64,000 bases of DNA from Prevotella sp. (GTDB taxonomy: Bacteria; Bacteroidota; Bacteroidia; Bacteroidales; Bacteroidaceae), in NCBI GenBank assembly GCA_017474925.1, contig JAFVGN010000060.1, forward strand, positions 16,802-80,801. Reading direction: 5' to 3'. Positions 1 to 64,000 of the stretch are shown in pieces. Position numbers and translations under genes: made by a program. Positions within the stretch are counted from its first letter, which is position 1. Every line of letters begins with the position of its first letter. The notes beneath the pieces are model-generated. The model did no database searches and had not been told where the DNA came from. It was given only the letters and a program-made list of their open reading frames with translations.

Positions 1-253
1 AGGGGTATGTCCGATGGGCGCACGTCAGCGAATCGTTGTGCAGCCGTTCTCCGCTGGCCGTCTTGTGTCCGGCAAACTTACGCGCATAGAAAGAAGCCTT
101 TCCTGTCTGCTGGTCTTGGGCGCTTACATAAGAATCGTGAAGCGTGAATAGCGAAGAATTTGCTCCCGCCATCATCAGAAGGCAGAAAGTAAGCATCAAA
201 CGTCTGGTTTTTGTGCTTAGTCTTATGGCGTCAGCAAATTCTTCACCGGTCAC
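1..253 (-). CDS. RlpA-like double-psi beta-barrel protein, partial
   Basis: This is the N-terminal part of a gene that runs off the left edge of the window. Reading the minus strand gives a hydrophobic segment ([13 protein letters not shown]) followed by [18 protein letters not shown] and LTCAHRTYP. These match the start of the RlpA domain (G-x-ASxY, TASGE, AAHRTLPFGT), a peptidoglycan-associated double-psi beta-barrel fold that acts in the envelope. The start is uncertain. A GTG at 253 gives a positively charged region before the hydrophobic core; the first ATG at 196 would remove those charges. The gene lies 41 bases downstream of gdhA on the same strand, so it could be read through from gdhA. 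The catalytic Asp region is outside the window, so lytic transglycosylase activity cannot be judged. Confidence 0.72.
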
Positions 254-294
254 GCTTTACTTGTTATGGTTCACTTGTTAGGTTTATTCTTCAC

Positions 295-1632
295 TTAGAC
301 GATGCCCTGTGCCATCATGGCGTTGGCAACCTTCATGAAGCCGGCCACATTGGCTCCCTTGACATAGTCGATGTAGCCATCCGGCTGTTTGCCATACTTG
401 ACACACTGTTCGTGGATGCTTGCCATGATCTGGTGCAGCTTCTGGTCTACTTCGGCCTCACTCCATCCTAAGCGCATCGAGTTCTGGGTCATCTCCAGGC
501 CACTGGTGGCCACTCCGCCTGCATTTACTGCCTTGCCGGGAGCAAACAGCTGGCGGGCGGCAATGAACTTCTCGGCAGCCTCTGCCGTGCATCCCATGTT
601 CGACACTTCTGCCACACACAGCGGCTTGTTGCTCAATATGCTGTCGGCATCAGCACCGTTCAGCTCGTTCTGCGTAGCACAAGGCAGATAGATGTCGGCC
701 TTCTGCTCCCACGGCTTCTTGTCGGCAAAGAACTGTGCACCGTCGAAATCCTCCGCATAGGGCGAGCAGATGTCATTGCCCGAGGCACGCAGCTCCAGCA
801 GATAGTCTATCTTCTCGTCGTCCAGACCTGCCGGGTCGTAGATGTAGCCGTCTGGGCCGCTGATGGTGATGACTTTTGCTCCCAGCTCCGTAGCTTTCTT
901 GGCGGCACCCCAGGCCACATTGCCGAAACCGCTCATCGCAATGGTCTTTCCCTTGATGTCAAGACCGTGGGTCTGCAGCATCTGGTTGACAAAGTATAAA
1001 GCGCCGTAGCCCGTGGCTTCGGGACGTATCTTCGAACCGCCCCATTCGATACCCTTGCCTGTCAGGACCCCTTGGAACTGGTGCGTCAGCTTCTTGTACT
1101 GACCATATAGGTAGCCGATTTCACGCGCACCGACACCGATGTCGCCCGCAGGGACGTCCTCGTCAGGGCCGATGTGACGATACAGCTCGTTCATAAAAGC
1201 CTGACAGAACCGCATCACTTCATTGTCAGAGCGCCCGCGGATGCTGAAGTCGGCACCGCCCTTGCCGCCACCCATAGGCAGTGTCGTCAGCGAGTTCTTG
1301 AATGTCTGTTCGAATCCCAGGAACTTCAGAATGCTGAGATTCACGGACGGGTGGAAGCGTAAACCGCCTTTATAGGGACCTATGGCACTGTTGAACTGTA
1401 CACGATATCCCAGGTTGACGTGTACCTCGCCCTTGTCGTCTACCCAGGGCACACGGAACGTAATGATACGCTCTGGCTCTACAATGCGCTCAATGAGCTT
1501 GGCTTTCTCGAATTCGGGGTGCTGGTTGTACACGTCCTCAATCGAGATTAACACTTCACGTACTGCTTGCAGGTATTCCAATTCTCCCGGATGCTTGTGC
1601 TCCAGGTCCTGCATAATCTTTTCTACATTCAT
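295..1632 (-). CDS. gdhA: Glutamate dehydrogenase (NADP-type, hexameric family)
   Basis: Cytoplasmic enzyme that interconverts 2-oxoglutarate plus ammonia and glutamate, the main ammonium assimilation step in many Bacteroidales. The 445-residue length is typical of the small hexameric class. Visible motifs are GPYKGGLRFHP (residues 85-94, substrate-binding Lys88), PMGGGKGGADF (119-129, catalytic Lys124), PAGDIGVGAR (161-170, Asp164) and the Rossmann loop GFGNVAWG (235-242). The ATG at 1632 gives the usual N-terminus. NADP preference is assumed from the subfamily and not proven here. The upstream region has a good Bacteroidetes promoter whose spacer carries a perfect inverted repeat. Confidence 0.96.
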   Translation of the reverse strand: MNVEKIMQDLEHKHPGELEYLQAVREVLISIEDVYNQHPEFEKAKLIERIVEPERIITFRVPWVDDKGEVHVNLGYRVQFNSAIGPYKGGLRFHPSVNLSILKFLGFEQTFKNSLTTLPMGGGKGGADFSIRGRSDNEVMRFCQAFMNELYRHIGPDEDVPAGDIGVGAREIGYLYGQYKKLTHQFQGVLTGKGIEWGGSKIRPEATGYGALYFVNQMLQTHGLDIKGKTIAMSGFGNVAWGAAKKATELGAKVITISGPDGYIYDPAGLDDEKIDYLLELRASGNDICSPYAEDFDGAQFFADKKPWEQKADIYLPCATQNELNGADADSILSNKPLCVAEVSNMGCTAEAAEKFIAARQLFAPGKAVNAGGVATSGLEMTQNSMRLGWSEAEVDQKLHQIMASIHEQCVKYGKQPDGYIDYVKGANVAGFMKVANAMMAQGIV

Positions 1633-1689
1633 AGTAATATTAAGATATTAAGTTAATAGATAAAATGTCATTATGTTAGTATTACAACG

Positions 1690-1720
1690 CAAAAATAGGG
1701 AATTTCCTTTAAATGACAAA
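1690..1720 (-). promoter_or_regulatory. Bacteroidetes-type promoter of gdhA
   Basis: On the minus strand a -33 box TTTG (1720-1717) and a -7 box TATTTTTG (1697-1690) are separated by 19 bases, matching the Bacteroidetes primary sigma consensus TTTG / TAnnTTTG. The leader to the gdhA start is about 50 bases. Confidence 0.7.
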
Positions 1721-1730
1721 GGAAATTCCC
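1698..1730 (-). terminator. Perfect 13-bp inverted repeat overlapping the gdhA promoter
   Basis: Arms GGGAATTTCCTTT (1698-1710) and AAAGGAAATTCCC (1718-1730) pair perfectly around a 7-base loop. Read on the minus strand it follows the DASS transporter gene and is trailed by CTATTTTTG, so it can act as that gene's terminator. The repeat also covers the spacer and part of the -33 box of the gdhA promoter, so it could equally be an operator. Confidence 0.65.
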
Positions 1731-1771
1731 GAATATTTTCCGTAAAAAGTTACGGTTTGTTAAATATGGGC

Positions 1772-3277
1772 CTAAAAAACGTGCATGGTGCCCAACAGGT
1801 AGAGTAGGGCATAGCCCAGAACCATGCTCAGCACACCCATGATAAGTCCCATTTTCGACATGTCTTTCTGCTGCACCAGGTTGGTGGCGTACGCCAGTGC
1901 ATTCGGTGGGGTGGAGATGGGCAGTACCATGGCTGTCGATGCTGCGATGGCCACGCCAATCAGTACTGTCGGTGTTCCGCCTATGGCATCCAACTTGTCA
2001 CCCATTGCCGCACAGACTACCGACAGGATAGGCATCAGCAGGGCTGCGGTGGCCGAGTTCGAGATGAAGTTCGACAGCAGATAGCAGATGAAGCCCGACA
2101 GCAGCAGGATGAGCATGGGTGAGAAATCTCCGAACGGTATGCTCTTCACGGCATTGGCTGCCAGTCCAGAGGCATTCAGGCCATAGCCCAGTGCAAAACC
2201 GCCTGCTACCATCCATATCACCGACCAGTTGATTTGTTCCAGGTCGCGCTTGTTGATAACGCCTGTCAGGGCAAATATCACGAAAGGTACCAGTGCCACG
2301 GTGTACGAGTTGATACCAGTCACCGAGTCCAGCAACCACAGGGCTACCGTCAGGAAGAAGGTCACAATGACAATATAGGTGTGGGCGTCTTTCTTCATCT
2401 CACCTTCAATCTCCAGCTCTACGGTCTTCTGCGAGAAGGGGAAGATGGTCTTCAGCAACCACCAGCCGATAAGCAGCAGCACGACGACCAACGGTGTCAT
2501 GAACATCATCCATTCACCGAATCCCATGCCCATATTCAGCCCTTCCGGGTCGTTCAGGTATTTCAGCGCTATCGTGTTGGGAGGGGTGCCGATGGGTGTA
2601 CCCATACCGCCTAAGTTGGCTGCCAGGGGAATCGACAGCGCCATGGATATACGGCCCTTGCCCTCAGGGGGCAGCTGGCGGAAGACAGGGGTCAGGAATG
2701 TCAGCATCATGGCCGCTGTGGCTGTGTTCGACACGAACATCGAGAACAGGCCGGTAATGAGGATGAATCCCAACAGCACATTGTCACTCTTGTTGCCGAA
2801 AGGCTTCAGCAACACCTTTGCCAGTTGGGCGTCCAGTCCCGTCTTGGTGGCGGCAATAGCCAGTATGAAACCGCCAATGAACAGCATGATGACAGGGTCG
2901 GCAAAGGTTGCCATCACCGATTTGTAGCTCAGCAGTTGGCCTACCTCTTCCGGGTCGCACATCCATTTGACGCCTGAGTCTGAGGCAAACAGCAGCAGCA
3001 GTCCGATAATGGTCACCGACGTGGCCCATGACGATACCACTTCCAGAATCCACATCAGCGTGGCAAAGACAAAAATGGCAATGATGCGCTGCTGCACTAC
3101 TGTCAGCCCGTCAATACCGAAAATCTCAGCTGGGGCATTCCACAACAATAGGGTGAAAATTGCTACGATAACGGCCTGAACGGTCTTCTTGAACCCTCCG
3201 CTGGGATGAAAGCGGCGGCCCATTCTCATTTGGTGGTAGGCTTCTACAAGCTCATACCCTTTGTAAATATGAAACAT
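1772..3277 (-). CDS. DASS/SLC13-family anion or dicarboxylate transporter
   Basis: Inner-membrane secondary transporter, 501 residues, with many hydrophobic segments. Two SNT-type motifs are visible, SNTAT (183-187) and SNSAT (405-409), each followed by a Pro-containing stretch (GTPIGTPPN after the first, STPPNALAY after the second). These are the substrate and sodium site signatures of the divalent anion:sodium symporter family. The start at 3277 (MFHIYKGYEL) is preferred because the longer in-frame reading, to 3439, runs through the promoter and adds 54 non-conserved residues. Substrate is not determined; C4-dicarboxylates or sulfate are possible in this family. It lies upstream of gdhA on the same strand, separated by a hairpin. 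Confidence 0.88.
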   Translation of the reverse strand: MFHIYKGYELVEAYHQMRMGRRFHPSGGFKKTVQAVIVAIFTLLLWNAPAEIFGIDGLTVVQQRIIAIFVFATLMWILEVVSSWATSVTIIGLLLLFASDSGVKWMCDPEEVGQLLSYKSVMATFADPVIMLFIGGFILAIAATKTGLDAQLAKVLLKPFGNKSDNVLLGFILITGLFSMFVSNTATAAMMLTFLTPVFRQLPPEGKGRISMALSIPLAANLGGMGTPIGTPPNTIALKYLNDPEGLNMGMGFGEWMMFMTPLVVVLLLIGWWLLKTIFPFSQKTVELEIEGEMKKDAHTYIVIVTFFLTVALWLLDSVTGINSYTVALVPFVIFALTGVINKRDLEQINWSVIWMVAGGFALGYGLNASGLAANAVKSIPFGDFSPMLILLLSGFICYLLSNFISNSATAALLMPILSVVCAAMGDKLDAIGGTPTVLIGVAIAASTAMVLPISTPPNALAYATNLVQQKDMSKMGLIMGVLSMVLGYALLYLLGTMHVF

Positions 3278-3309
3278 CTTTCTATTGGTTAGGTTTGAAT
3301 AAGCGGTTG

Positions 3310-3317
3310 CAAAGGTA
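3310..3317 (-). promoter_or_regulatory. -7 element for the DASS transporter gene
   Basis: TACCTTTG on the minus strand, 33 bases before the chosen start at 3277. No clear TTTG box is seen at the expected distance. The presence of this element downstream of the alternative start at 3439 supports the shorter protein. Confidence 0.55.
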
Positions 3318-3501
3318 GTCATTTCCTTCGAACTACAGGGGCTTCTGCACCTGTTTTTTGACGCCCATGAATGCAAAAATGCCTGATAGTCATTTCTTGA
3401 CGATAACACTCTTCGCTCTTTGCAAAGTCGATGTTGCAAAATGCCTGCCTTCTCTTGTCACCTCATCCTGCATCGGCAAAAGACTTTTGTAGCGCTGAAA
3501 T

Positions 3502-3532
3502 TTTGCAGAGTGGGGAATAATTTGTACCTTTG
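3502..3532 (+). promoter_or_regulatory. Promoter of the secreted phosphoesterase gene
   Basis: TTTG (3502-3505) and TACCTTTG (3525-3532) with a 19-base spacer. The 333-base interval 3278-3610 holds only this promoter and the divergent transporter promoter; I see no small gene in it. Confidence 0.7.
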
Positions 3533-3610
3533 CAGCCGACAGCGTGTCCTTGCTTCTCTCCTGGGAAGGGTCGGGCATGTTAAAAACAAGTAAAATCTGA
3601 AATACTAATT

Positions 3611-5098
3611 ATGATGAAGATGAATGGTAGAAAGATGATGAAGACAGCTCTGTTGTGGGCTGCTTTGCTTGTGGCTGCCGTGACGCAGGCACAGACCAAG
3701 ATTGTAGTGCTCACCGATACCCATGTCATGGCACCCGAACTTTTAGTGAATGACGGATCGGCCTGGCAGCACTACCTGGAGTATGACCCCAAGTTGGAAG
3801 ACTATAGTCAGCAGTTGTTCGACGCAATGATTGAACAGCTCAAGACGGAAACGAAGCCCGATATGGTGTTCATTACTGGCGACTTGACGAAGGACGGCGA
3901 ACTGCTGAGCCATCAGTATGTGGTTAGTAAGCTGGAAGAACTGCGTCAGGCAGGCATAAAAGTACTCGTCGTTCCCGGCAATCATGACTATGGTACGGAC
4001 GGTGCTGTGTACTTTGATGGTTCGGAAACCTATCCGGCAACCACAGCCTCCCGGTCGGAGATAGAACAACTCTACAGCAACTTCGGCTTTGGCAGCGCAT
4101 TCGAGCGGGAACCCACCACGATGACCTATGCCTGCCAACCTTTTCCTGGCCTTACGGTCATTGGCATTGATTCCGGTGTTTATGGCGAGTTGTCGTCTAC
4201 GACGCTCAATTGGGTGTGTAACAAGGCTTCCGAGGCCTATGCTGCCACCGACAGGGTGATAGCCCTCATGCACCATGCGCTGATTCCCCACGTCACAGGC
4301 ATCGATAAGATTCCCAGTCTGGAGGCCGCGGTGGTTGATCATGAGACCGTTCGTGACCGCCTGATTGCTGCTGGCGTGAGTATGGTGTTTACCGGACACC
4401 TCCATATTGGCGACATTGCCAAGGACTACGCCCAGGACCCCTCGGTGCTGATTTACGATGTTGCCACAGGAGCTCTGGTGGACTATCCAAACTACTACCG
4501 TGAGGTGACCATCTCCGAGGACCTTCAGGAAATCCAGGTCAAGACCAATCAGATCCGTTCGATTCCCGGCAGCGACTTCTCCAACTCCATTGCCCGTAAT
4601 CGGCTGCAGGACGCCATACGCAACTTCCTTCGCCAATATACGGGCGAGGGCAATATCCTCACACGTAGAATCATCAATGAAGCCCTAAACCTCGCAGCCA
4701 ATGCAGCGACCTATTTTGCCGAGGGCAATGAGGATCAGTCTTCGAATGCGGCTCAAGCGCTTACACGCCTCATCGAGCTTTTCAACCTTGCCTCGCAGTT
4801 CGTTGATTTGGACAGTCTGCTGGAAGAGGCAGGCCTGACCAAGGACGATATCACGACGATGATCCATAGCGCATTGGAGAACAAGACTTGCTATGGCATG
4901 TATGGACACGAGAGCGTGACCGACGATCTGACACTGACCGTCCCCTTGAGGGGATTGCCCAGGCACGATACCGGCATTACCAGCATCCAGTCGTCCGAGG
5001 TTCCGACACCCTACTATTCCCTGCAGGGCGTCAAGGTCGACAAGCCTTCAGCTGGCGTCTATGTCAAGGACGGCCGTCTGGTCATCATCCGGCGCTGA
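3611..5098 (+). CDS. Secreted calcineurin-like metallophosphoesterase
   Basis: Exported phosphoesterase of 495 residues. A signal peptide (basic start, hydrophobic 12-24, cleavage near TQAQ) is followed by all metal-binding blocks of the family: DTH (36-38), GDL (90-92), GNHD (123-126), HH (221-222) and GHLH (262-265). The second half (about 300-460) is helical and of unknown role. The C-terminus ends in a tail of the form YSLQGVKV...AGVYVKDGRLVIIRR, shared with four other secreted proteins in the window. The natural substrate is unknown: phosphodiesters or phosphomonoesters are both possible. Several in-frame ATGs lie at the start and the first is used. It is transcribed from the promoter at 3502-3532 and may be cotranscribed with the next gene, 49 bases on. 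Confidence 0.88.
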   Translation: MMKMNGRKMMKTALLWAALLVAAVTQAQTKIVVLTDTHVMAPELLVNDGSAWQHYLEYDPKLEDYSQQLFDAMIEQLKTETKPDMVFITGDLTKDGELLSHQYVVSKLEELRQAGIKVLVVPGNHDYGTDGAVYFDGSETYPATTASRSEIEQLYSNFGFGSAFEREPTTMTYACQPFPGLTVIGIDSGVYGELSSTTLNWVCNKASEAYAATDRVIALMHHALIPHVTGIDKIPSLEAAVVDHETVRDRLIAAGVSMVFTGHLHIGDIAKDYAQDPSVLIYDVATGALVDYPNYYREVTISEDLQEIQVKTNQIRSIPGSDFSNSIARNRLQDAIRNFLRQYTGEGNILTRRIINEALNLAANAATYFAEGNEDQSSNAAQALTRLIELFNLASQFVDLDSLLEEAGLTKDDITTMIHSALENKTCYGMYGHESVTDDLTLTVPLRGLPRHDTGITSIQSSEVPTPYYSLQGVKVDKPSAGVYVKDGRLVIIRR

Positions 5099-5147
5099 TA
5101 TTTCTGCCGGCAGAACATTCCTCGTTCCTCATTCCTCGTAAAAAAAA

Positions 5148-8100
5148 ATGAGTACACCAGCAGCCAACATACCCAAGGAGTTCAATAACTTCTTCCTGAA
5201 GGATGTGTCGTTTGTCAACCTGATGACCAAGCGCATCTTCAACATCTTGATTGTGGCTAATCCCTACGATGCCTTCATGCTCGAGGACGACGGCCGTATC
5301 GATGAAAAGCTCTTCGACGAGTATATGGAACTGGGGCTGCGCTATCCACCGACCTTTACCCAGGTGTCGACGACTGAGGAGGCTAACCGTGTCTTGGAAA
5401 CCACCGACATCGACCTGGTCATCTGTATGCCGGGTAATGCCGACAACGATGCCTTTGCCGTTGCCCGCGACGTCAAGATGATGGCTCCCCACATCCCTTG
5501 CGTGGTGCTGACGCCTTTCTCGCATGGCATCACCAAGCGTATTGAGCACGAGGACATGACTATTTTTGACTTTGTGTTCTGTTGGCTGGGCAATACCAAT
5601 CTCATCCTCTCCATCATCAAGCTGATTGAGGACCAGATGAACATCGAGCACGACATCAGCGAGGCTGGCGTGCAGATGATACTGTTGGTCGAGGACAACA
5701 TCCGTTTCTATTCCAGCGTGCTGCCCAACTTGTATAACTATATTCTGGCACAGTCCAAGAATTTCTCTACCGAGGCGCTCAACCCGCATGCCGCTGCACA
5801 GCGCAAGCGCGGCCGTCCCAAGGTGGTGCTGGCTACTACCTACGAGGAGGCTATTCATTGGTATGACTTGTACCACGACAACGTCCTGGGGGTTATCTCA
5901 GACACCCGTTTCCCGATGATGGGGAATAATGGCCGTCTGGCACACGTGGAAGAGGGCGACCCGGAGGCAGGTCTCAAGCTGTTGCGCGAAATCAGGAAGC
6001 GCGACGAATACGTGCCGCTCATCCTGCAGAGCTCGGAGATCGAGAACAAGGCCAAGGCCGAGGCTGAGGGTTTCCGCTTTGTTGACAAGAATTCCAAGAA
6101 GATGAACGTCGACTTGCGACGGCTCATCGAGGAACATATGGGCTTTGGCGATTTCGTGTTCCGTGACCCGACGACCCATGCCGAGATTGCCCGTGTATCG
6201 TCGTTGAAGGAGCTGCAGGACATCATCTTCAAGATTCCTAACGATTCCATGCTCTACCATATCTCGCGCAACAACATGAGCCGCTGGCTCTGTGCGCGGG
6301 CCATCTTCCCAGTCTCGGCATTCCTGAAGAATGTCACCTGGCATAAGTTGAAGGATGTCGATGCCCACCGCCAGATTATCTTCGATGCCATCGTGCAGTA
6401 CCGTCACATGAAGAACATTGGTGTCGTGGCCGTCTTCGACCGTCTCAAGTTCGACCGCTATGCCCACTTTGCACGCATCGGTGACGGCTCTTTGGGAGGC
6501 AAGGGACGCGGCCTCGCATTCCTCGACAACATCATCAAGCGCCATCCGGAACTTAACCGCTTCGACAATGCCACCGTGCAGATTCCCAAGACTGTCGTGC
6601 TCTGTACCGACTTCTTCGACGAGTTCATGGACAAGAACAATCTTTGGTCCGTTGCCCTCAGCGACATGCCTGACGAGGTCATTCTCCAGCATTTCATGCG
6701 GGCACAGCTGCCCGACTCGCTCATTGCCGACTTCTTCACCTTCTTCGATGCCGTCAAGGCACCCATTGCCGTGCGCTCTTCGTCGCTGCTCGAGGACTCT
6801 CACTACCAGCCTTTTGCCGGCATCTATTCCACCTATATGATTCCCTACCTGGAAGACAAGTACGAAATGCTGCGCATGCTGGCTTGTGCCATCAAGGGGG
6901 TCTATGCCTCGGTCTACTATCGTGACTCCAAGGCTTACATGACTGCTACCAGCAATGTCATCGACCAGGAGAAGATGGCTGTCATCCTGCAGGAGGTCGT
7001 TGGCCGCCAGTACGGCATGCGGTTCTATCCTACGTTCTCAGGCGTGCTGCGCTCGCTCAACTACTATCCCATTGGTGACGAGCAGGCCGAGGAGGGCATT
7101 GCCTCACTGGCTCTCGGACTGGGCAAGTATATCGTCGATGGCGGACAGACGCTCCGCGTGTCGCCTTATCATCCGCGACAGGTGCTGCAGACTTCGGAGA
7201 TGGAAACGGCACTCAAGGAGACGCAGACGCGTTTCTATGCCCTCGACATGTCCCATATCGGTGGCGATTTCAAGGTTGACGACGGCTTCAACATCCTTAA
7301 CCTGCGGGTCAAGGAGGCCGACAAGGACCATTCGTTGAACGGCATTGCCTCCACCTACGACCCCAACGACCAGATTATCCGCGACGGCATCTATGAGGGT
7401 GGGCGCAAAGTCATTTCTTTCGCAGGCGTCCTGCAGTACGATGTCTTCCCGTTGCCCGAAATACTCCGTCTGGCGCAGAAATACGGCTCCGAGGAGATGC
7501 GTCGTCCCGTAGAGATAGAGTTTGCCTGTAATCTCAATACCCAGCAGTCCTCCTCCCAGAATGTCACGGGCGATTTCTATCTGCTTCAGATTCGTCCCAT
7601 TGTCGATTCCAAGCAGGTGCTTGACGAGGACCTGGCGGCCATTCCCGACTCACAGTGCCTGTTGCGTTCCAACAACTCGCTGGGACACGGCATCAGCGAG
7701 GATGTCTGCGACGTGGTCTATGTCAAGGCTGGCGACGACTTCACGGCGGCCAACAATCCCGCCATTGCCGACCAGATAGAACAGCTTAACCGCAAGTTCC
7801 TGGCTGCCGACAAGAACTATGTGCTCATCGGACCTGGACGCTGGGGAAGCAGCGACTACTGGCTGGGCATTCCCGTCAAGTGGCCGCATATCTCGGCTGC
7901 CAAGGTCATCGTCGAGGCCGGACTGAAAAACTATCATGTCGATCCGTCGCAGGGCACGCACTTCTTCCAGAACCTCACCTCTTTCGGTGTGGGCTATTTC
8001 ACCGTCAACACCTATACAGGTGACGGCATCATGCAAACCGCCCTCCTTGACAGCATGCCTGCCGTCGAGGAGACCGACTTTGTGCGTCACGTCCGTTTCG

Positions 8101-8162
8101 ACCGTCCGCTGAAAATCATGATGGACGGCAAGAAACAGCATGGTGTCGTACTGCTTCCGTGA
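5148..8162 (+). CDS. Two-receiver-domain PEP/pyruvate-binding (PPDK N-domain) protein
   Basis: A 1004-residue cytoplasmic protein. Residues 29-160 look like a degenerate receiver domain. Residues 177-325 look like an intact one: acidic pair E182-D183 in LVEDN, phospho-acceptor Asp252 in VISDTRF, Ser295/296 and Lys314. From about 440 to the end it has the ATP-grasp-like PEP/pyruvate-binding domain of PEP synthase and PPDK, with GGKGRG (450-455) and AVRSSSLLED (541-550). A block LIGPGRWGS lies near the C-terminus. The phospho-histidine swivelling domain and the TIM barrel of true PEP synthase are absent, so it cannot make PEP alone. Bacteroidetes are often annotated with such proteins as PEP synthase; a signalling or regulatory phosphotransfer role is my inference. 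A hairpin terminator follows the stop codon. Confidence 0.85.
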   Translation: MSTPAANIPKEFNNFFLKDVSFVNLMTKRIFNILIVANPYDAFMLEDDGRIDEKLFDEYMELGLRYPPTFTQVSTTEEANRVLETTDIDLVICMPGNADNDAFAVARDVKMMAPHIPCVVLTPFSHGITKRIEHEDMTIFDFVFCWLGNTNLILSIIKLIEDQMNIEHDISEAGVQMILLVEDNIRFYSSVLPNLYNYILAQSKNFSTEALNPHAAAQRKRGRPKVVLATTYEEAIHWYDLYHDNVLGVISDTRFPMMGNNGRLAHVEEGDPEAGLKLLREIRKRDEYVPLILQSSEIENKAKAEAEGFRFVDKNSKKMNVDLRRLIEEHMGFGDFVFRDPTTHAEIARVSSLKELQDIIFKIPNDSMLYHISRNNMSRWLCARAIFPVSAFLKNVTWHKLKDVDAHRQIIFDAIVQYRHMKNIGVVAVFDRLKFDRYAHFARIGDGSLGGKGRGLAFLDNIIKRHPELNRFDNATVQIPKTVVLCTDFFDEFMDKNNLWSVALSDMPDEVILQHFMRAQLPDSLIADFFTFFDAVKAPIAVRSSSLLEDSHYQPFAGIYSTYMIPYLEDKYEMLRMLACAIKGVYASVYYRDSKAYMTATSNVIDQEKMAVILQEVVGRQYGMRFYPTFSGVLRSLNYYPIGDEQAEEGIASLALGLGKYIVDGGQTLRVSPYHPRQVLQTSEMETALKETQTRFYALDMSHIGGDFKVDDGFNILNLRVKEADKDHSLNGIASTYDPNDQIIRDGIYEGGRKVISFAGVLQYDVFPLPEILRLAQKYGSEEMRRPVEIEFACNLNTQQSSSQNVTGDFYLLQIRPIVDSKQVLDEDLAAIPDSQCLLRSNNSLGHGISEDVCDVVYVKAGDDFTAANNPAIADQIEQLNRKFLAADKNYVLIGPGRWGSSDYWLGIPVKWPHISAAKVIVEAGLKNYHVDPSQGTHFFQNLTSFGVGYFTVNTYTGDGIMQTALLDSMPAVEETDFVRHVRFDRPLKIMMDGKKQHGVVLLP

Positions 8163-8180
8163 CATAAAACAAAATATCAG

Positions 8181-8216
8181 ATAAGGGCCGGGTATGATGC
8201 AATACTCGGCCCTTAT
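8181..8216 (+). terminator. Intrinsic terminator-like hairpin
   Basis: ATAAGGGCCGGGTAT (8181-8195) pairs with ATACTCGGCCCTTAT (8202-8216) with one G-T pair and a 6-base loop, followed by TTGG. It lies 18 bases after the PEP/pyruvate-binding gene stop. Confidence 0.7.
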
Positions 8217-8265
8217 TTGGCAATAAGGCTTGGTTATTGTAGGATAAGGGAGGGTTATTGAAAAA

Positions 8266-8321
8266 TACTCCAAGAGTAATTTCAATTACTCCGAAAGTAA
8301 TTTTAATTATTCCGAAAGAAA
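8266..8321. repeat. Three palindromic units in a 21-base tandem array
   Basis: Cores TACTCCAAGAGTAA (8266), TACTCCGAAAGTAA (8287) and TATTCCGAAAGAAA (8308) repeat at exactly 21-base spacing. Each core is an imperfect inverted repeat. A second locus at 54922 uses the same period with another sequence. The rest of the gap 8163-8422 holds a terminator and a promoter. Confidence 0.65.
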
Positions 8322-8366
8322 TGGCAGCTTTTCCTAAAACTTTGTTATGCGATTTGCATTATTTAA

Positions 8367-8398
8367 TTTGCATAATTGCGATAATTGTTGTATCTTTG
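8367..8398 (+). promoter_or_regulatory. Promoter of the AAA+ ATPase gene
   Basis: TTTG (8367-8370) and TATCTTTG (8391-8398), spacer 20 bases, 24 bases before the ATG at 8423. Confidence 0.75.
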
Positions 8399-8422
8399 CA
8401 CCAGATTTAGAAGGGAAAAAAG

Positions 8423-9571
8423 ATGATTGATATACTTAAAAACCCATTTGTCGTCATAGGCGACATTCCTGAGCCCTACTTCTGCGACAGAGAAGATGAG
8501 ACTCAGAAAATCATCCGTACCATCACGAATGAGGGTAATATTGTTCTCATGTCACCGCGACGCATGGGGAAATCACGACTGGTGAAGCACGTATTCAAAC
8601 AGCCAGAGGTTTCAAAGCATTTCCAAACCTTTTATATAGACCTGCTTCACACCAGCAGCATCCGTGAATTCGCATACACTTTCGGAAAGACTGTATTTGA
8701 ACAGTTAAAGTCCAAGAATGAAAAAAGACTCCAATCACTCGTCCTTGCATTGAAGTCAATTGCTGGCACGTTTGGTTTTGACCCAATAACTGGTTTGCCA
8801 ACCTTTACATTGGAAATGGGCAGAATACAATCCCCAGAATACACCATTCAGGAGGTTATGGGATGGCTGGAGGAAAGCGAGATACCCTGTATCGTATGTT
8901 TTGATGAGTTCCAGCGTATCAACAAATACCCCGACAACAAGCAAGGACAGGTTGAAGCCATGCTCAGGGGAATCATCCAGCATTTGCGTAATGTCAACTT
9001 CATCTTTGCAGGCAGCGAGCAGCATCTGCTCTCAGAAATGTTTTTCTCTTCTGCAAAACCATTTTACAATAGCGCAGACCAGTTGAATCTGAAATCCCTA
9101 AAGATAGACATCTATTCTGACTTTGTCAGGTCTTGGATGGAACGATATGAGAAAGCTATTGACATAGAAGCGTTCAGGTTCTACTATGAGAAATTCGAGG
9201 GCACTACATATTACCTCCAGAAATTGATGCACGAAGCATTTATCGACTGCGATGCAGGAGACGTATGTGACAAGACGCTTCTAGACAAGACATACGCCAA
9301 CATGCTGGAAGAGGCTCGCGAAAACACCTCCAAACTGTTAGGTGCACTGACAGAGCATCAGAAGAATGCCCTATACGCCATTGCCAGAGAAGGAAAAGCC
9401 GAACGGGTGTTAAGTGCAAGCTTCATCAAGAGGCATGCACTGGTATCATCGAGTTCTATGCAATCCGCCATCAAAAAACTCATAGAGATGGAACTCATAT
9501 CTGCACATAACAGCACCTACAGTGTGTCAGACATTATGATGCGTCTGTATATCACAGAGGGTATGGATTGA
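8423..9571 (+). CDS. AAA+ ATPase of the archaeal-type/STAND-like family (COG1672-like)
   Basis: A 382-residue soluble protein. The Walker A is SPRRMGKS (44-51), in the variant form typical of this family, followed by a Walker B IVCFDEF (157-163) and a sensor-like strand FIFAGSEQ. The C-terminal third looks like a winged-helix region (about 300-382). Such proteins are abundant, often orphan, and of unknown function in Bacteroidetes; some relatives have fused nuclease or DUF234 domains, which this one lacks. It stands alone with its own promoter. Its sequence is visibly more AT-rich than the flanking GC-richer genes, suggesting acquisition by transfer. It converges with the next gene, 29 bases away. 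Confidence 0.8.
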   Translation: MIDILKNPFVVIGDIPEPYFCDREDETQKIIRTITNEGNIVLMSPRRMGKSRLVKHVFKQPEVSKHFQTFYIDLLHTSSIREFAYTFGKTVFEQLKSKNEKRLQSLVLALKSIAGTFGFDPITGLPTFTLEMGRIQSPEYTIQEVMGWLEESEIPCIVCFDEFQRINKYPDNKQGQVEAMLRGIIQHLRNVNFIFAGSEQHLLSEMFFSSAKPFYNSADQLNLKSLKIDIYSDFVRSWMERYEKAIDIEAFRFYYEKFEGTTYYLQKLMHEAFIDCDAGDVCDKTLLDKTYANMLEEARENTSKLLGALTEHQKNALYAIAREGKAERVLSASFIKRHALVSSSSMQSAIKKLIEMELISAHNSTYSVSDIMMRLYITEGMD

Positions 9572-9600
9572 CTCGGCTCAAATGATTGATTGCCCCGAGG

Positions 9601-10596
9601 CTATTGGCCGCCGAGGTGTGAGAAGTACTCGATGATGTCCTCCCAGGTCTTGAAGGTATCGCTGCCGTATTCCAGAAGCGTCGCCATCGTGTCGTCTGAG
9701 CCTTGGCCGGTGTAGCCGAACCCCTGGATCAGGTAGTCGCCGTAGAGCAGGTCGCGGCGATAGGTATAGATGGTATGGTGCCAGGCAGGCACATTGACGT
9801 ACTCAGCGAGCCACTGACCGACGGCAGACTCCTTCTCGCCCACGAAATACACCTGGTATTGCTCGATGAGCAGCCTGACCGCCTTCATCATCGAACTGAC
9901 CGGCTTGCGGTAGCTGTCCATCAGCGTCTCTACACCGATATATATCAGAGGCCGCTCGCGCCGTTCCTGCCGGTCGTCAATCCAACGGATGACGGGAACC
10001 ACCGAGTGCATGAAACTCTGGTCGTTCATGCGGTGTTCGCCGTGGAAGTGCAGCGCCATCGGATAGACACTGTGAAACAGGTCGTAGGTGTCCACCGTCG
10101 TGTCCTCGTCGCCGAAGAGGCCGTAGACGCGCCTGCGGTCTTCGTCCGTGACACCCTCGAAGCGGTGTTCCGACTGCACGCGGTATTCCTTGATGAGCGT
10201 CTTGTCCACATAGAACTCCTGAACGCCGTCCAGTCGCGGGTTCTGGAACTGCTGCGTCCCCGTCATGCCGTGCGCCCGCATCGTCTCGCCCATCTCCAGG
10301 GCCGGATTGACGCAGATGCGGTCGTAGCCACGGAGCTGTTCGGCATACATGCCCCCCATTGACGTGCCGATGATGAGGTCGGGCTTCTCCTGCCGGCACA
10401 CCTCATGCAGCAGGGCGATGGCCTCTTCGGGGTGTACGGGAATGTCGGGTGCCACCACTTTCGCCTGGGGCATCACCTCGCGCAGGCGCTTCACCGTCCC
10501 CGACTGTCCGCTGCTGGCAAAGCCGTGGACATACAGGACGGTCTTTCCGGCCATCAGGTCGGGAAACTGCTTGATATATGGATTCTCTGTCATCAT
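9601..10596 (-). CDS. YqiA/YcfP-like esterase fused to a degenerate HAD-like domain
   Basis: A 331-residue cytoplasmic protein. Residues 18-200 form an alpha/beta-hydrolase of the YqiA/YcfP type: VHGFASSG (23-30), nucleophile elbow GTSMGG with Ser79, and candidates Asp163 (FGDEDTT) and His188 (HGEHRM) completing the triad. Residues 217-331 resemble the 5'(3')-deoxyribonucleotidase branch of the HAD superfamily, with GDYLI and FKTWEDIIEYF near the end. The expected catalytic DxDxT is replaced by YIGVETLMDS, so this half probably lacks phosphatase activity. The substrate of the esterase half is not known. It is divergent from the aquaporin gene. Confidence 0.72.
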   Translation of the reverse strand: MMTENPYIKQFPDLMAGKTVLYVHGFASSGQSGTVKRLREVMPQAKVVAPDIPVHPEEAIALLHEVCRQEKPDLIIGTSMGGMYAEQLRGYDRICVNPALEMGETMRAHGMTGTQQFQNPRLDGVQEFYVDKTLIKEYRVQSEHRFEGVTDEDRRRVYGLFGDEDTTVDTYDLFHSVYPMALHFHGEHRMNDQSFMHSVVPVIRWIDDRQERRERPLIYIGVETLMDSYRKPVSSMMKAVRLLIEQYQVYFVGEKESAVGQWLAEYVNVPAWHHTIYTYRRDLLYGDYLIQGFGYTGQGSDDTMATLLEYGSDTFKTWEDIIEYFSHLGGQ

Positions 10597-10638
10597 GGCT
10601 GCGAAATTACAAAATTTTAGTCAAAAAGCCAAATTTTA

Positions 10639-10670
10639 TTTGCAGAAGTAAAATAAAATTTCTACCTTTG
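10639..10670 (+). promoter_or_regulatory. Promoter of the aquaporin gene
   Basis: TTTG (10639-10642) and TACCTTTG (10663-10670), spacer 20 bases. The leader to the ATG at 10769 is about 90 bases and AT-rich. Confidence 0.75.
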
Positions 10671-10768
10671 CGTTTAAATTTAATAATGAATACATTATTT
10701 AATATAGAGACAAGCCGAATTTAATAAAGATTCAAACCGTATATTAATCACTTAAAACAAAAACGCGT

Positions 10769-11446
10769 ATGAAAAAGTATTTCGCAGAAATGGTGGGCAC
10801 CATGGTGCTCGTACTCATGGGCTGCGGCGTGGCCGTCAGCCTCGGTTGTGACCCTGTCAACAACATTCCCGCTGTCGTAGGCACAGCGCTGGCATTCGGC
10901 CTGGCTGTCGTAGCCATGGCCTATACCATTGGCGGCATCTCCGGTTGCCACATCAACCCCGCCATCACTCTGGGCTGCATCATCGCCGGACGTATGAGTG
11001 CCAAGGAGGGATGCATGTACATCGTCTTCCAGTGCATCGGTGCCTTCATCGGCAGCGCCCTGCTGGCCATCCTTACTGCCAACGTTCCCGGACTCGAGGG
11101 TACCGGAGCCAACGACCTGCAGGCCAACGTGTCGGTCCTTGGCGGTCTGCTGGCTGAAATCATCTTCACCTGCGTCTTCGTACTCGTGGTACTCGGTGCC
11201 ACAGCCAAGACCAACGGCGCCACCAACAACTTCGCCGGACTGGCCATCGGTCTCAGCCTCGTTCTCGTACACCTCGTCTGCATCCGCTATACCGGCACAT
11301 CCGTCAATCCCGCCCGTTCGCTCGCTCCCGCCATCTTCCAAGGCGGCACGGCCCTGGCCAACCTCTGGATTTTCATCATCGGTCCCTTCGTCGGTGGCGC
11401 ATTGGCTGCAGGCATCTGGAAATTCATCGAACCCAGCGAGAAATAA
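10769..11446 (+). CDS. aqpZ: Aquaporin Z-type water channel (MIP family)
   Basis: Inner-membrane channel of 225 residues, the usual size for AqpZ, with six membrane segments and two half-helices. Both NPA motifs are present, in HINPAI and SVNPAR. The selectivity filter reads as in orthodox water channels: Phe in the second helix (ALAFGL), His in the fifth (LVLVHLV), Thr in GTSVNPAR and Arg after the second NPA. These point to water rather than glycerol. It has its own promoter. A long opposite-strand reading frame across it is only a shadow. Confidence 0.92.
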   Translation: MKKYFAEMVGTMVLVLMGCGVAVSLGCDPVNNIPAVVGTALAFGLAVVAMAYTIGGISGCHINPAITLGCIIAGRMSAKEGCMYIVFQCIGAFIGSALLAILTANVPGLEGTGANDLQANVSVLGGLLAEIIFTCVFVLVVLGATAKTNGATNNFAGLAIGLSLVLVHLVCIRYTGTSVNPARSLAPAIFQGGTALANLWIFIIGPFVGGALAAGIWKFIEPSEK

Positions 11447-11487
11447 ATATTTACCCATAATTATTTTTCTATTTCAAAAGAAATTGC

Positions 11488-11495
11488 TACCTTTG
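11488..11495 (+). promoter_or_regulatory. -7 element for the aldolase gene
   Basis: TACCTTTG 42 bases before the aldolase start; no convincing TTTG at the right distance. Confidence 0.55.
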
Positions 11496-11536
11496 CAATC
11501 TGAAACGAATAATTACTATTATTAATATTTAAAATT

Positions 11537-12535
11537 ATGGTAAACTACAAGGATTTAGGTCTCGTTAATACCCGCGAGATGTTCAAGAGAGCAGTAGCCG
11601 GTGGTTATGCTATTCCCGCATTCAACTTCAACACCATGGAGCAGATGCAGGCTATTGTGCAGGCTGCCGTGGAAACAAAGTCACCCGTCATCATGCAGGT
11701 TTCAAAGGGCGCCCGCAACTATGCCAACGCCACCATCCTGCGCTACATGGCCGAAGGTGCCGTGGCATATGCCAAGGAGTTGGGTTGTGCACATCCTGAG
11801 ATTGTGCTCCACCTCGACCACGGCGACAGCTTCGAGCTCTGCAAGGACTGTATCGACATGGGCTTCTCTTCTGTGATGATCGACGGTTCTCACCTGCCTT
11901 ACGAGGAGAACATCGCACTGGCTAAGAAGGTGGTTGACTACGCTCACCAGTTTGACGTGACCGTTGAGGCCGAGCTCGGTGTGCTGGCCGGTGTTGAGGA
12001 CGAGGTCAGTGCTGCTGAGTCACACTACACCAAGCCCGAGGAGGTTATCGACTTCTCTACCCGCACAGGCTGCGACTCGCTGGCTATCTCCATCGGTACT
12101 TCCCATGGTGCCCACAAGTTCACTCCCGCACAGTGTACCCTCATCAACGGTGTGCTCGTTCCGCCTCCCTTGGCATTCGACATCCTGCACGAGATCGAGA
12201 AGAAGCTTCCCGGATTCCCCATCGTGCTCCACGGCTCGTCTTCAGTTCCCATGGAAGAGGTCGAGACCATCAACAAGTACGGTGGTCACCTCGAGGCCGC
12301 TATCGGTATCCCCGAGGAGCAGCTGCGTGAGGCATCGAAGAGCGCTGTCTGCAAGATCAACATCGACTCTGACTCTCGTCTGGCCATGACCGCTGCTGTC
12401 CGCAAGCACCTGGCCGAGCATCCTGGAGACTTCGATCCCCGTCAGTATCTGAAGCCCGCTCGCGAGAACATGAAGAAGATGTACATCCACAAGATTGTCA
12501 ACGTGCTTGGCTCTGACGGCAAGCTGGCTGAATAA
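11537..12535 (+). CDS. fbaA: Class II fructose-1,6-bisphosphate aldolase
   Basis: Zinc-dependent glycolytic and gluconeogenic enzyme that splits fructose-1,6-bisphosphate to dihydroxyacetone phosphate and glyceraldehyde-3-phosphate. At 332 residues it fits the class IIB form. Visible features are PAFNFNTMEQ (27-36), LHLDHGDS (91-98) with catalytic Asp94 and zinc ligand His95, the later ligands in GTSHGAHKF and VLHGSSS, and the phosphate-binding KINIDSDSRL. It is monocistronic: a -7 box lies in front and a strong hairpin terminator behind. Codon use is skewed to preferred codons, as expected for a highly expressed gene. Confidence 0.95.
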   Translation: MVNYKDLGLVNTREMFKRAVAGGYAIPAFNFNTMEQMQAIVQAAVETKSPVIMQVSKGARNYANATILRYMAEGAVAYAKELGCAHPEIVLHLDHGDSFELCKDCIDMGFSSVMIDGSHLPYEENIALAKKVVDYAHQFDVTVEAELGVLAGVEDEVSAAESHYTKPEEVIDFSTRTGCDSLAISIGTSHGAHKFTPAQCTLINGVLVPPPLAFDILHEIEKKLPGFPIVLHGSSSVPMEEVETINKYGGHLEAAIGIPEEQLREASKSAVCKINIDSDSRLAMTAAVRKHLAEHPGDFDPRQYLKPARENMKKMYIHKIVNVLGSDGKLAE

Positions 12536-12581
12536 GAATCCTACTGTAAGCCGATGAAACCGGCTGACTAACCCGCTTATA

Positions 12582-12612
12582 TATAATGTACGGGTGCGCC
12601 CGTACATTATAT
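12582..12612 (+). terminator. Strong hairpin terminator after fbaA
   Basis: TATAATGTACGGG (12582-12594) and CCCGTACATTATA (12599-12611) are a perfect 13-bp stem with a 4-base loop. The interval 12536-12893 holds this terminator, a second hairpin and a promoter, and nothing else that I can recognise. Confidence 0.8.
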
Positions 12613-12752
12613 TAATATAAGAGGCGGGTGGAGTGTCTGCCGGCGTTTCTACTCACGACAAGTAGCTGTAATCATGAACCAGACAACTGAAATTGTTAAA
12701 GGCATTTAATAGGTAATTTTTAATAAAATCGCGATGGATAGAGGGTTTTTTG

Positions 12753-12774
12753 TCACTTTTTCGCCAAAAAGTGA
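12753..12774. repeat. Hairpin with A-tract, unknown role
   Basis: TCACTTTTT (12753-12761), CGCC loop, AAAAAGTGA (12766-12774), flanked by a T-run on the left and an A-run on the right, so it would work as a terminator on either strand. It separates the aldolase gene from the surface-protein cluster. Confidence 0.5.
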
Positions 12775-12792
12775 AAAAAAAAGCTCAAAAAA

Positions 12793-12824
12793 CTTGCATG
12801 GTATTAATAATTATCGTATATTTG
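12793..12824 (+). promoter_or_regulatory. Promoter of the surface-protein cluster
   Basis: CTTG (12793-12796, one off TTTG) and TATATTTG (12817-12824) with a 20-base spacer. The AT-rich leader to the 40-residue peptide is about 65 bases. Confidence 0.65.
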
Positions 12825-12893
12825 CAGCTGCAATTGGTATGAAATAGCAATAAATAACAATATTAATTAATTTTTTTAACTATTAGAAGTATT

Positions 12894-13016
12894 ATGAAAA
12901 TGAAAGATTTGAAGATGTATGTATCTCCCGAGACCGAGATATTGGACATGGAAATCGAGGAGCCGCTGCTGGACGTCTCCATTACCCAGCCAGACGATCC
13001 GATTATTTATGATTAG
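12894..13016 (+). CDS. 40-residue peptide heading the surface-protein cluster
   Basis: A complete reading frame, ATG at 12894 to TAG at 13016, with a well-placed promoter 70 bases upstream. It starts MKMKDLKMYVSPETEI, continues with an acidic and hydrophobic core (LDMEIEEPLLDVSI) and ends DDPIIYD. It has no signal peptide and no cysteine. It is 47 bases upstream of the large GLUG-repeat lipoprotein and surely on the same transcript. I recall many short Bacteroidales proteins with a similar K-x-Y-x-x-P-E beginning and an LL-x-x-S segment, without assigned function. No peptide-modifying enzyme lies nearby. I cannot assign a role; it could be a leader peptide or a small secreted product. Confidence 0.6.
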   Translation: MKMKDLKMYVSPETEILDMEIEEPLLDVSITQPDDPIIYD

Positions 13017-13063
13017 CGAATTATATTCTCTTTATTTTTTTTATTAACTTAATTATTAATTTT

Positions 13064-16000
13064 ATGAAAGGTTTAATTAAATTGTTTTCTGCAGTTGCCT
13101 TTGTAGGTGCATTGGCAAGCTGCTCTGACGACCTCTCACTCAGCAAGGCCAATCTTGACCCCAATGCTGACCTTTATGCAACTCTTCCTACTGAAGAGAC
13201 TACCCGTATGGGTGTTCTTGAGCAAGGTAAGGTTGTATGGAGCGAGGGTGACATTATCAATGTGTACAGCGCAAACGCTCTGAAGTTCAACATTTATGGA
13301 CTCACCTCTGGCGCTGGTGAAAGCACGGCTTCGTTCGATGTCATCACTGACAATGGCGTTGCCAGCAAGGGTGAGTTGGTAGCAGTATCTTCTAGCCAGT
13401 TCCTGAAGGGTGTTCATGCTACTGAGAACAACGAAATGCAGCTGATTGCCAAGATTCCCGCTAACTTCACTCAGAATGAAGAAGTTGGTGATGATCAAGA
13501 GACCGTTTACTGGCCTTTGGCTATTCCCTACTGGGCTAACAATGTCAGCTTCACTGGCTCACAGCTGAATGCTAACATGAAGGCTCTGACTGGTCTGTTG
13601 AAGATTAACATCAAGGATCTTCCTGCTGGAACTACAGCTATTGTGCTGAACACTCACCACTTTGCTTACACCTCTGAGGCCGATTATGCTGCTAAGACCA
13701 ATATGCTTGGCGGTAGCGACGAGGCTCTGTCTGGTACACTGACCACTATCCTTGAGGACGGTGCTGCTCTGCAGGTTGACGAGGACTATCGCCACGCTGA
13801 CACGCTGCGCGTAGACATCGACCAGCTGCTGGATAAGAATAGCGACGACAGCAAGACTATCTTCATTCCCGTCATTGCCGGTCACTATGACAAGCTGAGC
13901 GTTCTCGCTATTTCTGAAGACAGCAAGTATGACTATGTATGGCCCAATGCTGAGGTTCTGCGTGTATTCGAGGATCTTGACGTAACTACACAATGGTTCG
14001 GTCAAATTGCTCAGAGCGTTACCTACGAGTGCGCATTTGACGATGCTACAGATCTGTCTCAGTTTATTGCTGAGAAGATTCTCAACGATGGAACATGGAC
14101 TTCTGATGGCAGAAGAATCAATGGCCACACCATTAAGGTAAAGAACTTGTTGCCTATTACCAGTGGTACACTGTACATTGCCAACAATATTCCTGGCCAG
14201 AGTTCTGTTGACATTGAGCTTGCACAGAGCGATGTTGATTTCGACATTCTTGAGGCAAGAGCTAACTATAACGATGTAATGTCTGAATGGATTACTCTGA
14301 GCGGTTCTACACAATGGTTGAAGATTCCTGTCAAGGGTAGCAGAGGTTACAACGATGAGACCTCACAGGATAAGGCTCGTACTGTTACGATTACATTCGC
14401 TGACGGTACACAGGGTGAGCACTACATCATTCTGCCGACCTCTAATGTTATTCTGAAGACCGACGGTGTCGTAACTGGCAAGAATATTATTCTGAGTGCT
14501 AACACCCGTCAGGTATCTGGTTACACTGATTATTATGTCTGGAGCAACTATCGTAACTTCAGAAACGCCGGTATTGTTCTCCGTGGTAGCTGGGGTCGTG
14601 TTGATATCCACCAGAACCAGTTCGGTCACGTTTATGCAAACGGTGATGGCGTAGACGATGAGATTAATCTGCTCTACTTCCTCGGTGAGTTTGATCGTAT
14701 CCCTGAGAGTTCTACAAACACTGAAACAACTCCGTTGATGCAGGGTCATGACACCAACATCGATCTGCGTGTGACTGATATGCTGATTAAGAAGATCAGA
14801 TATTACAGAATTGGCGAGAATGGATTTACCAATGTTTACACTACTGGTAACTCAGGTATTAAGGAGATCGTTGAGGATAATCCTAACCTGGAGAACAGAA
14901 TCAGCGTACACGCTTCATGGACTGGCCAGAAGCTGTCTGACTTTGCTCTTGCTAATGGTTATGACCAGAGTGAGATCTTCACAGCTGCTCAGGTTTCAAG
15001 TATGGGTCTGGCCAGCAAGACTACCTTAGGTGTTTCACCTTATGACTACTTCATGTCTGCTTACGTACGTAGCGTATGGCTCGGTGGTCAGCTGTTCCCA
15101 TGGATTGGTGCTGACGTAACTGATCCTAACGATAATTCTATTGCTGAAGCATTCACATTCGACGGTAAGAACACTAACTTCCGCAACATGTACTTCTCTC
15201 TGTACGAGCCTGCTCTGCCCGTTGAGTGCTGCTGTGATGGTCCTCAGAAGATTGCTATTGACGAGGGTCTGGGTCTTATCCGCCGTATCGACACCCAGTC
15301 AACTGTTGACATTAAGAATGTTGACCTGACTGACGCTTTGATGGATGCTCACAAGTTCTATATCCCCAACATCGGTTCTATCTGCGGTCGCGTATCTGCT
15401 GATGATGCTATCACACTGACCGACAACCGTGCAGACTGCATCCGTGTTGACGCTAACGGCCGTAACATCGGTGGTGCCTTTGGTTGGCTGAACTCTCTTA
15501 CATCAGTTACCATTAAGAATCTGGCCGTCAAGGAGAACAGCTCTATCTACGGACAGACATGGGTTGCTTCTAAGGATGTTAACGTCGGTGGTGCTATCGG
15601 TCTTATTTCCGCTGATCCACTCATCCCAAGTAGTACAGCTATGTATAACACAGGTGTTGAAGAGTGGGGTATCGATTGGGATTTCTGTCCTACTGTTAAA
15701 GCTACTGGTGTTGACGTTTATGGTGAGTATGTTACTTCTGAGTCAGACAATGTCGGTGGCCAGGCTGGTTACGTTTGTGCAAGAAACCTGACTTGGGGTG
15801 ACGGCGGCTTAGGCAGCATGAAGACCCACATGAACGATCAGATCTTCACTATCGGTTCTAATGTCGGTGGTCTGATTGGTCACGCTTGGTATCAGGATAA
15901 TGCAACACTCGTTCGTGGTACGGTTGCTGTTAAGAACCAGATTTATGCTCAATTCGATGAGTCTCGCAAGAAGGTCAACGGCTCTAACAATTCTGGTAAG

Positions 16001-16930
16001 AATGTTGGTGGTCTTGTTGGTCGTATGTGGATTTACAGGGCACTCAATACACAGAACAATACCACTGAGGTTGAGGGTAATGTCCGTGTTGATGGCCAGG
16101 TTGTTGCTGAGAGCAAGAATGCCGGTGGTTTCGTTGGTTACTATCAGGCTAACAAACTGAAAACTGGTGCTTCTACCAATGACAACAAGGTAGCTATTAA
16201 GAATCTGCTTTTGGCTAATGAAGGTTACACTGGCGGTTTGTATGGTATGCTGGCTACTGCTAAGGAAGCTCAAATTGGTGATGTTGCTGGTAAGGGATCT
16301 ATCACTGTTGAGATTGGTGAGATTGCTGGTGCTGCAGCTGTTGGTGGTCTGATTGGTTCTAACGCAAACGGTTCTTCTACCGATGCTAATGACAAGCAGC
16401 TCCAGATTCTCTCTGCTGCTGGTTCTAATCCTTATCCCATCAAGATTACGATTCCTAAGTGGTCCAACACCAAGACTTCTAACCCCTGGTGGTATTCTAA
16501 CACTGGTCAGGCTAAGTTGGCTGGTTCGTTCGGTACTATCGACGGTTACATGGACAATGTCATTAAGATTGTTGACAACAATATTACTGTTGCTGCATCT
16601 GATGGTATTCTGAAGATCTTCGAGCGCAAGGATTCTGAATTCTGGGGTCCCGGTAACTTCAAGAGCAAGAACCCGATCTTCACAGATCTGAAGAAGATTG
16701 ACCTGCTGTTCGTTCTGCAGGGTGTTTCTCAGTCTACCGAAGTTGAGCAGGCTCTTACTGGTCAGGGTTATTACTTCTGGGGTGATGAAAATGGTTACGT
16801 AGGCGTTGTTGCCAATAGCGGAGCCGGTGGTGGTGCTTATATCCTCGATGGCAACATCTTGAAGGGTGACACCAACTACAACCTCTACTATGACTGGTCT
16901 ACAATCATTCAGCCCAAAGTTACTTGGTAA
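13064..16930 (+). CDS. Surface lipoprotein with fimbrillin-like head and GLUG-like repeats
   Basis: A 1288-residue outer-surface lipoprotein. The lipobox LASC places the lipidated cysteine at residue 20. The following SDD resembles the acidic export signal that sends Bacteroidetes lipoproteins to the cell surface. Residues about 40-325 look like a fimbrillin/Mfa-type domain (VVWSEGDIINVY, ALTGLLKI, TIFIPVIAGHY), and the gene two places on repeats this domain alone. Residues about 800-1100 contain eight GG-x-x-G units (NIGGAFG, NVGGAIG, NVGGQAG, NVGGLIG, NVGGLVG, NAGGFVG, YTGGLYG, AVGGLIG) like the GLUG motif of bacterial adhesins. A triple cysteine (CCC) lies near residue 722. Codons are strongly biased to GGT, GCT and GTT, unlike the GC-richer neighbours, which suggests high expression. 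It is probably an adhesin or fimbria-associated protein; the ligand is unknown. Confidence 0.75.
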   Translation: MKGLIKLFSAVAFVGALASCSDDLSLSKANLDPNADLYATLPTEETTRMGVLEQGKVVWSEGDIINVYSANALKFNIYGLTSGAGESTASFDVITDNGVASKGELVAVSSSQFLKGVHATENNEMQLIAKIPANFTQNEEVGDDQETVYWPLAIPYWANNVSFTGSQLNANMKALTGLLKINIKDLPAGTTAIVLNTHHFAYTSEADYAAKTNMLGGSDEALSGTLTTILEDGAALQVDEDYRHADTLRVDIDQLLDKNSDDSKTIFIPVIAGHYDKLSVLAISEDSKYDYVWPNAEVLRVFEDLDVTTQWFGQIAQSVTYECAFDDATDLSQFIAEKILNDGTWTSDGRRINGHTIKVKNLLPITSGTLYIANNIPGQSSVDIELAQSDVDFDILEARANYNDVMSEWITLSGSTQWLKIPVKGSRGYNDETSQDKARTVTITFADGTQGEHYIILPTSNVILKTDGVVTGKNIILSANTRQVSGYTDYYVWSNYRNFRNAGIVLRGSWGRVDIHQNQFGHVYANGDGVDDEINLLYFLGEFDRIPESSTNTETTPLMQGHDTNIDLRVTDMLIKKIRYYRIGENGFTNVYTTGNSGIKEIVEDNPNLENRISVHASWTGQKLSDFALANGYDQSEIFTAAQVSSMGLASKTTLGVSPYDYFMSAYVRSVWLGGQLFPWIGADVTDPNDNSIAEAFTFDGKNTNFRNMYFSLYEPALPVECCCDGPQKIAIDEGLGLIRRIDTQSTVDIKNVDLTDALMDAHKFYIPNIGSICGRVSADDAITLTDNRADCIRVDANGRNIGGAFGWLNSLTSVTIKNLAVKENSSIYGQTWVASKDVNVGGAIGLISADPLIPSSTAMYNTGVEEWGIDWDFCPTVKATGVDVYGEYVTSESDNVGGQAGYVCARNLTWGDGGLGSMKTHMNDQIFTIGSNVGGLIGHAWYQDNATLVRGTVAVKNQIYAQFDESRKKVNGSNNSGKNVGGLVGRMWIYRALNTQNNTTEVEGNVRVDGQVVAESKNAGGFVGYYQANKLKTGASTNDNKVAIKNLLLANEGYTGGLYGMLATAKEAQIGDVAGKGSITVEIGEIAGAAAVGGLIGSNANGSSTDANDKQLQILSAAGSNPYPIKITIPKWSNTKTSNPWWYSNTGQAKLAGSFGTIDGYMDNVIKIVDNNITVAASDGILKIFERKDSEFWGPGNFKSKNPIFTDLKKIDLLFVLQGVSQSTEVEQALTGQGYYFWGDENGYVGVVANSGAGGGAYILDGNILKGDTNYNLYYDWSTIIQPKVTW

Positions 16931-16965
16931 TCATTAGCAAGTATTGTAAATACGAATTATCATCA

Positions 16966-17003
16966 CGAGGGTGCGCAAGCAACGAGGCTGCGCACCCTCG
17001 TTT
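16966..17003 (+). terminator. Hairpin between the two fimbrillin-like lipoprotein genes
   Basis: CGAGGGTGCGCA (16966-16977) pairs perfectly with TGCGCACCCTCG (16989-17000), loop 11 bases, followed by TTTC. It lies inside the likely operon and could reduce expression of downstream genes relative to the large adhesin. Confidence 0.7.
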
Positions 17004-17024
17004 CACTCACAAAAAGAAAATCAT

Positions 17025-17894
17025 ATGGATCGTTTAATTTATATATCGGCTTGCTGCCTTGTTCTGTCACTGACAGCCTGTGGCGATGACCATCAGGATG
17101 AACCTGCAGTCGTGAAAGACGGCTCCCGTTTAAGTGCTACGATGCCTACCCAGCCATCAGCTCAATGGTTTGCAGGCGACGAAGTCGATGTGCTCAACCT
17201 TGCATCTATCAAGCCTAACCGCTATGTTGCCGACGCAACATCCGTTGGTACGACGGCACTACTTCCACTGCAAGAAGGTTCCGCGCAGCTCGTCACCGGT
17301 GACGATGACCTGTATGCATATACCCCCAACGTCCATATTAAGGGGATTTGGGCCTCAAATGATAACAGAGCATTCCTGGCACAGCGTATCCCGCATGCCT
17401 ATGAAGCTGCTGAAGTCGGGATTCTCGGCACACATGTCCCCCGGCCTGTATCACTATGGTCTACCGTCACTTTCAACAAGGATGGTCTGATGTCTGCACA
17501 ACTGCAGCATCTGACAGCACTGCTCAACATCCCGTCATCCACAATCCCTGAAGGCGTACGTGCCTTGCTGCTCGTTACGCATTCTACCTTCAAACTGAAT
17601 GATGAAATCCTAAAAGGTGGTCAAGGCGAGAGCCTTTCAGGTCTTTACCAGACCGTCCTTGCCGGTTCGGCCGTTCTTGCTCCTGACGAGGATGAAGTTA
17701 CCTGCGATACACTACGTATCAATCTGGACCCCAAGAAAAACTACGACAGCTATTGCATTCCCATTATAGAAGGAACCTATTCGAGCCTGCATGTCCTGGC
17801 CCTTACTGGTGACCGGTTCTCGACCTATGACTGGATAGGCAAAGAACTGCTTCATTTCAACAACAAGACTTTTACAGCCGGTGTCGTTTACTGA
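17025..17894 (+). CDS. Fimbrillin-like lipoprotein, paralog of the adhesin head
   Basis: A 289-residue lipoprotein with lipobox LTAC (Cys19) followed by GDDHQDE, again an acidic surface-export pattern. The rest aligns by eye with residues 40-325 of the upstream adhesin. Shared landmarks are W-x-x-GD (QWFAGDEVDV), LTALLNI, THS/THH, the GES-LSG segment, DTLRI/DTLRV, a Pro-Ile-Ile-x-Gly strand (IPIIEGTY against IPVIAGHY) and the following L-x-VLA. It lacks the GLUG region. I chose the ATG at 17025 over one 18 codons upstream because that would begin inside the terminator hairpin and spoil the signal peptide. It may be a minor or anchoring subunit of the same surface structure; this is inference. 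Confidence 0.72.
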   Translation: MDRLIYISACCLVLSLTACGDDHQDEPAVVKDGSRLSATMPTQPSAQWFAGDEVDVLNLASIKPNRYVADATSVGTTALLPLQEGSAQLVTGDDDLYAYTPNVHIKGIWASNDNRAFLAQRIPHAYEAAEVGILGTHVPRPVSLWSTVTFNKDGLMSAQLQHLTALLNIPSSTIPEGVRALLLVTHSTFKLNDEILKGGQGESLSGLYQTVLAGSAVLAPDEDEVTCDTLRINLDPKKNYDSYCIPIIEGTYSSLHVLALTGDRFSTYDWIGKELLHFNNKTFTAGVVY

Positions 17895-17986
17895 CACCCT
17901 CTTACGCAGAAAACAATGCGCTTACCATTTTTAGCGCTCTATATAATCAGAAAGTGTAATCAAACAATACAGTAAACAAATCGTAT

Positions 17987-19264
17987 ATGAAACATCGGAT
18001 AATCAGAACAACCCTGTTTCTCGGCTTGCTTGCAGCAGTGTCCCTGACGGCAAAGGCAGCCGACGACGTTGTCATCGCCAGGTTCGATGCCAGCATGGTT
18101 ACCGGCGCAGCAGCCGACAACCCATACTATCCCTTCGCTGCCGATGCGGTGTTCGACGACAGCCGCAATGCCACGGCATCCATCGTCAAGCAGGACGACG
18201 GGACGCTGGTCAGCGGAGACTTCGGCACGCCCATCATACGCAACCGTAAGGACAATGCCGTCGTCAGTGGCCTCAATGGCCTGTTCCAGAACGGCTACCA
18301 TACGGCAGACATCGCCTGGCAGTACCAGTTCTCAACTATCGGCTTCGTCAGCGCCACCTTCCAGTTTGGCATGGTTGCCAAAAATGCCGCCACGAAAAAG
18401 TGGAAGGCCCAGTGGTCTGCCGACGGCACCACGTTTGCCGATCTGGGCGAAAGCTGGATGTTGACTGCTGAGACCTTGAAGGAGGTGAGCCTGACACTGC
18501 CTGCAGGAGCCATCGGCAAGGATGTCGTCTACATCCGCATCATGGGTGTGGGCAAGGAGCTGACCGACCTGTTAGGGGAATACACCGAGGATCCCTTTAC
18601 GGCAGGCACTTCTGCCGAGGGGCTGAAATACTGCAAAAACTCGGAGAGCCAGGTGGGCAACGTCACGGTGCTGGGTACCCCCGAGCCAGACATCACGCTG
18701 ACCGTACCAGCCAAGAGCTATGCCACCTATATACTGGACCAGCGCCTCAAACTGCATGCCAACAATGCCAGCGGCGTACAGCTGCTGACGGTGACTGACG
18801 TCACGGGCGAGAGCGTCACCACGGCAGCAGTCACCGTGGCCGAAGCCAGCCAGCCCCTGCTTATCTATAACGACACCGAGACGACGCAGACCGTCAAGCT
18901 GGTCAAGGCCTATACGGAGGCCGAAGGCCCCGAGACCTTCAGTGGCTTCAAGGGTACCCTGACGGAAGCGAAGATGGAGGCCAGCAGTTTCGCAATGGAC
19001 TACTACATCTGCAACGGCAAGGCCTTTGCCCGCGTCAGGGAGACCGGCACCATCGCTGCCAACCGCTGCTGGCTGGAGCTGACCAAGAGTGCCTCGGCAC
19101 CGCAGCTGCGAAACATCTCTGCCGCCACGACATCGCTCCGTGAAAGTGTCAAGAGGAGTCATGAGAATATCAATGATGACTACTATAACCTGCAGGGCCA
19201 GCGCATCGCACAGCCCGCAAAAGGTATCTGCATTGTGAATGGCAGGAAAGTAGTGATTAAGTAA
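17987..19264 (+). CDS. Secreted protein of unknown function with shared C-terminal tail
   Basis: A 425-residue protein with a clear signal peptide (basic MKHRIIRTT, hydrophobic core, cleavage after AKA at 24). I do not recognise the domain at 26-230, which is rich in beta-strand and aromatic patterns and could be a carbohydrate-binding or jelly-roll type fold. A second beta region follows. The last residues read YYNLQGQRIAQPAKGICIVNGRKVVIK in pattern, matching the tail found on other exported proteins here. It lies 92 bases after the fimbrillin-like gene with no terminator between, and 21 bases before the repeat protein, so it belongs to the same cluster. Confidence 0.6.
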   Translation: MKHRIIRTTLFLGLLAAVSLTAKAADDVVIARFDASMVTGAAADNPYYPFAADAVFDDSRNATASIVKQDDGTLVSGDFGTPIIRNRKDNAVVSGLNGLFQNGYHTADIAWQYQFSTIGFVSATFQFGMVAKNAATKKWKAQWSADGTTFADLGESWMLTAETLKEVSLTLPAGAIGKDVVYIRIMGVGKELTDLLGEYTEDPFTAGTSAEGLKYCKNSESQVGNVTVLGTPEPDITLTVPAKSYATYILDQRLKLHANNASGVQLLTVTDVTGESVTTAAVTVAEASQPLLIYNDTETTQTVKLVKAYTEAEGPETFSGFKGTLTEAKMEASSFAMDYYICNGKAFARVRETGTIAANRCWLELTKSASAPQLRNISAATTSLRESVKRSHENINDDYYNLQGQRIAQPAKGICIVNGRKVVIK

Positions 19265-19285
19265 CGACAGGAAGGAGTACAAGAC

Positions 19286-22200
19286 ATGAAACAGAAGATG
19301 ATAACCCTGCTCGCACTCGTCATGACGGCCATGACGGCAAGTGCCTATGACCTGACCGCGGGCACGACGGCCCACGGCAGCATCGCCTTCACGGTAAACA
19401 ACGTCTCTGCCACTACAGCCGAGGCCAACAGCACCGTCACTGTCACCATTACCCCGGACCCGGGCTATGCCACGGCAGGAGCAACGGGCGAAACCTACGG
19501 ATCGTGGGGCGAGGCCCAGGCTCCCGCCCGCCGTGCACCGGGACTGGCCAGCGTCACACTGACCAAGGTGGATGCCAACACCTACACCTTCGTGATGCCT
19601 GAGGCCCATGTTGCAGTGAGCGCTACCTACTCCAAGCTGGTGCAGGATGCGTGGATAACCATCGCCGGAGGACCGTTCACCTATACGGGCAAGGCCCTGG
19701 AGCCTGCCGTCACGGTAAAGGACGGCACGACAACGCTGAGTGCTGAGACAGACTATGACGTAGCGTATTCAGACAATATCAACGCAGGCCAGGCCACCGT
19801 CACCGTGACGGGCAAGGGTGCGTACAGCGGCACGGCACAGGCAAAGTTCACCATCGGCAAGGCCACGCCTACGGTGACGGCTCCGGAAGCCATAGCGAAC
19901 CTCAAGTATACGGGTCAGGCGCAGACGCTCATCACTGCCGGCACGACGACTGGCGGCACACTAAAGTATTCGCTGGACAACATGACCTATAGCACGACGC
20001 TGCCCAAAGGCACCGACGCCAAGACCTACAGCGTCTACTACCGCGTCGAGGGCAACACCAACTACGAGGACGTTGCCGTGAAGAGCATCATGGTGCCCAT
20101 CGCCAAGGGCACCCCCACGGTGACGGCTCCGAAGGCTGTGACGGGACTGAAATATACGGGACAGGCACAGACGCTCATCACTGCCGGCACGACGACGGGC
20201 GGCACACTGCAGTATTCGCTGGACAACAGCACCTACGGCACAACGCTGCCCACCGGCACCGATGTCAAGACCTATACCGTCTGGTACCGCGTCAAGGGCA
20301 ACGCCAACTACGAGGACGTTGCAGCGAAGAGCATCACGGTGACCATCAGCAAGGGTACCCCTACGGTGACGGCCCCGACGGCTGTGACGGGACTGAAATA
20401 TACGGGTCAGGCACAGACGCTCATCACTGCTGCCAAGGTGACGACGCCCACGACGGGTGTCACGGCGCAGTACTCACTGAACGGCACGGAATGGACGACA
20501 ACGCTGCCACAGGGCACCAATGCGGGAGAATATACCGTCAGGTACCGCTTTACGAGCACCAATGCGAACTATGACGGCATCAGTGCCCAGAGCCTGAAAG
20601 TGACCATAGCCAAGGCCACACCGACGGTGACGGCCCCGAAGGCCATTGCCGGCCTATCCTATACGGGACAGGCACAGACACTTATCGAGGCTGGCAGCAC
20701 GACGGGCGGAACCATGGAATATTCGCTGAACGGTACGACGTACTCTACAGCTTTGCCTACGGCTACTAATATAGGGAACTATACCGTCTACTACCGCGTA
20801 AAAGGCGACCAGAACTACAGCGACGTGGCCGCCAAGACCCTGAAGGTGAGCATTGGCAAAGCCAACCCTGTTGTAACGGCTCCTATAGCACGGGACGGGT
20901 TGGTATATAACGATAAGAGTTTAGATCTGCTTTCCAAGCCTGCAACGACAACATTAGGTACAGTGGAGTACTCGTTGGACAACAAAGACTACAGTACATT
21001 TACTCCCAGTGTCTACGATGCAGGAAACTATACGGTCTACTATAGAGTACCTGCAGGTGACGACTACAATGCCTGGGGTCCGGGAAAGATTTCCGTCATA
21101 GTCCAAAAAGCTTATCCTACCATCCTTGAGCCACAGCCCTGGACAGACCTGGTTTATAACGGTAGTCCACAGGAACTGGCCTATGAGGGCTGGGTATCCA
21201 TCGGCTCGCTGGAATACTCGCTGGACAAGACGAACTGGTCTTGGTTTGTGCCTTCAGCCACGAATGCCGGAACGTACACCCTGTGGTATCGTGTACAACC
21301 AGACCCGAACATCGAGGAGGTGCCGGTAGCTTCGGTCACCTGTAAGATTGCCAAGGTGACACCCACGCTGACTGCTCCGAAAGGCAAGGCCGGACTGGTG
21401 TATAACGGACAGGCGCAGGTACTCGTCGAAGCAGGCACGACTACTGCCGGCACGATGGAATACTCGCTGGACGGCAAGACCTATGCTGCCGCCATCCCAA
21501 CGGGTACGAATGCCGGAGTGTACAATGTATATTACCGTGTCAACGGCGGCACCAACTACGAGACGGTGACGGGCAAGGAACCCGTCAGCGTGACCATTGC
21601 CAAGGCTGTGCCTCAGGTGACGGCTCCCAAGGCCAAGACAGACCTTGTCTATACCGGCCAGCCGCAGGCACTCGTTGAAGCAGGCAGTACCACTGCCGGC
21701 ACGCTGGAGTATTCGCTGGACGGCAAGACCTATACTACCCAGATACCTACGGGTACGGCAGCCGGCGGCTATTCCGTCTACTACCGCGTCAGTGGCGGCA
21801 CCAACTATGAGGATGTCGAAGCGAAGTCCATCAGTGTGACCATCAGCAAGGCCATCTCCGGTGTGACTCCTCCCACGGCAAAGGAGAACCTGGTGTACAA
21901 CGGCCAGCGACAGGTACTGGTTAATGCAGGAAGCGTACAGGGCGGTACGATGGAGTACTCGCTGGACGGCAAGACGTTTGGGACGGCACTGCCAGAAGCC
22001 ATCGATGCAGGTTCTTATATAGTCTATTACCGTGTCAGTGGCGGCGGCAACTACGAGGACGTCGGCATACAGTCGCTCAGCGCAACCATCAACAAGGCTG
22101 TTCCTGTCGTGACGGCTCCCATCGTCCGCATGGGACTCGTCTATAATGGCAATCCGCAGACGCTCATTTTGGCAGGCAGTACCACGGGCGGCACGCTGCA

Positions 22201-23398
22201 GTATTCGCTTGATGGAAACCACTATGGCACACAGCTGCCTGAGGCCACTGATGCCGGTACGCATACGGTGTACTACCGCGTGGAAGGCAATGGCAACTAC
22301 GAGAGTACTGGTGTGGTCATGCTCAATGTAGACATTGCCAAGGCCACTCCTGTTGTGACGGCACCCACGGCCCGCGAGGGACTCGTCTATCATGGTGAAC
22401 CGCAGACGCTCATCGAAGCTGGCCGGACTACGGGCGGTACGCTGGAGTATTCACAGGACGGCAACCGCTATGGCACGTCGCTGCCTGAGGGTGTGGCTGC
22501 AGACACCTATACCATCTATTATCGCGTGACTGGCGACGACAACTACGAGAGCGTCGGTGTGGTCATGCTCAAAGTGACCATCGCCAAGGCCAATCCTGTC
22601 GTGACGGCACCCACAGCCCGCGAGGGACTTGTCTACAATGGTGGATCGCAAGTGCTCATCGAGGCAGGCAGTACCACTGGCGGAACGCTTGAGTATTCGC
22701 TGGACGGCAACCACTATGACACGGCGCTACCGGAAGCCGTCGAAGTCGGCACCTATACGGTATATTACCGCGTGTCGGGCGACAACAACTACAACGACGT
22801 GGAAGCCGAAATGTTGCAGGTGACCATCAAGGAGAACACCATCCCGCTGAACGATGACCAAGATCCCGTCATATATGCCGGCGGCGAGTATTACTATTCA
22901 CTGGACGTCAGCGAGGAAGAACTGCCGTATGTCAAGGACATTTGTGTGAACATGGCCGCAAAGGACCGTCTGGTCCTGGAAGACGGGGTCCTGCACATCC
23001 TGCAGGGTAACGACGTCCGCTTTGCGGTGACGGGGCTTAAGAAGGGCAACACGGTCCTATTCAACTTCAAAGGAAAGATTGTCTGTTACCAGCCCGTGCT
23101 ACAGCCTAAGGTGCAGCAGGCTCCGAACCGCTCGGCAAACGACGACATGGAACTGGTTGACGGGCAGGAATATGTCGTTCTGGAGGACTGCGACCTCATC
23201 GTGGAAATCCAAACCACTCAAGAGCCTGTGGACATCTACAGCATCATCGTCAACAGAGAGGCGACGGGCATTTCAACGGTAACAGGAGAGAAACAGGGAG
23301 TAGAAGGCATCTACGACCTGCATGGACGCAAGCTCGATCATGTTCCTGCCGCCAAGGGCATCTATATCATCAACGGCAAAAAGACCGTTGTCAAATGA
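19286..23398 (+). CDS. Giant secreted Ig/MBG-like repeat protein
   Basis: A 1370-residue exported protein (signal peptide ending ASA at 18-20). Residues 22-115 resemble a bacterial B-repeat of the GYxxxG...YTFVMP type. Residues 125-190 are one MBG-like module. Residues about 195-1182 are twelve tandem units of 82-87 residues, each beginning P-x-VTAP and carrying GLxYxGQxQ-LI, GG-LEYSLD and YTVYYRV blocks. Units 5 and 6 are divergent and unit 3 has a small insertion. After a unique region (1185-1330) the protein ends with the shared GIYDLHGRKL...GIYIINGKKTVVK type tail. Repeats of this sort act as stalks in surface or secreted proteins. Its partner is unknown. Cotranscribed with the preceding gene. 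Confidence 0.78.
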   Translation: MKQKMITLLALVMTAMTASAYDLTAGTTAHGSIAFTVNNVSATTAEANSTVTVTITPDPGYATAGATGETYGSWGEAQAPARRAPGLASVTLTKVDANTYTFVMPEAHVAVSATYSKLVQDAWITIAGGPFTYTGKALEPAVTVKDGTTTLSAETDYDVAYSDNINAGQATVTVTGKGAYSGTAQAKFTIGKATPTVTAPEAIANLKYTGQAQTLITAGTTTGGTLKYSLDNMTYSTTLPKGTDAKTYSVYYRVEGNTNYEDVAVKSIMVPIAKGTPTVTAPKAVTGLKYTGQAQTLITAGTTTGGTLQYSLDNSTYGTTLPTGTDVKTYTVWYRVKGNANYEDVAAKSITVTISKGTPTVTAPTAVTGLKYTGQAQTLITAAKVTTPTTGVTAQYSLNGTEWTTTLPQGTNAGEYTVRYRFTSTNANYDGISAQSLKVTIAKATPTVTAPKAIAGLSYTGQAQTLIEAGSTTGGTMEYSLNGTTYSTALPTATNIGNYTVYYRVKGDQNYSDVAAKTLKVSIGKANPVVTAPIARDGLVYNDKSLDLLSKPATTTLGTVEYSLDNKDYSTFTPSVYDAGNYTVYYRVPAGDDYNAWGPGKISVIVQKAYPTILEPQPWTDLVYNGSPQELAYEGWVSIGSLEYSLDKTNWSWFVPSATNAGTYTLWYRVQPDPNIEEVPVASVTCKIAKVTPTLTAPKGKAGLVYNGQAQVLVEAGTTTAGTMEYSLDGKTYAAAIPTGTNAGVYNVYYRVNGGTNYETVTGKEPVSVTIAKAVPQVTAPKAKTDLVYTGQPQALVEAGSTTAGTLEYSLDGKTYTTQIPTGTAAGGYSVYYRVSGGTNYEDVEAKSISVTISKAISGVTPPTAKENLVYNGQRQVLVNAGSVQGGTMEYSLDGKTFGTALPEAIDAGSYIVYYRVSGGGNYEDVGIQSLSATINKAVPVVTAPIVRMGLVYNGNPQTLILAGSTTGGTLQYSLDGNHYGTQLPEATDAGTHTVYYRVEGNGNYESTGVVMLNVDIAKATPVVTAPTAREGLVYHGEPQTLIEAGRTTGGTLEYSQDGNRYGTSLPEGVAADTYTIYYRVTGDDNYESVGVVMLKVTIAKANPVVTAPTAREGLVYNGGSQVLIEAGSTTGGTLEYSLDGNHYDTALPEAVEVGTYTVYYRVSGDNNYNDVEAEMLQVTIKENTIPLNDDQDPVIYAGGEYYYSLDVSEEELPYVKDICVNMAAKDRLVLEDGVLHILQGNDVRFAVTGLKKGNTVLFNFKGKIVCYQPVLQPKVQQAPNRSANDDMELVDGQEYVVLEDCDLIVEIQTTQEPVDIYSIIVNREATGISTVTGEKQGVEGIYDLHGRKLDHVPAAKGIYIINGKKTVVK
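19869..22830 (+). repeat. Twelve in-frame tandem repeats of about 250 bases
   Basis: Unit starts lie near 19869, 20118, 20364, 20625, 20874, 21120, 21369, 21615, 21867, 22113, 22359 and 22605. Neighbouring units such as the first and second, or the eleventh and twelfth, are nearly identical over long stretches of DNA. Copy number could therefore change by recombination. Confidence 0.85.
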
Positions 23399-23446
23399 GA
23401 CATGCCCTGAAGAGGAAATCATCAACAGTTTAAAGGATCCATCAAT

Positions 23447-23486
23447 AAAAACTGGCAGCTTTTCCTACGAGAAGCTGCCAGTTTTT
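23447..23486. terminator. Bidirectional terminator between surface cluster and capsule operon
   Basis: AAAAACTGGCAGCTT (23447-23461) pairs perfectly with AAGCTGCCAGTTTTT (23472-23486). A-run and T-run on each side allow termination in both directions between two convergent operons. Confidence 0.9.
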
Positions 23487-23506
23487 GTACTGCTTGCACT
23501 ATTCAG

Positions 23507-24715
23507 TTAATTCTTCATGGTCGAAGTGCCATCAACAAGAGCTTGTAACATACGCCATAAAGATCCTTTCTCCTTATGGGTCCAAAGACCCAGTCTGCAG
23601 GCTGCATGCCAAAATGGAGTCCCTTGCGGTTTACCATCCTCGCCTAAAGGACCGCTGTGTTGCTGCCATCTCATTAGCTTATAGAAGCCAAAAGTCACCA
23701 TGACACCCAAAAACACCACCACACACACCTGAATAGTGTTTGATACCCCACACTGCCACATCATAAGCCAAACTACCATGACTGCGAGGTTGAGTGACAG
23801 AATGAACAATGCCGCCCCAAGGTGTGAGAATCCCATGTCGATAAACAGGTGGTGCAGATGCGTCTTATCAGGTTTAAACGGCGAGCAGCCCCTTACTATC
23901 CTCGCTGTCATTACCCGTAGTGTGTCAAAGATTGGAATACAAAGGATGGCCAATGCCAACGCTATTGGACTTGCTCCCGCAGCCTCCAACCTGGCACCTG
24001 TATTCGACGAAAGCACTCCAAACTCAAAGATAGTCATCATAAAGCCCAGCATCATGGTCCCACCATCGCCTATAAACATCTTCGATTTCCGTCCAAAGAC
24101 ATTGTGCATAAAGAAAGGAAGCAGTGCCGAAGCCGTAATCACAGCCAGACACGACCATACTGAGCGGTCAAGTGCTATGAAGATGGCAGCAAAACTGACA
24201 TTGGCCATCATCCCATAGCCTGATGAATACCCGTCAACACCGTCAATCATGTTGATGGCGTTGATGGTGCCCACACCAGCCACTAATGACAGCGGTATGG
24301 CCAGCCACGGGCTTATATCCTGAAGACCGAAAAATCCGTAGAAGCTGTTGATGAAGTGGCCTGTGAAAACCATATAGAAACCGACGATTCCGAACTGTAT
24401 GATGAGTCTCAATATGGCCGACAGGTTTTTCATATCATCCCACACACCGAGCATCAGCATGATTGTCAACGCCATGATGCTCCATCTTATGCTGGCTCCG
24501 CTGACGAGTAATGACATGCCAAGACATCCTGCAAGAATACCGGCATACACTGCTACACCTCCCATGGTGGGAATGGGTTTGCGATGTAGCTTGCGTATAT
24601 CGGGATTGTCAACGACATGATGGCTAAGTGCATAGCGCAAGATGAAAGGGTAGCACACTACAGTCGCTGTCATCGACACCAACGCCAAGATGATGATTAT
24701 TTGTAAGGTATTCAT
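23507..24715 (-). CDS. WecA/TagO-type undecaprenyl-phosphate sugar-1-phosphate transferase
   Basis: Inner-membrane enzyme that starts polysaccharide assembly by moving a sugar-1-phosphate (GlcNAc-1-P in the best-known members) from its UDP-sugar to undecaprenyl phosphate. 402 residues with about eleven membrane segments. Family motifs are all visible: DNPDIRKLH (36-44), the Mg-binding Asp93-Asp94 in VWDDMKN, NMIDGVDG (155-162), FIGDGG (214-219) and the HLHH box (286-289). The start codon overlaps the stop of the preceding glycosyltransferase by one base (TAATG). It is the last gene of the operon, just before the bidirectional terminator. Confidence 0.92.
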   Translation of the reverse strand: MNTLQIIIILALVSMTATVVCYPFILRYALSHHVVDNPDIRKLHRKPIPTMGGVAVYAGILAGCLGMSLLVSGASIRWSIMALTIMLMLGVWDDMKNLSAILRLIIQFGIVGFYMVFTGHFINSFYGFFGLQDISPWLAIPLSLVAGVGTINAINMIDGVDGYSSGYGMMANVSFAAIFIALDRSVWSCLAVITASALLPFFMHNVFGRKSKMFIGDGGTMMLGFMMTIFEFGVLSSNTGARLEAAGASPIALALAILCIPIFDTLRVMTARIVRGCSPFKPDKTHLHHLFIDMGFSHLGAALFILSLNLAVMVVWLMMWQCGVSNTIQVCVVVFLGVMVTFGFYKLMRWQQHSGPLGEDGKPQGTPFWHAACRLGLWTHKEKGSLWRMLQALVDGTSTMKN

Positions 24716-25842
24716 TAATTCCTCAGTTCGTTGTAAATCCGAAGATGCTTCTCGATGACTTTCTCAATAGCAAATTCGCGTTCAGCCTTTGTGCGTGAAG
24801 CCCTTCCCATTCGCTTACGCAGGTCCCCGTCTTCCAACAAGACTCTTATCTTTTCTGCCAGAGCCTCGCTATCCCTTGCAGGAACCAGAAATCCGTTCAC
24901 GTTGTCATCCACCGCATCCTTACAGCCGATGGAGTTCGTGGTGACAATAGGTCTGCCTACGGCACAGGCATCGATCAGCGATTTGGGCAAGCCTTCACGG
25001 TAGTAGCTCGGGAATGCCATGATGTGACATTGTTCCAATATCGACTTGATGTCCTTCTGAAAATCCAGCCATTTGATATATTTTCCATCACAGCGTCGTT
25101 CAAGTTCCTCATGCGGCACGGCATCGGCATTCACAGCCAGGCGACCGCAGAGCCAGAACTCCACTCGCCCTTCGTACTCCTTACGCAGACTTTCGGCAGC
25201 TTCTATCACCTCTATCACGCCCTTCTCTTTGACCATTCTGGCGGAAAATACCACCTTCAGCGTCTCACTTTCCGGCTCTGGCACATACTTGAATTCATTC
25301 AGATTTACGCCAGAACCCTTTATGAACTCTGCCTGATCTTCTGTGACGACTCCATGTCGTAGGAACAGGTTTCTGTCCTCCTGATTCTGGAATATCACCT
25401 TTACCCTTTTTCTCCTGTTAGCAAACTTCATCATTGCCAAGATTCCTTTTGCCGTCATTCCCATTTTGTCACCAGAGAAGATAGCACCCAGTCCGCTCAC
25501 GGCATTCAACACGCCTCGGACTCCTGTCAGCTTGGCAGCAAGGCCTCCCCACAGGATGTTCTTCAGACCCACGTGATGAACTACGGCATCCCTATTCTTT
25601 ATATATAAGGTGAAGAGGAACCACCAAGTCCTCAACTCCTGCAGGAGGTTCATGCCCGTGGGATTGATGGGTAACTCCAGCACCTTCAGCCCCAAAGCCT
25701 TCACTTCCTGCCAACGCCCCGTGTCCTTGCACACCACGGTTACATCCCACCCGGCCTTCTGTGCAGCCAAGGCTATCTCCTTCCTGTGTGACAGGAAGAA
25801 GCGGTCCTCATTGACAATTATAAATAGTTTCATGTTTTTCAA
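24715..25842 (-). CDS. Glycosyltransferase family 4
   Basis: A 375-residue GT-B fold enzyme of the PglA/WbnH-like group. It has the N-terminal start KLFIIVNEDRFFLSHR, a second-domain strand VVFSARMVKEKGV and the donor-binding E-x7-E motif in SYYREGLPKSLIDACAVGRPIV. It should add a sugar to the undecaprenyl-linked repeat unit at the cytoplasmic face; donor and linkage cannot be read from sequence. Its start overlaps the hexapeptide acyltransferase gene by four bases (ATGA), implying translational coupling. Confidence 0.88.
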   Translation of the reverse strand: MKNMKLFIIVNEDRFFLSHRKEIALAAQKAGWDVTVVCKDTGRWQEVKALGLKVLELPINPTGMNLLQELRTWWFLFTLYIKNRDAVVHHVGLKNILWGGLAAKLTGVRGVLNAVSGLGAIFSGDKMGMTAKGILAMMKFANRRKRVKVIFQNQEDRNLFLRHGVVTEDQAEFIKGSGVNLNEFKYVPEPESETLKVVFSARMVKEKGVIEVIEAAESLRKEYEGRVEFWLCGRLAVNADAVPHEELERRCDGKYIKWLDFQKDIKSILEQCHIMAFPSYYREGLPKSLIDACAVGRPIVTTNSIGCKDAVDDNVNGFLVPARDSEALAEKIRVLLEDGDLRKRMGRASRTKAEREFAIEKVIEKHLRIYNELRN

Positions 25843-26417
25843 TTTTCAATTTCCTTCACTACTCGGGCCGGTACGCCAGTGGCTATCGTCCAGGCCGGTA
25901 CATCCTTGGTGACGAGGGCACAACTGCCAATCACAGCCCCTTCACCGATATGCACACCGGGCAATATCGTCACATTGATACCGATGTAGCAACCTCTTGC
26001 CAAATGAATTCCGTCATATTGTATTGGCTGTTCTGTAGCCCTCATTCCTTTTTTGTAATTCTTCATGTCCCGTTTGTGGCACAACAGAGTTACACCGTTT
26101 GCGATGAGCACATTGTCTTCTACGGTGATTCTTTCCGCATTGCCGAAGTCAAGCCTCACCTGATGGCCAATCTGAACATTCTTACCCACTTTACAGCCCA
26201 ATCCTCTCCAGATGGCAGGCCTCAAGTTTTTCTTATATAGAAACTCAAAAATATATGCTTTGAAAGCAAAGTTGAAGATAAAGCGTCGCCACAGTGTGCT
26301 AAACGCGAAAGCTATCAAGGAAAAGGGATTGATTCTGCCGTGTTTCTCCTCATCATTAATCAGATGGAGTTTATTAAGTAAACGAAATGTCAGTGTGGTC
26401 TTTTGCGTATTACTCAT
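25839..26417 (-). CDS. Left-handed beta-helix (hexapeptide) acyltransferase
   Basis: A 192-residue O-acetyltransferase of the WbbJ/serine acetyltransferase-like type. Hexapeptide turns are visible from about residue 90 (VGKNVQIGHQVRLDF, ITVEDNVLIANGV), then LARGCYIGINVTILPGVHIGEGAVIGSCALVTKDVP and the closing ATGVPARVVKE. The active-site His is likely the one in LLCHKRD. The substrate is probably a sugar of the repeat unit. It overlaps the upstream GT gene by eight bases and the downstream one by four. Confidence 0.86.
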   Translation of the reverse strand: MSNTQKTTLTFRLLNKLHLINDEEKHGRINPFSLIAFAFSTLWRRFIFNFAFKAYIFEFLYKKNLRPAIWRGLGCKVGKNVQIGHQVRLDFGNAERITVEDNVLIANGVTLLCHKRDMKNYKKGMRATEQPIQYDGIHLARGCYIGINVTILPGVHIGEGAVIGSCALVTKDVPAWTIATGVPARVVKEIEN

Positions 26418-27543
26418 TGCTTAAATATAGTTTTAAAGTCTCTTTTGCATTATTCTCCCAAGAGAACTTAGCCAACTGGCTTTCAAGTTTTTGTTTTTTC
26501 TCTTGAATGGCGGCTTCGTTGTTCAGCGCTGCGGCAATCACCTTGCTCATGTCGTCCACATCGTAGGGGTCAAAATAGAACGCACAGTCGCCGCATACCT
26601 CAGGAACCGACGACACATTTCCAACAGCAGAGACCGTACCAAGACTGGCTGCCTCTAAAGGCGGGAAGCCGAAGCCCTCATAATAAGATGGATAGACGAA
26701 CAAGGTAGCATGATAGGAGAGCCACTGCATCATCTCCGTCGGAACATAATTCAAATATACCACATCGGGTGTTTCGGCAATAGCCTTCAGAACAGGTTTA
26801 GCATTTAATTTCTGATGTCCGGCCAATACCAGACGCACATCATCGAACCCACCTTGTGCCTTCATGGCCGAAAAGGCTTTGATGAGGCGTAAATGGTTTT
26901 TGCGGGGCTCTATCTGACTTAAACAGAACAGAAATCGGCCTTCCTTCAGGTAAGCATATTCTTTTGGAAACTCGTAATTCTTAATTCTATCAACAGAGAA
27001 GGACGAGCGGTTGATAGCCTCATGGATAACGGTCACCTTGTCAGGGGAGACACCGCAAGTGTCAATCATCTCGTCTTTCGTGAACTGTGAGATGGCTATA
27101 ATGCGGTCAACCCTGGCTATCGACTCCTTCACGGCATGTTTCAGGAACTGATACCTGAGGAAAGAGTAAGTCTTCGGATAGCGGTAGAGGCGCAAGTCAT
27201 GAACCGTCATCAACAGCCTGGCATGTTTCATCTTAGGGGCATGGAAGAAGGGTGAGTGGAATACGTCGAATTGCTCAATTTCTTCCTCCTTGCTCCAGAA
27301 ACGTTGGGCAAACAGGCTACGGAATATTTTCGACACCAGACTCCTGTGATAGGGAATCGGCTTCAATTTAAACCTGGCAGGAAGGACGGTCTTGCAATAC
27401 TCAAACTGGTCTTCTAAGACGTAGAGCACATAGTCGTTGTCGTGATCCACCTTCGCCAGATGGTTGGTCAACTGGATGATATACTCTTTGATGCCGCCGC
27501 CACCCTTAGCAAAGCAGAATTGGCAGTTGATTGCTATTTTCAT
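26410..27543 (-). CDS. Glycosyltransferase family 4 (mannosyltransferase-like)
   Basis: A 377-residue GT-B enzyme. The glycine-rich N-terminal loop CFAKGGGGIKEY, the strand FLFCLSQIEPRKNHLRLIKAF and the donor site SYYEGFGFPPLEAASLG are typical of WbaZ/MtfB-like mannosyltransferases. The exact sugar is uncertain. It follows an acyltransferase gene by 23 bases. Confidence 0.88.
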   Translation of the reverse strand: MKIAINCQFCFAKGGGGIKEYIIQLTNHLAKVDHDNDYVLYVLEDQFEYCKTVLPARFKLKPIPYHRSLVSKIFRSLFAQRFWSKEEEIEQFDVFHSPFFHAPKMKHARLLMTVHDLRLYRYPKTYSFLRYQFLKHAVKESIARVDRIIAISQFTKDEMIDTCGVSPDKVTVIHEAINRSSFSVDRIKNYEFPKEYAYLKEGRFLFCLSQIEPRKNHLRLIKAFSAMKAQGGFDDVRLVLAGHQKLNAKPVLKAIAETPDVVYLNYVPTEMMQWLSYHATLFVYPSYYEGFGFPPLEAASLGTVSAVGNVSSVPEVCGDCAFYFDPYDVDDMSKVIAAALNNEAAIQEKKQKLESQLAKFSWENNAKETLKLYLSNE

Positions 27544-27566
27544 GTTGTTTCTTTATTAAAGTTGAA

Positions 27567-28568
27567 TTACTTATTTGGAAATAAATACTTCTCAGTCACT
27601 TTTTTCATAACTGAATGCAAAATGTATGATAAAATAAGGCAGAGAATAAATGCCCCTAATACTAACATCCCGCTGTCTTTAATAAAATGACTTAAAAGGA
27701 ATTGAGGCCTACGATGTCCGTGAATTAAATAAAATTCCAAACTGATGGTACCAACGAATGCAAGAAATACTTCAATATACCGAATATATTTAAAAGATAA
27801 AATGAAACTTAATATACCAATAATAATGGGTAATAATGGAGCAGCTTGAATGACATCAGGTACCTTCCAAAAGAAAGAAAAGACAAATATGTAAATGAAA
27901 AGAGTGATGCAGGTAATCAGGAAAAGATGATGTTTGTTCTGTTCTAAATCCTTAAAGAAGAGAATACCTAATAGAAATACAGGAATACGAATAATTGATA
28001 TAGAGAGATAAGGCAGGAATCCGCTTCCTTTATACAACAAAATAAGAGGAATAGATAAAAGAATCATCAACAACACTTGATTCCTCGATAATCTATAAAC
28101 TACGGGAATCAGCAAATAAAAGAACAAAAGCGTAGGAATATACCATTCATAAGAACATGTATTGAAAAAATACCCTAATCCTGTATACCAATAAAACATA
28201 TCAACGGCAGAATGGGGATAGTCAAAATTGTCAAATTTACCCCCCACGAATATGCCAATCAGATGTATCAAGAATAATACTACCCACCAAGTTGGTACGA
28301 TTCTTTTAAACCGGTTAAAATAGAATCTCTTGATGGTATTTTTCTTTAAAGAGAAACATAGACCAAATGCTGACAAAAACAAAAATATATCAACACCCAG
28401 ATTGAAATACTTAAATAAATCCCCCCAAAAGCCAGTTGGCATAAAGCCGAGTTTTTCAGATCGTGCGTGATACAAAAACACCAAAATCATAGAAAAGCCC
28501 ATTAATGCGGACCTGTATTTCCCGATATGGTCAAATAGCTCTTTTGTTAATATTGCAGCTGTCTTCAT
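27567..28568 (-). CDS. Membrane acyltransferase, family 3 (OafA-like)
   Basis: A 333-residue integral membrane protein with about ten hydrophobic segments. It has the acyltransferase-3 features RSALMGFSMILVFLYHAR near the start (the arginine-bearing start and catalytic His) and FLFLSAFGLCFSL, which is the FxxSGF region. It probably acetylates or otherwise acylates the polymer in the inner membrane. It is AT-rich and clearly different from the two neighbouring copies. Eleven bases separate it from the next upstream gene. Confidence 0.8.
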   Translation of the reverse strand: MKTAAILTKELFDHIGKYRSALMGFSMILVFLYHARSEKLGFMPTGFWGDLFKYFNLGVDIFLFLSAFGLCFSLKKNTIKRFYFNRFKRIVPTWWVVLFLIHLIGIFVGGKFDNFDYPHSAVDMFYWYTGLGYFFNTCSYEWYIPTLLFFYLLIPVVYRLSRNQVLLMILLSIPLILLYKGSGFLPYLSISIIRIPVFLLGILFFKDLEQNKHHLFLITCITLFIYIFVFSFFWKVPDVIQAAPLLPIIIGILSFILSFKYIRYIEVFLAFVGTISLEFYLIHGHRRPQFLLSHFIKDSGMLVLGAFILCLILSYILHSVMKKVTEKYLFPNK

Positions 28569-28578
28569 ATTCCATTTT

Positions 28579-29565
28579 CTATTTTTTACCCAAAACGTAA
28601 AGTCTGATGTACTTGCTATTGGATAGGAATTTTATGAATATCAGGCAAAGCCCTGTTATCGCTACCGTATAGAGCATTGATACAAGGTGAACTGTCGGCA
28701 TATTGAGCCCATCGAACCATTCTGGCCGGGGCTGGAATTGAGGCAGGAAGAAATAATCTATCAAGTAGATGGCTAATGAGTTCTGCCCAATTAAGTTAAT
28801 CAGCGAGTTGAACTTTGTCTGAGTCTGAAAACTATTCTCATGACAGACAAAGAACGAGACAATGGCAAAGGTGGCGAAGTATCGCAGGGCGACATCGCGT
28901 AGGAAATGATGGAGCACTGACGGCATGTCGTAAGTCAACAGAAAAAGCACAATAAAGTAAAATATCAGGAATGTTGCCTTAAACACCTCGTTGTGCATCA
29001 GTGATTCATATTTTGGACGGAATTTCATCGCCAGTGTTCCTAAGACAAAGAATTGGAAGAACTTGGTCACCCGTCGCAGGTCGAAGATTGCTGGTCCGAA
29101 GTCCTTGTCGATAGCCAACATTCCGATGCCCGCTACTGAAAGAGCCAACAGCACGCCAATTCTCCATTTCTCGTTCTTGATGACCAGTGTAATCAGATAA
29201 TAAACAAGGAAACATTCAAACAAAACAATTGTAAACCAATAGCCATGCATACCTCCTGTAATAAAACTGAAGAGACTTTTTTGATTCATCAGATCCGTTG
29301 CGACACGGAACACCAGTGCGGGGATGACGAGGAATACAAATTTTTTACGGATGTTGACCCAAGCATCTTTGATGCTCATGCTTTGCTTATAAGCCAAGAA
29401 ACCGCTTACAAAGAAGAACAAAGGCATCACGGGTGCATACATCATCTGTGATGCTAAGTTCTCGTATGGTTTGAATCCGTTTACGGCCATTATATGAAGG
29501 TCTATGACCAGCAGTATAGCCAGACATTTCAGAGCATCAAGATAAGCGATTCTTTTCTTTTCCAT
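28579..29565 (-). CDS. Membrane acyltransferase family 3, tandem copy A
   Basis: A 328-residue membrane protein starting MEKKRIAYLDALKCLAI with the catalytic His in VIDLHIM and the FFFVSGFLAYK block. These are standard acyltransferase-3 signatures as in WcjL and related capsule enzymes. It is a close paralog of the next gene; long stretches such as KNEKWRI, DKDFGPAIFDLRR and FKFxxFKFLSNSKYIR-like ends are shared. Eleven bases separate them. Confidence 0.85.
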   Translation of the reverse strand: MEKKRIAYLDALKCLAILLVIDLHIMAVNGFKPYENLASQMMYAPVMPLFFFVSGFLAYKQSMSIKDAWVNIRKKFVFLVIPALVFRVATDLMNQKSLFSFITGGMHGYWFTIVLFECFLVYYLITLVIKNEKWRIGVLLALSVAGIGMLAIDKDFGPAIFDLRRVTKFFQFFVLGTLAMKFRPKYESLMHNEVFKATFLIFYFIVLFLLTYDMPSVLHHFLRDVALRYFATFAIVSFFVCHENSFQTQTKFNSLINLIGQNSLAIYLIDYFFLPQFQPRPEWFDGLNMPTVHLVSMLYTVAITGLCLIFIKFLSNSKYIRLYVLGKK

Positions 29566-29576
29566 TTCTAACTTTT

Positions 29577-30566
29577 TTATTTGTGCCCTAAAGCATATTT
29601 CCTAATGTATTTGCTATTAGAAAGAAACTTAATGAATACCAAGCATAAACCAGTTATTGCTATGGTATAGAGTATTGATACAAGGTGAACGGTCACCATG
29701 TTAAGCCCAGCAAACCACTCAGGCAATGGACGGAAATGAGGCAGGAAGAAATAATGAATTAAGTAGATTGCCAATGAGTTCTGTCCTATGTGGTTAATGA
29801 TAGAGTTAACTTTTGATTCCTGCTGAAAATAGTCAGCATGACAGGCAAAGAATGATATAACTGCAAAAGTTCCCCAATAGCGTAATACCACATCTCGCAT
29901 GAAGTGATATAATGCTACAGGGTTAATGTCATAACTTGTGAGAAACAACACAATGAAAAATAAAAGTAACACAGTAGCCTTTATAATTTCGTTATTTATC
30001 AACAACTCATATTTGGGTCTAAATTTCATGGCCAATGTTCCCAACACAAAGAACTGGAAATATTTGGTAAGCCGTCGAAGATCGAAAATCGCTGGCCCGA
30101 AGTCCTTGTCAATAGCAAGAATTCCGATACCCGCCATCGAAAGGCTCAATAGCACGCAAATTCTCCACTTCTCGTTCTTGATGGCTAGTGTAATCAGATA
30201 GTAAACAAGAAAACATTCAAACAGAACCACTGTGAACCAATAATCACTCATACCGTCGGTCAAGAAATGGAGTGGGGCATAGTGCTTCATAAGGTCCATA
30301 CAAAGTCGGAACACGACAGCAGGAATAACAAGAAACACGAATTTCTTGCGTATGTTGCTAAATACCTCCTTGACACTCATGCTTACACGGTAAGCCAAAA
30401 AACCGCTTACAAAGAAAAAGATAGGTAAGGCAAATGAATAAATCATAAGTGCTGATAGTGAACCGTAAGGCTTAAAGCCATTGCCACTTCTCACGTGCCA
30501 ATCTATTACCATCAAAATTCCCAGACATTTCAGAGCATCAAGGTATGCAATTCTTTTCTTCTCCAT
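29577..30566 (-). CDS. Membrane acyltransferase family 3, tandem copy B
   Basis: A 329-residue paralog of copy A, aligned almost without gaps over its full length and sharing identical blocks at the start (MEKKRIAYLDALKCL), middle (DKDFGPAIFDLRR) and end (FIKFLSNSKYIR). Differences cluster in the loop segments, for example SGNGFKPYGSL against AVNGFKPYENL, which suggests different acceptor or acyl specificity rather than a useless duplicate. It carries the His in IDWHVR and the FFFVSGFLAYR block. Confidence 0.85.
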   Translation of the reverse strand: MEKKRIAYLDALKCLGILMVIDWHVRSGNGFKPYGSLSALMIYSFALPIFFFVSGFLAYRVSMSVKEVFSNIRKKFVFLVIPAVVFRLCMDLMKHYAPLHFLTDGMSDYWFTVVLFECFLVYYLITLAIKNEKWRICVLLSLSMAGIGILAIDKDFGPAIFDLRRLTKYFQFFVLGTLAMKFRPKYELLINNEIIKATVLLLFFIVLFLTSYDINPVALYHFMRDVVLRYWGTFAVISFFACHADYFQQESKVNSIINHIGQNSLAIYLIHYFFLPHFRPLPEWFAGLNMVTVHLVSILYTIAITGLCLVFIKFLSNSKYIRKYALGHK

Positions 30567-30586
30567 TAATTCTCAATTGTCAATTA

Positions 30587-31594
30587 TCATTTTTCAAATG
30601 AAGATTTCTCTGGCAATATGGCATCGAATGCCGCGTTTATCTGAGCCACCAATGCTTTAAAATCAGATACATTATCCGAATCTGCTGTAACTAGGATGTC
30701 GCATTTCTGCGATTTGATGGCAGCCGAGAGCTTTTCTACGCTGTCATCTGATATGGTATATCTGCACGTCCCCTTGGCGATATTAGTCGGATGGAACTTT
30801 CCAGACATCAGCTGCCAGAAACGGAACATATACTGGTTGACGTCGGTGATGTCGCGGAAACGATGGCTTGACACTTCGCGGAGCAAGGGCTCTTCGACCT
30901 CCCATACTTCACGGATGGTGCTCTTCAGGAAGGCCTGCGGCATGTGGTGGTTTCTGAATCCTGGGAACACCGAGAAAGGCAGCAGAGCTACGGTGCGCAA
31001 AAGTTGTGAACCATAGATGGGATTTAGCCATTTCATGGGATTGGCTTTCAGCACTGCATTTTTCCTGAAATGGCTGTTCACTACGTTCACATCGTTCATC
31101 AGCATGTGTCCTCGAGGACCGCCCATCGGCAATGTGTCGAGTACTGCCATGTCGCAGGGCAGACCATTACGGAAGAAACGTTCAGGACGGACAGGGCGAA
31201 GTATGAAATAGTCGTCATTGAAATAAATGAACTGCTCTGCCAGTCCCTCTACGCGGTGAAGGTTCAACTCTATCGGCCGTACGCTGAACGTGGGCAGGAA
31301 CTCCTTCGGGATGAAGTCTTCATGGCGGACGAAGTTTAGCTTTGGGGCATACATGTTCAGCCACTTCGGCTTCTGGCCTGTAGTGATAAGATGTACCTTG
31401 CGCACCCATGGCGCGAATTTCTCTATGCCCCGGAACAGATACTGCATATTGTCCCAGTCACGGTAACGTATCTCCGTGTTGTTGTCGCGCCCCATCTCTA
31501 TGGCAGCATATTTCTTATATGCTTGCTGCCATTCCGGGTCGCTGCCATCTACCCAGGGAATGACGATGTCTATGTCGTGTTCCTTGTCTTTCAT
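30587..31594 (-). CDS. Stealth-family sugar-phosphate transferase
   Basis: A 335-residue enzyme of the Stealth family, which transfers hexose-1-phosphate to make phosphodiester-linked polysaccharides. Conserved region 1 is IDIVIPWVDGSD (8-19). Region 2 is around RDWDNMQYLFRGIEKFAPW and ITTGQKP. Region 3 carries the YFNDDYF centre, and VNSHFR plus MFRFWQL correspond to the later conserved parts. With TagD and TagB in the same operon it supports a phosphate-containing polymer. Acts in the cytoplasm on the lipid-linked chain. Confidence 0.87.
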   Translation of the reverse strand: MKDKEHDIDIVIPWVDGSDPEWQQAYKKYAAIEMGRDNNTEIRYRDWDNMQYLFRGIEKFAPWVRKVHLITTGQKPKWLNMYAPKLNFVRHEDFIPKEFLPTFSVRPIELNLHRVEGLAEQFIYFNDDYFILRPVRPERFFRNGLPCDMAVLDTLPMGGPRGHMLMNDVNVVNSHFRKNAVLKANPMKWLNPIYGSQLLRTVALLPFSVFPGFRNHHMPQAFLKSTIREVWEVEEPLLREVSSHRFRDITDVNQYMFRFWQLMSGKFHPTNIAKGTCRYTISDDSVEKLSAAIKSQKCDILVTADSDNVSDFKALVAQINAAFDAILPEKSSFEK

Positions 31595-31604
31595 TAAAGA
31601 ACAG

Positions 31605-32537
31605 TTATTTGTAAATCACTTGATTGTTCTTTTCCGATAGGTTGCCAACCTTGCGTGAAAGAATCGGCTTTTCACCCTTGCGGGTCTCAATGAAACAATC
31701 TTCTACTACTCCCTGTTCGCATCCGGCAAAGTGGATGGTATGCCTCGACTTGGCCATCACACGGCAGTTGCGTATCTCGACCTTACCGATGCGTGCATTG
31801 CCGAATCCTTTCTTTCCGATGACTGCCCTGAAACCTCCCTCGCAGCCAGTCACAGTGACATTCTTAATCAGCACGTTATCTACCGTACATCGTTTGTTAG
31901 GCTCGATATCAATGGCATATTGAGGATTAGTGCCACTGATGTTGGCGATTTTGCAATTGCTGACTATAACGCCATTGGCCTTCGTAATAGAAATCCCCTG
32001 CCTGCGACTTCCACGCAACAGACAATTGGATATCTGAGTTTTTCTACTATTGCCGCCAATATAGATGCAGTCGCCCCAACAGTCAGCAATGCTCAATCCA
32101 CTTATTGTCACATTGCTGGAACCGTGAAGACGGATACCCATGCCCCATTCGCCTTCACGGCCAGAATGTTTAGACTTATCCCCGATAATACTGCCCTTGC
32201 CATGAATCTTGACATTGCTGCCAACAACTCGAATCATATCATAACTTTTGAAACCATTAGGTGCCAATTGGAGGGTGCCGTCAATGACAAGTTCCGTGTT
32301 GTCGCCAACTATTAGGCAGGCTCCTTTTTCTTTTTTGACTCGGAGAAGATAGTTTCCTTCAGAGATGACAAACGTACCGTTCTTGATTTCACGCCCATCG
32401 AACATCGACACGTCACCATCAGAAATATAAAAGTTCTTTCCCTGAAGGTCTTGGTCATTGTTGATTCCCGTCACGTTTAAGAACAGACAGCAAAGTGAAA
32501 ATATGAAAGTCGTCATCATCCAATTCTCAATCTCCAT
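31605..32537 (-). CDS. Exported right-handed parallel beta-helix protein
   Basis: A 310-residue protein with repeated short strands (VTISGLSI, IYIGGNSRKTQISNCLLRG, GVIVSNCKIANISG, VDNVLIKNVTVTGC, KVEIRNCRVM). These are typical of the pectate-lyase-like parallel beta-helix fold, related to GH28 and to polysaccharide-modifying epimerases. A hydrophobic start (MMTTFIFSLCCLFLNV) suggests export; the ATG at 32519 may be the real start, since the six preceding residues are acidic and unusual in a signal peptide. The gene sits directly between the polymerase and Stealth genes with no gap, so it probably trims or modifies the polymer made here. Catalytic residues cannot be assigned with certainty. 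Confidence 0.7.
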   Translation of the reverse strand: MEIENWMMTTFIFSLCCLFLNVTGINNDQDLQGKNFYISDGDVSMFDGREIKNGTFVISEGNYLLRVKKEKGACLIVGDNTELVIDGTLQLAPNGFKSYDMIRVVGSNVKIHGKGSIIGDKSKHSGREGEWGMGIRLHGSSNVTISGLSIADCWGDCIYIGGNSRKTQISNCLLRGSRRQGISITKANGVIVSNCKIANISGTNPQYAIDIEPNKRCTVDNVLIKNVTVTGCEGGFRAVIGKKGFGNARIGKVEIRNCRVMAKSRHTIHFAGCEQGVVEDCFIETRKGEKPILSRKVGNLSEKNNQVIYK

Positions 32538-33647
32538 CTATTGGGCATTAATAAATCGTACACTGCTTGATATCACGGCAAGTATCATCATTATCAAGAA
32601 CTGCTTCTTTGTGAAATAACGCTGGTAATAACCGTAGGCTGTCAGGAGCGCCAATGGAATCATCGTAATATACATAACACGATAGGCATATATGCTTCTT
32701 AGTCCAAACACAACCATAAAAGCCACAGAAGCCATCAGAATTCCATAGGTTATCCGATATATTCCAATGACAGAATTGGGAACTCTTTTTCTCCAAAAGA
32801 TTTTCATTAAAAGATAAAACGGATAAAAGTATTTGAGATAACCGATAATTGTACTTATTCGTATCGCCCCTTGCCCCTTGTCGCTAAATTCTTCTATCTT
32901 TGAAGAGATGTCGTCATTATCAAACATTTCATCTAGGAACTGAAGATTGGAACTGACGAAATAAATGGCAATAATAGCAAAGAGTAGCAAAAATATGGAA
33001 ATAAATGAAAAACTTTTTCTTTCGAAAGGAATGGAAAGACAAGGCAATATAACAATACCTATGAGCAACTCACGATGAAAATAAAACGAAGACAATGCAA
33101 TTCCGATACCCAACAGTTTAAATATCTTTCCATTGTGAAGCAGAAAAAATGCGATTCCAAAGAAATAGATTGCCATTGCCAAAGAAGCACGGGCATAGCA
33201 AAAAGTACCGGCATTAAAAACGAACAATAGCAGTAAAGTAAAGCCTGGCAATAATAGCCCTCGATACATTCGGAATGAATAATAAGCTATAAAGACGGCT
33301 CCTCCCCATACTATCAGGCGAAACACTTCGAAAGGATAGTCGAAAGGCAAACTTCGGCAAAAGAGAACAGTATAGATATAAAACTTCTCTTTTGCCCAAA
33401 AGTCGATATTTGTCACATGTAGCCATTCCCGATACCTGAAATAGTCTGGGTTGATGCAATAGAATACGGCATACAAAGCAAAGAAGACAGCGAACAAGCC
33501 TGTGACCTCCTTCTGCTGTTTGAACTTAGGTGTCGATAATAGCGTCTTCCATACAGCATAGACGAAAACTGTCATATAGAGCCCCCAATACAGAACTCTA
33601 ATCCAATAAGGTATGGAGAATTCGTCAAAACTGTAGAAGTACTTCAT
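32538..33647 (-). CDS. EpsG-like polysaccharide polymerase (Wzy role)
   Basis: A 369-residue membrane protein with about eleven hydrophobic segments. The DYFRYREWLHV region followed by a large loop and the FHRELLIGI segment fit the EpsG/Wzy-like polymerase family. It is AT-rich and poorly conserved, as these enzymes are. It is the only polymerase candidate in a locus that also has a Wzx flippase, which supports a Wzx/Wzy-type pathway. It acts in the inner membrane, joining repeat units on the periplasmic side. Confidence 0.75.
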   Translation of the reverse strand: MKYFYSFDEFSIPYWIRVLYWGLYMTVFVYAVWKTLLSTPKFKQQKEVTGLFAVFFALYAVFYCINPDYFRYREWLHVTNIDFWAKEKFYIYTVLFCRSLPFDYPFEVFRLIVWGGAVFIAYYSFRMYRGLLLPGFTLLLLFVFNAGTFCYARASLAMAIYFFGIAFFLLHNGKIFKLLGIGIALSSFYFHRELLIGIVILPCLSIPFERKSFSFISIFLLLFAIIAIYFVSSNLQFLDEMFDNDDISSKIEEFSDKGQGAIRISTIIGYLKYFYPFYLLMKIFWRKRVPNSVIGIYRITYGILMASVAFMVVFGLRSIYAYRVMYITMIPLALLTAYGYYQRYFTKKQFLIMMILAVISSSVRFINAQ

Positions 33648-33673
33648 TTCTTATACTTTGGCGTTTTAACTTA

Positions 33674-34573
33674 CTAAATACTAATATGACTCCCCCAGAT
33701 CTCATCCCATTCATCAGGAGAGAATAGCCCAAAACCACTTGCCGTAAAAAAAGTAAGTTCACCGAAATACACTCTGGAATTTACTTCGTAAAAATCGACT
33801 CGGAGGTGTGGATGCCCTTTGGCGAGTTTTGCTGCCAATAAGCGCATCGTTTCAAACGTCTGTGGTTTTATAGGCAAATTCTCTGCAAATGGCACTTTTT
33901 TTCGGGTGAATGGCAGATGTGACCACTCCATGTCAAAAAAGTCAGCTCTCATCTCGTCCCAGCGGTTTGAGTAAACGCCGCAGTATAACGGTTTGCCGTT
34001 GAAACAAAAGAACTTGTAGTCCTTTATCCCTCCCTCTCCCGATTCAGGATCAGAAAGGAATACCTCGGCTATCACTCTGGGCTGCACATCCTTGTATGGC
34101 CATTCCTTAAATCGCTTGTACGCGTCTTGTTTCATAGCCTTACCCAGACGTTTCACAACATCGTTTCGATCAAGTTTGGCTTTGTTGTGGCAAATGATTA
34201 CTCCTTTACCGCCACCACCGATGGTGGTCTTCAAAACAAACTGCCGGGGCAGGTCGTCCCAGACGATTTCTTCCGGACTGTTCCATATGCCCAAGGTGGG
34301 GATGACATATTCTTGTCCAATGATGTCAGCCACATAGTCTTTTACAGCATACTTATCAACCATAGTGGAGTACTCGGGCTTGCGGTCATACAGTTTCAAC
34401 CATTGCAACTTCTCGTTGAAAGTTATAGGGTGTTTCAGATGCAATCTCTTTCCCGTTTGGAAATAGTACATCAACTTGAGGTAGAGGGAATCTGAGAAAA
34501 GATTACCGAAATGGTACAAAAACGACTTGCCAATGGCTCGCGGTTCTTGAATATAGTATGTGAAAGCTTGCAT
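33674..34573 (-). CDS. TupA-like ATP-grasp protein
   Basis: A 299-residue protein of the TupA-like ATP-grasp family, named for a teichuronopeptide synthesis protein. Visible: HPITFNEKLQWLKLYD, the switch VDKYAVKDYV, the nucleotide loop VLKTTIGGGGKGV and a metal site in RVDFYEVNSRVYFGELTF. Such enzymes likely form an amide or ester bond between a sugar acid and an amino acid at the expense of ATP. It is one of three ATP-grasp proteins in this operon. The acceptor and the amino acid are not known. Confidence 0.82.
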   Translation of the reverse strand: MQAFTYYIQEPRAIGKSFLYHFGNLFSDSLYLKLMYYFQTGKRLHLKHPITFNEKLQWLKLYDRKPEYSTMVDKYAVKDYVADIIGQEYVIPTLGIWNSPEEIVWDDLPRQFVLKTTIGGGGKGVIICHNKAKLDRNDVVKRLGKAMKQDAYKRFKEWPYKDVQPRVIAEVFLSDPESGEGGIKDYKFFCFNGKPLYCGVYSNRWDEMRADFFDMEWSHLPFTRKKVPFAENLPIKPQTFETMRLLAAKLAKGHPHLRVDFYEVNSRVYFGELTFFTASGFGLFSPDEWDEIWGSHISI

Positions 34574-34580
34574 CCTTATT

Positions 34581-35741
34581 TTATCGTTTAAGCTCTGTTA
34601 TGATTCTTTGAGCTATAGTCTCAGAGGCATGTCCACTTTCACTTGTTCCATAAAACTGAAGAACCTTCTTGTTGATATGCTTATGGTCATAGGTATCTAT
34701 TCTCTTTAATATATCATTCAGCTCTTGCTGGTTCCCTGCCACAAGGTATCCGGCCTTTTCTGGATCTACCCAGAGCAAGCGGTTTTTCGATTCATAACTT
34801 TCTTTGTCGAAATGAGCAAGAATTAAGGGCTTTCCTGTCAGGAGAAAATCTCCAGCGCAACTGCTATAGTCTGTAATAAGCAAATCTGTTACTAATAGTA
34901 AATCTGCCATATCAGGATAGTCCGACACATTCCGACACACTGCCTCTTTCTGTGTTACTTTGAGCTGTTTTGTAAGCGAGTGAGAACGGATCAGGCATAT
35001 CCACTTATTCCCATTGGTTTCCAGACTGGCAATAGTCTGACTGATGTCTATCTGGCATTGGAGCTCGTCACCAGCCTCTCTGTATGTGGGTGCATATAGC
35101 AGAATGTTTGTGTTGCTGTCTATACCTAAACGCTTTCTTATCTCGGCAGCTTCCTCCTTGTAGGCCTGAAGGTTCGTCAACTTATCGTTCCGAGGCATTC
35201 CTGCCGTCATTACCTCACCCTCGTATCTTAGCCCTTTGTGGGCTTTCATGACACCATAGTCAGAAGCAGCGATAAACAGGTCGCAGTCGGACATCAAATA
35301 GCCATTTCTATTTTTAGCCTTTTTTCTCTTCTTCCTGCTTAGTTCATCAGCATATCCTATTGTCTTTAGGCCTCGGTCGCCATGCCACGTCTGGATATAA
35401 AACTGGTTGGGGCTTTTGTAAATACCAGTGTTGGGCCTGTAAACATAGTTCAGCACCCACACCTTGGCCTGTGCCTGAGCCTTCAATGCCAAACGGAGGG
35501 TTGGCGGAACAACTGTGACATAGTCGGGCACATATTTCTTGAACTGGGGCTTTACGAGCCAAACTATCTTCACGTCGGGAGCCATCTTATGCAGGCACTC
35601 ACTGATTGCACGGGGATTGTCGGAGTATTGTCCCCTGAACGAGGCAAAGAAAACGCTCTTGACATCCCGTGGCCGTGTTGCATAGCACAGATACATATAG
35701 GCCTTTCTGATCCATTTCTTGATGATGACAGTTTTCTTCAT
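34581..35741 (-). CDS. CDP-glycerol glycerophosphotransferase (TagB/TagF-like)
   Basis: A 386-residue peripheral membrane enzyme of the family that adds glycerol-phosphate from CDP-glycerol to a lipid-linked acceptor. Key blocks are FASFRGQYSDNPRAISECL, the catalytic region QTWHGDRGLKTIG, LLYAPTYREAG and TDLLITDYSSCAGDFLLTGKPLIL. The His in TWHGD and the Asp/Ser in ITDYSS match known active-site positions. The next gene upstream makes the CDP-glycerol donor. It could be a primase (TagB, one unit) or polymerase (TagF); the short length without an extra domain favours the primase or a single addition per repeat. Confidence 0.88.
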   Translation of the reverse strand: MKKTVIIKKWIRKAYMYLCYATRPRDVKSVFFASFRGQYSDNPRAISECLHKMAPDVKIVWLVKPQFKKYVPDYVTVVPPTLRLALKAQAQAKVWVLNYVYRPNTGIYKSPNQFYIQTWHGDRGLKTIGYADELSRKKRKKAKNRNGYLMSDCDLFIAASDYGVMKAHKGLRYEGEVMTAGMPRNDKLTNLQAYKEEAAEIRKRLGIDSNTNILLYAPTYREAGDELQCQIDISQTIASLETNGNKWICLIRSHSLTKQLKVTQKEAVCRNVSDYPDMADLLLVTDLLITDYSSCAGDFLLTGKPLILAHFDKESYESKNRLLWVDPEKAGYLVAGNQQELNDILKRIDTYDHKHINKKVLQFYGTSESGHASETIAQRIITELKR

Positions 35742-35744
35742 GCT

Positions 35745-36173
35745 TCAATCTATAATCTTTTTGTTTTCCATTTCCCGCAGGAGCGAGGAACTTACGCCAT
35801 TGGTGTGTTGCAGATAGACCACCTCGGCTCCTAATGGCTGCAGGTCTCGCTCCGTCTGTAGCCAACGCTCGTTACCCTTCCAGTCGCTGCCGATGAATAC
35901 GGCATCAAAATGCAGCTGCTGCCATGCATCGGTCTTGCTCAGCGTGTCGCATAGCACCACCTTGTCTACACACCGCATTTCACCAATAATAGCAGCACGG
36001 TCATGCTCATTGACTACAGGCTTCTTGTGCTTGTATTCGTTTACCAGCTGGTCGGTATTCACTCCGACAATCAGGCTGTCACACAACTCGCTTGCCTGAT
36101 GGAGGAGGTTCAGGTGTCCGATGTGGAACATATCAAATGTTCCCTGCGTATATCCTATCTTGTATTTTTTCAT
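35745..36173 (-). CDS. tagD: Glycerol-3-phosphate cytidylyltransferase
   Basis: A 142-residue cytoplasmic enzyme forming CDP-glycerol from CTP and glycerol-3-phosphate. It has GTFDMFHIGH (11-20, the nucleotidyltransferase HxGH), GSDWKGNERW (95-104, the TagD-specific block) and a C-terminal SSSLLR (128-133). It is coupled to the following transferase with three bases between. Its start overlaps the stop of a 41-codon acyltransferase relic by ATGA. A broken copy of its 5' end lies at 37490-37575. Confidence 0.9.
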   Translation of the reverse strand: MKKYKIGYTQGTFDMFHIGHLNLLHQASELCDSLIVGVNTDQLVNEYKHKKPVVNEHDRAAIIGEMRCVDKVVLCDTLSKTDAWQQLHFDAVFIGSDWKGNERWLQTERDLQPLGAEVVYLQHTNGVSSSLLREMENKKIID

Positions 36174-36295
36174 TTGGTCTGTTTATATTTGTCAGGTATC
36201 TCCTCAGGCCGCTTAGGACGTACCAGATTCAAACCTTTTACCACGCTATGTGAGAGAACATCCTTGGTAACGAAGGCGCAGGCCTCGGTGTTCAT
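36170..36295 (-). pseudogene. 3'-end relic of a hexapeptide acyltransferase
   Basis: An ATG-started frame of 41 codons reading NTEACAFVTKDVLSHSVVKG and then LNLVRPKRP, ending in TGA. The first part matches the end of hexapeptide acyltransferases (GAxAxVTKDVPxxSVVxGxPA); compare CALVTKDV in the intact gene at 25839. The upstream two thirds of such a protein are missing. The stop overlaps the tagD start (ATGA), so the fragment may still be translated and keep tagD coupled. Confidence 0.65.
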
Positions 36296-36317
36296 TTTCT
36301 TTATTCACTATTTTACT

Positions 36318-37457
36318 TTAAACTTTGAACTTTGCTTGCAACGCAACACTCTTGTTGCGACGGCAATAGTCTATCACTTCATCGGTATATTTACCAAAAA
36401 CTTCTTGGTTAGTGTACATATATGCGCTATAGCTGAATCCGTTAATATTATATTCTATGAGTACAGGTTTCCCATTTTCATTCAGTGCGATATCAAGAGC
36501 TATTAATCGATGATGATGAATGCTTGATCCTATGTATTTGGAGAATGAGATCACGTCATTCCAATGAGGAACGGTAAAGACATTCTTAGAATAATCAATT
36601 CCATTCCAAGAGTCTTGTTTGTTTCCGTATTGATCAACAACATACTTTCCCAATTCGCCAGTTGCAACATCAATGCCAACACGCATCCCCCCAGCATGTA
36701 TGTTATCTACAAATGAGCCATCTTTTCCTATTCTGATTATACCAGCAGTAACTACGGATTCTTCGTTGGCAACTGAACGATAGAGGCAAAGCCGCATGGT
36801 ATTTACAGACGTAGGACATAGCTTTTTCATAAAACTATGTTGGGTTATCATTTCTTGTAAGCAGAAATCTTTCTGATACGATAGCAGGAAGGCTTTTGAC
36901 AAAGTAATATCCCCCCTAACGGAAACGAAATCCTTACCTTTCTTTTCAAATTTCATGATACCTCTTCCAGAACTTGAATTGACAGAGGGCTTTAATATTA
37001 AACTTGTTGCGTTGCCAATATATTTTGAGAGGTCATCACTTGCATTCTTATATTCAGCATCAAGCAAATTGCTTCCATTAATCCTACAAACGATGGTACG
37101 GGCGACATGCTCTTTCCCAACAATCTCTGGAAATAAATTTTTGTCCGAATAAGTCGGACGGTATTCTATCGGATTAAGAACGGGTTCAATGAAAGAACGG
37201 CCGATGTCTTCAGGAACGATATTCGGATTATTTCCACAAAAATGACTAAAGAATCGATAGGAATAGGGTTCGACACGAGGACATAGGACTTCCCATTTCT
37301 TCATGTAGAGATCCTCACCTATGGCTTTCTTGTTTTCGAAATGCTGTTGTTTCAGATAGCATTTATATTGATTTGAATAGCGTCGATATCTGCGATAGTG
37401 CCTTACAGAGACAAAGGCCCCCATGACACATGATTTTATACTTGAAATTATACTCAT
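36318..37457 (-). CDS. Sugar-transfer-associated ATP-grasp protein
   Basis: A 379-residue protein of the ATP-grasp group found near capsule glycosyltransferases. A basic N-terminus (HYRRYRRYSNQYK) is followed by the ATP-binding strand LILKPSVNSSSGRGIMKF, SVNTMRLCLYRS, GGMRVGIDVATGE and the metal-binding end LIALDIALNENGKPVLIEYNINGFS. It probably ligates an amino or carboxylic group to the glycan; the substrate is not known. The gene is AT-rich and lies between two relics, a tagD 5' end on its upstream side and an acyltransferase 3' end downstream, which marks it as a recent insertion. Confidence 0.78.
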   Translation of the reverse strand: MSIISSIKSCVMGAFVSVRHYRRYRRYSNQYKCYLKQQHFENKKAIGEDLYMKKWEVLCPRVEPYSYRFFSHFCGNNPNIVPEDIGRSFIEPVLNPIEYRPTYSDKNLFPEIVGKEHVARTIVCRINGSNLLDAEYKNASDDLSKYIGNATSLILKPSVNSSSGRGIMKFEKKGKDFVSVRGDITLSKAFLLSYQKDFCLQEMITQHSFMKKLCPTSVNTMRLCLYRSVANEESVVTAGIIRIGKDGSFVDNIHAGGMRVGIDVATGELGKYVVDQYGNKQDSWNGIDYSKNVFTVPHWNDVISFSKYIGSSIHHHRLIALDIALNENGKPVLIEYNINGFSYSAYMYTNQEVFGKYTDEVIDYCRRNKSVALQAKFKV

Positions 37458-37489
37458 CTTAACTTGTTGGTTGAATTGCGCTTGATTTT

Positions 37490-37575
37490 CTTGCCTGATG
37501 GAGCAAGTTCAAGTGACCGATGTGTAACATATCGAAAATGCCTTACGTGGAGCCTATCTTATGCGTCTTCTTCAT
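37490..37575 (-). pseudogene. 5'-end relic of a tagD copy with in-frame stop
   Basis: Starting from an ATG at 37575 the minus strand reads MKKTHKIGST, then TAA, then GIFDMLHIGHLNLLHQAR. This matches the first 28 residues of the intact tagD at 36173 (GTFDMFHIGHLNLLHQAS) with the Gln codon CAG changed to TAA. Similarity stops abruptly near 37490. It begins two bases after the stop of the preceding ATP-grasp gene. Confidence 0.88.
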
Positions 37576-37576
37576 A

Positions 37577-38770
37577 TTATTTTATGCGAAAACATTTTTT
37601 TACAAATGTCATGACTCTGCGTTTTAGTGTACTCAATTTTAATTGCGAATATGGCTTGTTGTCTGTATCATCCAAAATGAATGTAACATTAGCTTTCGCC
37701 AATTCTTCTGAAAATCGGCTAAAAGTCCATTGTCCAGCGAAAACCTTTGATAGTGCAGTTTTCTCATTTATAAAATGATATTGGGGGAATGAACGTTCAA
37801 ATTCTGCCTTCGGATTTATTCCCAAAAGAGTGTTTATGAGGACTCCTGGCAGATTAATGATTGATTTAGTGATGGCATAGCCACTGGCTCCTAACCTGAG
37901 ATTGAGTTCGTTGAAATAAATCGTCCCATTGCTGACGAATAAATCTATGTCGAAAAGTCCTGTTAGGTTTATCTTTTCCATAAATGCGGTCAACTTTTCT
38001 TCAAGTCCGGGATATGACGTTATGGAACAAACAGTTCCTGTGGCAGCAACCCCCAAGAAATGTTCCTTGATGCTTATTATACCAGGAATAATGGATTTCC
38101 CATCGACAGACACTCCAAGTACGGCAATCTCTTGATCTATATCGATGAGCTCCTCTATCAAGATGTCGTCTTTGGAAATCTCTGAAATTCTTTTCAGTTG
38201 AAGTGCTAACTCGCGCTCGTTGTTACATCTTGTCATCAAGCGTTTTAGGGCTCTTTTGAAACTTTCCTTGGGCTTTATGAAACAAGGATAAGAAATGCCA
38301 TCGGGAATTATATAATTCGCCTCATCGCAATGAGCCACCCAGCCATCAGCAACTCTAAGCCCCGCGTCTTTTGCTGTTTGCTTGACCCGATACTTGTTCA
38401 TCATGCTTACCAGCTCTCCTTGTCTTCTCGACACATTGGGCATCATGAAATTTTGCGTTAGCTCGTCAAGATGCAGGTCAATCACAGAAGCAGTATAGTC
38501 ATCGGTTGGTAGAAGTATCCTCTTTTCTCCAACATTTTCTAAACTTTTGATAATATTAACCAACTTTGCATGGTCAGGCTCTTTTGCTATGAATGTTTTC
38601 AAAACATATTTGCTACTTGCGTCGATTCTACACTTAGTATTCCTTCCTGTCTGTATAACTATAACGTCACAGCCTGATTCAGCAGCTGCCCTTATCATAC
38701 CCAGTCGCGAGGCATAATTGCGCCCCATGACTATCGCTATGTGTTTGAGATTGTGCACTTTTGTCCTCAT
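37577..38770 (-). CDS. ATP-grasp ligase (carbamoyl-phosphate-synthase-like fold)
   Basis: A 397-residue protein. An N-terminal Rossmann-like part (HIAIVMGRNYASRLGMIRAAAESG) precedes an ATP-grasp domain with YPCFIKPKESF, DDILIEELIDIDQEIAVLGVSVDG and the metal site FDIDLFVSNGTIYFNELNLRLGASG. It resembles PylC/CarB-type ligases seen in polysaccharide loci. Reaction and partners are unknown, but the domain makes an acyl-phosphate intermediate to join a carboxylate to an amine. It is followed at once by the tagD relic, showing that tagD once came directly after it. Confidence 0.8.
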   Translation of the reverse strand: MRTKVHNLKHIAIVMGRNYASRLGMIRAAAESGCDVIVIQTGRNTKCRIDASSKYVLKTFIAKEPDHAKLVNIIKSLENVGEKRILLPTDDYTASVIDLHLDELTQNFMMPNVSRRQGELVSMMNKYRVKQTAKDAGLRVADGWVAHCDEANYIIPDGISYPCFIKPKESFKRALKRLMTRCNNERELALQLKRISEISKDDILIEELIDIDQEIAVLGVSVDGKSIIPGIISIKEHFLGVAATGTVCSITSYPGLEEKLTAFMEKINLTGLFDIDLFVSNGTIYFNELNLRLGASGYAITKSIINLPGVLINTLLGINPKAEFERSFPQYHFINEKTALSKVFAGQWTFSRFSEELAKANVTFILDDTDNKPYSQLKLSTLKRRVMTFVKKCFRIK

Positions 38771-38791
38771 TTGAAAGATTAAGACAAGATT

Positions 38792-39397
38792 TCAGATACC
38801 AAACCTTTTCACATGTCCAGGTTTGTATCTGAGTTTTTTATACCATTTACGAATCAGAAACTGACATTTGATATACCAGTTAGAATAAGGGCAGCCATTC
38901 AACCATTTTACCATCATAACATCATAATGGTCAGTAGAGGTTACTTTTAAATCAACAAATTTATATCCTGCTTTTTTTGCGATATCAAGTCTATGTTTAT
39001 TGTTCTCATGAGTTTCGCCGAGCATTCTTGTCAACTGCATAGATAAAGCAAGCTCTTCTCTCTTAAGATCTAAGGCTTTATAAATACCTTTACCATTGTA
39101 CTCTGGAAGGACTGAAGCAAAACAGCAATAAGCATAGTCACCCTTTCCGCACCAAAGACGACCCGCTTTTACAATTATTGCTGCTGTTCCTACGATTTTC
39201 TGCCCATCCATGGCAACAAGCATCTTTCCGTGTCCCTCAATTTTTTTCCTTATTTTCTCCCCCGGAAGTGCAGGGAATGCCATATTCATTCCTTTCTGAC
39301 GGTTCTGCTCATGTGCTTTCCATAGCACATTGTGAATCTCATCCCATGATACCCAGTCGGGCTTTTCTATGATTATTATACTTGCATCGTTTTTCAT
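38792..39397 (-). CDS. GNAT-family acyltransferase
   Basis: A 201-residue cytoplasmic protein. The acetyl-CoA loop is visible as SVLPEYNGKGIYKALDLKREELA, followed by MQLTRMLGETHENNKHRLDIAKKAGYKFVD. This is typical of N-acetyltransferases acting on sugar amines or small molecules. It ends in GHVKRFGI, nearly the same as the C-terminus of the flippase upstream (GRVKRLGI). In this setting it may acetylate an amino-sugar nucleotide or supply an acylated building block. Confidence 0.75.
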   Translation of the reverse strand: MKNDASIIIIEKPDWVSWDEIHNVLWKAHEQNRQKGMNMAFPALPGEKIRKKIEGHGKMLVAMDGQKIVGTAAIIVKAGRLWCGKGDYAYCCFASVLPEYNGKGIYKALDLKREELALSMQLTRMLGETHENNKHRLDIAKKAGYKFVDLKVTSTDHYDVMMVKWLNGCPYSNWYIKCQFLIRKWYKKLRYKPGHVKRFGI

Positions 39398-39419
39398 TAT
39401 TACCTACGAATGTTTAAAC

Positions 39420-40901
39420 TTATATACCAAGACGTTTAACCCTTCCCCCTTTTTTATGATAGATGGACACAACTATCTCTTTTATGTTTACGTAACTTTC
39501 CGGCTTGAAGACAAAAGACCAAATCAAATAAACAGAAACAAAGCAGACAAATTTTAGGATTCCATCCAAATACAATGACAAGTTAGCATACATGCCAACA
39601 AAATAGGTAACTGTAAATATAACTAATGAAACGATTAGAATTGGGAAGATATCTGCCAATTGTCTTGTCCACGTGTATCCGATATATTTGGAAACTAAAC
39701 AGATATTCACAAAATACGAAAACCATGTCGTGAAAACCAGACAGATAAGCAGTCCCTTCATTCCATAGAAATAGATGCTGCAAAACAACAGAGTGATACC
39801 AACCATACGTTTAAAAACTGTCCATTTAAACATCACCTTACTCTTCCCTATTGCGGCAATAGAATGGTTGTTAACCCCTTGTAGACAATATGCCAGACCG
39901 GACAGACACAAAAACTGGAAATAAGGGACACTATCAATCCATCTTTCAGAGTATAATAATACGAATAAAGGTTTTGCACATAGTAAAAGGATAAACATCA
40001 GCGGAAAGGTGATATACGAAAGAGAGATGGTTAACTTTCGAATAGTATCCGATAGACGAGACTTGTCATCTTGCAACTCTGCATATAGGGGATAAGTTAC
40101 CTGTGTTAGCACCTGAGAAATACTTAAAGAGGCCAATCTTTCCGTACTCTGGGCTCTTGAATAGTATCCCATTGTGGCAGGATTATAGAATTTACCGATC
40201 AAAAGCCCCTGAATCTGTCGGCCAAACTGATTCAACATATGTGTCAGAAACATGTAGAACCCAAAACTGAAAAGTTCCCTAAGTGACTGCCATGAGAAAA
40301 CTAACTGGGGACGCCACTTGACATAGAACCAGAATGCAATGGCAGGAATGGCTGCAGTCAGGATGTGTTGAGCCACCAAAGCCCACACACCAAAGCCTTG
40401 ATATGCCATCACGATGGTGACAGTCAGTGCAGTGACCGATGTAAAAATAGTTACAACGGAAAGCGTCTTGAAGTTCATCTTCTTCCGCAACTGATTGCGC
40501 TGGACAATGTTAAAAGCATAGATAAACAGGATGACTCCCTGCACCCGCAAAACATCACTAAGCAAAGGAATATCATAGAACCGTGCAATGGCAGGAGCTG
40601 AGAAATACAGAATGACATACAATAACACTGCCATTCCAAGATTCCAAAAGAATATCGTGGAATAATCTTCCTGTGTGGGACGCTTCTTCTGTATCAATGC
40701 TGAGCCGAAGCCACCGTCGATGAACGCCTCTGCCAAGACCATGAAGATCATCAACATGCCTATGCAACCATAATCATATGGAGTCAACAAACGGGCAAGA
40801 ATTATACCAGAAATGAATTGGATGAACATCGTAGAGTATTTCTGCAATGCTGTCCATATCATCCCCGATACTGTCTTCTGTTTGAGATTCTTATTTGACA
40901 T
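39420..40901 (-). CDS. wzx: Wzx-type polysaccharide flippase (MOP superfamily)
   Basis: A 493-residue inner-membrane protein with about twelve to fourteen segments. It opens with KQKTVSGMIWTALQKYSTMFIQFISGIILARLLTPYDYG and has QGLLIGKFYNPATMGYYSRAQS, both characteristic of the WzxC/TuaB branch of the multidrug/oligosaccharidyl-lipid exporters. It moves the lipid-linked repeat unit to the periplasmic face. Its start lies eleven bases inside the end of the preceding SGNH-like gene, and its first 33 bases are duplicated at the start of that gene. Confidence 0.92.
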   Translation of the reverse strand: MSNKNLKQKTVSGMIWTALQKYSTMFIQFISGIILARLLTPYDYGCIGMLMIFMVLAEAFIDGGFGSALIQKKRPTQEDYSTIFFWNLGMAVLLYVILYFSAPAIARFYDIPLLSDVLRVQGVILFIYAFNIVQRNQLRKKMNFKTLSVVTIFTSVTALTVTIVMAYQGFGVWALVAQHILTAAIPAIAFWFYVKWRPQLVFSWQSLRELFSFGFYMFLTHMLNQFGRQIQGLLIGKFYNPATMGYYSRAQSTERLASLSISQVLTQVTYPLYAELQDDKSRLSDTIRKLTISLSYITFPLMFILLLCAKPLFVLLYSERWIDSVPYFQFLCLSGLAYCLQGVNNHSIAAIGKSKVMFKWTVFKRMVGITLLFCSIYFYGMKGLLICLVFTTWFSYFVNICLVSKYIGYTWTRQLADIFPILIVSLVIFTVTYFVGMYANLSLYLDGILKFVCFVSVYLIWSFVFKPESYVNIKEIVVSIYHKKGGRVKRLGI

Positions 40902-42012
40902 TAGCTATAACTTTCTTGGTCTTACCATCACTCATACGAATCATGTTCAATCCTTTCTGAGGATGGCCTATTCTACGCCCTTGCATATCATAGACAATAG
41001 TTCTTGGCGAATCATTGACTGCACCATATACAATAGAAGTGTAATCTTCAGGATTCTGGCATTGATACATATTCTGTGTTGCCAAATAAGCAGCCTCTTG
41101 AGCTATGAGGGCATTTTCATCAGTTACATTCACTGATGGATACTTCGAGTCTTTATCAGATACATCTATACGAGCGGAATTGCCAACTACCGATATACCA
41201 CAACGCGGTGCAATGAGCGATTCATAATAGCTGCAGGCAGCCGTATATTCTGCCAGTCCATATCCGCAATGTGTCCCATCTCGTGTCAAATCATATTCAT
41301 TGTTGAGCGAACTCGACCTTAAATTCTGAATGGCAGTTCCGTATGGAATTACGAAATCTACACCATAATCTTCACAAAAGGACTTGGTAGAATTGGCTAT
41401 CAACTGCCATCGGTCATAAGAAGATTTCTCCGTGTTTTTCTCATACCCGCTCCAATAACTATGTACAAGGAGGAAACCAAGCTTTGCGTTCGGTTGATGC
41501 TCCTTGATGATAGAGATCAACTCATCCAAATAACCAGCTGCACTATTGGTGTTCCATGTTGAATAATAGGGTGCATACAAACTATACTGATGGATAATGA
41601 TTAAATCCCAAGTCTCGTTGGTCAACAAATCTCTGAATAACTTGCCATCTCCAGCTTCTCCTTCACCTGTTTGTACATTGGCTGACAGCCTACCTACGAC
41701 CTTTGTAATAGAATAGATTTTAGAGTCCTTATCATTATAAATATCAACCCAGTTCTTGAAGGAGGCTCCCCCCCGAGAGCATTGATATAGACACATCGTA
41801 CTGAGGTCGGCCTTACTCGCCTTTGCAATGAGAGGCAGAAGATGGGTCGCTCCAGCTGTATAACTATTCCCTATATCAAGAACCCTCAGTTCCGCCTTCT
41901 TTAAGACAGCATTCTCTGCAGTTACTGGCAAACTTAAAAGGATGCTAGCTATAAAACAATAGAAACACCTCATAATAGATACCGCCTTCTGTTTTTTATT
42001 CTTATTTGACAT
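40891..42012 (-). CDS. Exported SGNH-hydrolase-like protein (DUF4886 type) with tail
   Basis: A 373-residue protein with a hydrophobic signal segment (CFYCFIASILLSLPVTA) and esterase-like blocks: DIGNSYTAG (GNS in place of GDS), HQYSLYAP and DGTHCGYG with the Asp-x-x-His pair. It ends with IVYDMQGRRIGHPQKG and a basic tail like other secreted proteins here. The first 13 residues, MSNKNKKQKAVSI, copy the start of the Wzx flippase below it. The original start was probably the Met at 41973. The fused start may now supply the ribosome site. A run of seven G lies in the coding strand near 41771. It may be a capsule or glycan O-acyl esterase. Confidence 0.75.
   Translation of the reverse strand: MSNKNKKQKAVSIMRCFYCFIASILLSLPVTAENAVLKKAELRVLDIGNSYTAGATHLLPLIAKASKADLSTMCLYQCSRGGASFKNWVDIYNDKDSKIYSITKVVGRLSANVQTGEGEAGDGKLFRDLLTNETWDLIIIHQYSLYAPYYSTWNTNSAAGYLDELISIIKEHQPNAKLGFLLVHSYWSGYEKNTEKSSYDRWQLIANSTKSFCEDYGVDFVIPYGTAIQNLRSSSLNNEYDLTRDGTHCGYGLAEYTAACSYYESLIAPRCGISVVGNSARIDVSDKDSKYPSVNVTDENALIAQEAAYLATQNMYQCQNPEDYTSIVYGAVNDSPRTIVYDMQGRRIGHPQKGLNMIRMSDGKTKKVIANVK
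41973..42012 (-). repeat. Duplicated 5' end of the wzx gene
   Basis: From the ATG at 42012 the minus strand matches the wzx start at 40901: the first 15 bases are identical (ATGTCAAATAAGAAT), then AAACAGAAG and GTATC are shared. TTATAnnTAATG is shared at the upstream junction. After about 36 bases the sequences differ. The copy lies 28 bases after the UpxY stop, where wzx itself would be expected in an undisturbed locus. Confidence 0.85.
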
Positions 42013-42040
42013 TACTTATAAACGTGATTTAAACATTATT

Positions 42041-42715
42041 TCATTGTTCTATCACTTGTATAAAAGCCGTTGGAATATAGGCCGTAGAAACAAGTCCGAC
42101 TTGGGACAATGTTAATACAACCCGCTGCTGGCCTGAAACCCGGGCAACCCTTCCTTCGACACCCTTGAATGCTCCATCTTTTATCCTCACTAACTCTCCG
42201 CCTTTGAAATGACATCGTGATTCATCAACGAACTTCAGATGTTCACTTTTGTTGCATGTGGCAATGATGAAATTCTCCATCTCCTTACAGGAGACAGTCA
42301 ATGGGGGATTCTTCAGGGTTACGCTTTGTTCAAAATGATTGTAATAATAGGTAAGGTATGAGAGGGCTGGCGTGTTCTTCACATACTCATCTGCCTTGTC
42401 CTCGGTGGTATATACAAAAAGGAGGTTAGGGATAAGTGTCTCCAGAACCTTCTTTTGCTTGCCATTTACCGACTTGCGCGCATATCTTTTTGCTATATAG
42501 ACAAACGTGCCATCTTCAACAATGTAATCAGCTGCCTTGTCTTCTCGTCCGTATGATGCCCGGAAAACATACCAGTTTTTATCTTTGTCATGTACATATC
42601 TTACCGACACCCCTGTCTTTGAGCTCTTGGCTTCGGGGATGGTATCAGGGGTAAGCCTGACACATGGAGGATTAGCCTCGCCTCGTCGAGTTTCCACATT
42701 AGACAATGTGCTCAT
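42041..42715 (-). CDS. upxY: UpxY-family transcription antiterminator (NusG-like)
   Basis: A 224-residue NusG paralog that lets RNA polymerase read through the long capsule operon. The NGN-like domain has NWYVFRASYGREDKAADYI, LIPNLLFVYTT and YLTYYYNHF; the C-terminal KOW part has GGELVRIKDGAFKGVEGRVARVSGQQRVVL. It is the first gene of the operon, as in Bacteroides capsule loci. I use the ATG at 42715. An in-frame GTG at 42769 would add 18 residues that are not typical of the family. No UpxZ inhibitor gene follows it. Confidence 0.9.
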   Translation of the reverse strand: MSTLSNVETRRGEANPPCVRLTPDTIPEAKSSKTGVSVRYVHDKDKNWYVFRASYGREDKAADYIVEDGTFVYIAKRYARKSVNGKQKKVLETLIPNLLFVYTTEDKADEYVKNTPALSYLTYYYNHFEQSVTLKNPPLTVSCKEMENFIIATCNKSEHLKFVDESRCHFKGGELVRIKDGAFKGVEGRVARVSGQQRVVLTLSQVGLVSTAYIPTAFIQVIEQ

Positions 42716-42825
42716 ATCGGACCATCTCGCGTTTTGGTCGACGCTCGGCTCGATGCTTGATGTAAACACTTATTGTACACATCCGACGTTTGTACCCAAA
42801 GGCTCACATCTTCGAGAATCGGCTG

Positions 42826-42833
42826 CAAAAGTA
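42826..42833 (-). promoter_or_regulatory. -7 element of the capsule operon
   Basis: TACTTTTG on the minus strand, giving a leader of roughly 100 bases to the UpxY ATG. I see no clear -33 TTTG and no pair of inverted repeats flanking the promoter, so there is no sign of an invertible switch as in Bacteroides capsules. Confidence 0.55.
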
Positions 42834-42915
42834 CAAAAAAAAAAGGAATTATATGCCCTTTTAGACGAAAAAACATAAAATTGCCTTTTCTTGGTGAATA
42901 TTTACCATCAGATGG

Positions 42916-42938
42916 GATATACTTAATAGAAGTATATC
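42916..42938. repeat. 9-bp inverted repeat before the capsule promoter
   Basis: GATATACTT (42916-42924) and AAGTATATC (42930-42938) around AATAG. It follows the DUF4831 gene and precedes the capsule promoter by about 80 bases. Weak as a terminator because no T-run follows; could be a binding site. Confidence 0.45.
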
Positions 42939-42968
42939 TTTATAGGTTGTATATAGCAGATATTATAT

Positions 42969-43973
42969 TTACGGGTGGCAGGAGATGACAGCTCCTGTGG
43001 CGGGATGGAGTTGCAGGGACATGTTGTAGCGCTTGAAAAGGCTGGCCTCCCGAAGCTCAACGAAACCGAACTGCGCCATGGGAATCTGGAAGGTTGCCAA
43101 TGGGAGGTCTTCCTGTTGGAGTGTTAGTTCTGCAGTGCCTGGTACGTTGGCATAAAGTCCCTCGCCCTTTTTGTTTTCAGGCAAGGGAATGTCATCGACT
43201 GGATGCAGGCTACGGAGCGTTATATAATAAGGTATACCAGAAAGGTCGTCCTTGTCGACCAGTCCCAAACGGCGTGAGAGACGGAAGGCGACTTCGCGTT
43301 CAAGCTCCTTCACGGGACAAAGGGTTACGACGTGTACGAGTGTGTCGCACAGGGTGATTCCTGTGAAGAGGCTAGTCAGTGCCTGACACTGGCTGTCGAG
43401 CTCGTTCAGCATCAGCTGGAGCTGTCGCTCGTCCTGGGGCATGTTGTCTGCCTCTCCGGTAGCTAAAAGCTGGCGGCGCTCACGGAGATCGGTAATCTGC
43501 TGTGCCGTCAGTTCCGCCATCTTGGCTTTGCTGCCTGCTGCCAGTACTTCAGCAGAGAGACTGGCCACCCGTGGAGAGCGTGACGCTTTGGGGGAACTGG
43601 CCGAAGAAACCAGCGAGGAACGGGCTGGCGCCAGTGGATCTGCATTGATGGACAAGAGCACCCCGTCATCGCTGAGACGAATGTCGGCCGCCTCGCTCTT
43701 GCCTTTCAGGTGGAGGGTGAAGCACTTGGTGGTGTCGCGCATGCCGATGGTGGTGATGTCGCAACCGATGATACGGTGAGTGGCATGAGATTCCTGACTG
43801 ACTCCCGCCACGTGCAGGTATTTGTCAGCGTAACGGGCAAACTCGCCCGGAGTATAGCTTTTTTTCTCGACCAACAGGTGGATTTGCAGAACCGTCTTGG
43901 GCAGATAGTAGGTCTGTGCCCGTAAGGGAAGGATGCCCAGAATGGAAAAAAGCAGGATAAACCGTGTTTTCAT
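42969..43973 (-). CDS. Exported DUF4831-type protein
   Basis: A 334-residue protein with a short signal peptide (MKTRFILLFSILGILPLRAQ, cleavage after RAQ) followed by TYYLPKTVLQIHLLVEKKSYTPGEFARYADKYL, the typical beginning of the DUF4831 family of Bacteroidetes. The middle (115-190) is low-complexity, Ala/Ser-rich and predicted to be helical. The function is unknown in the family. It lies 6 bases after nnrD on the same strand, so the two are cotranscribed. Confidence 0.8.
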   Translation of the reverse strand: MKTRFILLFSILGILPLRAQTYYLPKTVLQIHLLVEKKSYTPGEFARYADKYLHVAGVSQESHATHRIIGCDITTIGMRDTTKCFTLHLKGKSEAADIRLSDDGVLLSINADPLAPARSSLVSSASSPKASRSPRVASLSAEVLAAGSKAKMAELTAQQITDLRERRQLLATGEADNMPQDERQLQLMLNELDSQCQALTSLFTGITLCDTLVHVVTLCPVKELEREVAFRLSRRLGLVDKDDLSGIPYYITLRSLHPVDDIPLPENKKGEGLYANVPGTAELTLQQEDLPLATFQIPMAQFGFVELREASLFKRYNMSLQLHPATGAVISCHP

Positions 43974-43979
43974 ACGTAC

Positions 43980-45494
43980 TTACTCTTTAAGTCTTTGGTA
44001 GGCCTTGGGCAGGTAATGAATGATGTCGCTGGCTATGAGGCTCTCTTCGCCCAGGTCGTGTGCTGCCAGGTCGCCAGCCAGTCCATGCAGGTAAACGCCC
44101 AGAATGCAGGCCTCTTGTGGCTTGTAGCCCCGTGCCAGCAGACCCGTAAGGATGCCTGTCAGCACGTCGCCGCTTCCGGCTGTCGCCATGCCGCCATTGC
44201 CGGTAGAATTGAACAGAATCTGCCCGTTGGGTGTACAAATGGCCGTATAATGGCCTTTCAGAATGACATATCCCTTCAATCGCATGGCCATGTTGCGGGC
44301 CTTGGTAAGCCGCTCGTAACTATCGGCAGCATGTCCTTCAATACGGTCGAACTCCTTGGGATGAGGCGTGAGGATGATGCCCTGGGGCAGTTGTTGGACC
44401 CAGGCGGGGTGATTGCTGAGGATGTTCAGGGCATCGGCATCGGCCACGATGGGACACTGTGTACGTCGCAGCTGGGCTATCAGGGCGATAGCCGTCTGCT
44501 CGCTTTGTCCGATGCCCGGTCCGATGCCCAAGGCATTGAAATATTCCGTATCGACAGCCTCTGCAAAGATGGTCTCCTCGTTGCCGTTCTGGATGATGGC
44601 CTCTGGTACCGCAGTCTGCAGGATGGCTATGTTGCGCTTGGGAGAATTGACGGTGACCTTACCGGCTCCGGCACGCAGACAAGCCTTCGTTGCAAGGATG
44701 GCAGCACCAGCCATGCCATAGCTGCCGGCTATGAGCAAGGCGTGTCCCATCTGTCCCTTATGGGCGAAAGGACTGCGCGGCAGCAGCAATTGGCGTACCT
44801 CGCTCTCCTCGACGATGCTGTAGGCGGTGTCCAACTGGTTGATGCCTTCCTGGCTTAGCCGGATGTCAAGGATGCGCAGTTGTCCGATGAACTGCTGATT
44901 CTCGGGGAAAAGGAAAGAGAGCTTGGGCTGCTGCAGGGTCAGCGTATAGTTGGCGCGGATGATGTTGGCGCGGATGTTATAGGAATTATCCTCGGTCATC
45001 AATCCTGAAGGTACATCGATGCTGACAACCTGTGCCGGTGAGGCATTGATGTACTTGACCAGCGAGGCAAAGCCGCCCGCCAAGGGTTTGCTGATGCCCG
45101 AACCGAAAAGCCCGTCGATTACCACCATGTCGTTTTTCAATGCGGGAGGATCGAACTCGTCGACCACTTCGACGAAACTGTGGATGTGCTTGCACTCCTG
45201 CAACCGTGTCTTGTTGGCTACGCAGTCAGGGGAGAGCTTGTTGCTGATGTTGAAAAGATAGACGCTGACCTGATAGTCCTTCTCTGCCAGCATCCGGGCC
45301 ACGGCCAGTGCGTCGCCGCCATTGTTGCCGTGACCAGCAAAGACAACGACGGGCGTCGTCGGGGTATATAATTTCGTGAAGGCCTGAGTCAAGGCCCTGG
45401 CCGCACGCTCCATGAGATCGAGACTGGGAATGGGCTCGTTTTCAATGGTAAATTTGTCCAGCTCATGTATCTGAGCACTTGTAAATATCTTCAT
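43980..45494 (-). CDS. nnrD: Bifunctional NAD(P)HX epimerase / ADP-dependent NAD(P)HX dehydratase
   Basis: A 504-residue repair enzyme. The N-terminal YjeF_N half (1-215) epimerises R-NAD(P)HX, with VVVFAGHGNNGGDALAVARML and VVIDGLFGSGISKPL. The C-terminal YjeF_C half (230-504) dehydrates S-NAD(P)HX using ADP, with the end motif GNGGMATAGSGDVLTGILTGLLARG. The fusion is the usual form in bacteria. It is divergent from hpt with a 94-base gap containing -7 boxes for both directions. Confidence 0.95.
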   Translation of the reverse strand: MKIFTSAQIHELDKFTIENEPIPSLDLMERAARALTQAFTKLYTPTTPVVVFAGHGNNGGDALAVARMLAEKDYQVSVYLFNISNKLSPDCVANKTRLQECKHIHSFVEVVDEFDPPALKNDMVVIDGLFGSGISKPLAGGFASLVKYINASPAQVVSIDVPSGLMTEDNSYNIRANIIRANYTLTLQQPKLSFLFPENQQFIGQLRILDIRLSQEGINQLDTAYSIVEESEVRQLLLPRSPFAHKGQMGHALLIAGSYGMAGAAILATKACLRAGAGKVTVNSPKRNIAILQTAVPEAIIQNGNEETIFAEAVDTEYFNALGIGPGIGQSEQTAIALIAQLRRTQCPIVADADALNILSNHPAWVQQLPQGIILTPHPKEFDRIEGHAADSYERLTKARNMAMRLKGYVILKGHYTAICTPNGQILFNSTGNGGMATAGSGDVLTGILTGLLARGYKPQEACILGVYLHGLAGDLAAHDLGEESLIASDIIHYLPKAYQRLKE

Positions 45495-45501
45495 TTGACT
45501 G

Positions 45502-45509
45502 CAAAAATA
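45502..45509 (-). promoter_or_regulatory. -7 element for nnrD
   Basis: TATTTTTG on the minus strand, 8 bases before the nnrD ATG, which would leave an almost leaderless transcript. No clear -33 box. Confidence 0.4.
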
Positions 45510-45553
45510 CGAAAAATATGCTAATCAATAGCCATTCTTTGCCGAAAATTTAG

Positions 45554-45561
45554 TAATTTTG
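45554..45561 (+). promoter_or_regulatory. -7 element for the hpt-adk-obgE operon
   Basis: TAATTTTG 28 bases before the hpt ATG; the -33 TTTG is not at standard spacing. Confidence 0.5.
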
Positions 45562-45588
45562 CATCAAATTATTAAATCAAGCTAATCT

Positions 45589-46128
45589 ATGGGCATCATA
45601 AAAATCAAGGACAAGACGTTTAAGACGTCGATTTCGGAAGCGGAAATCAGACAGCGCGTCAAGGAGCTGGCTGCCAGGATCAGCAGTGATATGGAGGGCA
45701 TGAATCCTATTTTCCTGGTTGTGCTGAACGGCTCATTCATCTTTGCTGCCGATTTGTTGCGTGAGTTGACCATTCCCTGTGAGGTGTCGTTCGTGAAGCT
45801 GGCATCGTATGAAGGTACAGACTCGACGGGGGTCGTCAAGGAAGTGATAGGCCTGACGACAGACCTGACGGGGCGTAACCTGGTGATAGTAGAGGATATT
45901 GTAGATACCGGGCGTACGATGAAGCAGATGCTGGAATCACTGGGTACCCACCATCCTGCAACGGTGAGCATCTGTACGCTGTTTGTCAAACCCGAGAAGC
46001 TGGTGGTGCCACTGGATATTGACTATGCAGCCTTCTCCATCCCCAATGACTTCATTGTGGGCTATGGTCTGGACTACGACCAGCAGGGGAGAGGGCTGAA
46101 AGAGATTTACTCCTTAGCAGAAGACTGA
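45589..46128 (+). CDS. hpt: Hypoxanthine phosphoribosyltransferase
   Basis: A 179-residue purine salvage enzyme that makes IMP or GMP from hypoxanthine or guanine and PRPP. It has FLVVLNGSFIFAADLLREL, the PRPP loop VVIVEDIVDTGRTMKQML and FIVGYGLDYDQQGRGL near the end. First gene of a four-gene run (hpt, adk, obgE, M23 peptidase). Confidence 0.95.
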   Translation: MGIIKIKDKTFKTSISEAEIRQRVKELAARISSDMEGMNPIFLVVLNGSFIFAADLLRELTIPCEVSFVKLASYEGTDSTGVVKEVIGLTTDLTGRNLVIVEDIVDTGRTMKQMLESLGTHHPATVSICTLFVKPEKLVVPLDIDYAAFSIPNDFIVGYGLDYDQQGRGLKEIYSLAED

Positions 46129-46262
46129 TTATGAGAGAAGTTAAGTTACCCCATTTACCGAGTGATGTAGAGTCGCGTCAGAGCGACTTGATGCCAGACT
46201 TATGGTATGGCAAGGGAAAAGAGGCACAAAAGAAACAAGATGAACAAAAAATAAAGATACAT

Positions 46263-46835
46263 ATGAAGAATATTGTAATTTTCGGTGCCCCTGGTTCCGG
46301 CAAGGGCACACAAAGCGACCTGATGATAGCGCACTACGGACTGGGACATATCTCGACGGGTGATGTGCTACGTAATGAAATCAAGCAAGGTACAGAGCTG
46401 GGAAAGACAGCCCAGAGTTACATTGACAAGGGCAACCTGATTCCCGACGATTTGATGATATCCATCCTGGCGAATGTCTATGACTCGTATGGCCGCGGAC
46501 ACAAGGGTGTCATTTTTGACGGTTTCCCCCGCACCATCCCGCAGGCTGAGGCCCTGAAGAAGATGCTGGATGAGCGTGGTGACAAGGTGGCTGCCATGAT
46601 AGAACTGGAAGTACCTGAGGACGAGCTGATGAAACGCCTGCTGAAGCGTGGCCTGGAAAGCGGTCGTGCAGATGACAACGAGGAAACCATCAAGAAGCGC
46701 CTGGAGGTTTACCATTCCCAGACACAGCCGCTGATAGAGTGGTACAAGCAGGAAGGCCTGCATCACCATGTCTTTGGCTTGGGTACCTTGGAGCGTATCT
46801 TTGCAGATATTAAGAACGTTATTGATAACCTATAA
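46263..46835 (+). CDS. adk: Adenylate kinase
   Basis: A 190-residue enzyme, the usual length in Bacteroidales, that interconverts ATP plus AMP and two ADP. The P-loop [10 protein letters not shown] begins at residue 7. [23 protein letters not shown] and the short LID ([12 protein letters not shown]) follow, indicating the short-LID form without a zinc site. I choose the ATG at 46263 because it puts the first beta strand ([11 protein letters not shown]) at the N-terminus. An in-frame ATG at 46131, two bases after hpt, would add 44 charged residues unlike the family. Confidence 0.94.
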
Positions 46836-46852
46836 TAGTTGCAGCGGACGAC

Positions 46853-48025
46853 ATGCCAGAAAGCAACTTCGTAGACTACGTGAAAATCCTGTGCCGTTCG
46901 GGCAAGGGCGGGCGAGGGTCGATGCACCTCCGTCATGTGAAGTATAATCCCAACGGCGGTCCTGACGGCGGCGATGGCGGAAAGGGCGGTAGCATCATTT
47001 TGCGCGGCAACCACAACTACTGGACGTTGCTGCACTTGAAGTATGAACGCCACATCTTTGCCGAGCACGGTGGAAACGGAGGTCGTGACAAATGTCACGG
47101 TACGGACGGAAAGGATGTCTATATTGACGTCCCCTGTGGTACGGTGGTCTACGATGCGGAGACGGGTAAATATGTCTGTGACGTTACCTACGACGGTCAG
47201 GAGGTCGTTCTGCTGAAAGGCGGACGTGGGGGACTGGGCAATTTCCAGTTCCGTTCGGCTACCAATCAGGCTCCTCGCTATGCACAGCCCGGAGAACCCA
47301 TGCAGGAGATGCTGGTTATCCTGGAACTGAAGCTCTTGGCCGACGTCGGTCTGGTCGGTTTCCCCAATGCCGGCAAGTCGACGCTGCTGTCATCGTTGTC
47401 GAATGCCCGTCCGAAAATAGCCAACTATCCCTTCACCACGATGGAACCCTCGCTGGGTATTGTAGGCTATAGGGACGGTAAGTCGTTTGTGATGGCCGAT
47501 ATTCCCGGCATTATAGAAGGAGCCTCGGAAGGCAAGGGGCTGGGACTGCGTTTCCTGCGTCATATAGAGCGCAACTCGCTGTTGCTGTTCATGGTTCCTG
47601 GTGATACCGATGACATCAAGAAGGAGTATGACATCCTGCTCAACGAATTGGGACGCTTTAACCCCGAGATGCTGGAAAAGCACCGCGTGCTGGCCATTAC
47701 CAAGAGTGACCTGCTGGACGACGAGCTGATAGAGATGTTGCGTGAGACGCTGCCACAGGACCTGCCTTGCGTATTTATTTCTGCCGTAGCTAACAAGGGG
47801 CTTGACGAGCTGAAGGATGTCCTTTGGAGCGAGTTGAATGCCGAGAGCAACAAGCTGGCGGTGGCGATGGCAGAGGACACGCTGATACACCGTGACAAGG
47901 ATATGACGCACTTTGCCGACGAACTGGCAGACGAGGGTGAGGACGAGGACATCTTGTTCGTTGGCGATGACGAGATAGAGGATTTGGAGGATTACGAGGA
48001 CTTTGAGTATACGGAAGAAAAATAG
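46853..48025 (+). CDS. obgE: Obg-family GTPase
   Basis: A 390-residue ribosome-associated GTPase needed for large-subunit assembly and stringent control. The glycine-rich Obg fold (1-158) has [16 protein letters not shown] and [17 protein letters not shown]. The G domain has G1 GFPNAGKST, the switch region [11 protein letters not shown]3 [11 protein letters not shown] and G4 TKSDL. The C-terminal 40 residues are strongly acidic ([23 protein letters not shown]). It lies 17 bases after adk. Confidence 0.96.
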
Positions 48026-48038
48026 TCTGCCGGCTGAT

Positions 48039-48566
48039 ATGAGCAAGATCAAACCCCTGTTGTTGGTTACGGCGTTGTCATTGGCGATATCGGGCTGTTC
48101 GCAGACTCAGACAGTCTTGGCTGAGCAGGCAGACAGTTCTCAGTGGTGGTGCTATCCGTTGCCTCATGCCAAGGTCATCAGTCCGTATGGTGGCAAGCGA
48201 CACCATTCAGGAACGGATATCAAGACCAAACCCAATGACAATATCTATGCGGCTTTCGATGGCGAGGTGGTGTTTGAGGGAAACTACGGAGGTTATGGCA
48301 AACTCATCCGAATCAAACATCCTAACGGGTTGGAGACCTACTACAGCCATAATTCCAAGGATTTTGTCAAGAAGGGGGATATGGTCAAGGCAGGTCAGGT
48401 CATTGCATTAACGGGCCGTACCGGACGTGCTACCACAGAGCATCTGCATTTCGAGACACGCGTCAATGGCAAAGCCGTCAACTCCGAAAAGTTTTTCGAC
48501 CATGCCAATCATACTATCCGCCTTCGTGCTTTCAAGAAGACGAAGAACGGATATGTGAAGAAGTGA
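48039..48566 (+). CDS. Lipoprotein M23-family peptidase (LytM)
   Basis: A 175-residue lipoprotein with lipobox ISGC (Cys20) and a compact LytM domain. Zinc ligands and active-site residues are present: His56 and Asp60 in HHSGTD, His104 in YYSHN, and HLH at 135-137. It should cleave peptide cross-links in peptidoglycan. The start at 48039 gives a good lipoprotein signal; the longer frame from 48003 overlaps obgE. It follows obgE by 13 bases and converges with the second M23 gene, 7 bases away. Confidence 0.88.
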   Translation: MSKIKPLLLVTALSLAISGCSQTQTVLAEQADSSQWWCYPLPHAKVISPYGGKRHHSGTDIKTKPNDNIYAAFDGEVVFEGNYGGYGKLIRIKHPNGLETYYSHNSKDFVKKGDMVKAGQVIALTGRTGRATTEHLHFETRVNGKAVNSEKFFDHANHTIRLRAFKKTKNGYVKK

Positions 48567-48573
48567 TTTTTGT

Positions 48574-49518
48574 TTAGTTGAACTTCAGGATTTGTCCTAC
48601 CTTCAACTTGGCATTCTTTTTCAGGTGGTTGAGCTTGATGATAGCATCAACTGTCGTGCCACGATGCGTTGCAATAGAATAGAGTGTTTCGCCTTTCTTG
48701 ACTTTGTGGAAACGGGTCTCCTGAGCATAGGATGCTGCAGGAGCAGCTGTTGCCAGTTCCACTTCATCTTCGGTCATGTCTGTCGAGTCGAAGGTGATGC
48801 CACCGGCACCGCGCAGACGGGTTGCAGCAGCAGACTCCTTCTGATAAGTAGACTTACGGAACACATAGTAATCGTCGACAACATCCTGATTACGGAAATC
48901 GAACATCAGGGCAGGATTCAACGCTACACCGCAGAGACGGGTTTCAAAGTGCAGGTGAGAACCTGTACTGCGTCCCGTATTGCCACCCAGACCGATGGGG
49001 TCACCGGCACGAACTTCCTGATTCTCCTCAACCAGCTGTTTCGACATGTGGGCATAGTAGGTTTCCAAGCCATTGTCGTGACGGATGACGACATACTTGC
49101 CGTAGCCACGGCCTTCGTAGCGGACAACACGTACCTTGCCGGCAAAAGCTGCACGGATGGTGTCACCGATATAAACCTTGATGTCCAGGCCTTTATGCTG
49201 GCGGTGCCAACGTGGTCCGAAGTTAGAGGTCAGCACACGGCTAGTGGTGGGCATGCAGAAATTCTTGAGAGAGATGCGGAATGAGTCTGGCATCTCTACC
49301 ACACGACTGTGAGCATGCAAGTTGTCCCAGTCTTCATAAAGGTCTGCGGAGGGAGAGTCGAAACTTTCGATTTCTATCAGTCGGTGCAGGGCTACGCTGT
49401 CCACTGCTTTCATTTTTCTATCTATAGGAGCCTGACGTGCCAACAAGTCCTGTCCCATAACCGGGAGAGTGCTGATTGTTGCTAACGCCAGAAATGCAAA
49501 TGTCTTCAATAATTTCAT
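48574..49518 (-). CDS. Exported M23 peptidase with C-terminal LysM domain
   Basis: A 314-residue exported cell-wall endopeptidase. Signal peptide to about residue 22 (MGQ), LytM domain about 88-205 with His108 and Asp112 in QHKGLDIKV, His156 in YYAHMS and HLH at 187-189, and a LysM domain at about 271-314 (KKGETLYSIATHRGTTVDAIIKLN...LKVGQILKF) that binds glycan. Unlike its convergent neighbour it has no lipobox. It has its own promoter. Confidence 0.92.
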   Translation of the reverse strand: MKLLKTFAFLALATISTLPVMGQDLLARQAPIDRKMKAVDSVALHRLIEIESFDSPSADLYEDWDNLHAHSRVVEMPDSFRISLKNFCMPTTSRVLTSNFGPRWHRQHKGLDIKVYIGDTIRAAFAGKVRVVRYEGRGYGKYVVIRHDNGLETYYAHMSKQLVEENQEVRAGDPIGLGGNTGRSTGSHLHFETRLCGVALNPALMFDFRNQDVVDDYYVFRKSTYQKESAAATRLRGAGGITFDSTDMTEDEVELATAAPAASYAQETRFHKVKKGETLYSIATHRGTTVDAIIKLNHLKKNAKLKVGQILKFN

Positions 49519-49575
49519 TACAAAAATAAGTGGTTTCAGTGTTCAATGATATAGTGTTCTGAAAACAGAACGGTG

Positions 49576-49606
49576 CAAAGGTACGAAAAATTTCCTAAAG
49601 GGCAAT
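49576..49606 (-). promoter_or_regulatory. Promoter of the M23/LysM gene
   Basis: ATTG (49606-49603) and TACCTTTG (49583-49576) on the minus strand, 19 bases apart, 57 bases before the start. Confidence 0.6.
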
Positions 49607-49655
49607 AGCGTTAACACTCTTTATGTGTGTTTTAACACTTATAATTATTTAGGAT

Positions 49656-51758
49656 TTATGAAATAGCGCCCCAGTTGATGTTGGTCTTACGCAGTTCTCG
49701 GAGGCGTTTCCACAGCATGGTATATTGGGCGGAAGTACACGTCGGGTCGTTGTCGATAATGAGCTGGGCTTCGTCGCGGGCCATTTGTACCAATTGACCA
49801 TCACGGGCAATGTCGGCAATTTTCAAGTCGAACGCCATGCCGCTCTGCTGTGTTCCCTCCAAGTCACCGGGACCACGCAGTTTCAGGTCGGCTTCTGCAA
49901 TGCGGAATCCGTCGTTGGTCTCACACATGATATCTATGCGCTTTCGCGTGTCTTCCGCCAGTTGTTGGTTGGTGACCAAAATGCAGTATGACTGGTCGGC
50001 ACCGCGTCCGACACGCCCTCGCAGCTGGTGTAGCTGACTGAGTCCGAAGCGCTGTGCTTCGAGGATGACCATGACAGAGGCGTTAGGAACGTTGACTCCC
50101 ACCTCGATGACTGTGGTGGCCACGAGAATCTGTGTCTCGCCAAGGACGAACTTCTGCATTTCTGCTTCCTTGTCGGCAGGTTTCATCTTGCCGTGTACCT
50201 TGCTGAGCTTAAACTCAGGGAAAACCTGAGTTAGCACGGAAAAGCCGTCTTCGAGGTTTTTCAGGTCAATTTTCTCGCTTTCCTCGATGAGGGGGAAGAC
50301 GATATAAACCTGCCTGCCTTGTCGGATTTGCTGGCGGATGCTGTCGTACAGCGACGGTAAGGAGCGGTCAAAGACGTGTCGGGTGATGACGGGCTTGCGT
50401 CCCGGTGGCAGTTCGTCGATGACACTGACATCGAGATCTCCGTAGAGTGTCATGGCGAGGGTTCGGGGGATTGGGGTGGCGGTCATGACGAGGACATGTG
50501 GCGGATTGGTACTCTTGCTCCATAGTTTGGCACGCTGCGCCACACCGAAGCGGTGTTGTTCATCGACAACAACCATGCCGAGGCGGGCGAACTGTACGGT
50601 GTCCTCGATGACGGCGTGGGTGCCTACGAGGATCTGTACCGTACCATCGAGCAGACCGTCCAGTATTTCCTGGCGACGACGGCCTTTGACAATGCCTGTC
50701 AACAGGGCTACACGGATGTCCATGTCGTGCAGGAACTCCATGATGGTCTGCAGATGCTGTTCTGCCAGTATTTCCGTCGGTGCCATGATGCAGGCCTGAT
50801 AGCCGTTGTCGAGGGCGATGAGCATGGACATCAGTGCCACTAAGGTCTTGCCAGAGCCTACATCACCCTGCAAAAGACGGTTCATCTGTCGTCCGGACCC
50901 CATATCCTTGCGGATTTCGCGGATGACTCGCTTCTGGGCCTCCGTCAGGGGGAAGGGCAGGTTTTGTCGGTAGAAATTGTTGAAATGGTCGCCAATGGTG
51001 GAGAAGATATAACCCCGGTATTTGCGGCGCTGGTCACTGGCATACCTTACTATATTGAGCTGTACGTAGAACAGCTCCTCGAATTTCAGACGTACGCGAG
51101 CCTGTTCCAGTTCCCTGACATTGGCAGGATAATGTATCTTGCGCAGGGCCTCGTCACGCGACATGAGGTGCAGCTTCTGGGTGATGAAATCAGGGAGGGT
51201 CTCAGAGAGTGGCTCCTTGAGTGCATCGAGGAGCGTTTTGGCAAAACGCTCTATTGAACGGGAGTTGAGGCCGGCCTTCTTCATCTTATCCGACGTGTTG
51301 TAGTAAGGCTGCATACCCATGGACGAAAGTTCCAGCTTGTCGGCTTCGTCCATGTCGGGGTGAACCACCTGAATGCGTCCGTTGAACACCTGTGGACGTC
51401 CGAAGACCACATACTCCGTACCTATCCTGTATTTCCTGATGGCGCTGTCGGCATAGTTGAACCATGTCAAGTCCATTACCTTTCCGCTGCCATCTGTGAA
51501 GTGGGCTACTACCCGTTTCTTGCGGGCTCCCATCTTGAAGGTCTCGAAGCTGAGGATGTGTCCCTTGACCTGCACAAAAGGCATGTCGCCCGTCAGTTCG
51601 CGGATGCTGTACAGGCGGCTGCGGTCTACGTGTTTATAGGGATAGTACTGCAATAGGTCGCCATACGTGGCAATGCCCAATTCCTCGTTGAGCATCTTCT
51701 TTCTTGACGGGCCGACGCCCGGCAGGTATTGTATGTCCTGTTGCAGTATGTCGTTCAT
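49656..51758 (-). CDS. recG: ATP-dependent DNA helicase RecG
   Basis: A 700-residue superfamily 2 helicase that remodels stalled forks and branched DNA. N-terminal wedge/OB region (about 60-160) with FVQVKGHILSFETFKMG; Walker A GDVGSGKT; DEQH box in VVVDEQHRFGV; ATPIPRT (motif III); and C-terminal motifs QILVATTVIEVGVNVPNAS and QLRGRVGRG. Full-length. Last gene of the run pdxJ, DJ-1-like, ispD, recG, 30 bases after ispD. Confidence 0.96.
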   Translation of the reverse strand: MNDILQQDIQYLPGVGPSRKKMLNEELGIATYGDLLQYYPYKHVDRSRLYSIRELTGDMPFVQVKGHILSFETFKMGARKKRVVAHFTDGSGKVMDLTWFNYADSAIRKYRIGTEYVVFGRPQVFNGRIQVVHPDMDEADKLELSSMGMQPYYNTSDKMKKAGLNSRSIERFAKTLLDALKEPLSETLPDFITQKLHLMSRDEALRKIHYPANVRELEQARVRLKFEELFYVQLNIVRYASDQRRKYRGYIFSTIGDHFNNFYRQNLPFPLTEAQKRVIREIRKDMGSGRQMNRLLQGDVGSGKTLVALMSMLIALDNGYQACIMAPTEILAEQHLQTIMEFLHDMDIRVALLTGIVKGRRRQEILDGLLDGTVQILVGTHAVIEDTVQFARLGMVVVDEQHRFGVAQRAKLWSKSTNPPHVLVMTATPIPRTLAMTLYGDLDVSVIDELPPGRKPVITRHVFDRSLPSLYDSIRQQIRQGRQVYIVFPLIEESEKIDLKNLEDGFSVLTQVFPEFKLSKVHGKMKPADKEAEMQKFVLGETQILVATTVIEVGVNVPNASVMVILEAQRFGLSQLHQLRGRVGRGADQSYCILVTNQQLAEDTRKRIDIMCETNDGFRIAEADLKLRGPGDLEGTQQSGMAFDLKIADIARDGQLVQMARDEAQLIIDNDPTCTSAQYTMLWKRLRELRKTNINWGAIS

Positions 51759-51788
51759 AGGTTTCCGATAGCGGACGACAGTGAAGGT

Positions 51789-52508
51789 TTAGTTCGACGA
51801 AGTCAACTGTTCCGGACTGTCCGTTTTTTCTGTGTTAGTCTGTTGTAATAATACTTCGGAAAGGACGAGATCGTAGGGTGTTGTTATTTTGATGTTCTCG
51901 CGGTTACCGTCTACAAGGGTGATGTCGAAACCAAAAGCTTCGACCACACTGGCATCATCGGTAAAGCCATCGTTATAGGGTTGCCGGTTAGCTGCCTTTA
52001 ACAGTTGGATATCAAAGCACTGAGGCGTCTGTACCAAACGGTACTCGTCGCGTGGAACGGTCTCAGAGATGATATTGCTATTCATGTGCCGTAGTGTCTC
52101 AACGACGGGAATAACTGGGATGACGGCTTTTTTCTCGCAGGCGGTCTTATAGCAGTTGCGGATGACTTCGATGGCAGGGAAGGGGCGCACACCGTCGTGG
52201 ATGCCGACAACCCCCTCTGCATCGTCGGGGATGAGCGAGAGTCCGTTCTGTACGGAATGGAAGCGTGTCTCACCACCATCTGCCAAAAGGTATTCCACTT
52301 TGAAGTGGTACTCCTTACAAAGTTTTTTCCAATAATCTTGTTGCGCTGGGGGCAGAACGAGGATAATGATTAATTCACTTGAATATTGCCTGAACCGCTC
52401 AATGGTGCGCATCAGTACTGGTTTCCCACCTATAAGCAGGAATTGCTTGGGAATGTCTGATCCCATGCGCAGGCCCTTACCGCCAGCAACGATAATGACA
52501 TAGTTCAT
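51789..52508 (-). CDS. ispD: 2-C-methyl-D-erythritol 4-phosphate cytidylyltransferase
   Basis: A 239-residue MEP-pathway enzyme making CDP-methylerythritol for isoprenoids, including the undecaprenyl carrier used by the capsule locus. The CTP loop is [34 protein letters not shown] and [13 protein letters not shown] follow. The last twenty residues are a non-conserved tail. The start overlaps the stop of the DJ-1-like gene by ATGA. Confidence 0.94.
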
Positions 52509-53071
52509 CTCTCCATGAGATGGGTGAAACGCATGCCATCGGCTATCTGACGGGCGTTTTGGTGGTCGGTAAGTTGTCCGAGCAGTTCGTAGGCGAAGGG
52601 GAAGGCGGCTGCAGGGCCTTCACCGGTGGTGACGTTGCCGTCGACGGTGATGAGACTACCTGTATATGTAGCTTTTTTCAGAGCCTGCTCGAAGCCTGGA
52701 TAGCAGGTGGCGAGCTTGTTGTCGAGGATGCCCAGAGGAGCGAGGACTACTGCGGGAGACGCACAGATGGCGGCAACCTTCTTCCCTGCCTTAAACTGGT
52801 CGATGACTGCCTTGCAGACACCTTCATGGGCAAACAGGTTGGAAGCCCCCGGCATGCCACCTGGCAGGAAAAGCAGGTCAGCGTCCGAGAATTCGCATTG
52901 CTCGAACATCATGTCTGCCTCGATGTTAACACTGTGTGCCGACTGTACCAGCGGAAATTCGGTGGTGCTTACTGTCGTTACGTCTAAACCTCCGCGACGC
53001 CATATGTCAACGGGTATGAGGGCTTCGACATCCTCGAAGCCGTCAGCAAGAAATACATATACTTTTTTCAT
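52505..53071 (-). CDS. DJ-1/PfpI-family protein (YajL-like)
   Basis: A 188-residue cytoplasmic protein. [18 protein letters not shown] near the start holds the conserved Glu, and [18 protein letters not shown] holds the nucleophilic Cys in the elbow typical of DJ-1 and YajL. Roles proposed for the family include stress protection and glyoxalase or deglycase activity, which is debated. It lies one base after pdxJ and overlaps ispD by four. Confidence 0.88.
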
Positions 53072-53072
53072 A

Positions 53073-53786
53073 TTATTGTAGTGCTTTTAAATATTGACTG
53101 ATAGTATTCTGAAGTCCCATATAGAGGGCATCGCAAATAAGGGCATGGCCGATAGAGACCTCGTCGGTCCAGGGAATCTGCTGATGATAGAAGCTGAGGT
53201 TCTCCAACGACAAGTCATGTCCGGCATTCAGGCCCAGACCTACTCGACGAGCCTCTTCAGCAGCGGCAACGAATGGGGCAATGGCTTGTTCGCGATTAGC
53301 CTGATAGCCTGAGGCATAAGGCTCGGTATAAAGCTCAACACGGTCGGCACCACAGACTTTTGCACCTTCTACCATGCGTGGGTCTGCATCGACGAAGATG
53401 CTGGTACGGATACCGGCATCCCTAAAGACCTTGCAGATGTCGGTCAGAAACACCTTGTGCTCCAAGGTGTCCCAGCCGTGGTTGGAGGTAATCTGGTCGT
53501 GTCCGTCGGGTACCAGCGTCACCTGGGTGGGCTTGACCTCAAGCACCAGTTGGGTGAATGAGTCTATGGGGTTCCCCTCTATGTTGAACTCAGTCTGGAT
53601 GATTGGTCTGAGGTCACGCACGTCCTGATAGCGGATATGCCGTTCGTCAGGACGCGGATGTACGGTGACACCCTGTGCACCAAATGATTCTACGTCCCTT
53701 GCAACCTGGAGTACATCGGGATTGTTACCGCCCCTGGCATTACGCAGCGTGGCAACCTTGTTGATATTTACGCTTAGTCTTGTCAT
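53073..53786 (-). CDS. pdxJ: Pyridoxine 5'-phosphate synthase
   Basis: A 237-residue TIM-barrel enzyme that makes pyridoxine 5'-phosphate in the DXP-dependent vitamin B6 route. Conserved blocks: LSVNINKVATLRNARGGNNPD, GVTVHPRPDERHIRYQDV, QVTLVPDGHDQITSN and LNAGHDLSLENL. First gene of the pdxJ-recG run. It is divergent from nadK; a 174-base gap separates them. Confidence 0.96.
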   Translation of the reverse strand: MTRLSVNINKVATLRNARGGNNPDVLQVARDVESFGAQGVTVHPRPDERHIRYQDVRDLRPIIQTEFNIEGNPIDSFTQLVLEVKPTQVTLVPDGHDQITSNHGWDTLEHKVFLTDICKVFRDAGIRTSIFVDADPRMVEGAKVCGADRVELYTEPYASGYQANREQAIAPFVAAAEEARRVGLGLNAGHDLSLENLSFYHQQIPWTDEVSIGHALICDALYMGLQNTISQYLKALQ

Positions 53787-53875
53787 TTTTATGTTTTCTA
53801 ATGATGTTTGCTTTCGCTAATTCGTATTTTTATCGTTGGTTAAGGCAGGCCGCATTTCAGAAAAATCCAAATAGT

Positions 53876-53907
53876 TTTGGTTTTTCATTCGATTTACACT
53901 ACCTTTG
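53876..53907 (+). promoter_or_regulatory. Promoter of nadK
   Basis: TTTG (53876-53879) and TACCTTTG (53900-53907), spacer 20 bases, about 50 bases before the start. I see no matching pdxJ promoter on the other strand. Confidence 0.7.
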
Positions 53908-53960
53908 CAAGCGCAAAGTTACAAAAAGTTTAGGAAATAACAGCGAAAAAACAATAAAAA

Positions 53961-54851
53961 ATGATGACCGCACGAAAACTTCGGTTTGCCATTTTCGGTA
54001 ATACCTACCAGCCCAAGAAGGCCGTTTCTGTCCAAAAAATATTGGATTGCCTTCATGAACGTAAGGCGGAAGTAGCCATGGAACGGGCTTTGTACGAGTT
54101 CCTGACCGACGACCAAAAATTGTCTATCAGTGGGGTGAACGTGTTTGACGGTCACGACTTCGAGGCCGACTTTGCTATCTCGATGGGTGGTGACGGTACA
54201 TTCCTCCGCACGGCCAGTATGGTGGGGCAGAAGGAGATTCCCATCCTGGGTGTCAATATGGGTCGTCTGGGTTTTTTGGCAGACATCCATCCGAGTGATA
54301 TCGATCACACCATAGCCGCTCTCTATATGGACGACTACAGTGTCGAGACCCGTGCCGTTATCCAGGTCGAGACGGACGGGGCGTCCATTGAGGGTTATCC
54401 TTGTGCGCTGAACGACGTGGCCATCCTGAAGCGCGACAATGCTTCGATGATTACCATCCATGCCAGTATCAACGGTGAGGTGCTGACCACCTATCAGGCG
54501 GACGGTCTCATTATGTCGACACCAACGGGTTCGACGGCCTATTCGTTATCCGTGGGTGGCCCGATCATCGTACCGGGAACGCATGTCTTTTCGCTGACGC
54601 CTGTGGCTCCTCATTCGCTCAATGTGCGTCCTATTGTCGTCTCTGAGGATTCTATCATCGAACTGACCGTCGAGTCGCGTTCGCACAACTTCCTCGTCGC
54701 CCTTGACGGACGCAGCGAGAAACTGCCAGACTCCACCCGTCTTACCCTGCGAAAAGCCCCTTACCGCGTACAGGTCATCAAGCGTTCGGGGACCCGCTAT
54801 TTCCATACCCTGCGTGAGAAAATGATGTGGGGTGCTGACCAGCGTCATTGA
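53961..54851 (+). CDS. nadK: NAD kinase
   Basis: A 296-residue enzyme that phosphorylates NAD to NADP. SMGGDGTFLRTAS carries the GGDG catalytic motif. LGVNMGRLGFLAD, STPTGSTAYSLSVGGPII and the C-terminal DGR (ALDGRSEKL) fit the family. Monocistronic. Two ATGs at the start are close together; the first is used. Confidence 0.96.
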   Translation: MMTARKLRFAIFGNTYQPKKAVSVQKILDCLHERKAEVAMERALYEFLTDDQKLSISGVNVFDGHDFEADFAISMGGDGTFLRTASMVGQKEIPILGVNMGRLGFLADIHPSDIDHTIAALYMDDYSVETRAVIQVETDGASIEGYPCALNDVAILKRDNASMITIHASINGEVLTTYQADGLIMSTPTGSTAYSLSVGGPIIVPGTHVFSLTPVAPHSLNVRPIVVSEDSIIELTVESRSHNFLVALDGRSEKLPDSTRLTLRKAPYRVQVIKRSGTRYFHTLREKMMWGADQRH

Positions 54852-54921
54852 TTCCTTTCACTTCTTGTTGGCTTTTCTTTACCCGCCGATGGATTTTTCC
54901 ATCGTTAGGTGGGGAAGTTCT

Positions 54922-55005
54922 GTTTCTAACCTGGCTACTTATGTTTCCAAGTTGAGTACATAAGTTTCCAAGTTGGGTACATATGTTTCTAAGTTGGAAA
55001 CATAA
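54922..55005. repeat. Four palindromic units in a 21-base tandem array
   Basis: Units starting with GTTTCTAACCTG (54922), GTTTCCAAGTTG (54943), GTTTCCAAGTTG (54964) and GTTTCTAAGTTG (54985) repeat every 21 bases. The last one closes as TTGGAAAC, so the core is an inverted repeat. The interval 54852-55202 (351 bases) contains this array, a promoter and an operator, and no gene that I can see. Confidence 0.7.
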
Positions 55006-55111
55006 AATGCATAATGGTCCAGATACTTTTCCTCTTGGTGGTTAGCAAATATATATTTAATTAGGTGGGAATGTTAAAAGTGTGTTAAACCGAAAAATAA
55101 TGCCAAAAAAA

Positions 55112-55143
55112 TTTGGAGCGAACGGATATTTTGTCTACTTTTG
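55112..55143 (+). promoter_or_regulatory. Promoter of the GntR-regulated ABC operon
   Basis: TTTG (55112-55115) and TACTTTTG (55136-55143), spacer 20 bases. Transcription should start within the palindrome that follows. Confidence 0.78.
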
Positions 55144-55145
55144 CA

Positions 55146-55167
55146 GTGTACTATTGAAGTAGTACAC
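55146..55167. promoter_or_regulatory. Palindromic operator, likely for the YtrA-type GntR regulator
   Basis: GTGTACTA (55146-55153), TTGAAG, TAGTACAC (55160-55167): perfect 8-bp arms. It begins two bases after the -7 box, so a bound protein would block initiation. The last gene of the operon encodes a short GntR protein, and YtrA-type regulators usually repress their own operon through palindromes of this type. Confidence 0.72.
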
Positions 55168-55202
55168 CAATACAGGGTGTTTAACCATTAAAATTTCAAG
55201 AT

Positions 55203-56018
55203 ATGATAGAAGTAAAGAACATCAGTTTCAAGTATGCCGGTGGCAAGCACTTGGTATTCGACGACTTCAGCCTGCAACTCGAACAAAACAACATCTACGG
55301 ACTTTTGGGCAAGAACGGTACAGGCAAGTCGACTCTGCTCTATTTGATCAGCGGCTTGTTGCGTCCTAAGACAGGATCCGTTTGTTACGATGGCATTGCA
55401 ACCTGCAAGCGCTATCCTGAGACCCTGAGCGAGATTTTCCTCGTGCCGGAGGAATTTGACCTGCCAGCCATCTCGCTTCAGGAGTATGTCAAGATTAACC
55501 AGCCTTTTTATCCGCGCTTCAGCCGTGAGGTGCTGGAGAGCTGCCTGAAGGACTTCGAGCTGTCGATGGACGAGAAGCTCAATGCTCTCTCAATGGGCCA
55601 AAAGAAAAAGGTGTTCATGGCCTTTGCCCTTGCCACCAACACCCGTCTCTTGCTGATGGACGAACCCACTAACGGACTGGACATCCCCTCAAAGACGCAG
55701 TTCCGCAAGGTCATCGCCCAGTATATGACGGAAGACCGTATGCTCATCATCTCCACTCATCAGGTACACGATGTGGAACAGCTGCTGGATCATATCCTGA
55801 TTCTTTCGTCGCAGAAGCTGCTGCTCAATGCCAGTGTGCAGGAAATAACCGACCGCTACGTCTTCGAATATCGTCCCGTGGACGACGGGGAAGCTGTCGT
55901 CTACAGCGAACCCTCCATACAGGGAAATGCTGTGATTGCACCGCGCAAGTCCGACATTGCAGAAACACAGGTGAACCTGGAATTGCTCTTCAATGCCGTT
56001 ACCCAAGGTAAGATTTAA
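55203..56018 (+). CDS. ABC transporter ATP-binding protein (YtrB-like)
   Basis: A 271-residue ATPase. Walker A GKNGTGKST (37-45), signature LSMGQKKK, Walker B LLLMDEPTNGLD and the switch His in IISTHQVHDVEQ. The C-terminal 60 residues extend beyond the core. It should energise the two membrane proteins encoded just after it. The transported substrate is unknown; YtrBCDEF-type systems respond to cell-wall antibiotics in Firmicutes, and the GntR partner suggests a similar stress role, which is inference. Confidence 0.9.
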   Translation: MIEVKNISFKYAGGKHLVFDDFSLQLEQNNIYGLLGKNGTGKSTLLYLISGLLRPKTGSVCYDGIATCKRYPETLSEIFLVPEEFDLPAISLQEYVKINQPFYPRFSREVLESCLKDFELSMDEKLNALSMGQKKKVFMAFALATNTRLLLMDEPTNGLDIPSKTQFRKVIAQYMTEDRMLIISTHQVHDVEQLLDHILILSSQKLLLNASVQEITDRYVFEYRPVDDGEAVVYSEPSIQGNAVIAPRKSDIAETQVNLELLFNAVTQGKI

Positions 56019-56040
56019 GACATGAGTTATACGAATTGTT

Positions 56041-56808
56041 ATGAAGCAGTTTAATATACAAAGATTTGTGAAGCTGGTATGCTGGTCGCTGGCCATCGAC
56101 CGCAGCTGGTTTCTGGGTTCCGTGGTTAGGTATGTGGTGACGATGACGCTGATGTTCCTTTTCTTCACCTTTATGGTGAACTTTGACAGCCACATTAACG
56201 GAATGCAAGCCTATCAGGTTTGTGCCGTGGTGTCGTTCGTAGCACTGGTCATCTGGATGGTGTTTGGTTTTACGATGCGTCCTGCCTGGACGCGCAACGA
56301 CGACCAGCGACTGCTGATGCTGCCGGCTTCCAACTTGGAGAAGTACCTGATGCGCTACAGCTACTGGCTGCTGCTCGTTCCCTTTTTCTTGCTGTCGTTT
56401 GCCATTGCCGACGGAGTTCAGTTCGTGGTTAACACGCTGTTGGGGCATGAATGGGCGTCATCGGTTATTGGCTATATGGCCAATTCACAGATGTTTGCCC
56501 ACTTTCCGAATCAAGACAAGTTGTTCTTCGGGTTCTTCATACTGGGTCTCTGGGTTCACTCGCTCTATACTGTTGGCGGTTCCTTCTTCAGGGCACACAA
56601 GTACTGCTGGATCCTGACCAGTGTCGTGCTCGTGGCAGCATATATGCTTCTTGCTGCCTTGAACCTCTTTCAGATGATCAACCTGAGCTGGTGGAAATAT
56701 ATAGGCTATTACAACCTGCTGTTCCTCGTGCTTACATTGTTTAACTTCTGGCTGTCGTACTGGCTGTTCTGCCGTCAGCAGCTCATTGGCAAATTCGTTA
56801 ATATATAA
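56041..56808 (+). CDS. ABC-associated membrane protein A
   Basis: A 255-residue protein with about six hydrophobic segments and no known active-site motif. It shares with the next protein the segment LPASNLEKYLMRY and WVHSLYTVGGSFFR, so the two are paralogs and probably form a heterodimeric permease for the ATPase. It begins 22 bases after the ATPase gene. Confidence 0.75.
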   Translation: MKQFNIQRFVKLVCWSLAIDRSWFLGSVVRYVVTMTLMFLFFTFMVNFDSHINGMQAYQVCAVVSFVALVIWMVFGFTMRPAWTRNDDQRLLMLPASNLEKYLMRYSYWLLLVPFFLLSFAIADGVQFVVNTLLGHEWASSVIGYMANSQMFAHFPNQDKLFFGFFILGLWVHSLYTVGGSFFRAHKYCWILTSVVLVAAYMLLAALNLFQMINLSWWKYIGYYNLLFLVLTLFNFWLSYWLFCRQQLIGKFVNI

Positions 56809-56814
56809 TAAGGT

Positions 56815-57699
56815 ATGAATAGTTTCAGTTTTAATAGATTTTGCAAGACGCTGCGCTGGGTGTTAGCTGTGAATTACCGCTCATTGCTAATGTGGACAGT
56901 CGGTTCTGCTCTATGCATATTCTTGTATGAGATATTGTTGCAAATGATTTTCCCATATCATGATCCGTTTTTTATGCTTTGGAGTATAGCCAGCGTTGGT
57001 GAATTGTTTCTGGTGATGGCAACGGTCATATTCGTCTGTTCTGTCGTTTCAAGTATCAACGACAAGCGTAGAAGGACGACCTTCCTGATGCTGCCTGGCA
57101 CAAACCTCGAGAAGTATCTCTCGCTGGTTTTCTATGTGACGGTCATCTGTGTGCTGTTTATGTTCCTGGCATTCGTTGCGGGCGACACACTCCGTATGGC
57201 CTGGTTCTGGGGTAGTCATGTGCTGTCAGGTGAAGAAGCCTATAGTACGGTTCACGAATTTAATGGCGTTGAAGAGACGTATTACTTCTGGTCGTCAGCT
57301 GTCCATTTTTTGCTATCTGAGTTGATTCCCCGTCTGCTGACGGTGTGGAGTAGTGGCATCTATTGGACGTGGGAGAACGAATGGTCTGTTTTCATTTTCC
57401 ATGTAGTGCTGGCTGTGTGGGTACATTCAGTCTATACGCTTGGTGGTACGCTACTCCGCAAATATTCCTTTGCCATCACGAGTGTGGTGCTTCTGGCAGT
57501 CATCTTCCTGTTCAGCAGACATTTGCCTGTCTACTACTGGGTAAAAGATATCCTTCGCGGCATTACCAGTATAGGCGTTGTGCTCTGCTTCGTGCTACCC
57601 ATATTTTCTATAGTGAATTACTGGGCATCGTTCCGCATCTTCAAGCATTTCCAACTGATTACTAATAAATGGACCAATTATGACATTCACCAACGATAA
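56815..57699 (+). CDS. ABC-associated membrane protein B
   Basis: A 294-residue paralog of protein A with LPGTNLEKYLSLV and WVHSVYTLGGTLLRK, and a longer loop of about 40 residues between (GEEAYSTVHEFNGVEETYYFWSSAVH region). About six membrane segments. Its end overlaps the regulator gene by 20 bases, implying coupled translation. Confidence 0.75.
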   Translation: MNSFSFNRFCKTLRWVLAVNYRSLLMWTVGSALCIFLYEILLQMIFPYHDPFFMLWSIASVGELFLVMATVIFVCSVVSSINDKRRRTTFLMLPGTNLEKYLSLVFYVTVICVLFMFLAFVAGDTLRMAWFWGSHVLSGEEAYSTVHEFNGVEETYYFWSSAVHFLLSELIPRLLTVWSSGIYWTWENEWSVFIFHVVLAVWVHSVYTLGGTLLRKYSFAITSVVLLAVIFLFSRHLPVYYWVKDILRGITSIGVVLCFVLPIFSIVNYWASFRIFKHFQLITNKWTNYDIHQR

Positions 57700-58030
57700 A
57701 GCGATATACCTGCAGATGGCCGATCGCCTCTGTGACGAGATACTGGCAGGCACCTACCAGGAGGACGACCGAATCCCCTCAGTACGCGAATATGCCGTGC
57801 TGTTGCAAGTGAATACCAACACAGCCGTCAAGGCCTACGATGAGCTGGCTCGTGCGAACGTTATCTATAACAAGCGTGGCTTAGGCTACTTCGTGTCGCT
57901 TGGGGCTAAGGAACAAATATTGACCGAGCGCCGACGCGACTTCATGGACAACCGACTGCCTGAGTTGTTCCGCCAGATGCGCTTGCTTGGCATCGGTATA
58001 GAGGAAGTCCGCAAGGCTTGGAAACAGTAG
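57680..58030 (+). CDS. Short GntR-family regulator (YtrA subfamily)
   Basis: A 116-residue repressor with a winged helix at residues 5-75 (IYLQMADRLCDEILAGTYQEDDRIPSVREYAVLLQVNTNTAVKAYDELARANVIYNKRGLGYFV in outline) and a short C-terminal dimerisation helix pair instead of a large ligand domain. This length is the hallmark of YtrA-type members. It probably binds the palindrome at 55146-55167 and controls this operon. Confidence 0.9.
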   Translation: MTFTNDKAIYLQMADRLCDEILAGTYQEDDRIPSVREYAVLLQVNTNTAVKAYDELARANVIYNKRGLGYFVSLGAKEQILTERRRDFMDNRLPELFRQMRLLGIGIEEVRKAWKQ

Positions 58031-58044
58031 TCTCAATATTTAGC

Positions 58045-58128
58045 AGCGGACTTACACGGCCTTTCTCGGGCATCCATCATGGCAGCTGTCAAGATAGGAC
58101 TCTTTCTGTTGGTCCGTGTAAGCCCGCT
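58045..58128. repeat. 84-base element bounded by 15-bp inverted repeats
   Basis: AGCGGACTTACACGG (58045-58059) and CCGTGTAAGCCCGCT (58114-58128) are inverted repeats with one mismatch, and the match extends two more bases inward. The 54 bases between show no reading frame. It lies after the GntR gene. It could be a long terminator, a structured RNA or the remains of a small mobile element. Confidence 0.55.
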
Positions 58129-58194
58129 GAAAAAAAGATTGGGCAAAAAGATAAAATATCGTAAGAAATATGCCTTACTCTGCAACTTTCTGAT

Positions 58195-58202
58195 TACCTT
58201 TG
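58195..58202 (+). promoter_or_regulatory. -7 element for the MacAB-like operon
   Basis: TACCTTTG 38 bases before the ATPase gene start; no clear TTTG box. It suggests that the second transporter operon has its own promoter. Confidence 0.55.
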
Positions 58203-58239
58203 CCGTCAAATAGACAAATTATAAGAGTTAAGCATTGAA

Positions 58240-58899
58240 ATGATTCACTTACAAGACATTAACAAAACCTATCAGGGTGCCCAGCCACTACATGTGTTGA
58301 AAGGCATCACCCTTGACATCAAGAAGGGGGAGTTTGTCAGCATCATGGGAGCCTCGGGATCGGGTAAGTCTACCTTATTAAATATATTAGGGATTCTTGA
58401 CAACTACGACTCGGGAAGCTATGAGCTGGCGGGAGTACCCATCTGGAATCTCTCCGAGACACGGGCCGCCGAGTACCGTAATCGCATGATAGGCTTTATC
58501 TTCCAGTCGTTTAATCTCATCTCGTTTAAAACTGCAGTAGAAAATGTTGAGTTGCCACTTTTCTACCAGGGTGTGTCGCGAAAAAAACGGCACACCCTTG
58601 CGCTGGAATATCTGGAGCGATTAGGACTCTTAGACTGGGCTGAACATTATCCCAACGAATTGTCGGGTGGACAACGTCAGCGTGTGGCCATAGCCCGTGC
58701 TCTGACTACCAAACCCCAGATTATCCTGGCAGACGAACCTACGGGTGCCCTTGACTCAAAGACTTCCATCGAGGTGATGGAGCTGTTGAAGCGGTTGAAT
58801 GCCGATGAGGGCATCACGCAGATTATCGTCACCCACGACCCGACGGTGGCTGAGCAGACCAAACGCATCATTCGCATCAAGGACGGAGTGATAGAATAA
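58240..58899 (+). CDS. MacB/LolD-type ABC ATPase
   Basis: A 219-residue ATPase with GASGSGKSTLLNILG (Walker A), LSGGQRQRVAIARAL (signature), ILADEPTGALDSKT (Walker B) and the GIxxxNYDSGSYELAG spacer typical of the LolD/MacB/FtsE group. It powers two separate FtsX-like permeases encoded next. Unlike E. coli MacB, ATPase and membrane domain are split into separate genes, as is common in Bacteroidetes. Confidence 0.93.
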   Translation: MIHLQDINKTYQGAQPLHVLKGITLDIKKGEFVSIMGASGSGKSTLLNILGILDNYDSGSYELAGVPIWNLSETRAAEYRNRMIGFIFQSFNLISFKTAVENVELPLFYQGVSRKKRHTLALEYLERLGLLDWAEHYPNELSGGQRQRVAIARALTTKPQIILADEPTGALDSKTSIEVMELLKRLNADEGITQIIVTHDPTVAEQTKRIIRIKDGVIE

Positions 58900-58920
58900 A
58901 TAACGGGAAATGCTGAAGAC

Positions 58921-60177
58921 GTGATAGAACTGCTGAAGGAAATAGGACAGACCACCAAGCGCAATAAGCTGCGTACTGCCCTGACGGGATTCGCGGTGGC
59001 GTGGGGTATCTTCATGATCATCGTCTTGCTTGGTGCAGGAAATGGACTCATCAATGCCAATCTGCAACAAAGCGGTGAGTGGTTGACGAACTCGATGGAG
59101 GCGTATGGCGGCAGGACGTCAAAGCCTTACAATGGTCTGAGTGAAGGTCGTAATATAGACCTGAATACCAAGGACCTGGGAATCACCGAATCCGAATTCA
59201 AGAATACTATCGACGATGTAGGGGCCACTTACTATTACAGTACCACTGTCAGTCATGGTGAGCAATATATGAATTTGCAAATCATGGGTGTCTATCCTAT
59301 CCATAGCAGCATTGTAAAGCGCTCATTGATTTGTGGTCGCAACATCAATAATATCGACTTGAAGGAGAAACGCAAGGTATTGGTGCTGACCGACAAACAG
59401 GCTAAGGAGTTGGAACCTAAGGACTACAAGACGCTGTTGGGCAAGTATGTAAAGGTGGGCAATTTCTCGTTTAAGGTGGTTGGTATCTACAAGACTCCTG
59501 GTGATGGTGAGAGTTCAGCTTATTCTGCCTATTCCACCATCAAGAGTATCTACGGTGCTAATAGCAATAGTATAGGAAATATAGAATTCACCTTCCATGG
59601 ACTGAAGACCGAAGAAGATAACGATGCTTTCGAGAAAGCCTATCGTCGACGTCTGAACGCAAACCATCAGGCGCATCCTGAGGACGAACGTGCTATCTGG
59701 CTATGGAACGGTTATACGCAGAGCCTGCAGATGGAACAGGGCATCGCCATCATCCGCACCGCCCTGTGGATTGTGGGACTCTTTACGCTTCTGTCGGGTA
59801 TCGTAGGCGTATCGAACATTATGCTCATCACCGTGAAGGAGCGTACCCATGAGTTTGGAATCCGTAAGGCCATTGGTGCCAAACCATGGAGTGTCCTTCG
59901 GCTTATCATCGTCGAGAGTGTCATCATCACCACGTTCTTCGGCTATATCGGAATGGTATTGGGGGTAATGGCCAACGAGTATATGGATGCAACACTTGGT
60001 CATGACACTATTGACACAGGACTCTTCCAGGCTACCATGTTCCTTAACCCCACGGTAGGACTGGATGTGTGTTTCGAAACCACGATGGTCATGGTCATCG
60101 CAGGCACCATCGCAGGACTTATTCCAGCTTTCAAGGCCTCGCGGATACGACCTATCGAGGCACTCAGGGCAGACTAA
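58921..60177 (+). CDS. MacB-like FtsX permease 1
   Basis: A 418-residue membrane protein with one N-terminal segment, a periplasmic MacB-type domain (about 50-275) and three C-terminal segments. The ending has the FtsX core GVSNIMLITVKERTHEFGIRKAIGAKPW. The likely start is a GTG at 58921, since it puts the first membrane segment at residues 20-40 and no ATG exists upstream in frame. Cotranscribed with the ATPase 21 bases upstream. Confidence 0.9.
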   Translation: MIELLKEIGQTTKRNKLRTALTGFAVAWGIFMIIVLLGAGNGLINANLQQSGEWLTNSMEAYGGRTSKPYNGLSEGRNIDLNTKDLGITESEFKNTIDDVGATYYYSTTVSHGEQYMNLQIMGVYPIHSSIVKRSLICGRNINNIDLKEKRKVLVLTDKQAKELEPKDYKTLLGKYVKVGNFSFKVVGIYKTPGDGESSAYSAYSTIKSIYGANSNSIGNIEFTFHGLKTEEDNDAFEKAYRRRLNANHQAHPEDERAIWLWNGYTQSLQMEQGIAIIRTALWIVGLFTLLSGIVGVSNIMLITVKERTHEFGIRKAIGAKPWSVLRLIIVESVIITTFFGYIGMVLGVMANEYMDATLGHDTIDTGLFQATMFLNPTVGLDVCFETTMVMVIAGTIAGLIPAFKASRIRPIEALRAD

Positions 60178-60186
60178 TTAAGAATC

Positions 60187-61443
60187 ATGAGAATAGATAT
60201 TGATTCATATAGAGAAATCATCGATACGCTGACGCGTAACAAGTCACGTTCATTGCTCACGGGCTTTGGCGTGTTCTGGGGCGTCTTCATGCTCGTGGCA
60301 CTCATGGGTGGCGGACAGGGATTGAAGGAGATGTTGAACAAGAACTTCGAGGGGTTCGCGCAAAATACCGCCATGGTGTGGGCCCAACAGACCACGAAGG
60401 CCTATAAGGGATTCCGGAAAGGACGATGGTGGGCTATGGAGTACAAGGATATCGAGCGTCTGCGCCAGCGCGTGCCGGAGCTGGATGCCATTGCACCTGT
60501 GCTGTTCTCACCCTGGGGCAGGTCGAATACCGCCTATTATGGAGACCAGAAGACGACACCGCGCATTCAGGGTGTTACCCCTGCCTATGCTGACATTGTG
60601 GCGCCCAAGATGTACTATGGCCGTTACATCAACGAGATGGACATGCGCCAACACCGTAAGGTATGCGTCTTGGGTAAGAAAATCTACAAGGATTTGTTCA
60701 AAGAAGGTGGCGACCCCTGTGGCAAGAGCATCCGCGTTGACTCTACCTATTATGAAGTGATTGGCGTAGACTATAATGCCAGCGGAAGTATGAACATCGG
60801 TGGACGTGCTGAGGAGAAAATTACACTGCCGCTGACCTTGGTGCAGCAGACGTACAACCGCGGCAACGAGGTGGATTTGATAGCGGTAACGGGCCGCAAG
60901 GGTGTGGTGATGAGTAAGATTGCACCACGCATCCGTGAGACCATCGCAAGGAACCACTATGTTGACCCGACAGACGAGCAGGCAGCGATGGTGTTCAACA
61001 CCGAGGTGCTTTTCCAATTGCTTGACAACCTGTTCAAGGGCGTCAACTTCCTGATCTGGCTCGTGGGTCTGGGGACATTGCTGGCTGGTGCCATCGGTGT
61101 GTCGAATATCATGATGGTCACCGTCCGTGAGCGTACCACAGAGATTGGCATCCGCAGGGCCATTGGTGCCACACCGCGGATGATACTGTCGCAGATTATC
61201 TCAGAGAGTATTGTGCTGACGCTGGTGGCGGGTATGAGTGGCATTCTTTTCGGGGTACTTATCCTGCAGATGCTGGAGTTGGCTAATACCGAAGACGGTA
61301 TTTTGACTGCTCATTTCCAAGTAGGTTTCTGGACGGCATTGTTTGCAGCCATTGCTGTATCAACCATGGGAGTCTTGGCCGGTCTTGCCCCAGCAGCCCG
61401 TGCCATGAGCATCAAGCCCGTCGATGCCATGCGAGACGAATAA
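60187..61443 (+). CDS. MacB-like FtsX permease 2
   Basis: A 418-residue paralog of permease 1 with the same plan and GVSNIMMVTVRERTTEIGIRRAIGATPRMI. The periplasmic domain differs more than the membrane part. The two probably form a heterodimer with the ATPase. Nine bases separate it from permease 1. Confidence 0.92.
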   Translation: MRIDIDSYREIIDTLTRNKSRSLLTGFGVFWGVFMLVALMGGGQGLKEMLNKNFEGFAQNTAMVWAQQTTKAYKGFRKGRWWAMEYKDIERLRQRVPELDAIAPVLFSPWGRSNTAYYGDQKTTPRIQGVTPAYADIVAPKMYYGRYINEMDMRQHRKVCVLGKKIYKDLFKEGGDPCGKSIRVDSTYYEVIGVDYNASGSMNIGGRAEEKITLPLTLVQQTYNRGNEVDLIAVTGRKGVVMSKIAPRIRETIARNHYVDPTDEQAAMVFNTEVLFQLLDNLFKGVNFLIWLVGLGTLLAGAIGVSNIMMVTVRERTTEIGIRRAIGATPRMILSQIISESIVLTLVAGMSGILFGVLILQMLELANTEDGILTAHFQVGFWTALFAAIAVSTMGVLAGLAPAARAMSIKPVDAMRDE

Positions 61444-61461
61444 CAAATAAGAAACAGATAT

Positions 61462-62574
61462 ATGAAAAAGTACAGCAAACTGATTATTGCAGCGGTGATA
61501 GCGCTGATTTTCATTGGAACATTCGTGTTCTTATGGCAAAAGAGCCAGCCAAAGGACATCGTGTATCAGACGTTTACCCCTACGAAAAATGACGTCCGTA
61601 AGACTACCATTATTACTGGTAAGATAGAACCCCGTAATGAGGTAAATATCAAACCTCAGATATCGGGAATTATCACAGAACTATTGAAGGAACCCGGTCA
61701 GATGGTGCAACAGGGCGAGGTCATTGCCAAGGTGAAGGTGATTCCCGACATGGGGCAGTTGTCGAGCGCTGAGGCTCGAGTGCGTCTGGCCGACATCAAC
61801 ATGAAGCAGTCACAAGTCGATTTTGACCGAATGAAAACGCTCTATGACAAGGAATTGGTGTCTGCAGATGAGTTTGAGAAGATGCGTCAGAAGCTGCAGC
61901 AGTCCAAGGAGGAAGTGACGGCCGCACAAGATGCCCTCCAAGTTGTGCGTGACGGTGTGTCGAAGTCGAATGCCTCTGCATCGTCGACATTGGTCAGAAG
62001 TACTATCAGCGGTGTCATTCTTGATATTCCCGTCAAGGTAGGCAACTCGGTTATTCTCAGCAACACGTTCAACGACGGTACGACCATTGCCTCAGTGGCC
62101 AACATGAACGACCTCATCTTCCGTGGCAATATTGATGAGACCGAAGTTGGGCAGTTGGTGAGCGGCATGCCCATGAAGATTACCGTTGGTGCTTTGCAGG
62201 ACTTGAAGTTCGACGCAGCCCTGGAGTATATTTCTCCGAAGGCAACGGAAAGCAACGGTGCCAACCAGTTTGAAATCAAGGCCGCTGTCCGTGTGACCAA
62301 GGATGACAAGTTGCGCTCTGGCTACTCTGCCAATGCTGAAATCGTGTTGTCACAAGTGGAAAAAGCCCTGACTATCCCTGAGAGTGCCATCGAATTCAGT
62401 GGCGACTCTACCTTCGTCTATGTGCTGGTTGGTAAAACCGATGTTCCCAAGTATGAGCGTCGGGCGGTAACCACGGGTCTCTCGGATGGTGTGAACATAG
62501 AAATCAAAAAAGGCCTTACCACCAAGGATAAGGTGCGTGGCCCTGAGGTTATTGTAGAAGAGAAGGAGGATTAA
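61462..62574 (+). CDS. MacA-like periplasmic adaptor (HlyD/RND family)
   Basis: A 370-residue adaptor with one N-terminal anchor (LIIAAVIALIFIGTFVFLW), biotinyl-lipoyl halves (VNIKPQISGIITELLKEPGQMVQQGEVIAKV and LVRSTISGVILDIPVKVGN) around an alpha-hairpin, and a membrane-proximal part with VEKALTIPESAIEF. It links the MacB-like pair to an outer-membrane TolC-type channel, whose gene is not in this window. Its stop codon lies inside the terminator hairpin. Confidence 0.92.
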   Translation: MKKYSKLIIAAVIALIFIGTFVFLWQKSQPKDIVYQTFTPTKNDVRKTTIITGKIEPRNEVNIKPQISGIITELLKEPGQMVQQGEVIAKVKVIPDMGQLSSAEARVRLADINMKQSQVDFDRMKTLYDKELVSADEFEKMRQKLQQSKEEVTAAQDALQVVRDGVSKSNASASSTLVRSTISGVILDIPVKVGNSVILSNTFNDGTTIASVANMNDLIFRGNIDETEVGQLVSGMPMKITVGALQDLKFDAALEYISPKATESNGANQFEIKAAVRVTKDDKLRSGYSANAEIVLSQVEKALTIPESAIEFSGDSTFVYVLVGKTDVPKYERRAVTTGLSDGVNIEIKKGLTTKDKVRGPEVIVEEKED

Positions 62575-62590
62575 GTTCCTCCTTCTTCTT
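62561..62590 (+). terminator. Terminator of the MacAB-like operon
   Basis: AGAAGGAGG (62561-62569) and CCTCCTTCT (62578-62586) form a perfect 9-bp stem that includes the end of the gene, followed by TCTTTT. It also lies between convergent genes. Confidence 0.7.
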
Positions 62591-62600
62591 TTATAGCTGC

Positions 62601-63824
62601 TTAGCGGATGACGACTTTCTTGCCCTGATGGATGTATAGGCCTTTAGCAGCTGGTTTCCCAGTCAGCCGACGCCCGTCTATACTATACCAGGCTCCTTCC
62701 TCCATCATATCACCGTGGATATGGCCGATGCCTGCACTGCCGTTTGCAAAGTTCTTCAGCTCGTAGAAGGCTGCATAGGGCTGTCCTGTGTTATGATTGT
62801 AGAGGGCAGCGTTCCACCAGCTGTCAGTGACGCTCTTGTTGCCATTATCTTCAGGCCACCACCAGAATAGTCCCTTTACGCTGTCGTGGTTGTTCAGTTT
62901 CGTAACTAGGTCGGCTGTAAACTGGCGCTGACCTTCTTCGGTAAGCGGATAGGTGGCAGAGTAATCGAAATCCGTACCTATATGCCACGCATAGCTGTAG
63001 CCCGTCTCGACAATCCAGATATCCTTACCGTAGTTCTTGTTCTCCAGCGTCGTCAAGGCTGTTTCCAGCGTTTCCAGCGAGCCATGATAGTCGGGATAGT
63101 AGCTCAGTCCGATGATGTCGTAATCGATGCCTGCATTTTTCATGCGGTCGAAGTAGTCTGTCAGTACGGCGGTCTTGGGCGTGCGCTCGCTGTGGATGAT
63201 GATTTTCGCGTTGGGACACTCCTCGCGACAGGCCTGACCTGCCTTCTTCAGCAGATTGAAAAAGCGGTTCCAGTTGGCGTCTGGTGAGTTGGTGTAACAG
63301 CGATTGGCGCTGGTTCCTTTGACACCCCACAGCATACCATACGAAATCTCGTTACCAGTTTGGATGAAATCGGGGGTAGCGCTAGCGGCCTTCAACTGCT
63401 GCAGACAGTCCTTGGTGTATTCATATAGCTGGGTGCCCAGTGCTTCGTTGCTGAGGCTCTTCCAAGCATTGGGAGTCCACTGCTTACCGGGGTCTGCCCA
63501 CGTGTCGCTATAGTGGAAGTCGAGCATGAAGGTCATACCCTGGTCCTTGATGCGCTTGCCCAACGCTTTGACGTAGTCCAAGTCCTGGCAGACGGCCTTG
63601 TCGTTGTCTAAGGAGGGGTCAACAAACAATCGCACACGCATAGCGTTCAATCCCTGTTCCTTGAAAAAAGTCAGGGGTTGTACGATATTGCCGTCCTTGT
63701 CTTTGTAAATGACCCCTGCATCTTCGTATTTGGTGAGCATGGAAATGTCGCCGCCAACATATTTCTGGGCAGGTGTGTTGAGAGCGGATATACAAAACAG
63801 CATGGAGAGTAGTAGTTTTTTCAT
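62601..63824 (-). CDS. GH53 endo-beta-1,4-galactanase
   Basis: A 407-residue exported enzyme that cleaves beta-1,4-galactan side chains of pectin. Signal peptide ends near TPAQ (20). The GH53 TIM barrel shows MRVRLFVDP, FMLDFHYSDTWADPGKQ, acid/base Glu159 in FIQTGNEISYG and nucleophile Glu273 in IWIVETGYSY. The end (about 375-407) is the shared tail GAWYSIDGRRLTGKPAAKGLYIHQGKKVVIR in pattern. No SusC/SusD pair is in the window, so the rest of a galactan utilisation locus, if any, lies to the right. Confidence 0.92.
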   Translation of the reverse strand: MKKLLLSMLFCISALNTPAQKYVGGDISMLTKYEDAGVIYKDKDGNIVQPLTFFKEQGLNAMRVRLFVDPSLDNDKAVCQDLDYVKALGKRIKDQGMTFMLDFHYSDTWADPGKQWTPNAWKSLSNEALGTQLYEYTKDCLQQLKAASATPDFIQTGNEISYGMLWGVKGTSANRCYTNSPDANWNRFFNLLKKAGQACREECPNAKIIIHSERTPKTAVLTDYFDRMKNAGIDYDIIGLSYYPDYHGSLETLETALTTLENKNYGKDIWIVETGYSYAWHIGTDFDYSATYPLTEEGQRQFTADLVTKLNNHDSVKGLFWWWPEDNGNKSVTDSWWNAALYNHNTGQPYAAFYELKNFANGSAGIGHIHGDMMEEGAWYSIDGRRLTGKPAAKGLYIHQGKKVVIR

Positions 63825-63888
63825 ATTCTATAGATTTAGTAGTTTGTAATATGTTTAAACACTAGTGTCTCTTAAAATTGTTTAAATT

Positions 63889-63896
63889 CAAAATTA
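63889..63896 (-). promoter_or_regulatory. Candidate -7 element for the galactanase gene
   Basis: TAATTTTG on the minus strand, 65 bases before the start; the leader contains the palindrome CACTAGTG. Confidence 0.4.
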
Positions 63897-63953
63897 AATA
63901 GTTCATGCACAACATTTTAGCTCTCCGACACCCTGTCCGGGTTTTGAAATGCA

Positions 63954-63961
63954 TACCTTTG
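63954..63961 (+). promoter_or_regulatory. -7 element for the rightward gene at the window edge
   Basis: TACCTTTG 26 bases before an ATG at 63987. Confidence 0.55.
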
Positions 63962-63986
63962 CATCCGATTCAAAATAGGAGCAGAT

Positions 63987-64000
63987 ATGCATATTGGAAA
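63987..64000 (+). CDS. Start of a gene cut by the window edge
   Basis: ATGCATATTGGAAA follows the -7 box and an AGGAG sequence six bases before the ATG, one of the few Shine-Dalgarno-like sites here. Only four codons (MHIG) are visible, so no product can be named. Confidence 0.4.

Follow-up and report, generated by a model that had tools for sequence, protein, structure and literature searches.

Gene-end stubs in a Prevotella capsule operon are probably scars of mosaic recombination

The window analysed here is a stretch of 64,000 nucleotides (G000:C19:16802-80801) from a Prevotella genome that is 64% complete. It contains a capsule operon on its minus strand, which runs from an UpxY antiterminator gene through genes for a DUF4886 protein, the wzx flippase, a GNAT acyltransferase and an ATP-grasp protein to a tagD stub, and then through a second, sugar-transfer-associated ATP-grasp gene (ATPgrasp_ST) and a remnant of a hexapeptide acetyltransferase gene (AcT) to intact tagD and a glycerophosphotransferase gene (Table 1). 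The DUF4886 protein is presumably SGNH-like. Two of these genes, wzx and tagD, are present both as an intact copy and as a short piece of their 5' end.

Table 1. Genes, stubs and remnants of the capsule operon, in window coordinates.
Feature	Position	Strand	Evidence
UpxY/NusG-like antiterminator, operon head	42041..42769	-	Pfam NusG 7.4e-8
wzx 5' stub (9 nt leader and about 12 codons), in-frame fusion to the DUF4886 gene	41978..42021	-	repeat match
DUF4886 gene, between UpxY and wzx	40891..42012	-	Pfam PF16227 4.3e-27
Intact wzx flippase gene	39420..40901	-	Pfam PF13440 8.2e-93; 71% to L063
wzx final codons resembling a GNAT 3' tail (GRVKRLGI)	39420..39446	-	23/27 nt to L064 GNAT remnant tail
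GNAT acyltransferase gene, GNAT-ATPgrasp-tagD module	38792..39397	-	Pfam PF00583 7.6e-9; order in L064, L297
ATP-grasp gene, GNAT-ATPgrasp-tagD module	37577..38770	-	Pfam PF02222 3.1e-8; order in L064, L297
tagD 5' stub	37489..37575	-	repeat match; module order in L064, L297
ATPgrasp_ST gene, between two truncated genes	36318..37457	-	Pfam PF14397 3.3e-37
AcT 3' remnant, last 37 codons	36170..36283	-	protein match to L063
Intact tagD	35745..36173	-	Pfam PF01467 1.6e-21; 91% to L063

At the first site, the start of wzx (40910-40867) is repeated ahead of the DUF4886 gene (42021-41978) over 44 nt at 84% identity, with a local alignment score of 53, whereas 200 shuffles reached at most 30, and the wzx 5' copy that the original prediction placed before an inserted gene is therefore real. 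As the five best DUF4886 matches in other genomes begin at residues 11-20 of the window protein, approximately the first 13 codons of this open reading frame appear to be the stub, and the native start is probably Met14. The DUF4886 gene is absent between UpxY and wzx in a syntenic relative (L063), and no donor locus for this site was found among the relatives that we compared.

At the second site, the start of tagD (36161-36091) is repeated at 37560-37490 over 71 nt at 80% identity (score 74, calculated without shuffling), and the stub carries an in-frame TAA at its codon 11, so that the predicted tagD repeat with a stop codon is also genuine. The stub has one in-frame codon more than intact tagD, which suggests a different allele. 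The tagD site had been ranked as the older and the wzx site as the younger, but this ranking is not supported, since the stubs, at 80% and 84% identity, show about the same divergence. The proposed order of 5' copy, insert and intact gene is incomplete at the second site, where the AcT 3' remnant between the ATPgrasp_ST gene and tagD had been missed. This remnant has 92% protein identity to the AcT of L063, its homology begins abruptly at 36283, and it overlaps tagD by 4 nt, the same overlap as in L063; relative to that locus, the 5' 435 nt of AcT are missing.

Comparison with relatives indicates which operon types may have contributed to this arrangement. When wzx was searched against 299 genomes of the genus, 12 matches with identities of at least 53% were listed, one of them that of the window itself. 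In L063 (G295) the order is UpxY-wzx-AcT-tagD-glycerophosphotransferase with no inserts, and downstream this locus is colinear with the window except for window genes 33674-34573 and 29577-30566, which have no counterpart there. The UpxY of L063 is only 47% identical to that of the window, and therefore UpxY has been exchanged too. The order in L064 (G150) is wzx-AcT-GNAT-ATPgrasp-tagD. We added 27 further loci from a named collection, of which 24, taken from Prevotellaceae and other Bacteroidetes records, have a closely related wzx (56-75%) and two (L308 and L309) are distant records; L286 lies on the same contig as L063, and L289 on the same contig as L064. By title, several of the 24 close records come from goat, yak, buffalo and deer. 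Within these 24, wzx, AcT and tagD are adjacent in L286, L290, L293 and L303, while L297 has the order wzx-GNAT-ATPgrasp-tagD, with an overlap of 4 nt between ATP-grasp and tagD.

The tagD stub of the window starts 1 nt past the ATP-grasp stop codon, which places it where an L297-type operon has its own tagD. The repeat had originally been read as a copy of the window's tagD, but it is best read as the start of the tagD that belonged to another operon type. Because of this position and of the AcT remnant that matches L063, we interpret the second site as a junction at which the left part of an L297-like operon meets the right part of an L063-like one, with one truncated gene flanking the putative joint on either side.

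We therefore consider it probable that the operon is a mosaic and that the repeats are the scars of its joints, left when capsule loci that share a gene recombined with homology on one side only. Under this explanation, the incoming DNA would derive from another capsule locus and carry its own copy of the shared gene (wzx or tagD). One of its ends would join the resident operon through homology to that gene, and the other would join without extended homology. Since adjoining genes abut or overlap, a joint would tend to land inside the shared gene if the upstream gene is to stay intact and one copy of the shared gene is to remain functional, and for this reason a 5' stub of the other allele would stay ahead of the new gene; mirror-image joints would leave 3' remnants. 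We infer the one-sided homology, the direction of transfer and the application of this scheme to the first site.

A third joint may lie between wzx and GNAT in the window. The tail of the window wzx (GRVKRLGI) resembles that of a GNAT remnant in L064 (Table 1), and this GNAT-like tail is absent from the seven other wzx relatives that we aligned. As the wzx tail has no nucleotide match to the tail of the window's own GNAT, the interpretation of this joint as an in-frame scar is no more than suggestive. The gap ahead of GNAT in L064 contains 25 nt identical to the start of that locus's own tagD (25/25), followed by 5'-truncated pieces of GNAT, and the GNAT remnant carries an internal deletion. 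We also considered a wzx 3' remnant for this gap and rejected it, as the sequence is that of the GNAT remnant. Tandem GNAT genes are present in L296.

An alternative explanation is that template switching, or the integration of a circle or repeat-bearing fragment, duplicated the resident gene start at the point of insertion, and that the duplicate then decayed. The divergence of the stubs bears on this, and we compared it with simulated copies (2000 simulations for each test). Differences between the paired copies fall at wobble positions in 13 of 19 cases for the window tagD, 10 of 13 for the stub in L178, all 7 for the copies at 2730 and 3066 in L206, and 3 of 6 for the window wzx stub. A neutral-copy model gave P ≤0.0005 for the first three of these pairs and P 0.036 for the window wzx, and because the differences are so often at wobble positions, several stubs do not appear to be fresh copies; a freshly made, neutrally decaying copy is rejected at these levels for all four pairs. 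Two intact tagD genes used as a control pair had 12 of 13 differences at wobble positions, a stronger bias than that of the tagD stub. When half of the changes were assumed to have occurred on a selected gene, the model was still rejected for L206 2730 and 3066 (P 0.0075), which argues against duplication, but it fitted without rejection for the window tagD (P 0.48), the window wzx (P 0.60) and L178 (P 0.22), and these pairs could therefore be old duplications in place. Among the ten 9-codon pairs that can be drawn from five L206 copies, which are not independent of one another, four do not reject a neutral copy (P 0.07 to 0.56).

Some stubs in other loci also favor duplication of the resident gene. 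The stub in L299 takes in some 60 nt of non-coding leader as well as 64 nt of wzx, with 89% identity overall and frame-breaking indels, and both this stub and the one in L064, with its perfect match to its own tagD, look more like copies than diverged alleles. In L303, a gene for a YhcG-type nuclease upstream of wzx is flanked by a 24-nt repeat of 100% identity. The start of wzx in L206 (MAEQSLK or close to it) occurs five times, at 2730, 3066, 5937, 7250 and 9189, and the pattern MAEQSLKDK was matched without mismatch three times, in all cases in L206, with no counterpart in the other 387 of the 388 genomes searched; these stubs could be the product of copying within the locus. As support for a recurrent process, L206 represents one genome. 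Against duplication, the native order of the GNAT-ATPgrasp-tagD module accounts for the window tagD stub, and second truncated genes lie at the joints of both the second site and L064. On balance, duplication of the resident start appears rather unlikely, and we favor recombination between capsule loci.

To gauge how often such stubs recur, we surveyed 100 regions, nearly all of them centered on capsule genes (1.84 Mb and 1316 co-directional gaps), by comparing each gap with the genes of the same region at a cut-off of at least 40 bits, and used 20 regions with 194 gaps as a control; matches to paralogues and adjacent genes were removed by rule. A wzx-like gene occurs in 91 of the 100 regions, the window excluded. 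The capsule regions gave same-strand matches to 5' ends (8), 3' ends (2), leaders (3) and gene interiors (3), and antisense matches to 5' ends (2), 3' ends (1) and gene interiors (1), with none to leaders. The control regions gave one same-strand 5' match (L241, 25 nt and A-rich) and two antisense leader matches. By these raw counts (8/1316 versus 1/194 gaps), the 5' rate is no higher in capsule regions than in the small control, and the enrichment of 5'-end duplications by which the original prediction was to be judged did not appear. Inspection by hand removed the 5' matches of L204 (a weak match of 26 nt around a start, counted as two rows for a single pair), L209 (an intergenic match with the matched gene upstream) and L225 (simple repeat). 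Those left are in L064, which had been found before the survey, in L178, where 131 nt of a PglD/NeuD-like gene are repeated at 85% identity, and in L206 (two rows), where the starts of wzx and of a glycosyltransferase gene are repeated. The 3' remnants are in L078 and L172.

In the 27 named loci, where 319 gaps were compared on the plus strand only, 5' stubs are present in L299 (wzx), L303 (a piece running from the 3' end of a wzx into the 5' end of an AcT, located ahead of wzx) and L289, which is L064 again. Gene-start stubs are thus found in five of approximately 125 other regions (L064, L178, L206, L299 and L303), the denominator being the 100 regions and 27 named loci minus L286 and L289. 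A wzx profile scan of ATG starts in 121 sources, 92 of them with a wzx-like gene and L299 not among them, found clear 5' stubs only in L206 and the window, among many chance-level matches of similar score. The claim that the signature recurs in other capsule loci therefore holds as far as these five regions go, but not as a rate above that of the control. Overall, the signature is seen in a few per cent of regions, with stub lengths of about 25 to 130 nt, and remnants of both gene ends occur. A stub is not obligatory: in L285, genes are inserted on either side of AcT, in the intervals toward wzx and toward tagD, and no stub was seen.

Another possibility is erosion, in which the locus gained a complete second set of genes next to the existing one, after which the old copy of the shared gene was deleted except for its first codons. 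Gaps lined by remnants of several genes, the wzx-3'/AcT-5' piece retained before wzx in L303 and the internal deletion in the L064 GNAT remnant would all fit such a history. However, the wzx stubs are all short, with about 27-64 nt of coding sequence from a gene of about 1450 nt, and in the gaps that adjoin the 5' stubs of L206, L178 and L299, blastx detected no piece from further along the respective wzx or NeuD gene, the 27-nt stubs of L206 being themselves below its detection. We regard erosion as improbable, and recombination between loci that share a gene remains our preferred reading.

Several of the genes beside these stubs resemble defence genes. In L206, KwaA is fused in frame to the second copy of the wzx start and is followed by KwaB (Kiwa), and an ATPase matching PDC-M29A follows the fourth copy; the KwaA fusion and that of DUF4886 in the window are both in-frame fusions to wzx stubs. 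In L178, the stub and the intact gene are separated by a gene that encodes a ThsB-TIR-like domain, and the leader repeats of L299 have a SocA-Panacea domain gene among them. A further possibility is that the starts of wzx and similar genes are the attachment site of a site-specific cassette system acting in trans, in favor of which stand the five wzx starts of L206, with KwaA-KwaB and the PDC-M29A-like ATPase among the genes between them. Against it, the stubs differ widely in length, the window's two sites have two different anchor genes and L178 a third, and the profile scan found clear wzx stubs in L206 and the window only. The shared motif at the repeat borders that had been expected was not seen by eye at 10 borders, whereas a fixed core site is a feature of integron-like cassette systems. 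An AACTCTA-type heptamer was tried as a border motif and rejected; it was absent from the window, from all 100 capsule regions and from all 20 control regions, and occurred in 3 of the 24 close wzx loci. No recombinase or transposase gene was found among the 10 window proteins scanned against Pfam, and none of the four inverted repeats of at least 20 nt in 33000-45000 bracket the inserts, in contrast to transposons and insertion sequences, which feature both inverted repeats and a transposase. We consider a cassette system of this kind extremely improbable.

We also considered the wzx start as a general hotspot for defence genes and set it aside: the 88 genes directly upstream of wzx matched 27 PADLOC families, which is weak support only, and the 25 families listed have one member each (23 PDC-S02 models, PDC-S46 and PD_DExK). 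None of the 90 genes directly downstream of wzx had a PADLOC match. Among the 25 of 67 Pfam families listed for the upstream genes, the commonest are capsule and sugar enzymes. It is a speculative and rather doubtful idea that capsule gene starts, wzx above all, are recurrent entry points that accrete defence, toxin-antitoxin and other cargo, with each entry leaving one more gene start able to supply the cargo with a translation start, so that capsule operons would become defence islands with a readable insertion history.

The pattern had been thought to match no named system, but it resembles homology-facilitated illegitimate recombination (HFIR). In HFIR, the illegitimate joint has a few bases of microhomology and the recipient DNA adjoining the insert is deleted. 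Its classical outcome is insertion with deletion and not the duplication of a gene start, whereas here a repeated gene start is among the outcomes. Of the other features of HFIR, a candidate anchor may be seen in the GNAT-ATPgrasp pair that precedes tagD in L064 and L297, but no donor was found for the first site; a joint without extended homology that truncates genes is found at the second site (tagD 5' and AcT 3') and in L064 (tagD stub and GNAT remnant). HFIR is reported from laboratory transfer (PMC3240628), whereas here it would be read from scars alone.

The closest published model that we found is the serial displacement of T6SS effector-immunity modules in Vibrio cholerae, in which repeated insertion at one locus leaves remnants of earlier genes and which the authors suggest to proceed in a manner similar to HFIR (PMC5361080). 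The old immunity genes described there are kept downstream, whereas short 5' or 3' stubs of capsule genes are left here. In Streptococcus pneumoniae merodiploids, uptake of partly repeated fragments leads to duplications through alternative pairing, but most of these are tandem duplications of ~100-900 kb with insertion-sequence repeats at their borders, in contrast to stubs of 25-130 nt (PMC3784515). A gene remnant is mentioned in a paper on Salmonella O antigens (PMC3715488), and the titles and opening lines of abstracts in the capsule and O-antigen literature, which included few subscription journals, did not describe the signature in Prevotella.

Taken together, the pattern is partly supported and a novel gene-insertion system is not; a known kind of mosaic recombination is most likely. 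Addition of cassettes by short homology at gene starts, as originally suggested, is less likely than recombination with one-sided homology. The finding needs no new mechanism. Its value is that gene-end stubs are readable records of how capsule operons are rebuilt, and stub counts could reveal which genes act as anchors, in what order cassettes arrived, and whether capsule loci also gather defence genes.

Within a single capsule operon of another genome (L206), the start of the wzx flippase gene is present five times in 6.5 kb, and Kiwa genes and an ATPase from a candidate defence family lie between the copies. Repeats of the leader and wzx start also surround small genes in the capsule-locus region L299, one of which carries a SocA/Panacea antitoxin domain, and heptamer repeats are found close by. 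In the L178 region a 131-nt stub (a separate 5' piece) of a PglD/NeuD-like gene comes first and the intact gene last; of the three called genes between them, one has a ThsB-TIR-like domain. A YhcG-type nuclease gene in L303 has an identical 24-nt repeat on both sides, and one remnant there covers the end of a wzx gene and the start of an acetyltransferase gene.

Positions of the features in the window and in capsule-locus regions of other genomes
Region	Source	Positions	Feature
Window		28579-30566	Adjoining paralogues
Window		40888-40953	DUF4886 gene 3' end
Window		42561-42639	Portion of UpxY-like gene
L178	G167:C15:45000-64999	1597-4705	Stub to intact PglD/NeuD-like gene
L206	G303:C3:87000-106999	2730-9216	wzx-start copies
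L299	CAMJRR010000004.1	5457-8056	Leader/wzx-start repeats
L303	CADCDP010000010.1	6513-7953	Nuclease gene, remnant

The window itself holds adjoining paralogous genes of 328 and 329 aa, with starts 85% identical to each other; both are matched in the capsule-locus region L290 and just one in L063. Two window segments are matched on different contigs of the same genome: the DUF4886 segment on G000:C65 (79%), perhaps a C-terminal tail present in both, and the segment of the NusG-like antiterminator gene (UpxY-like) on G000:C14 (84%), perhaps a second antiterminator gene.
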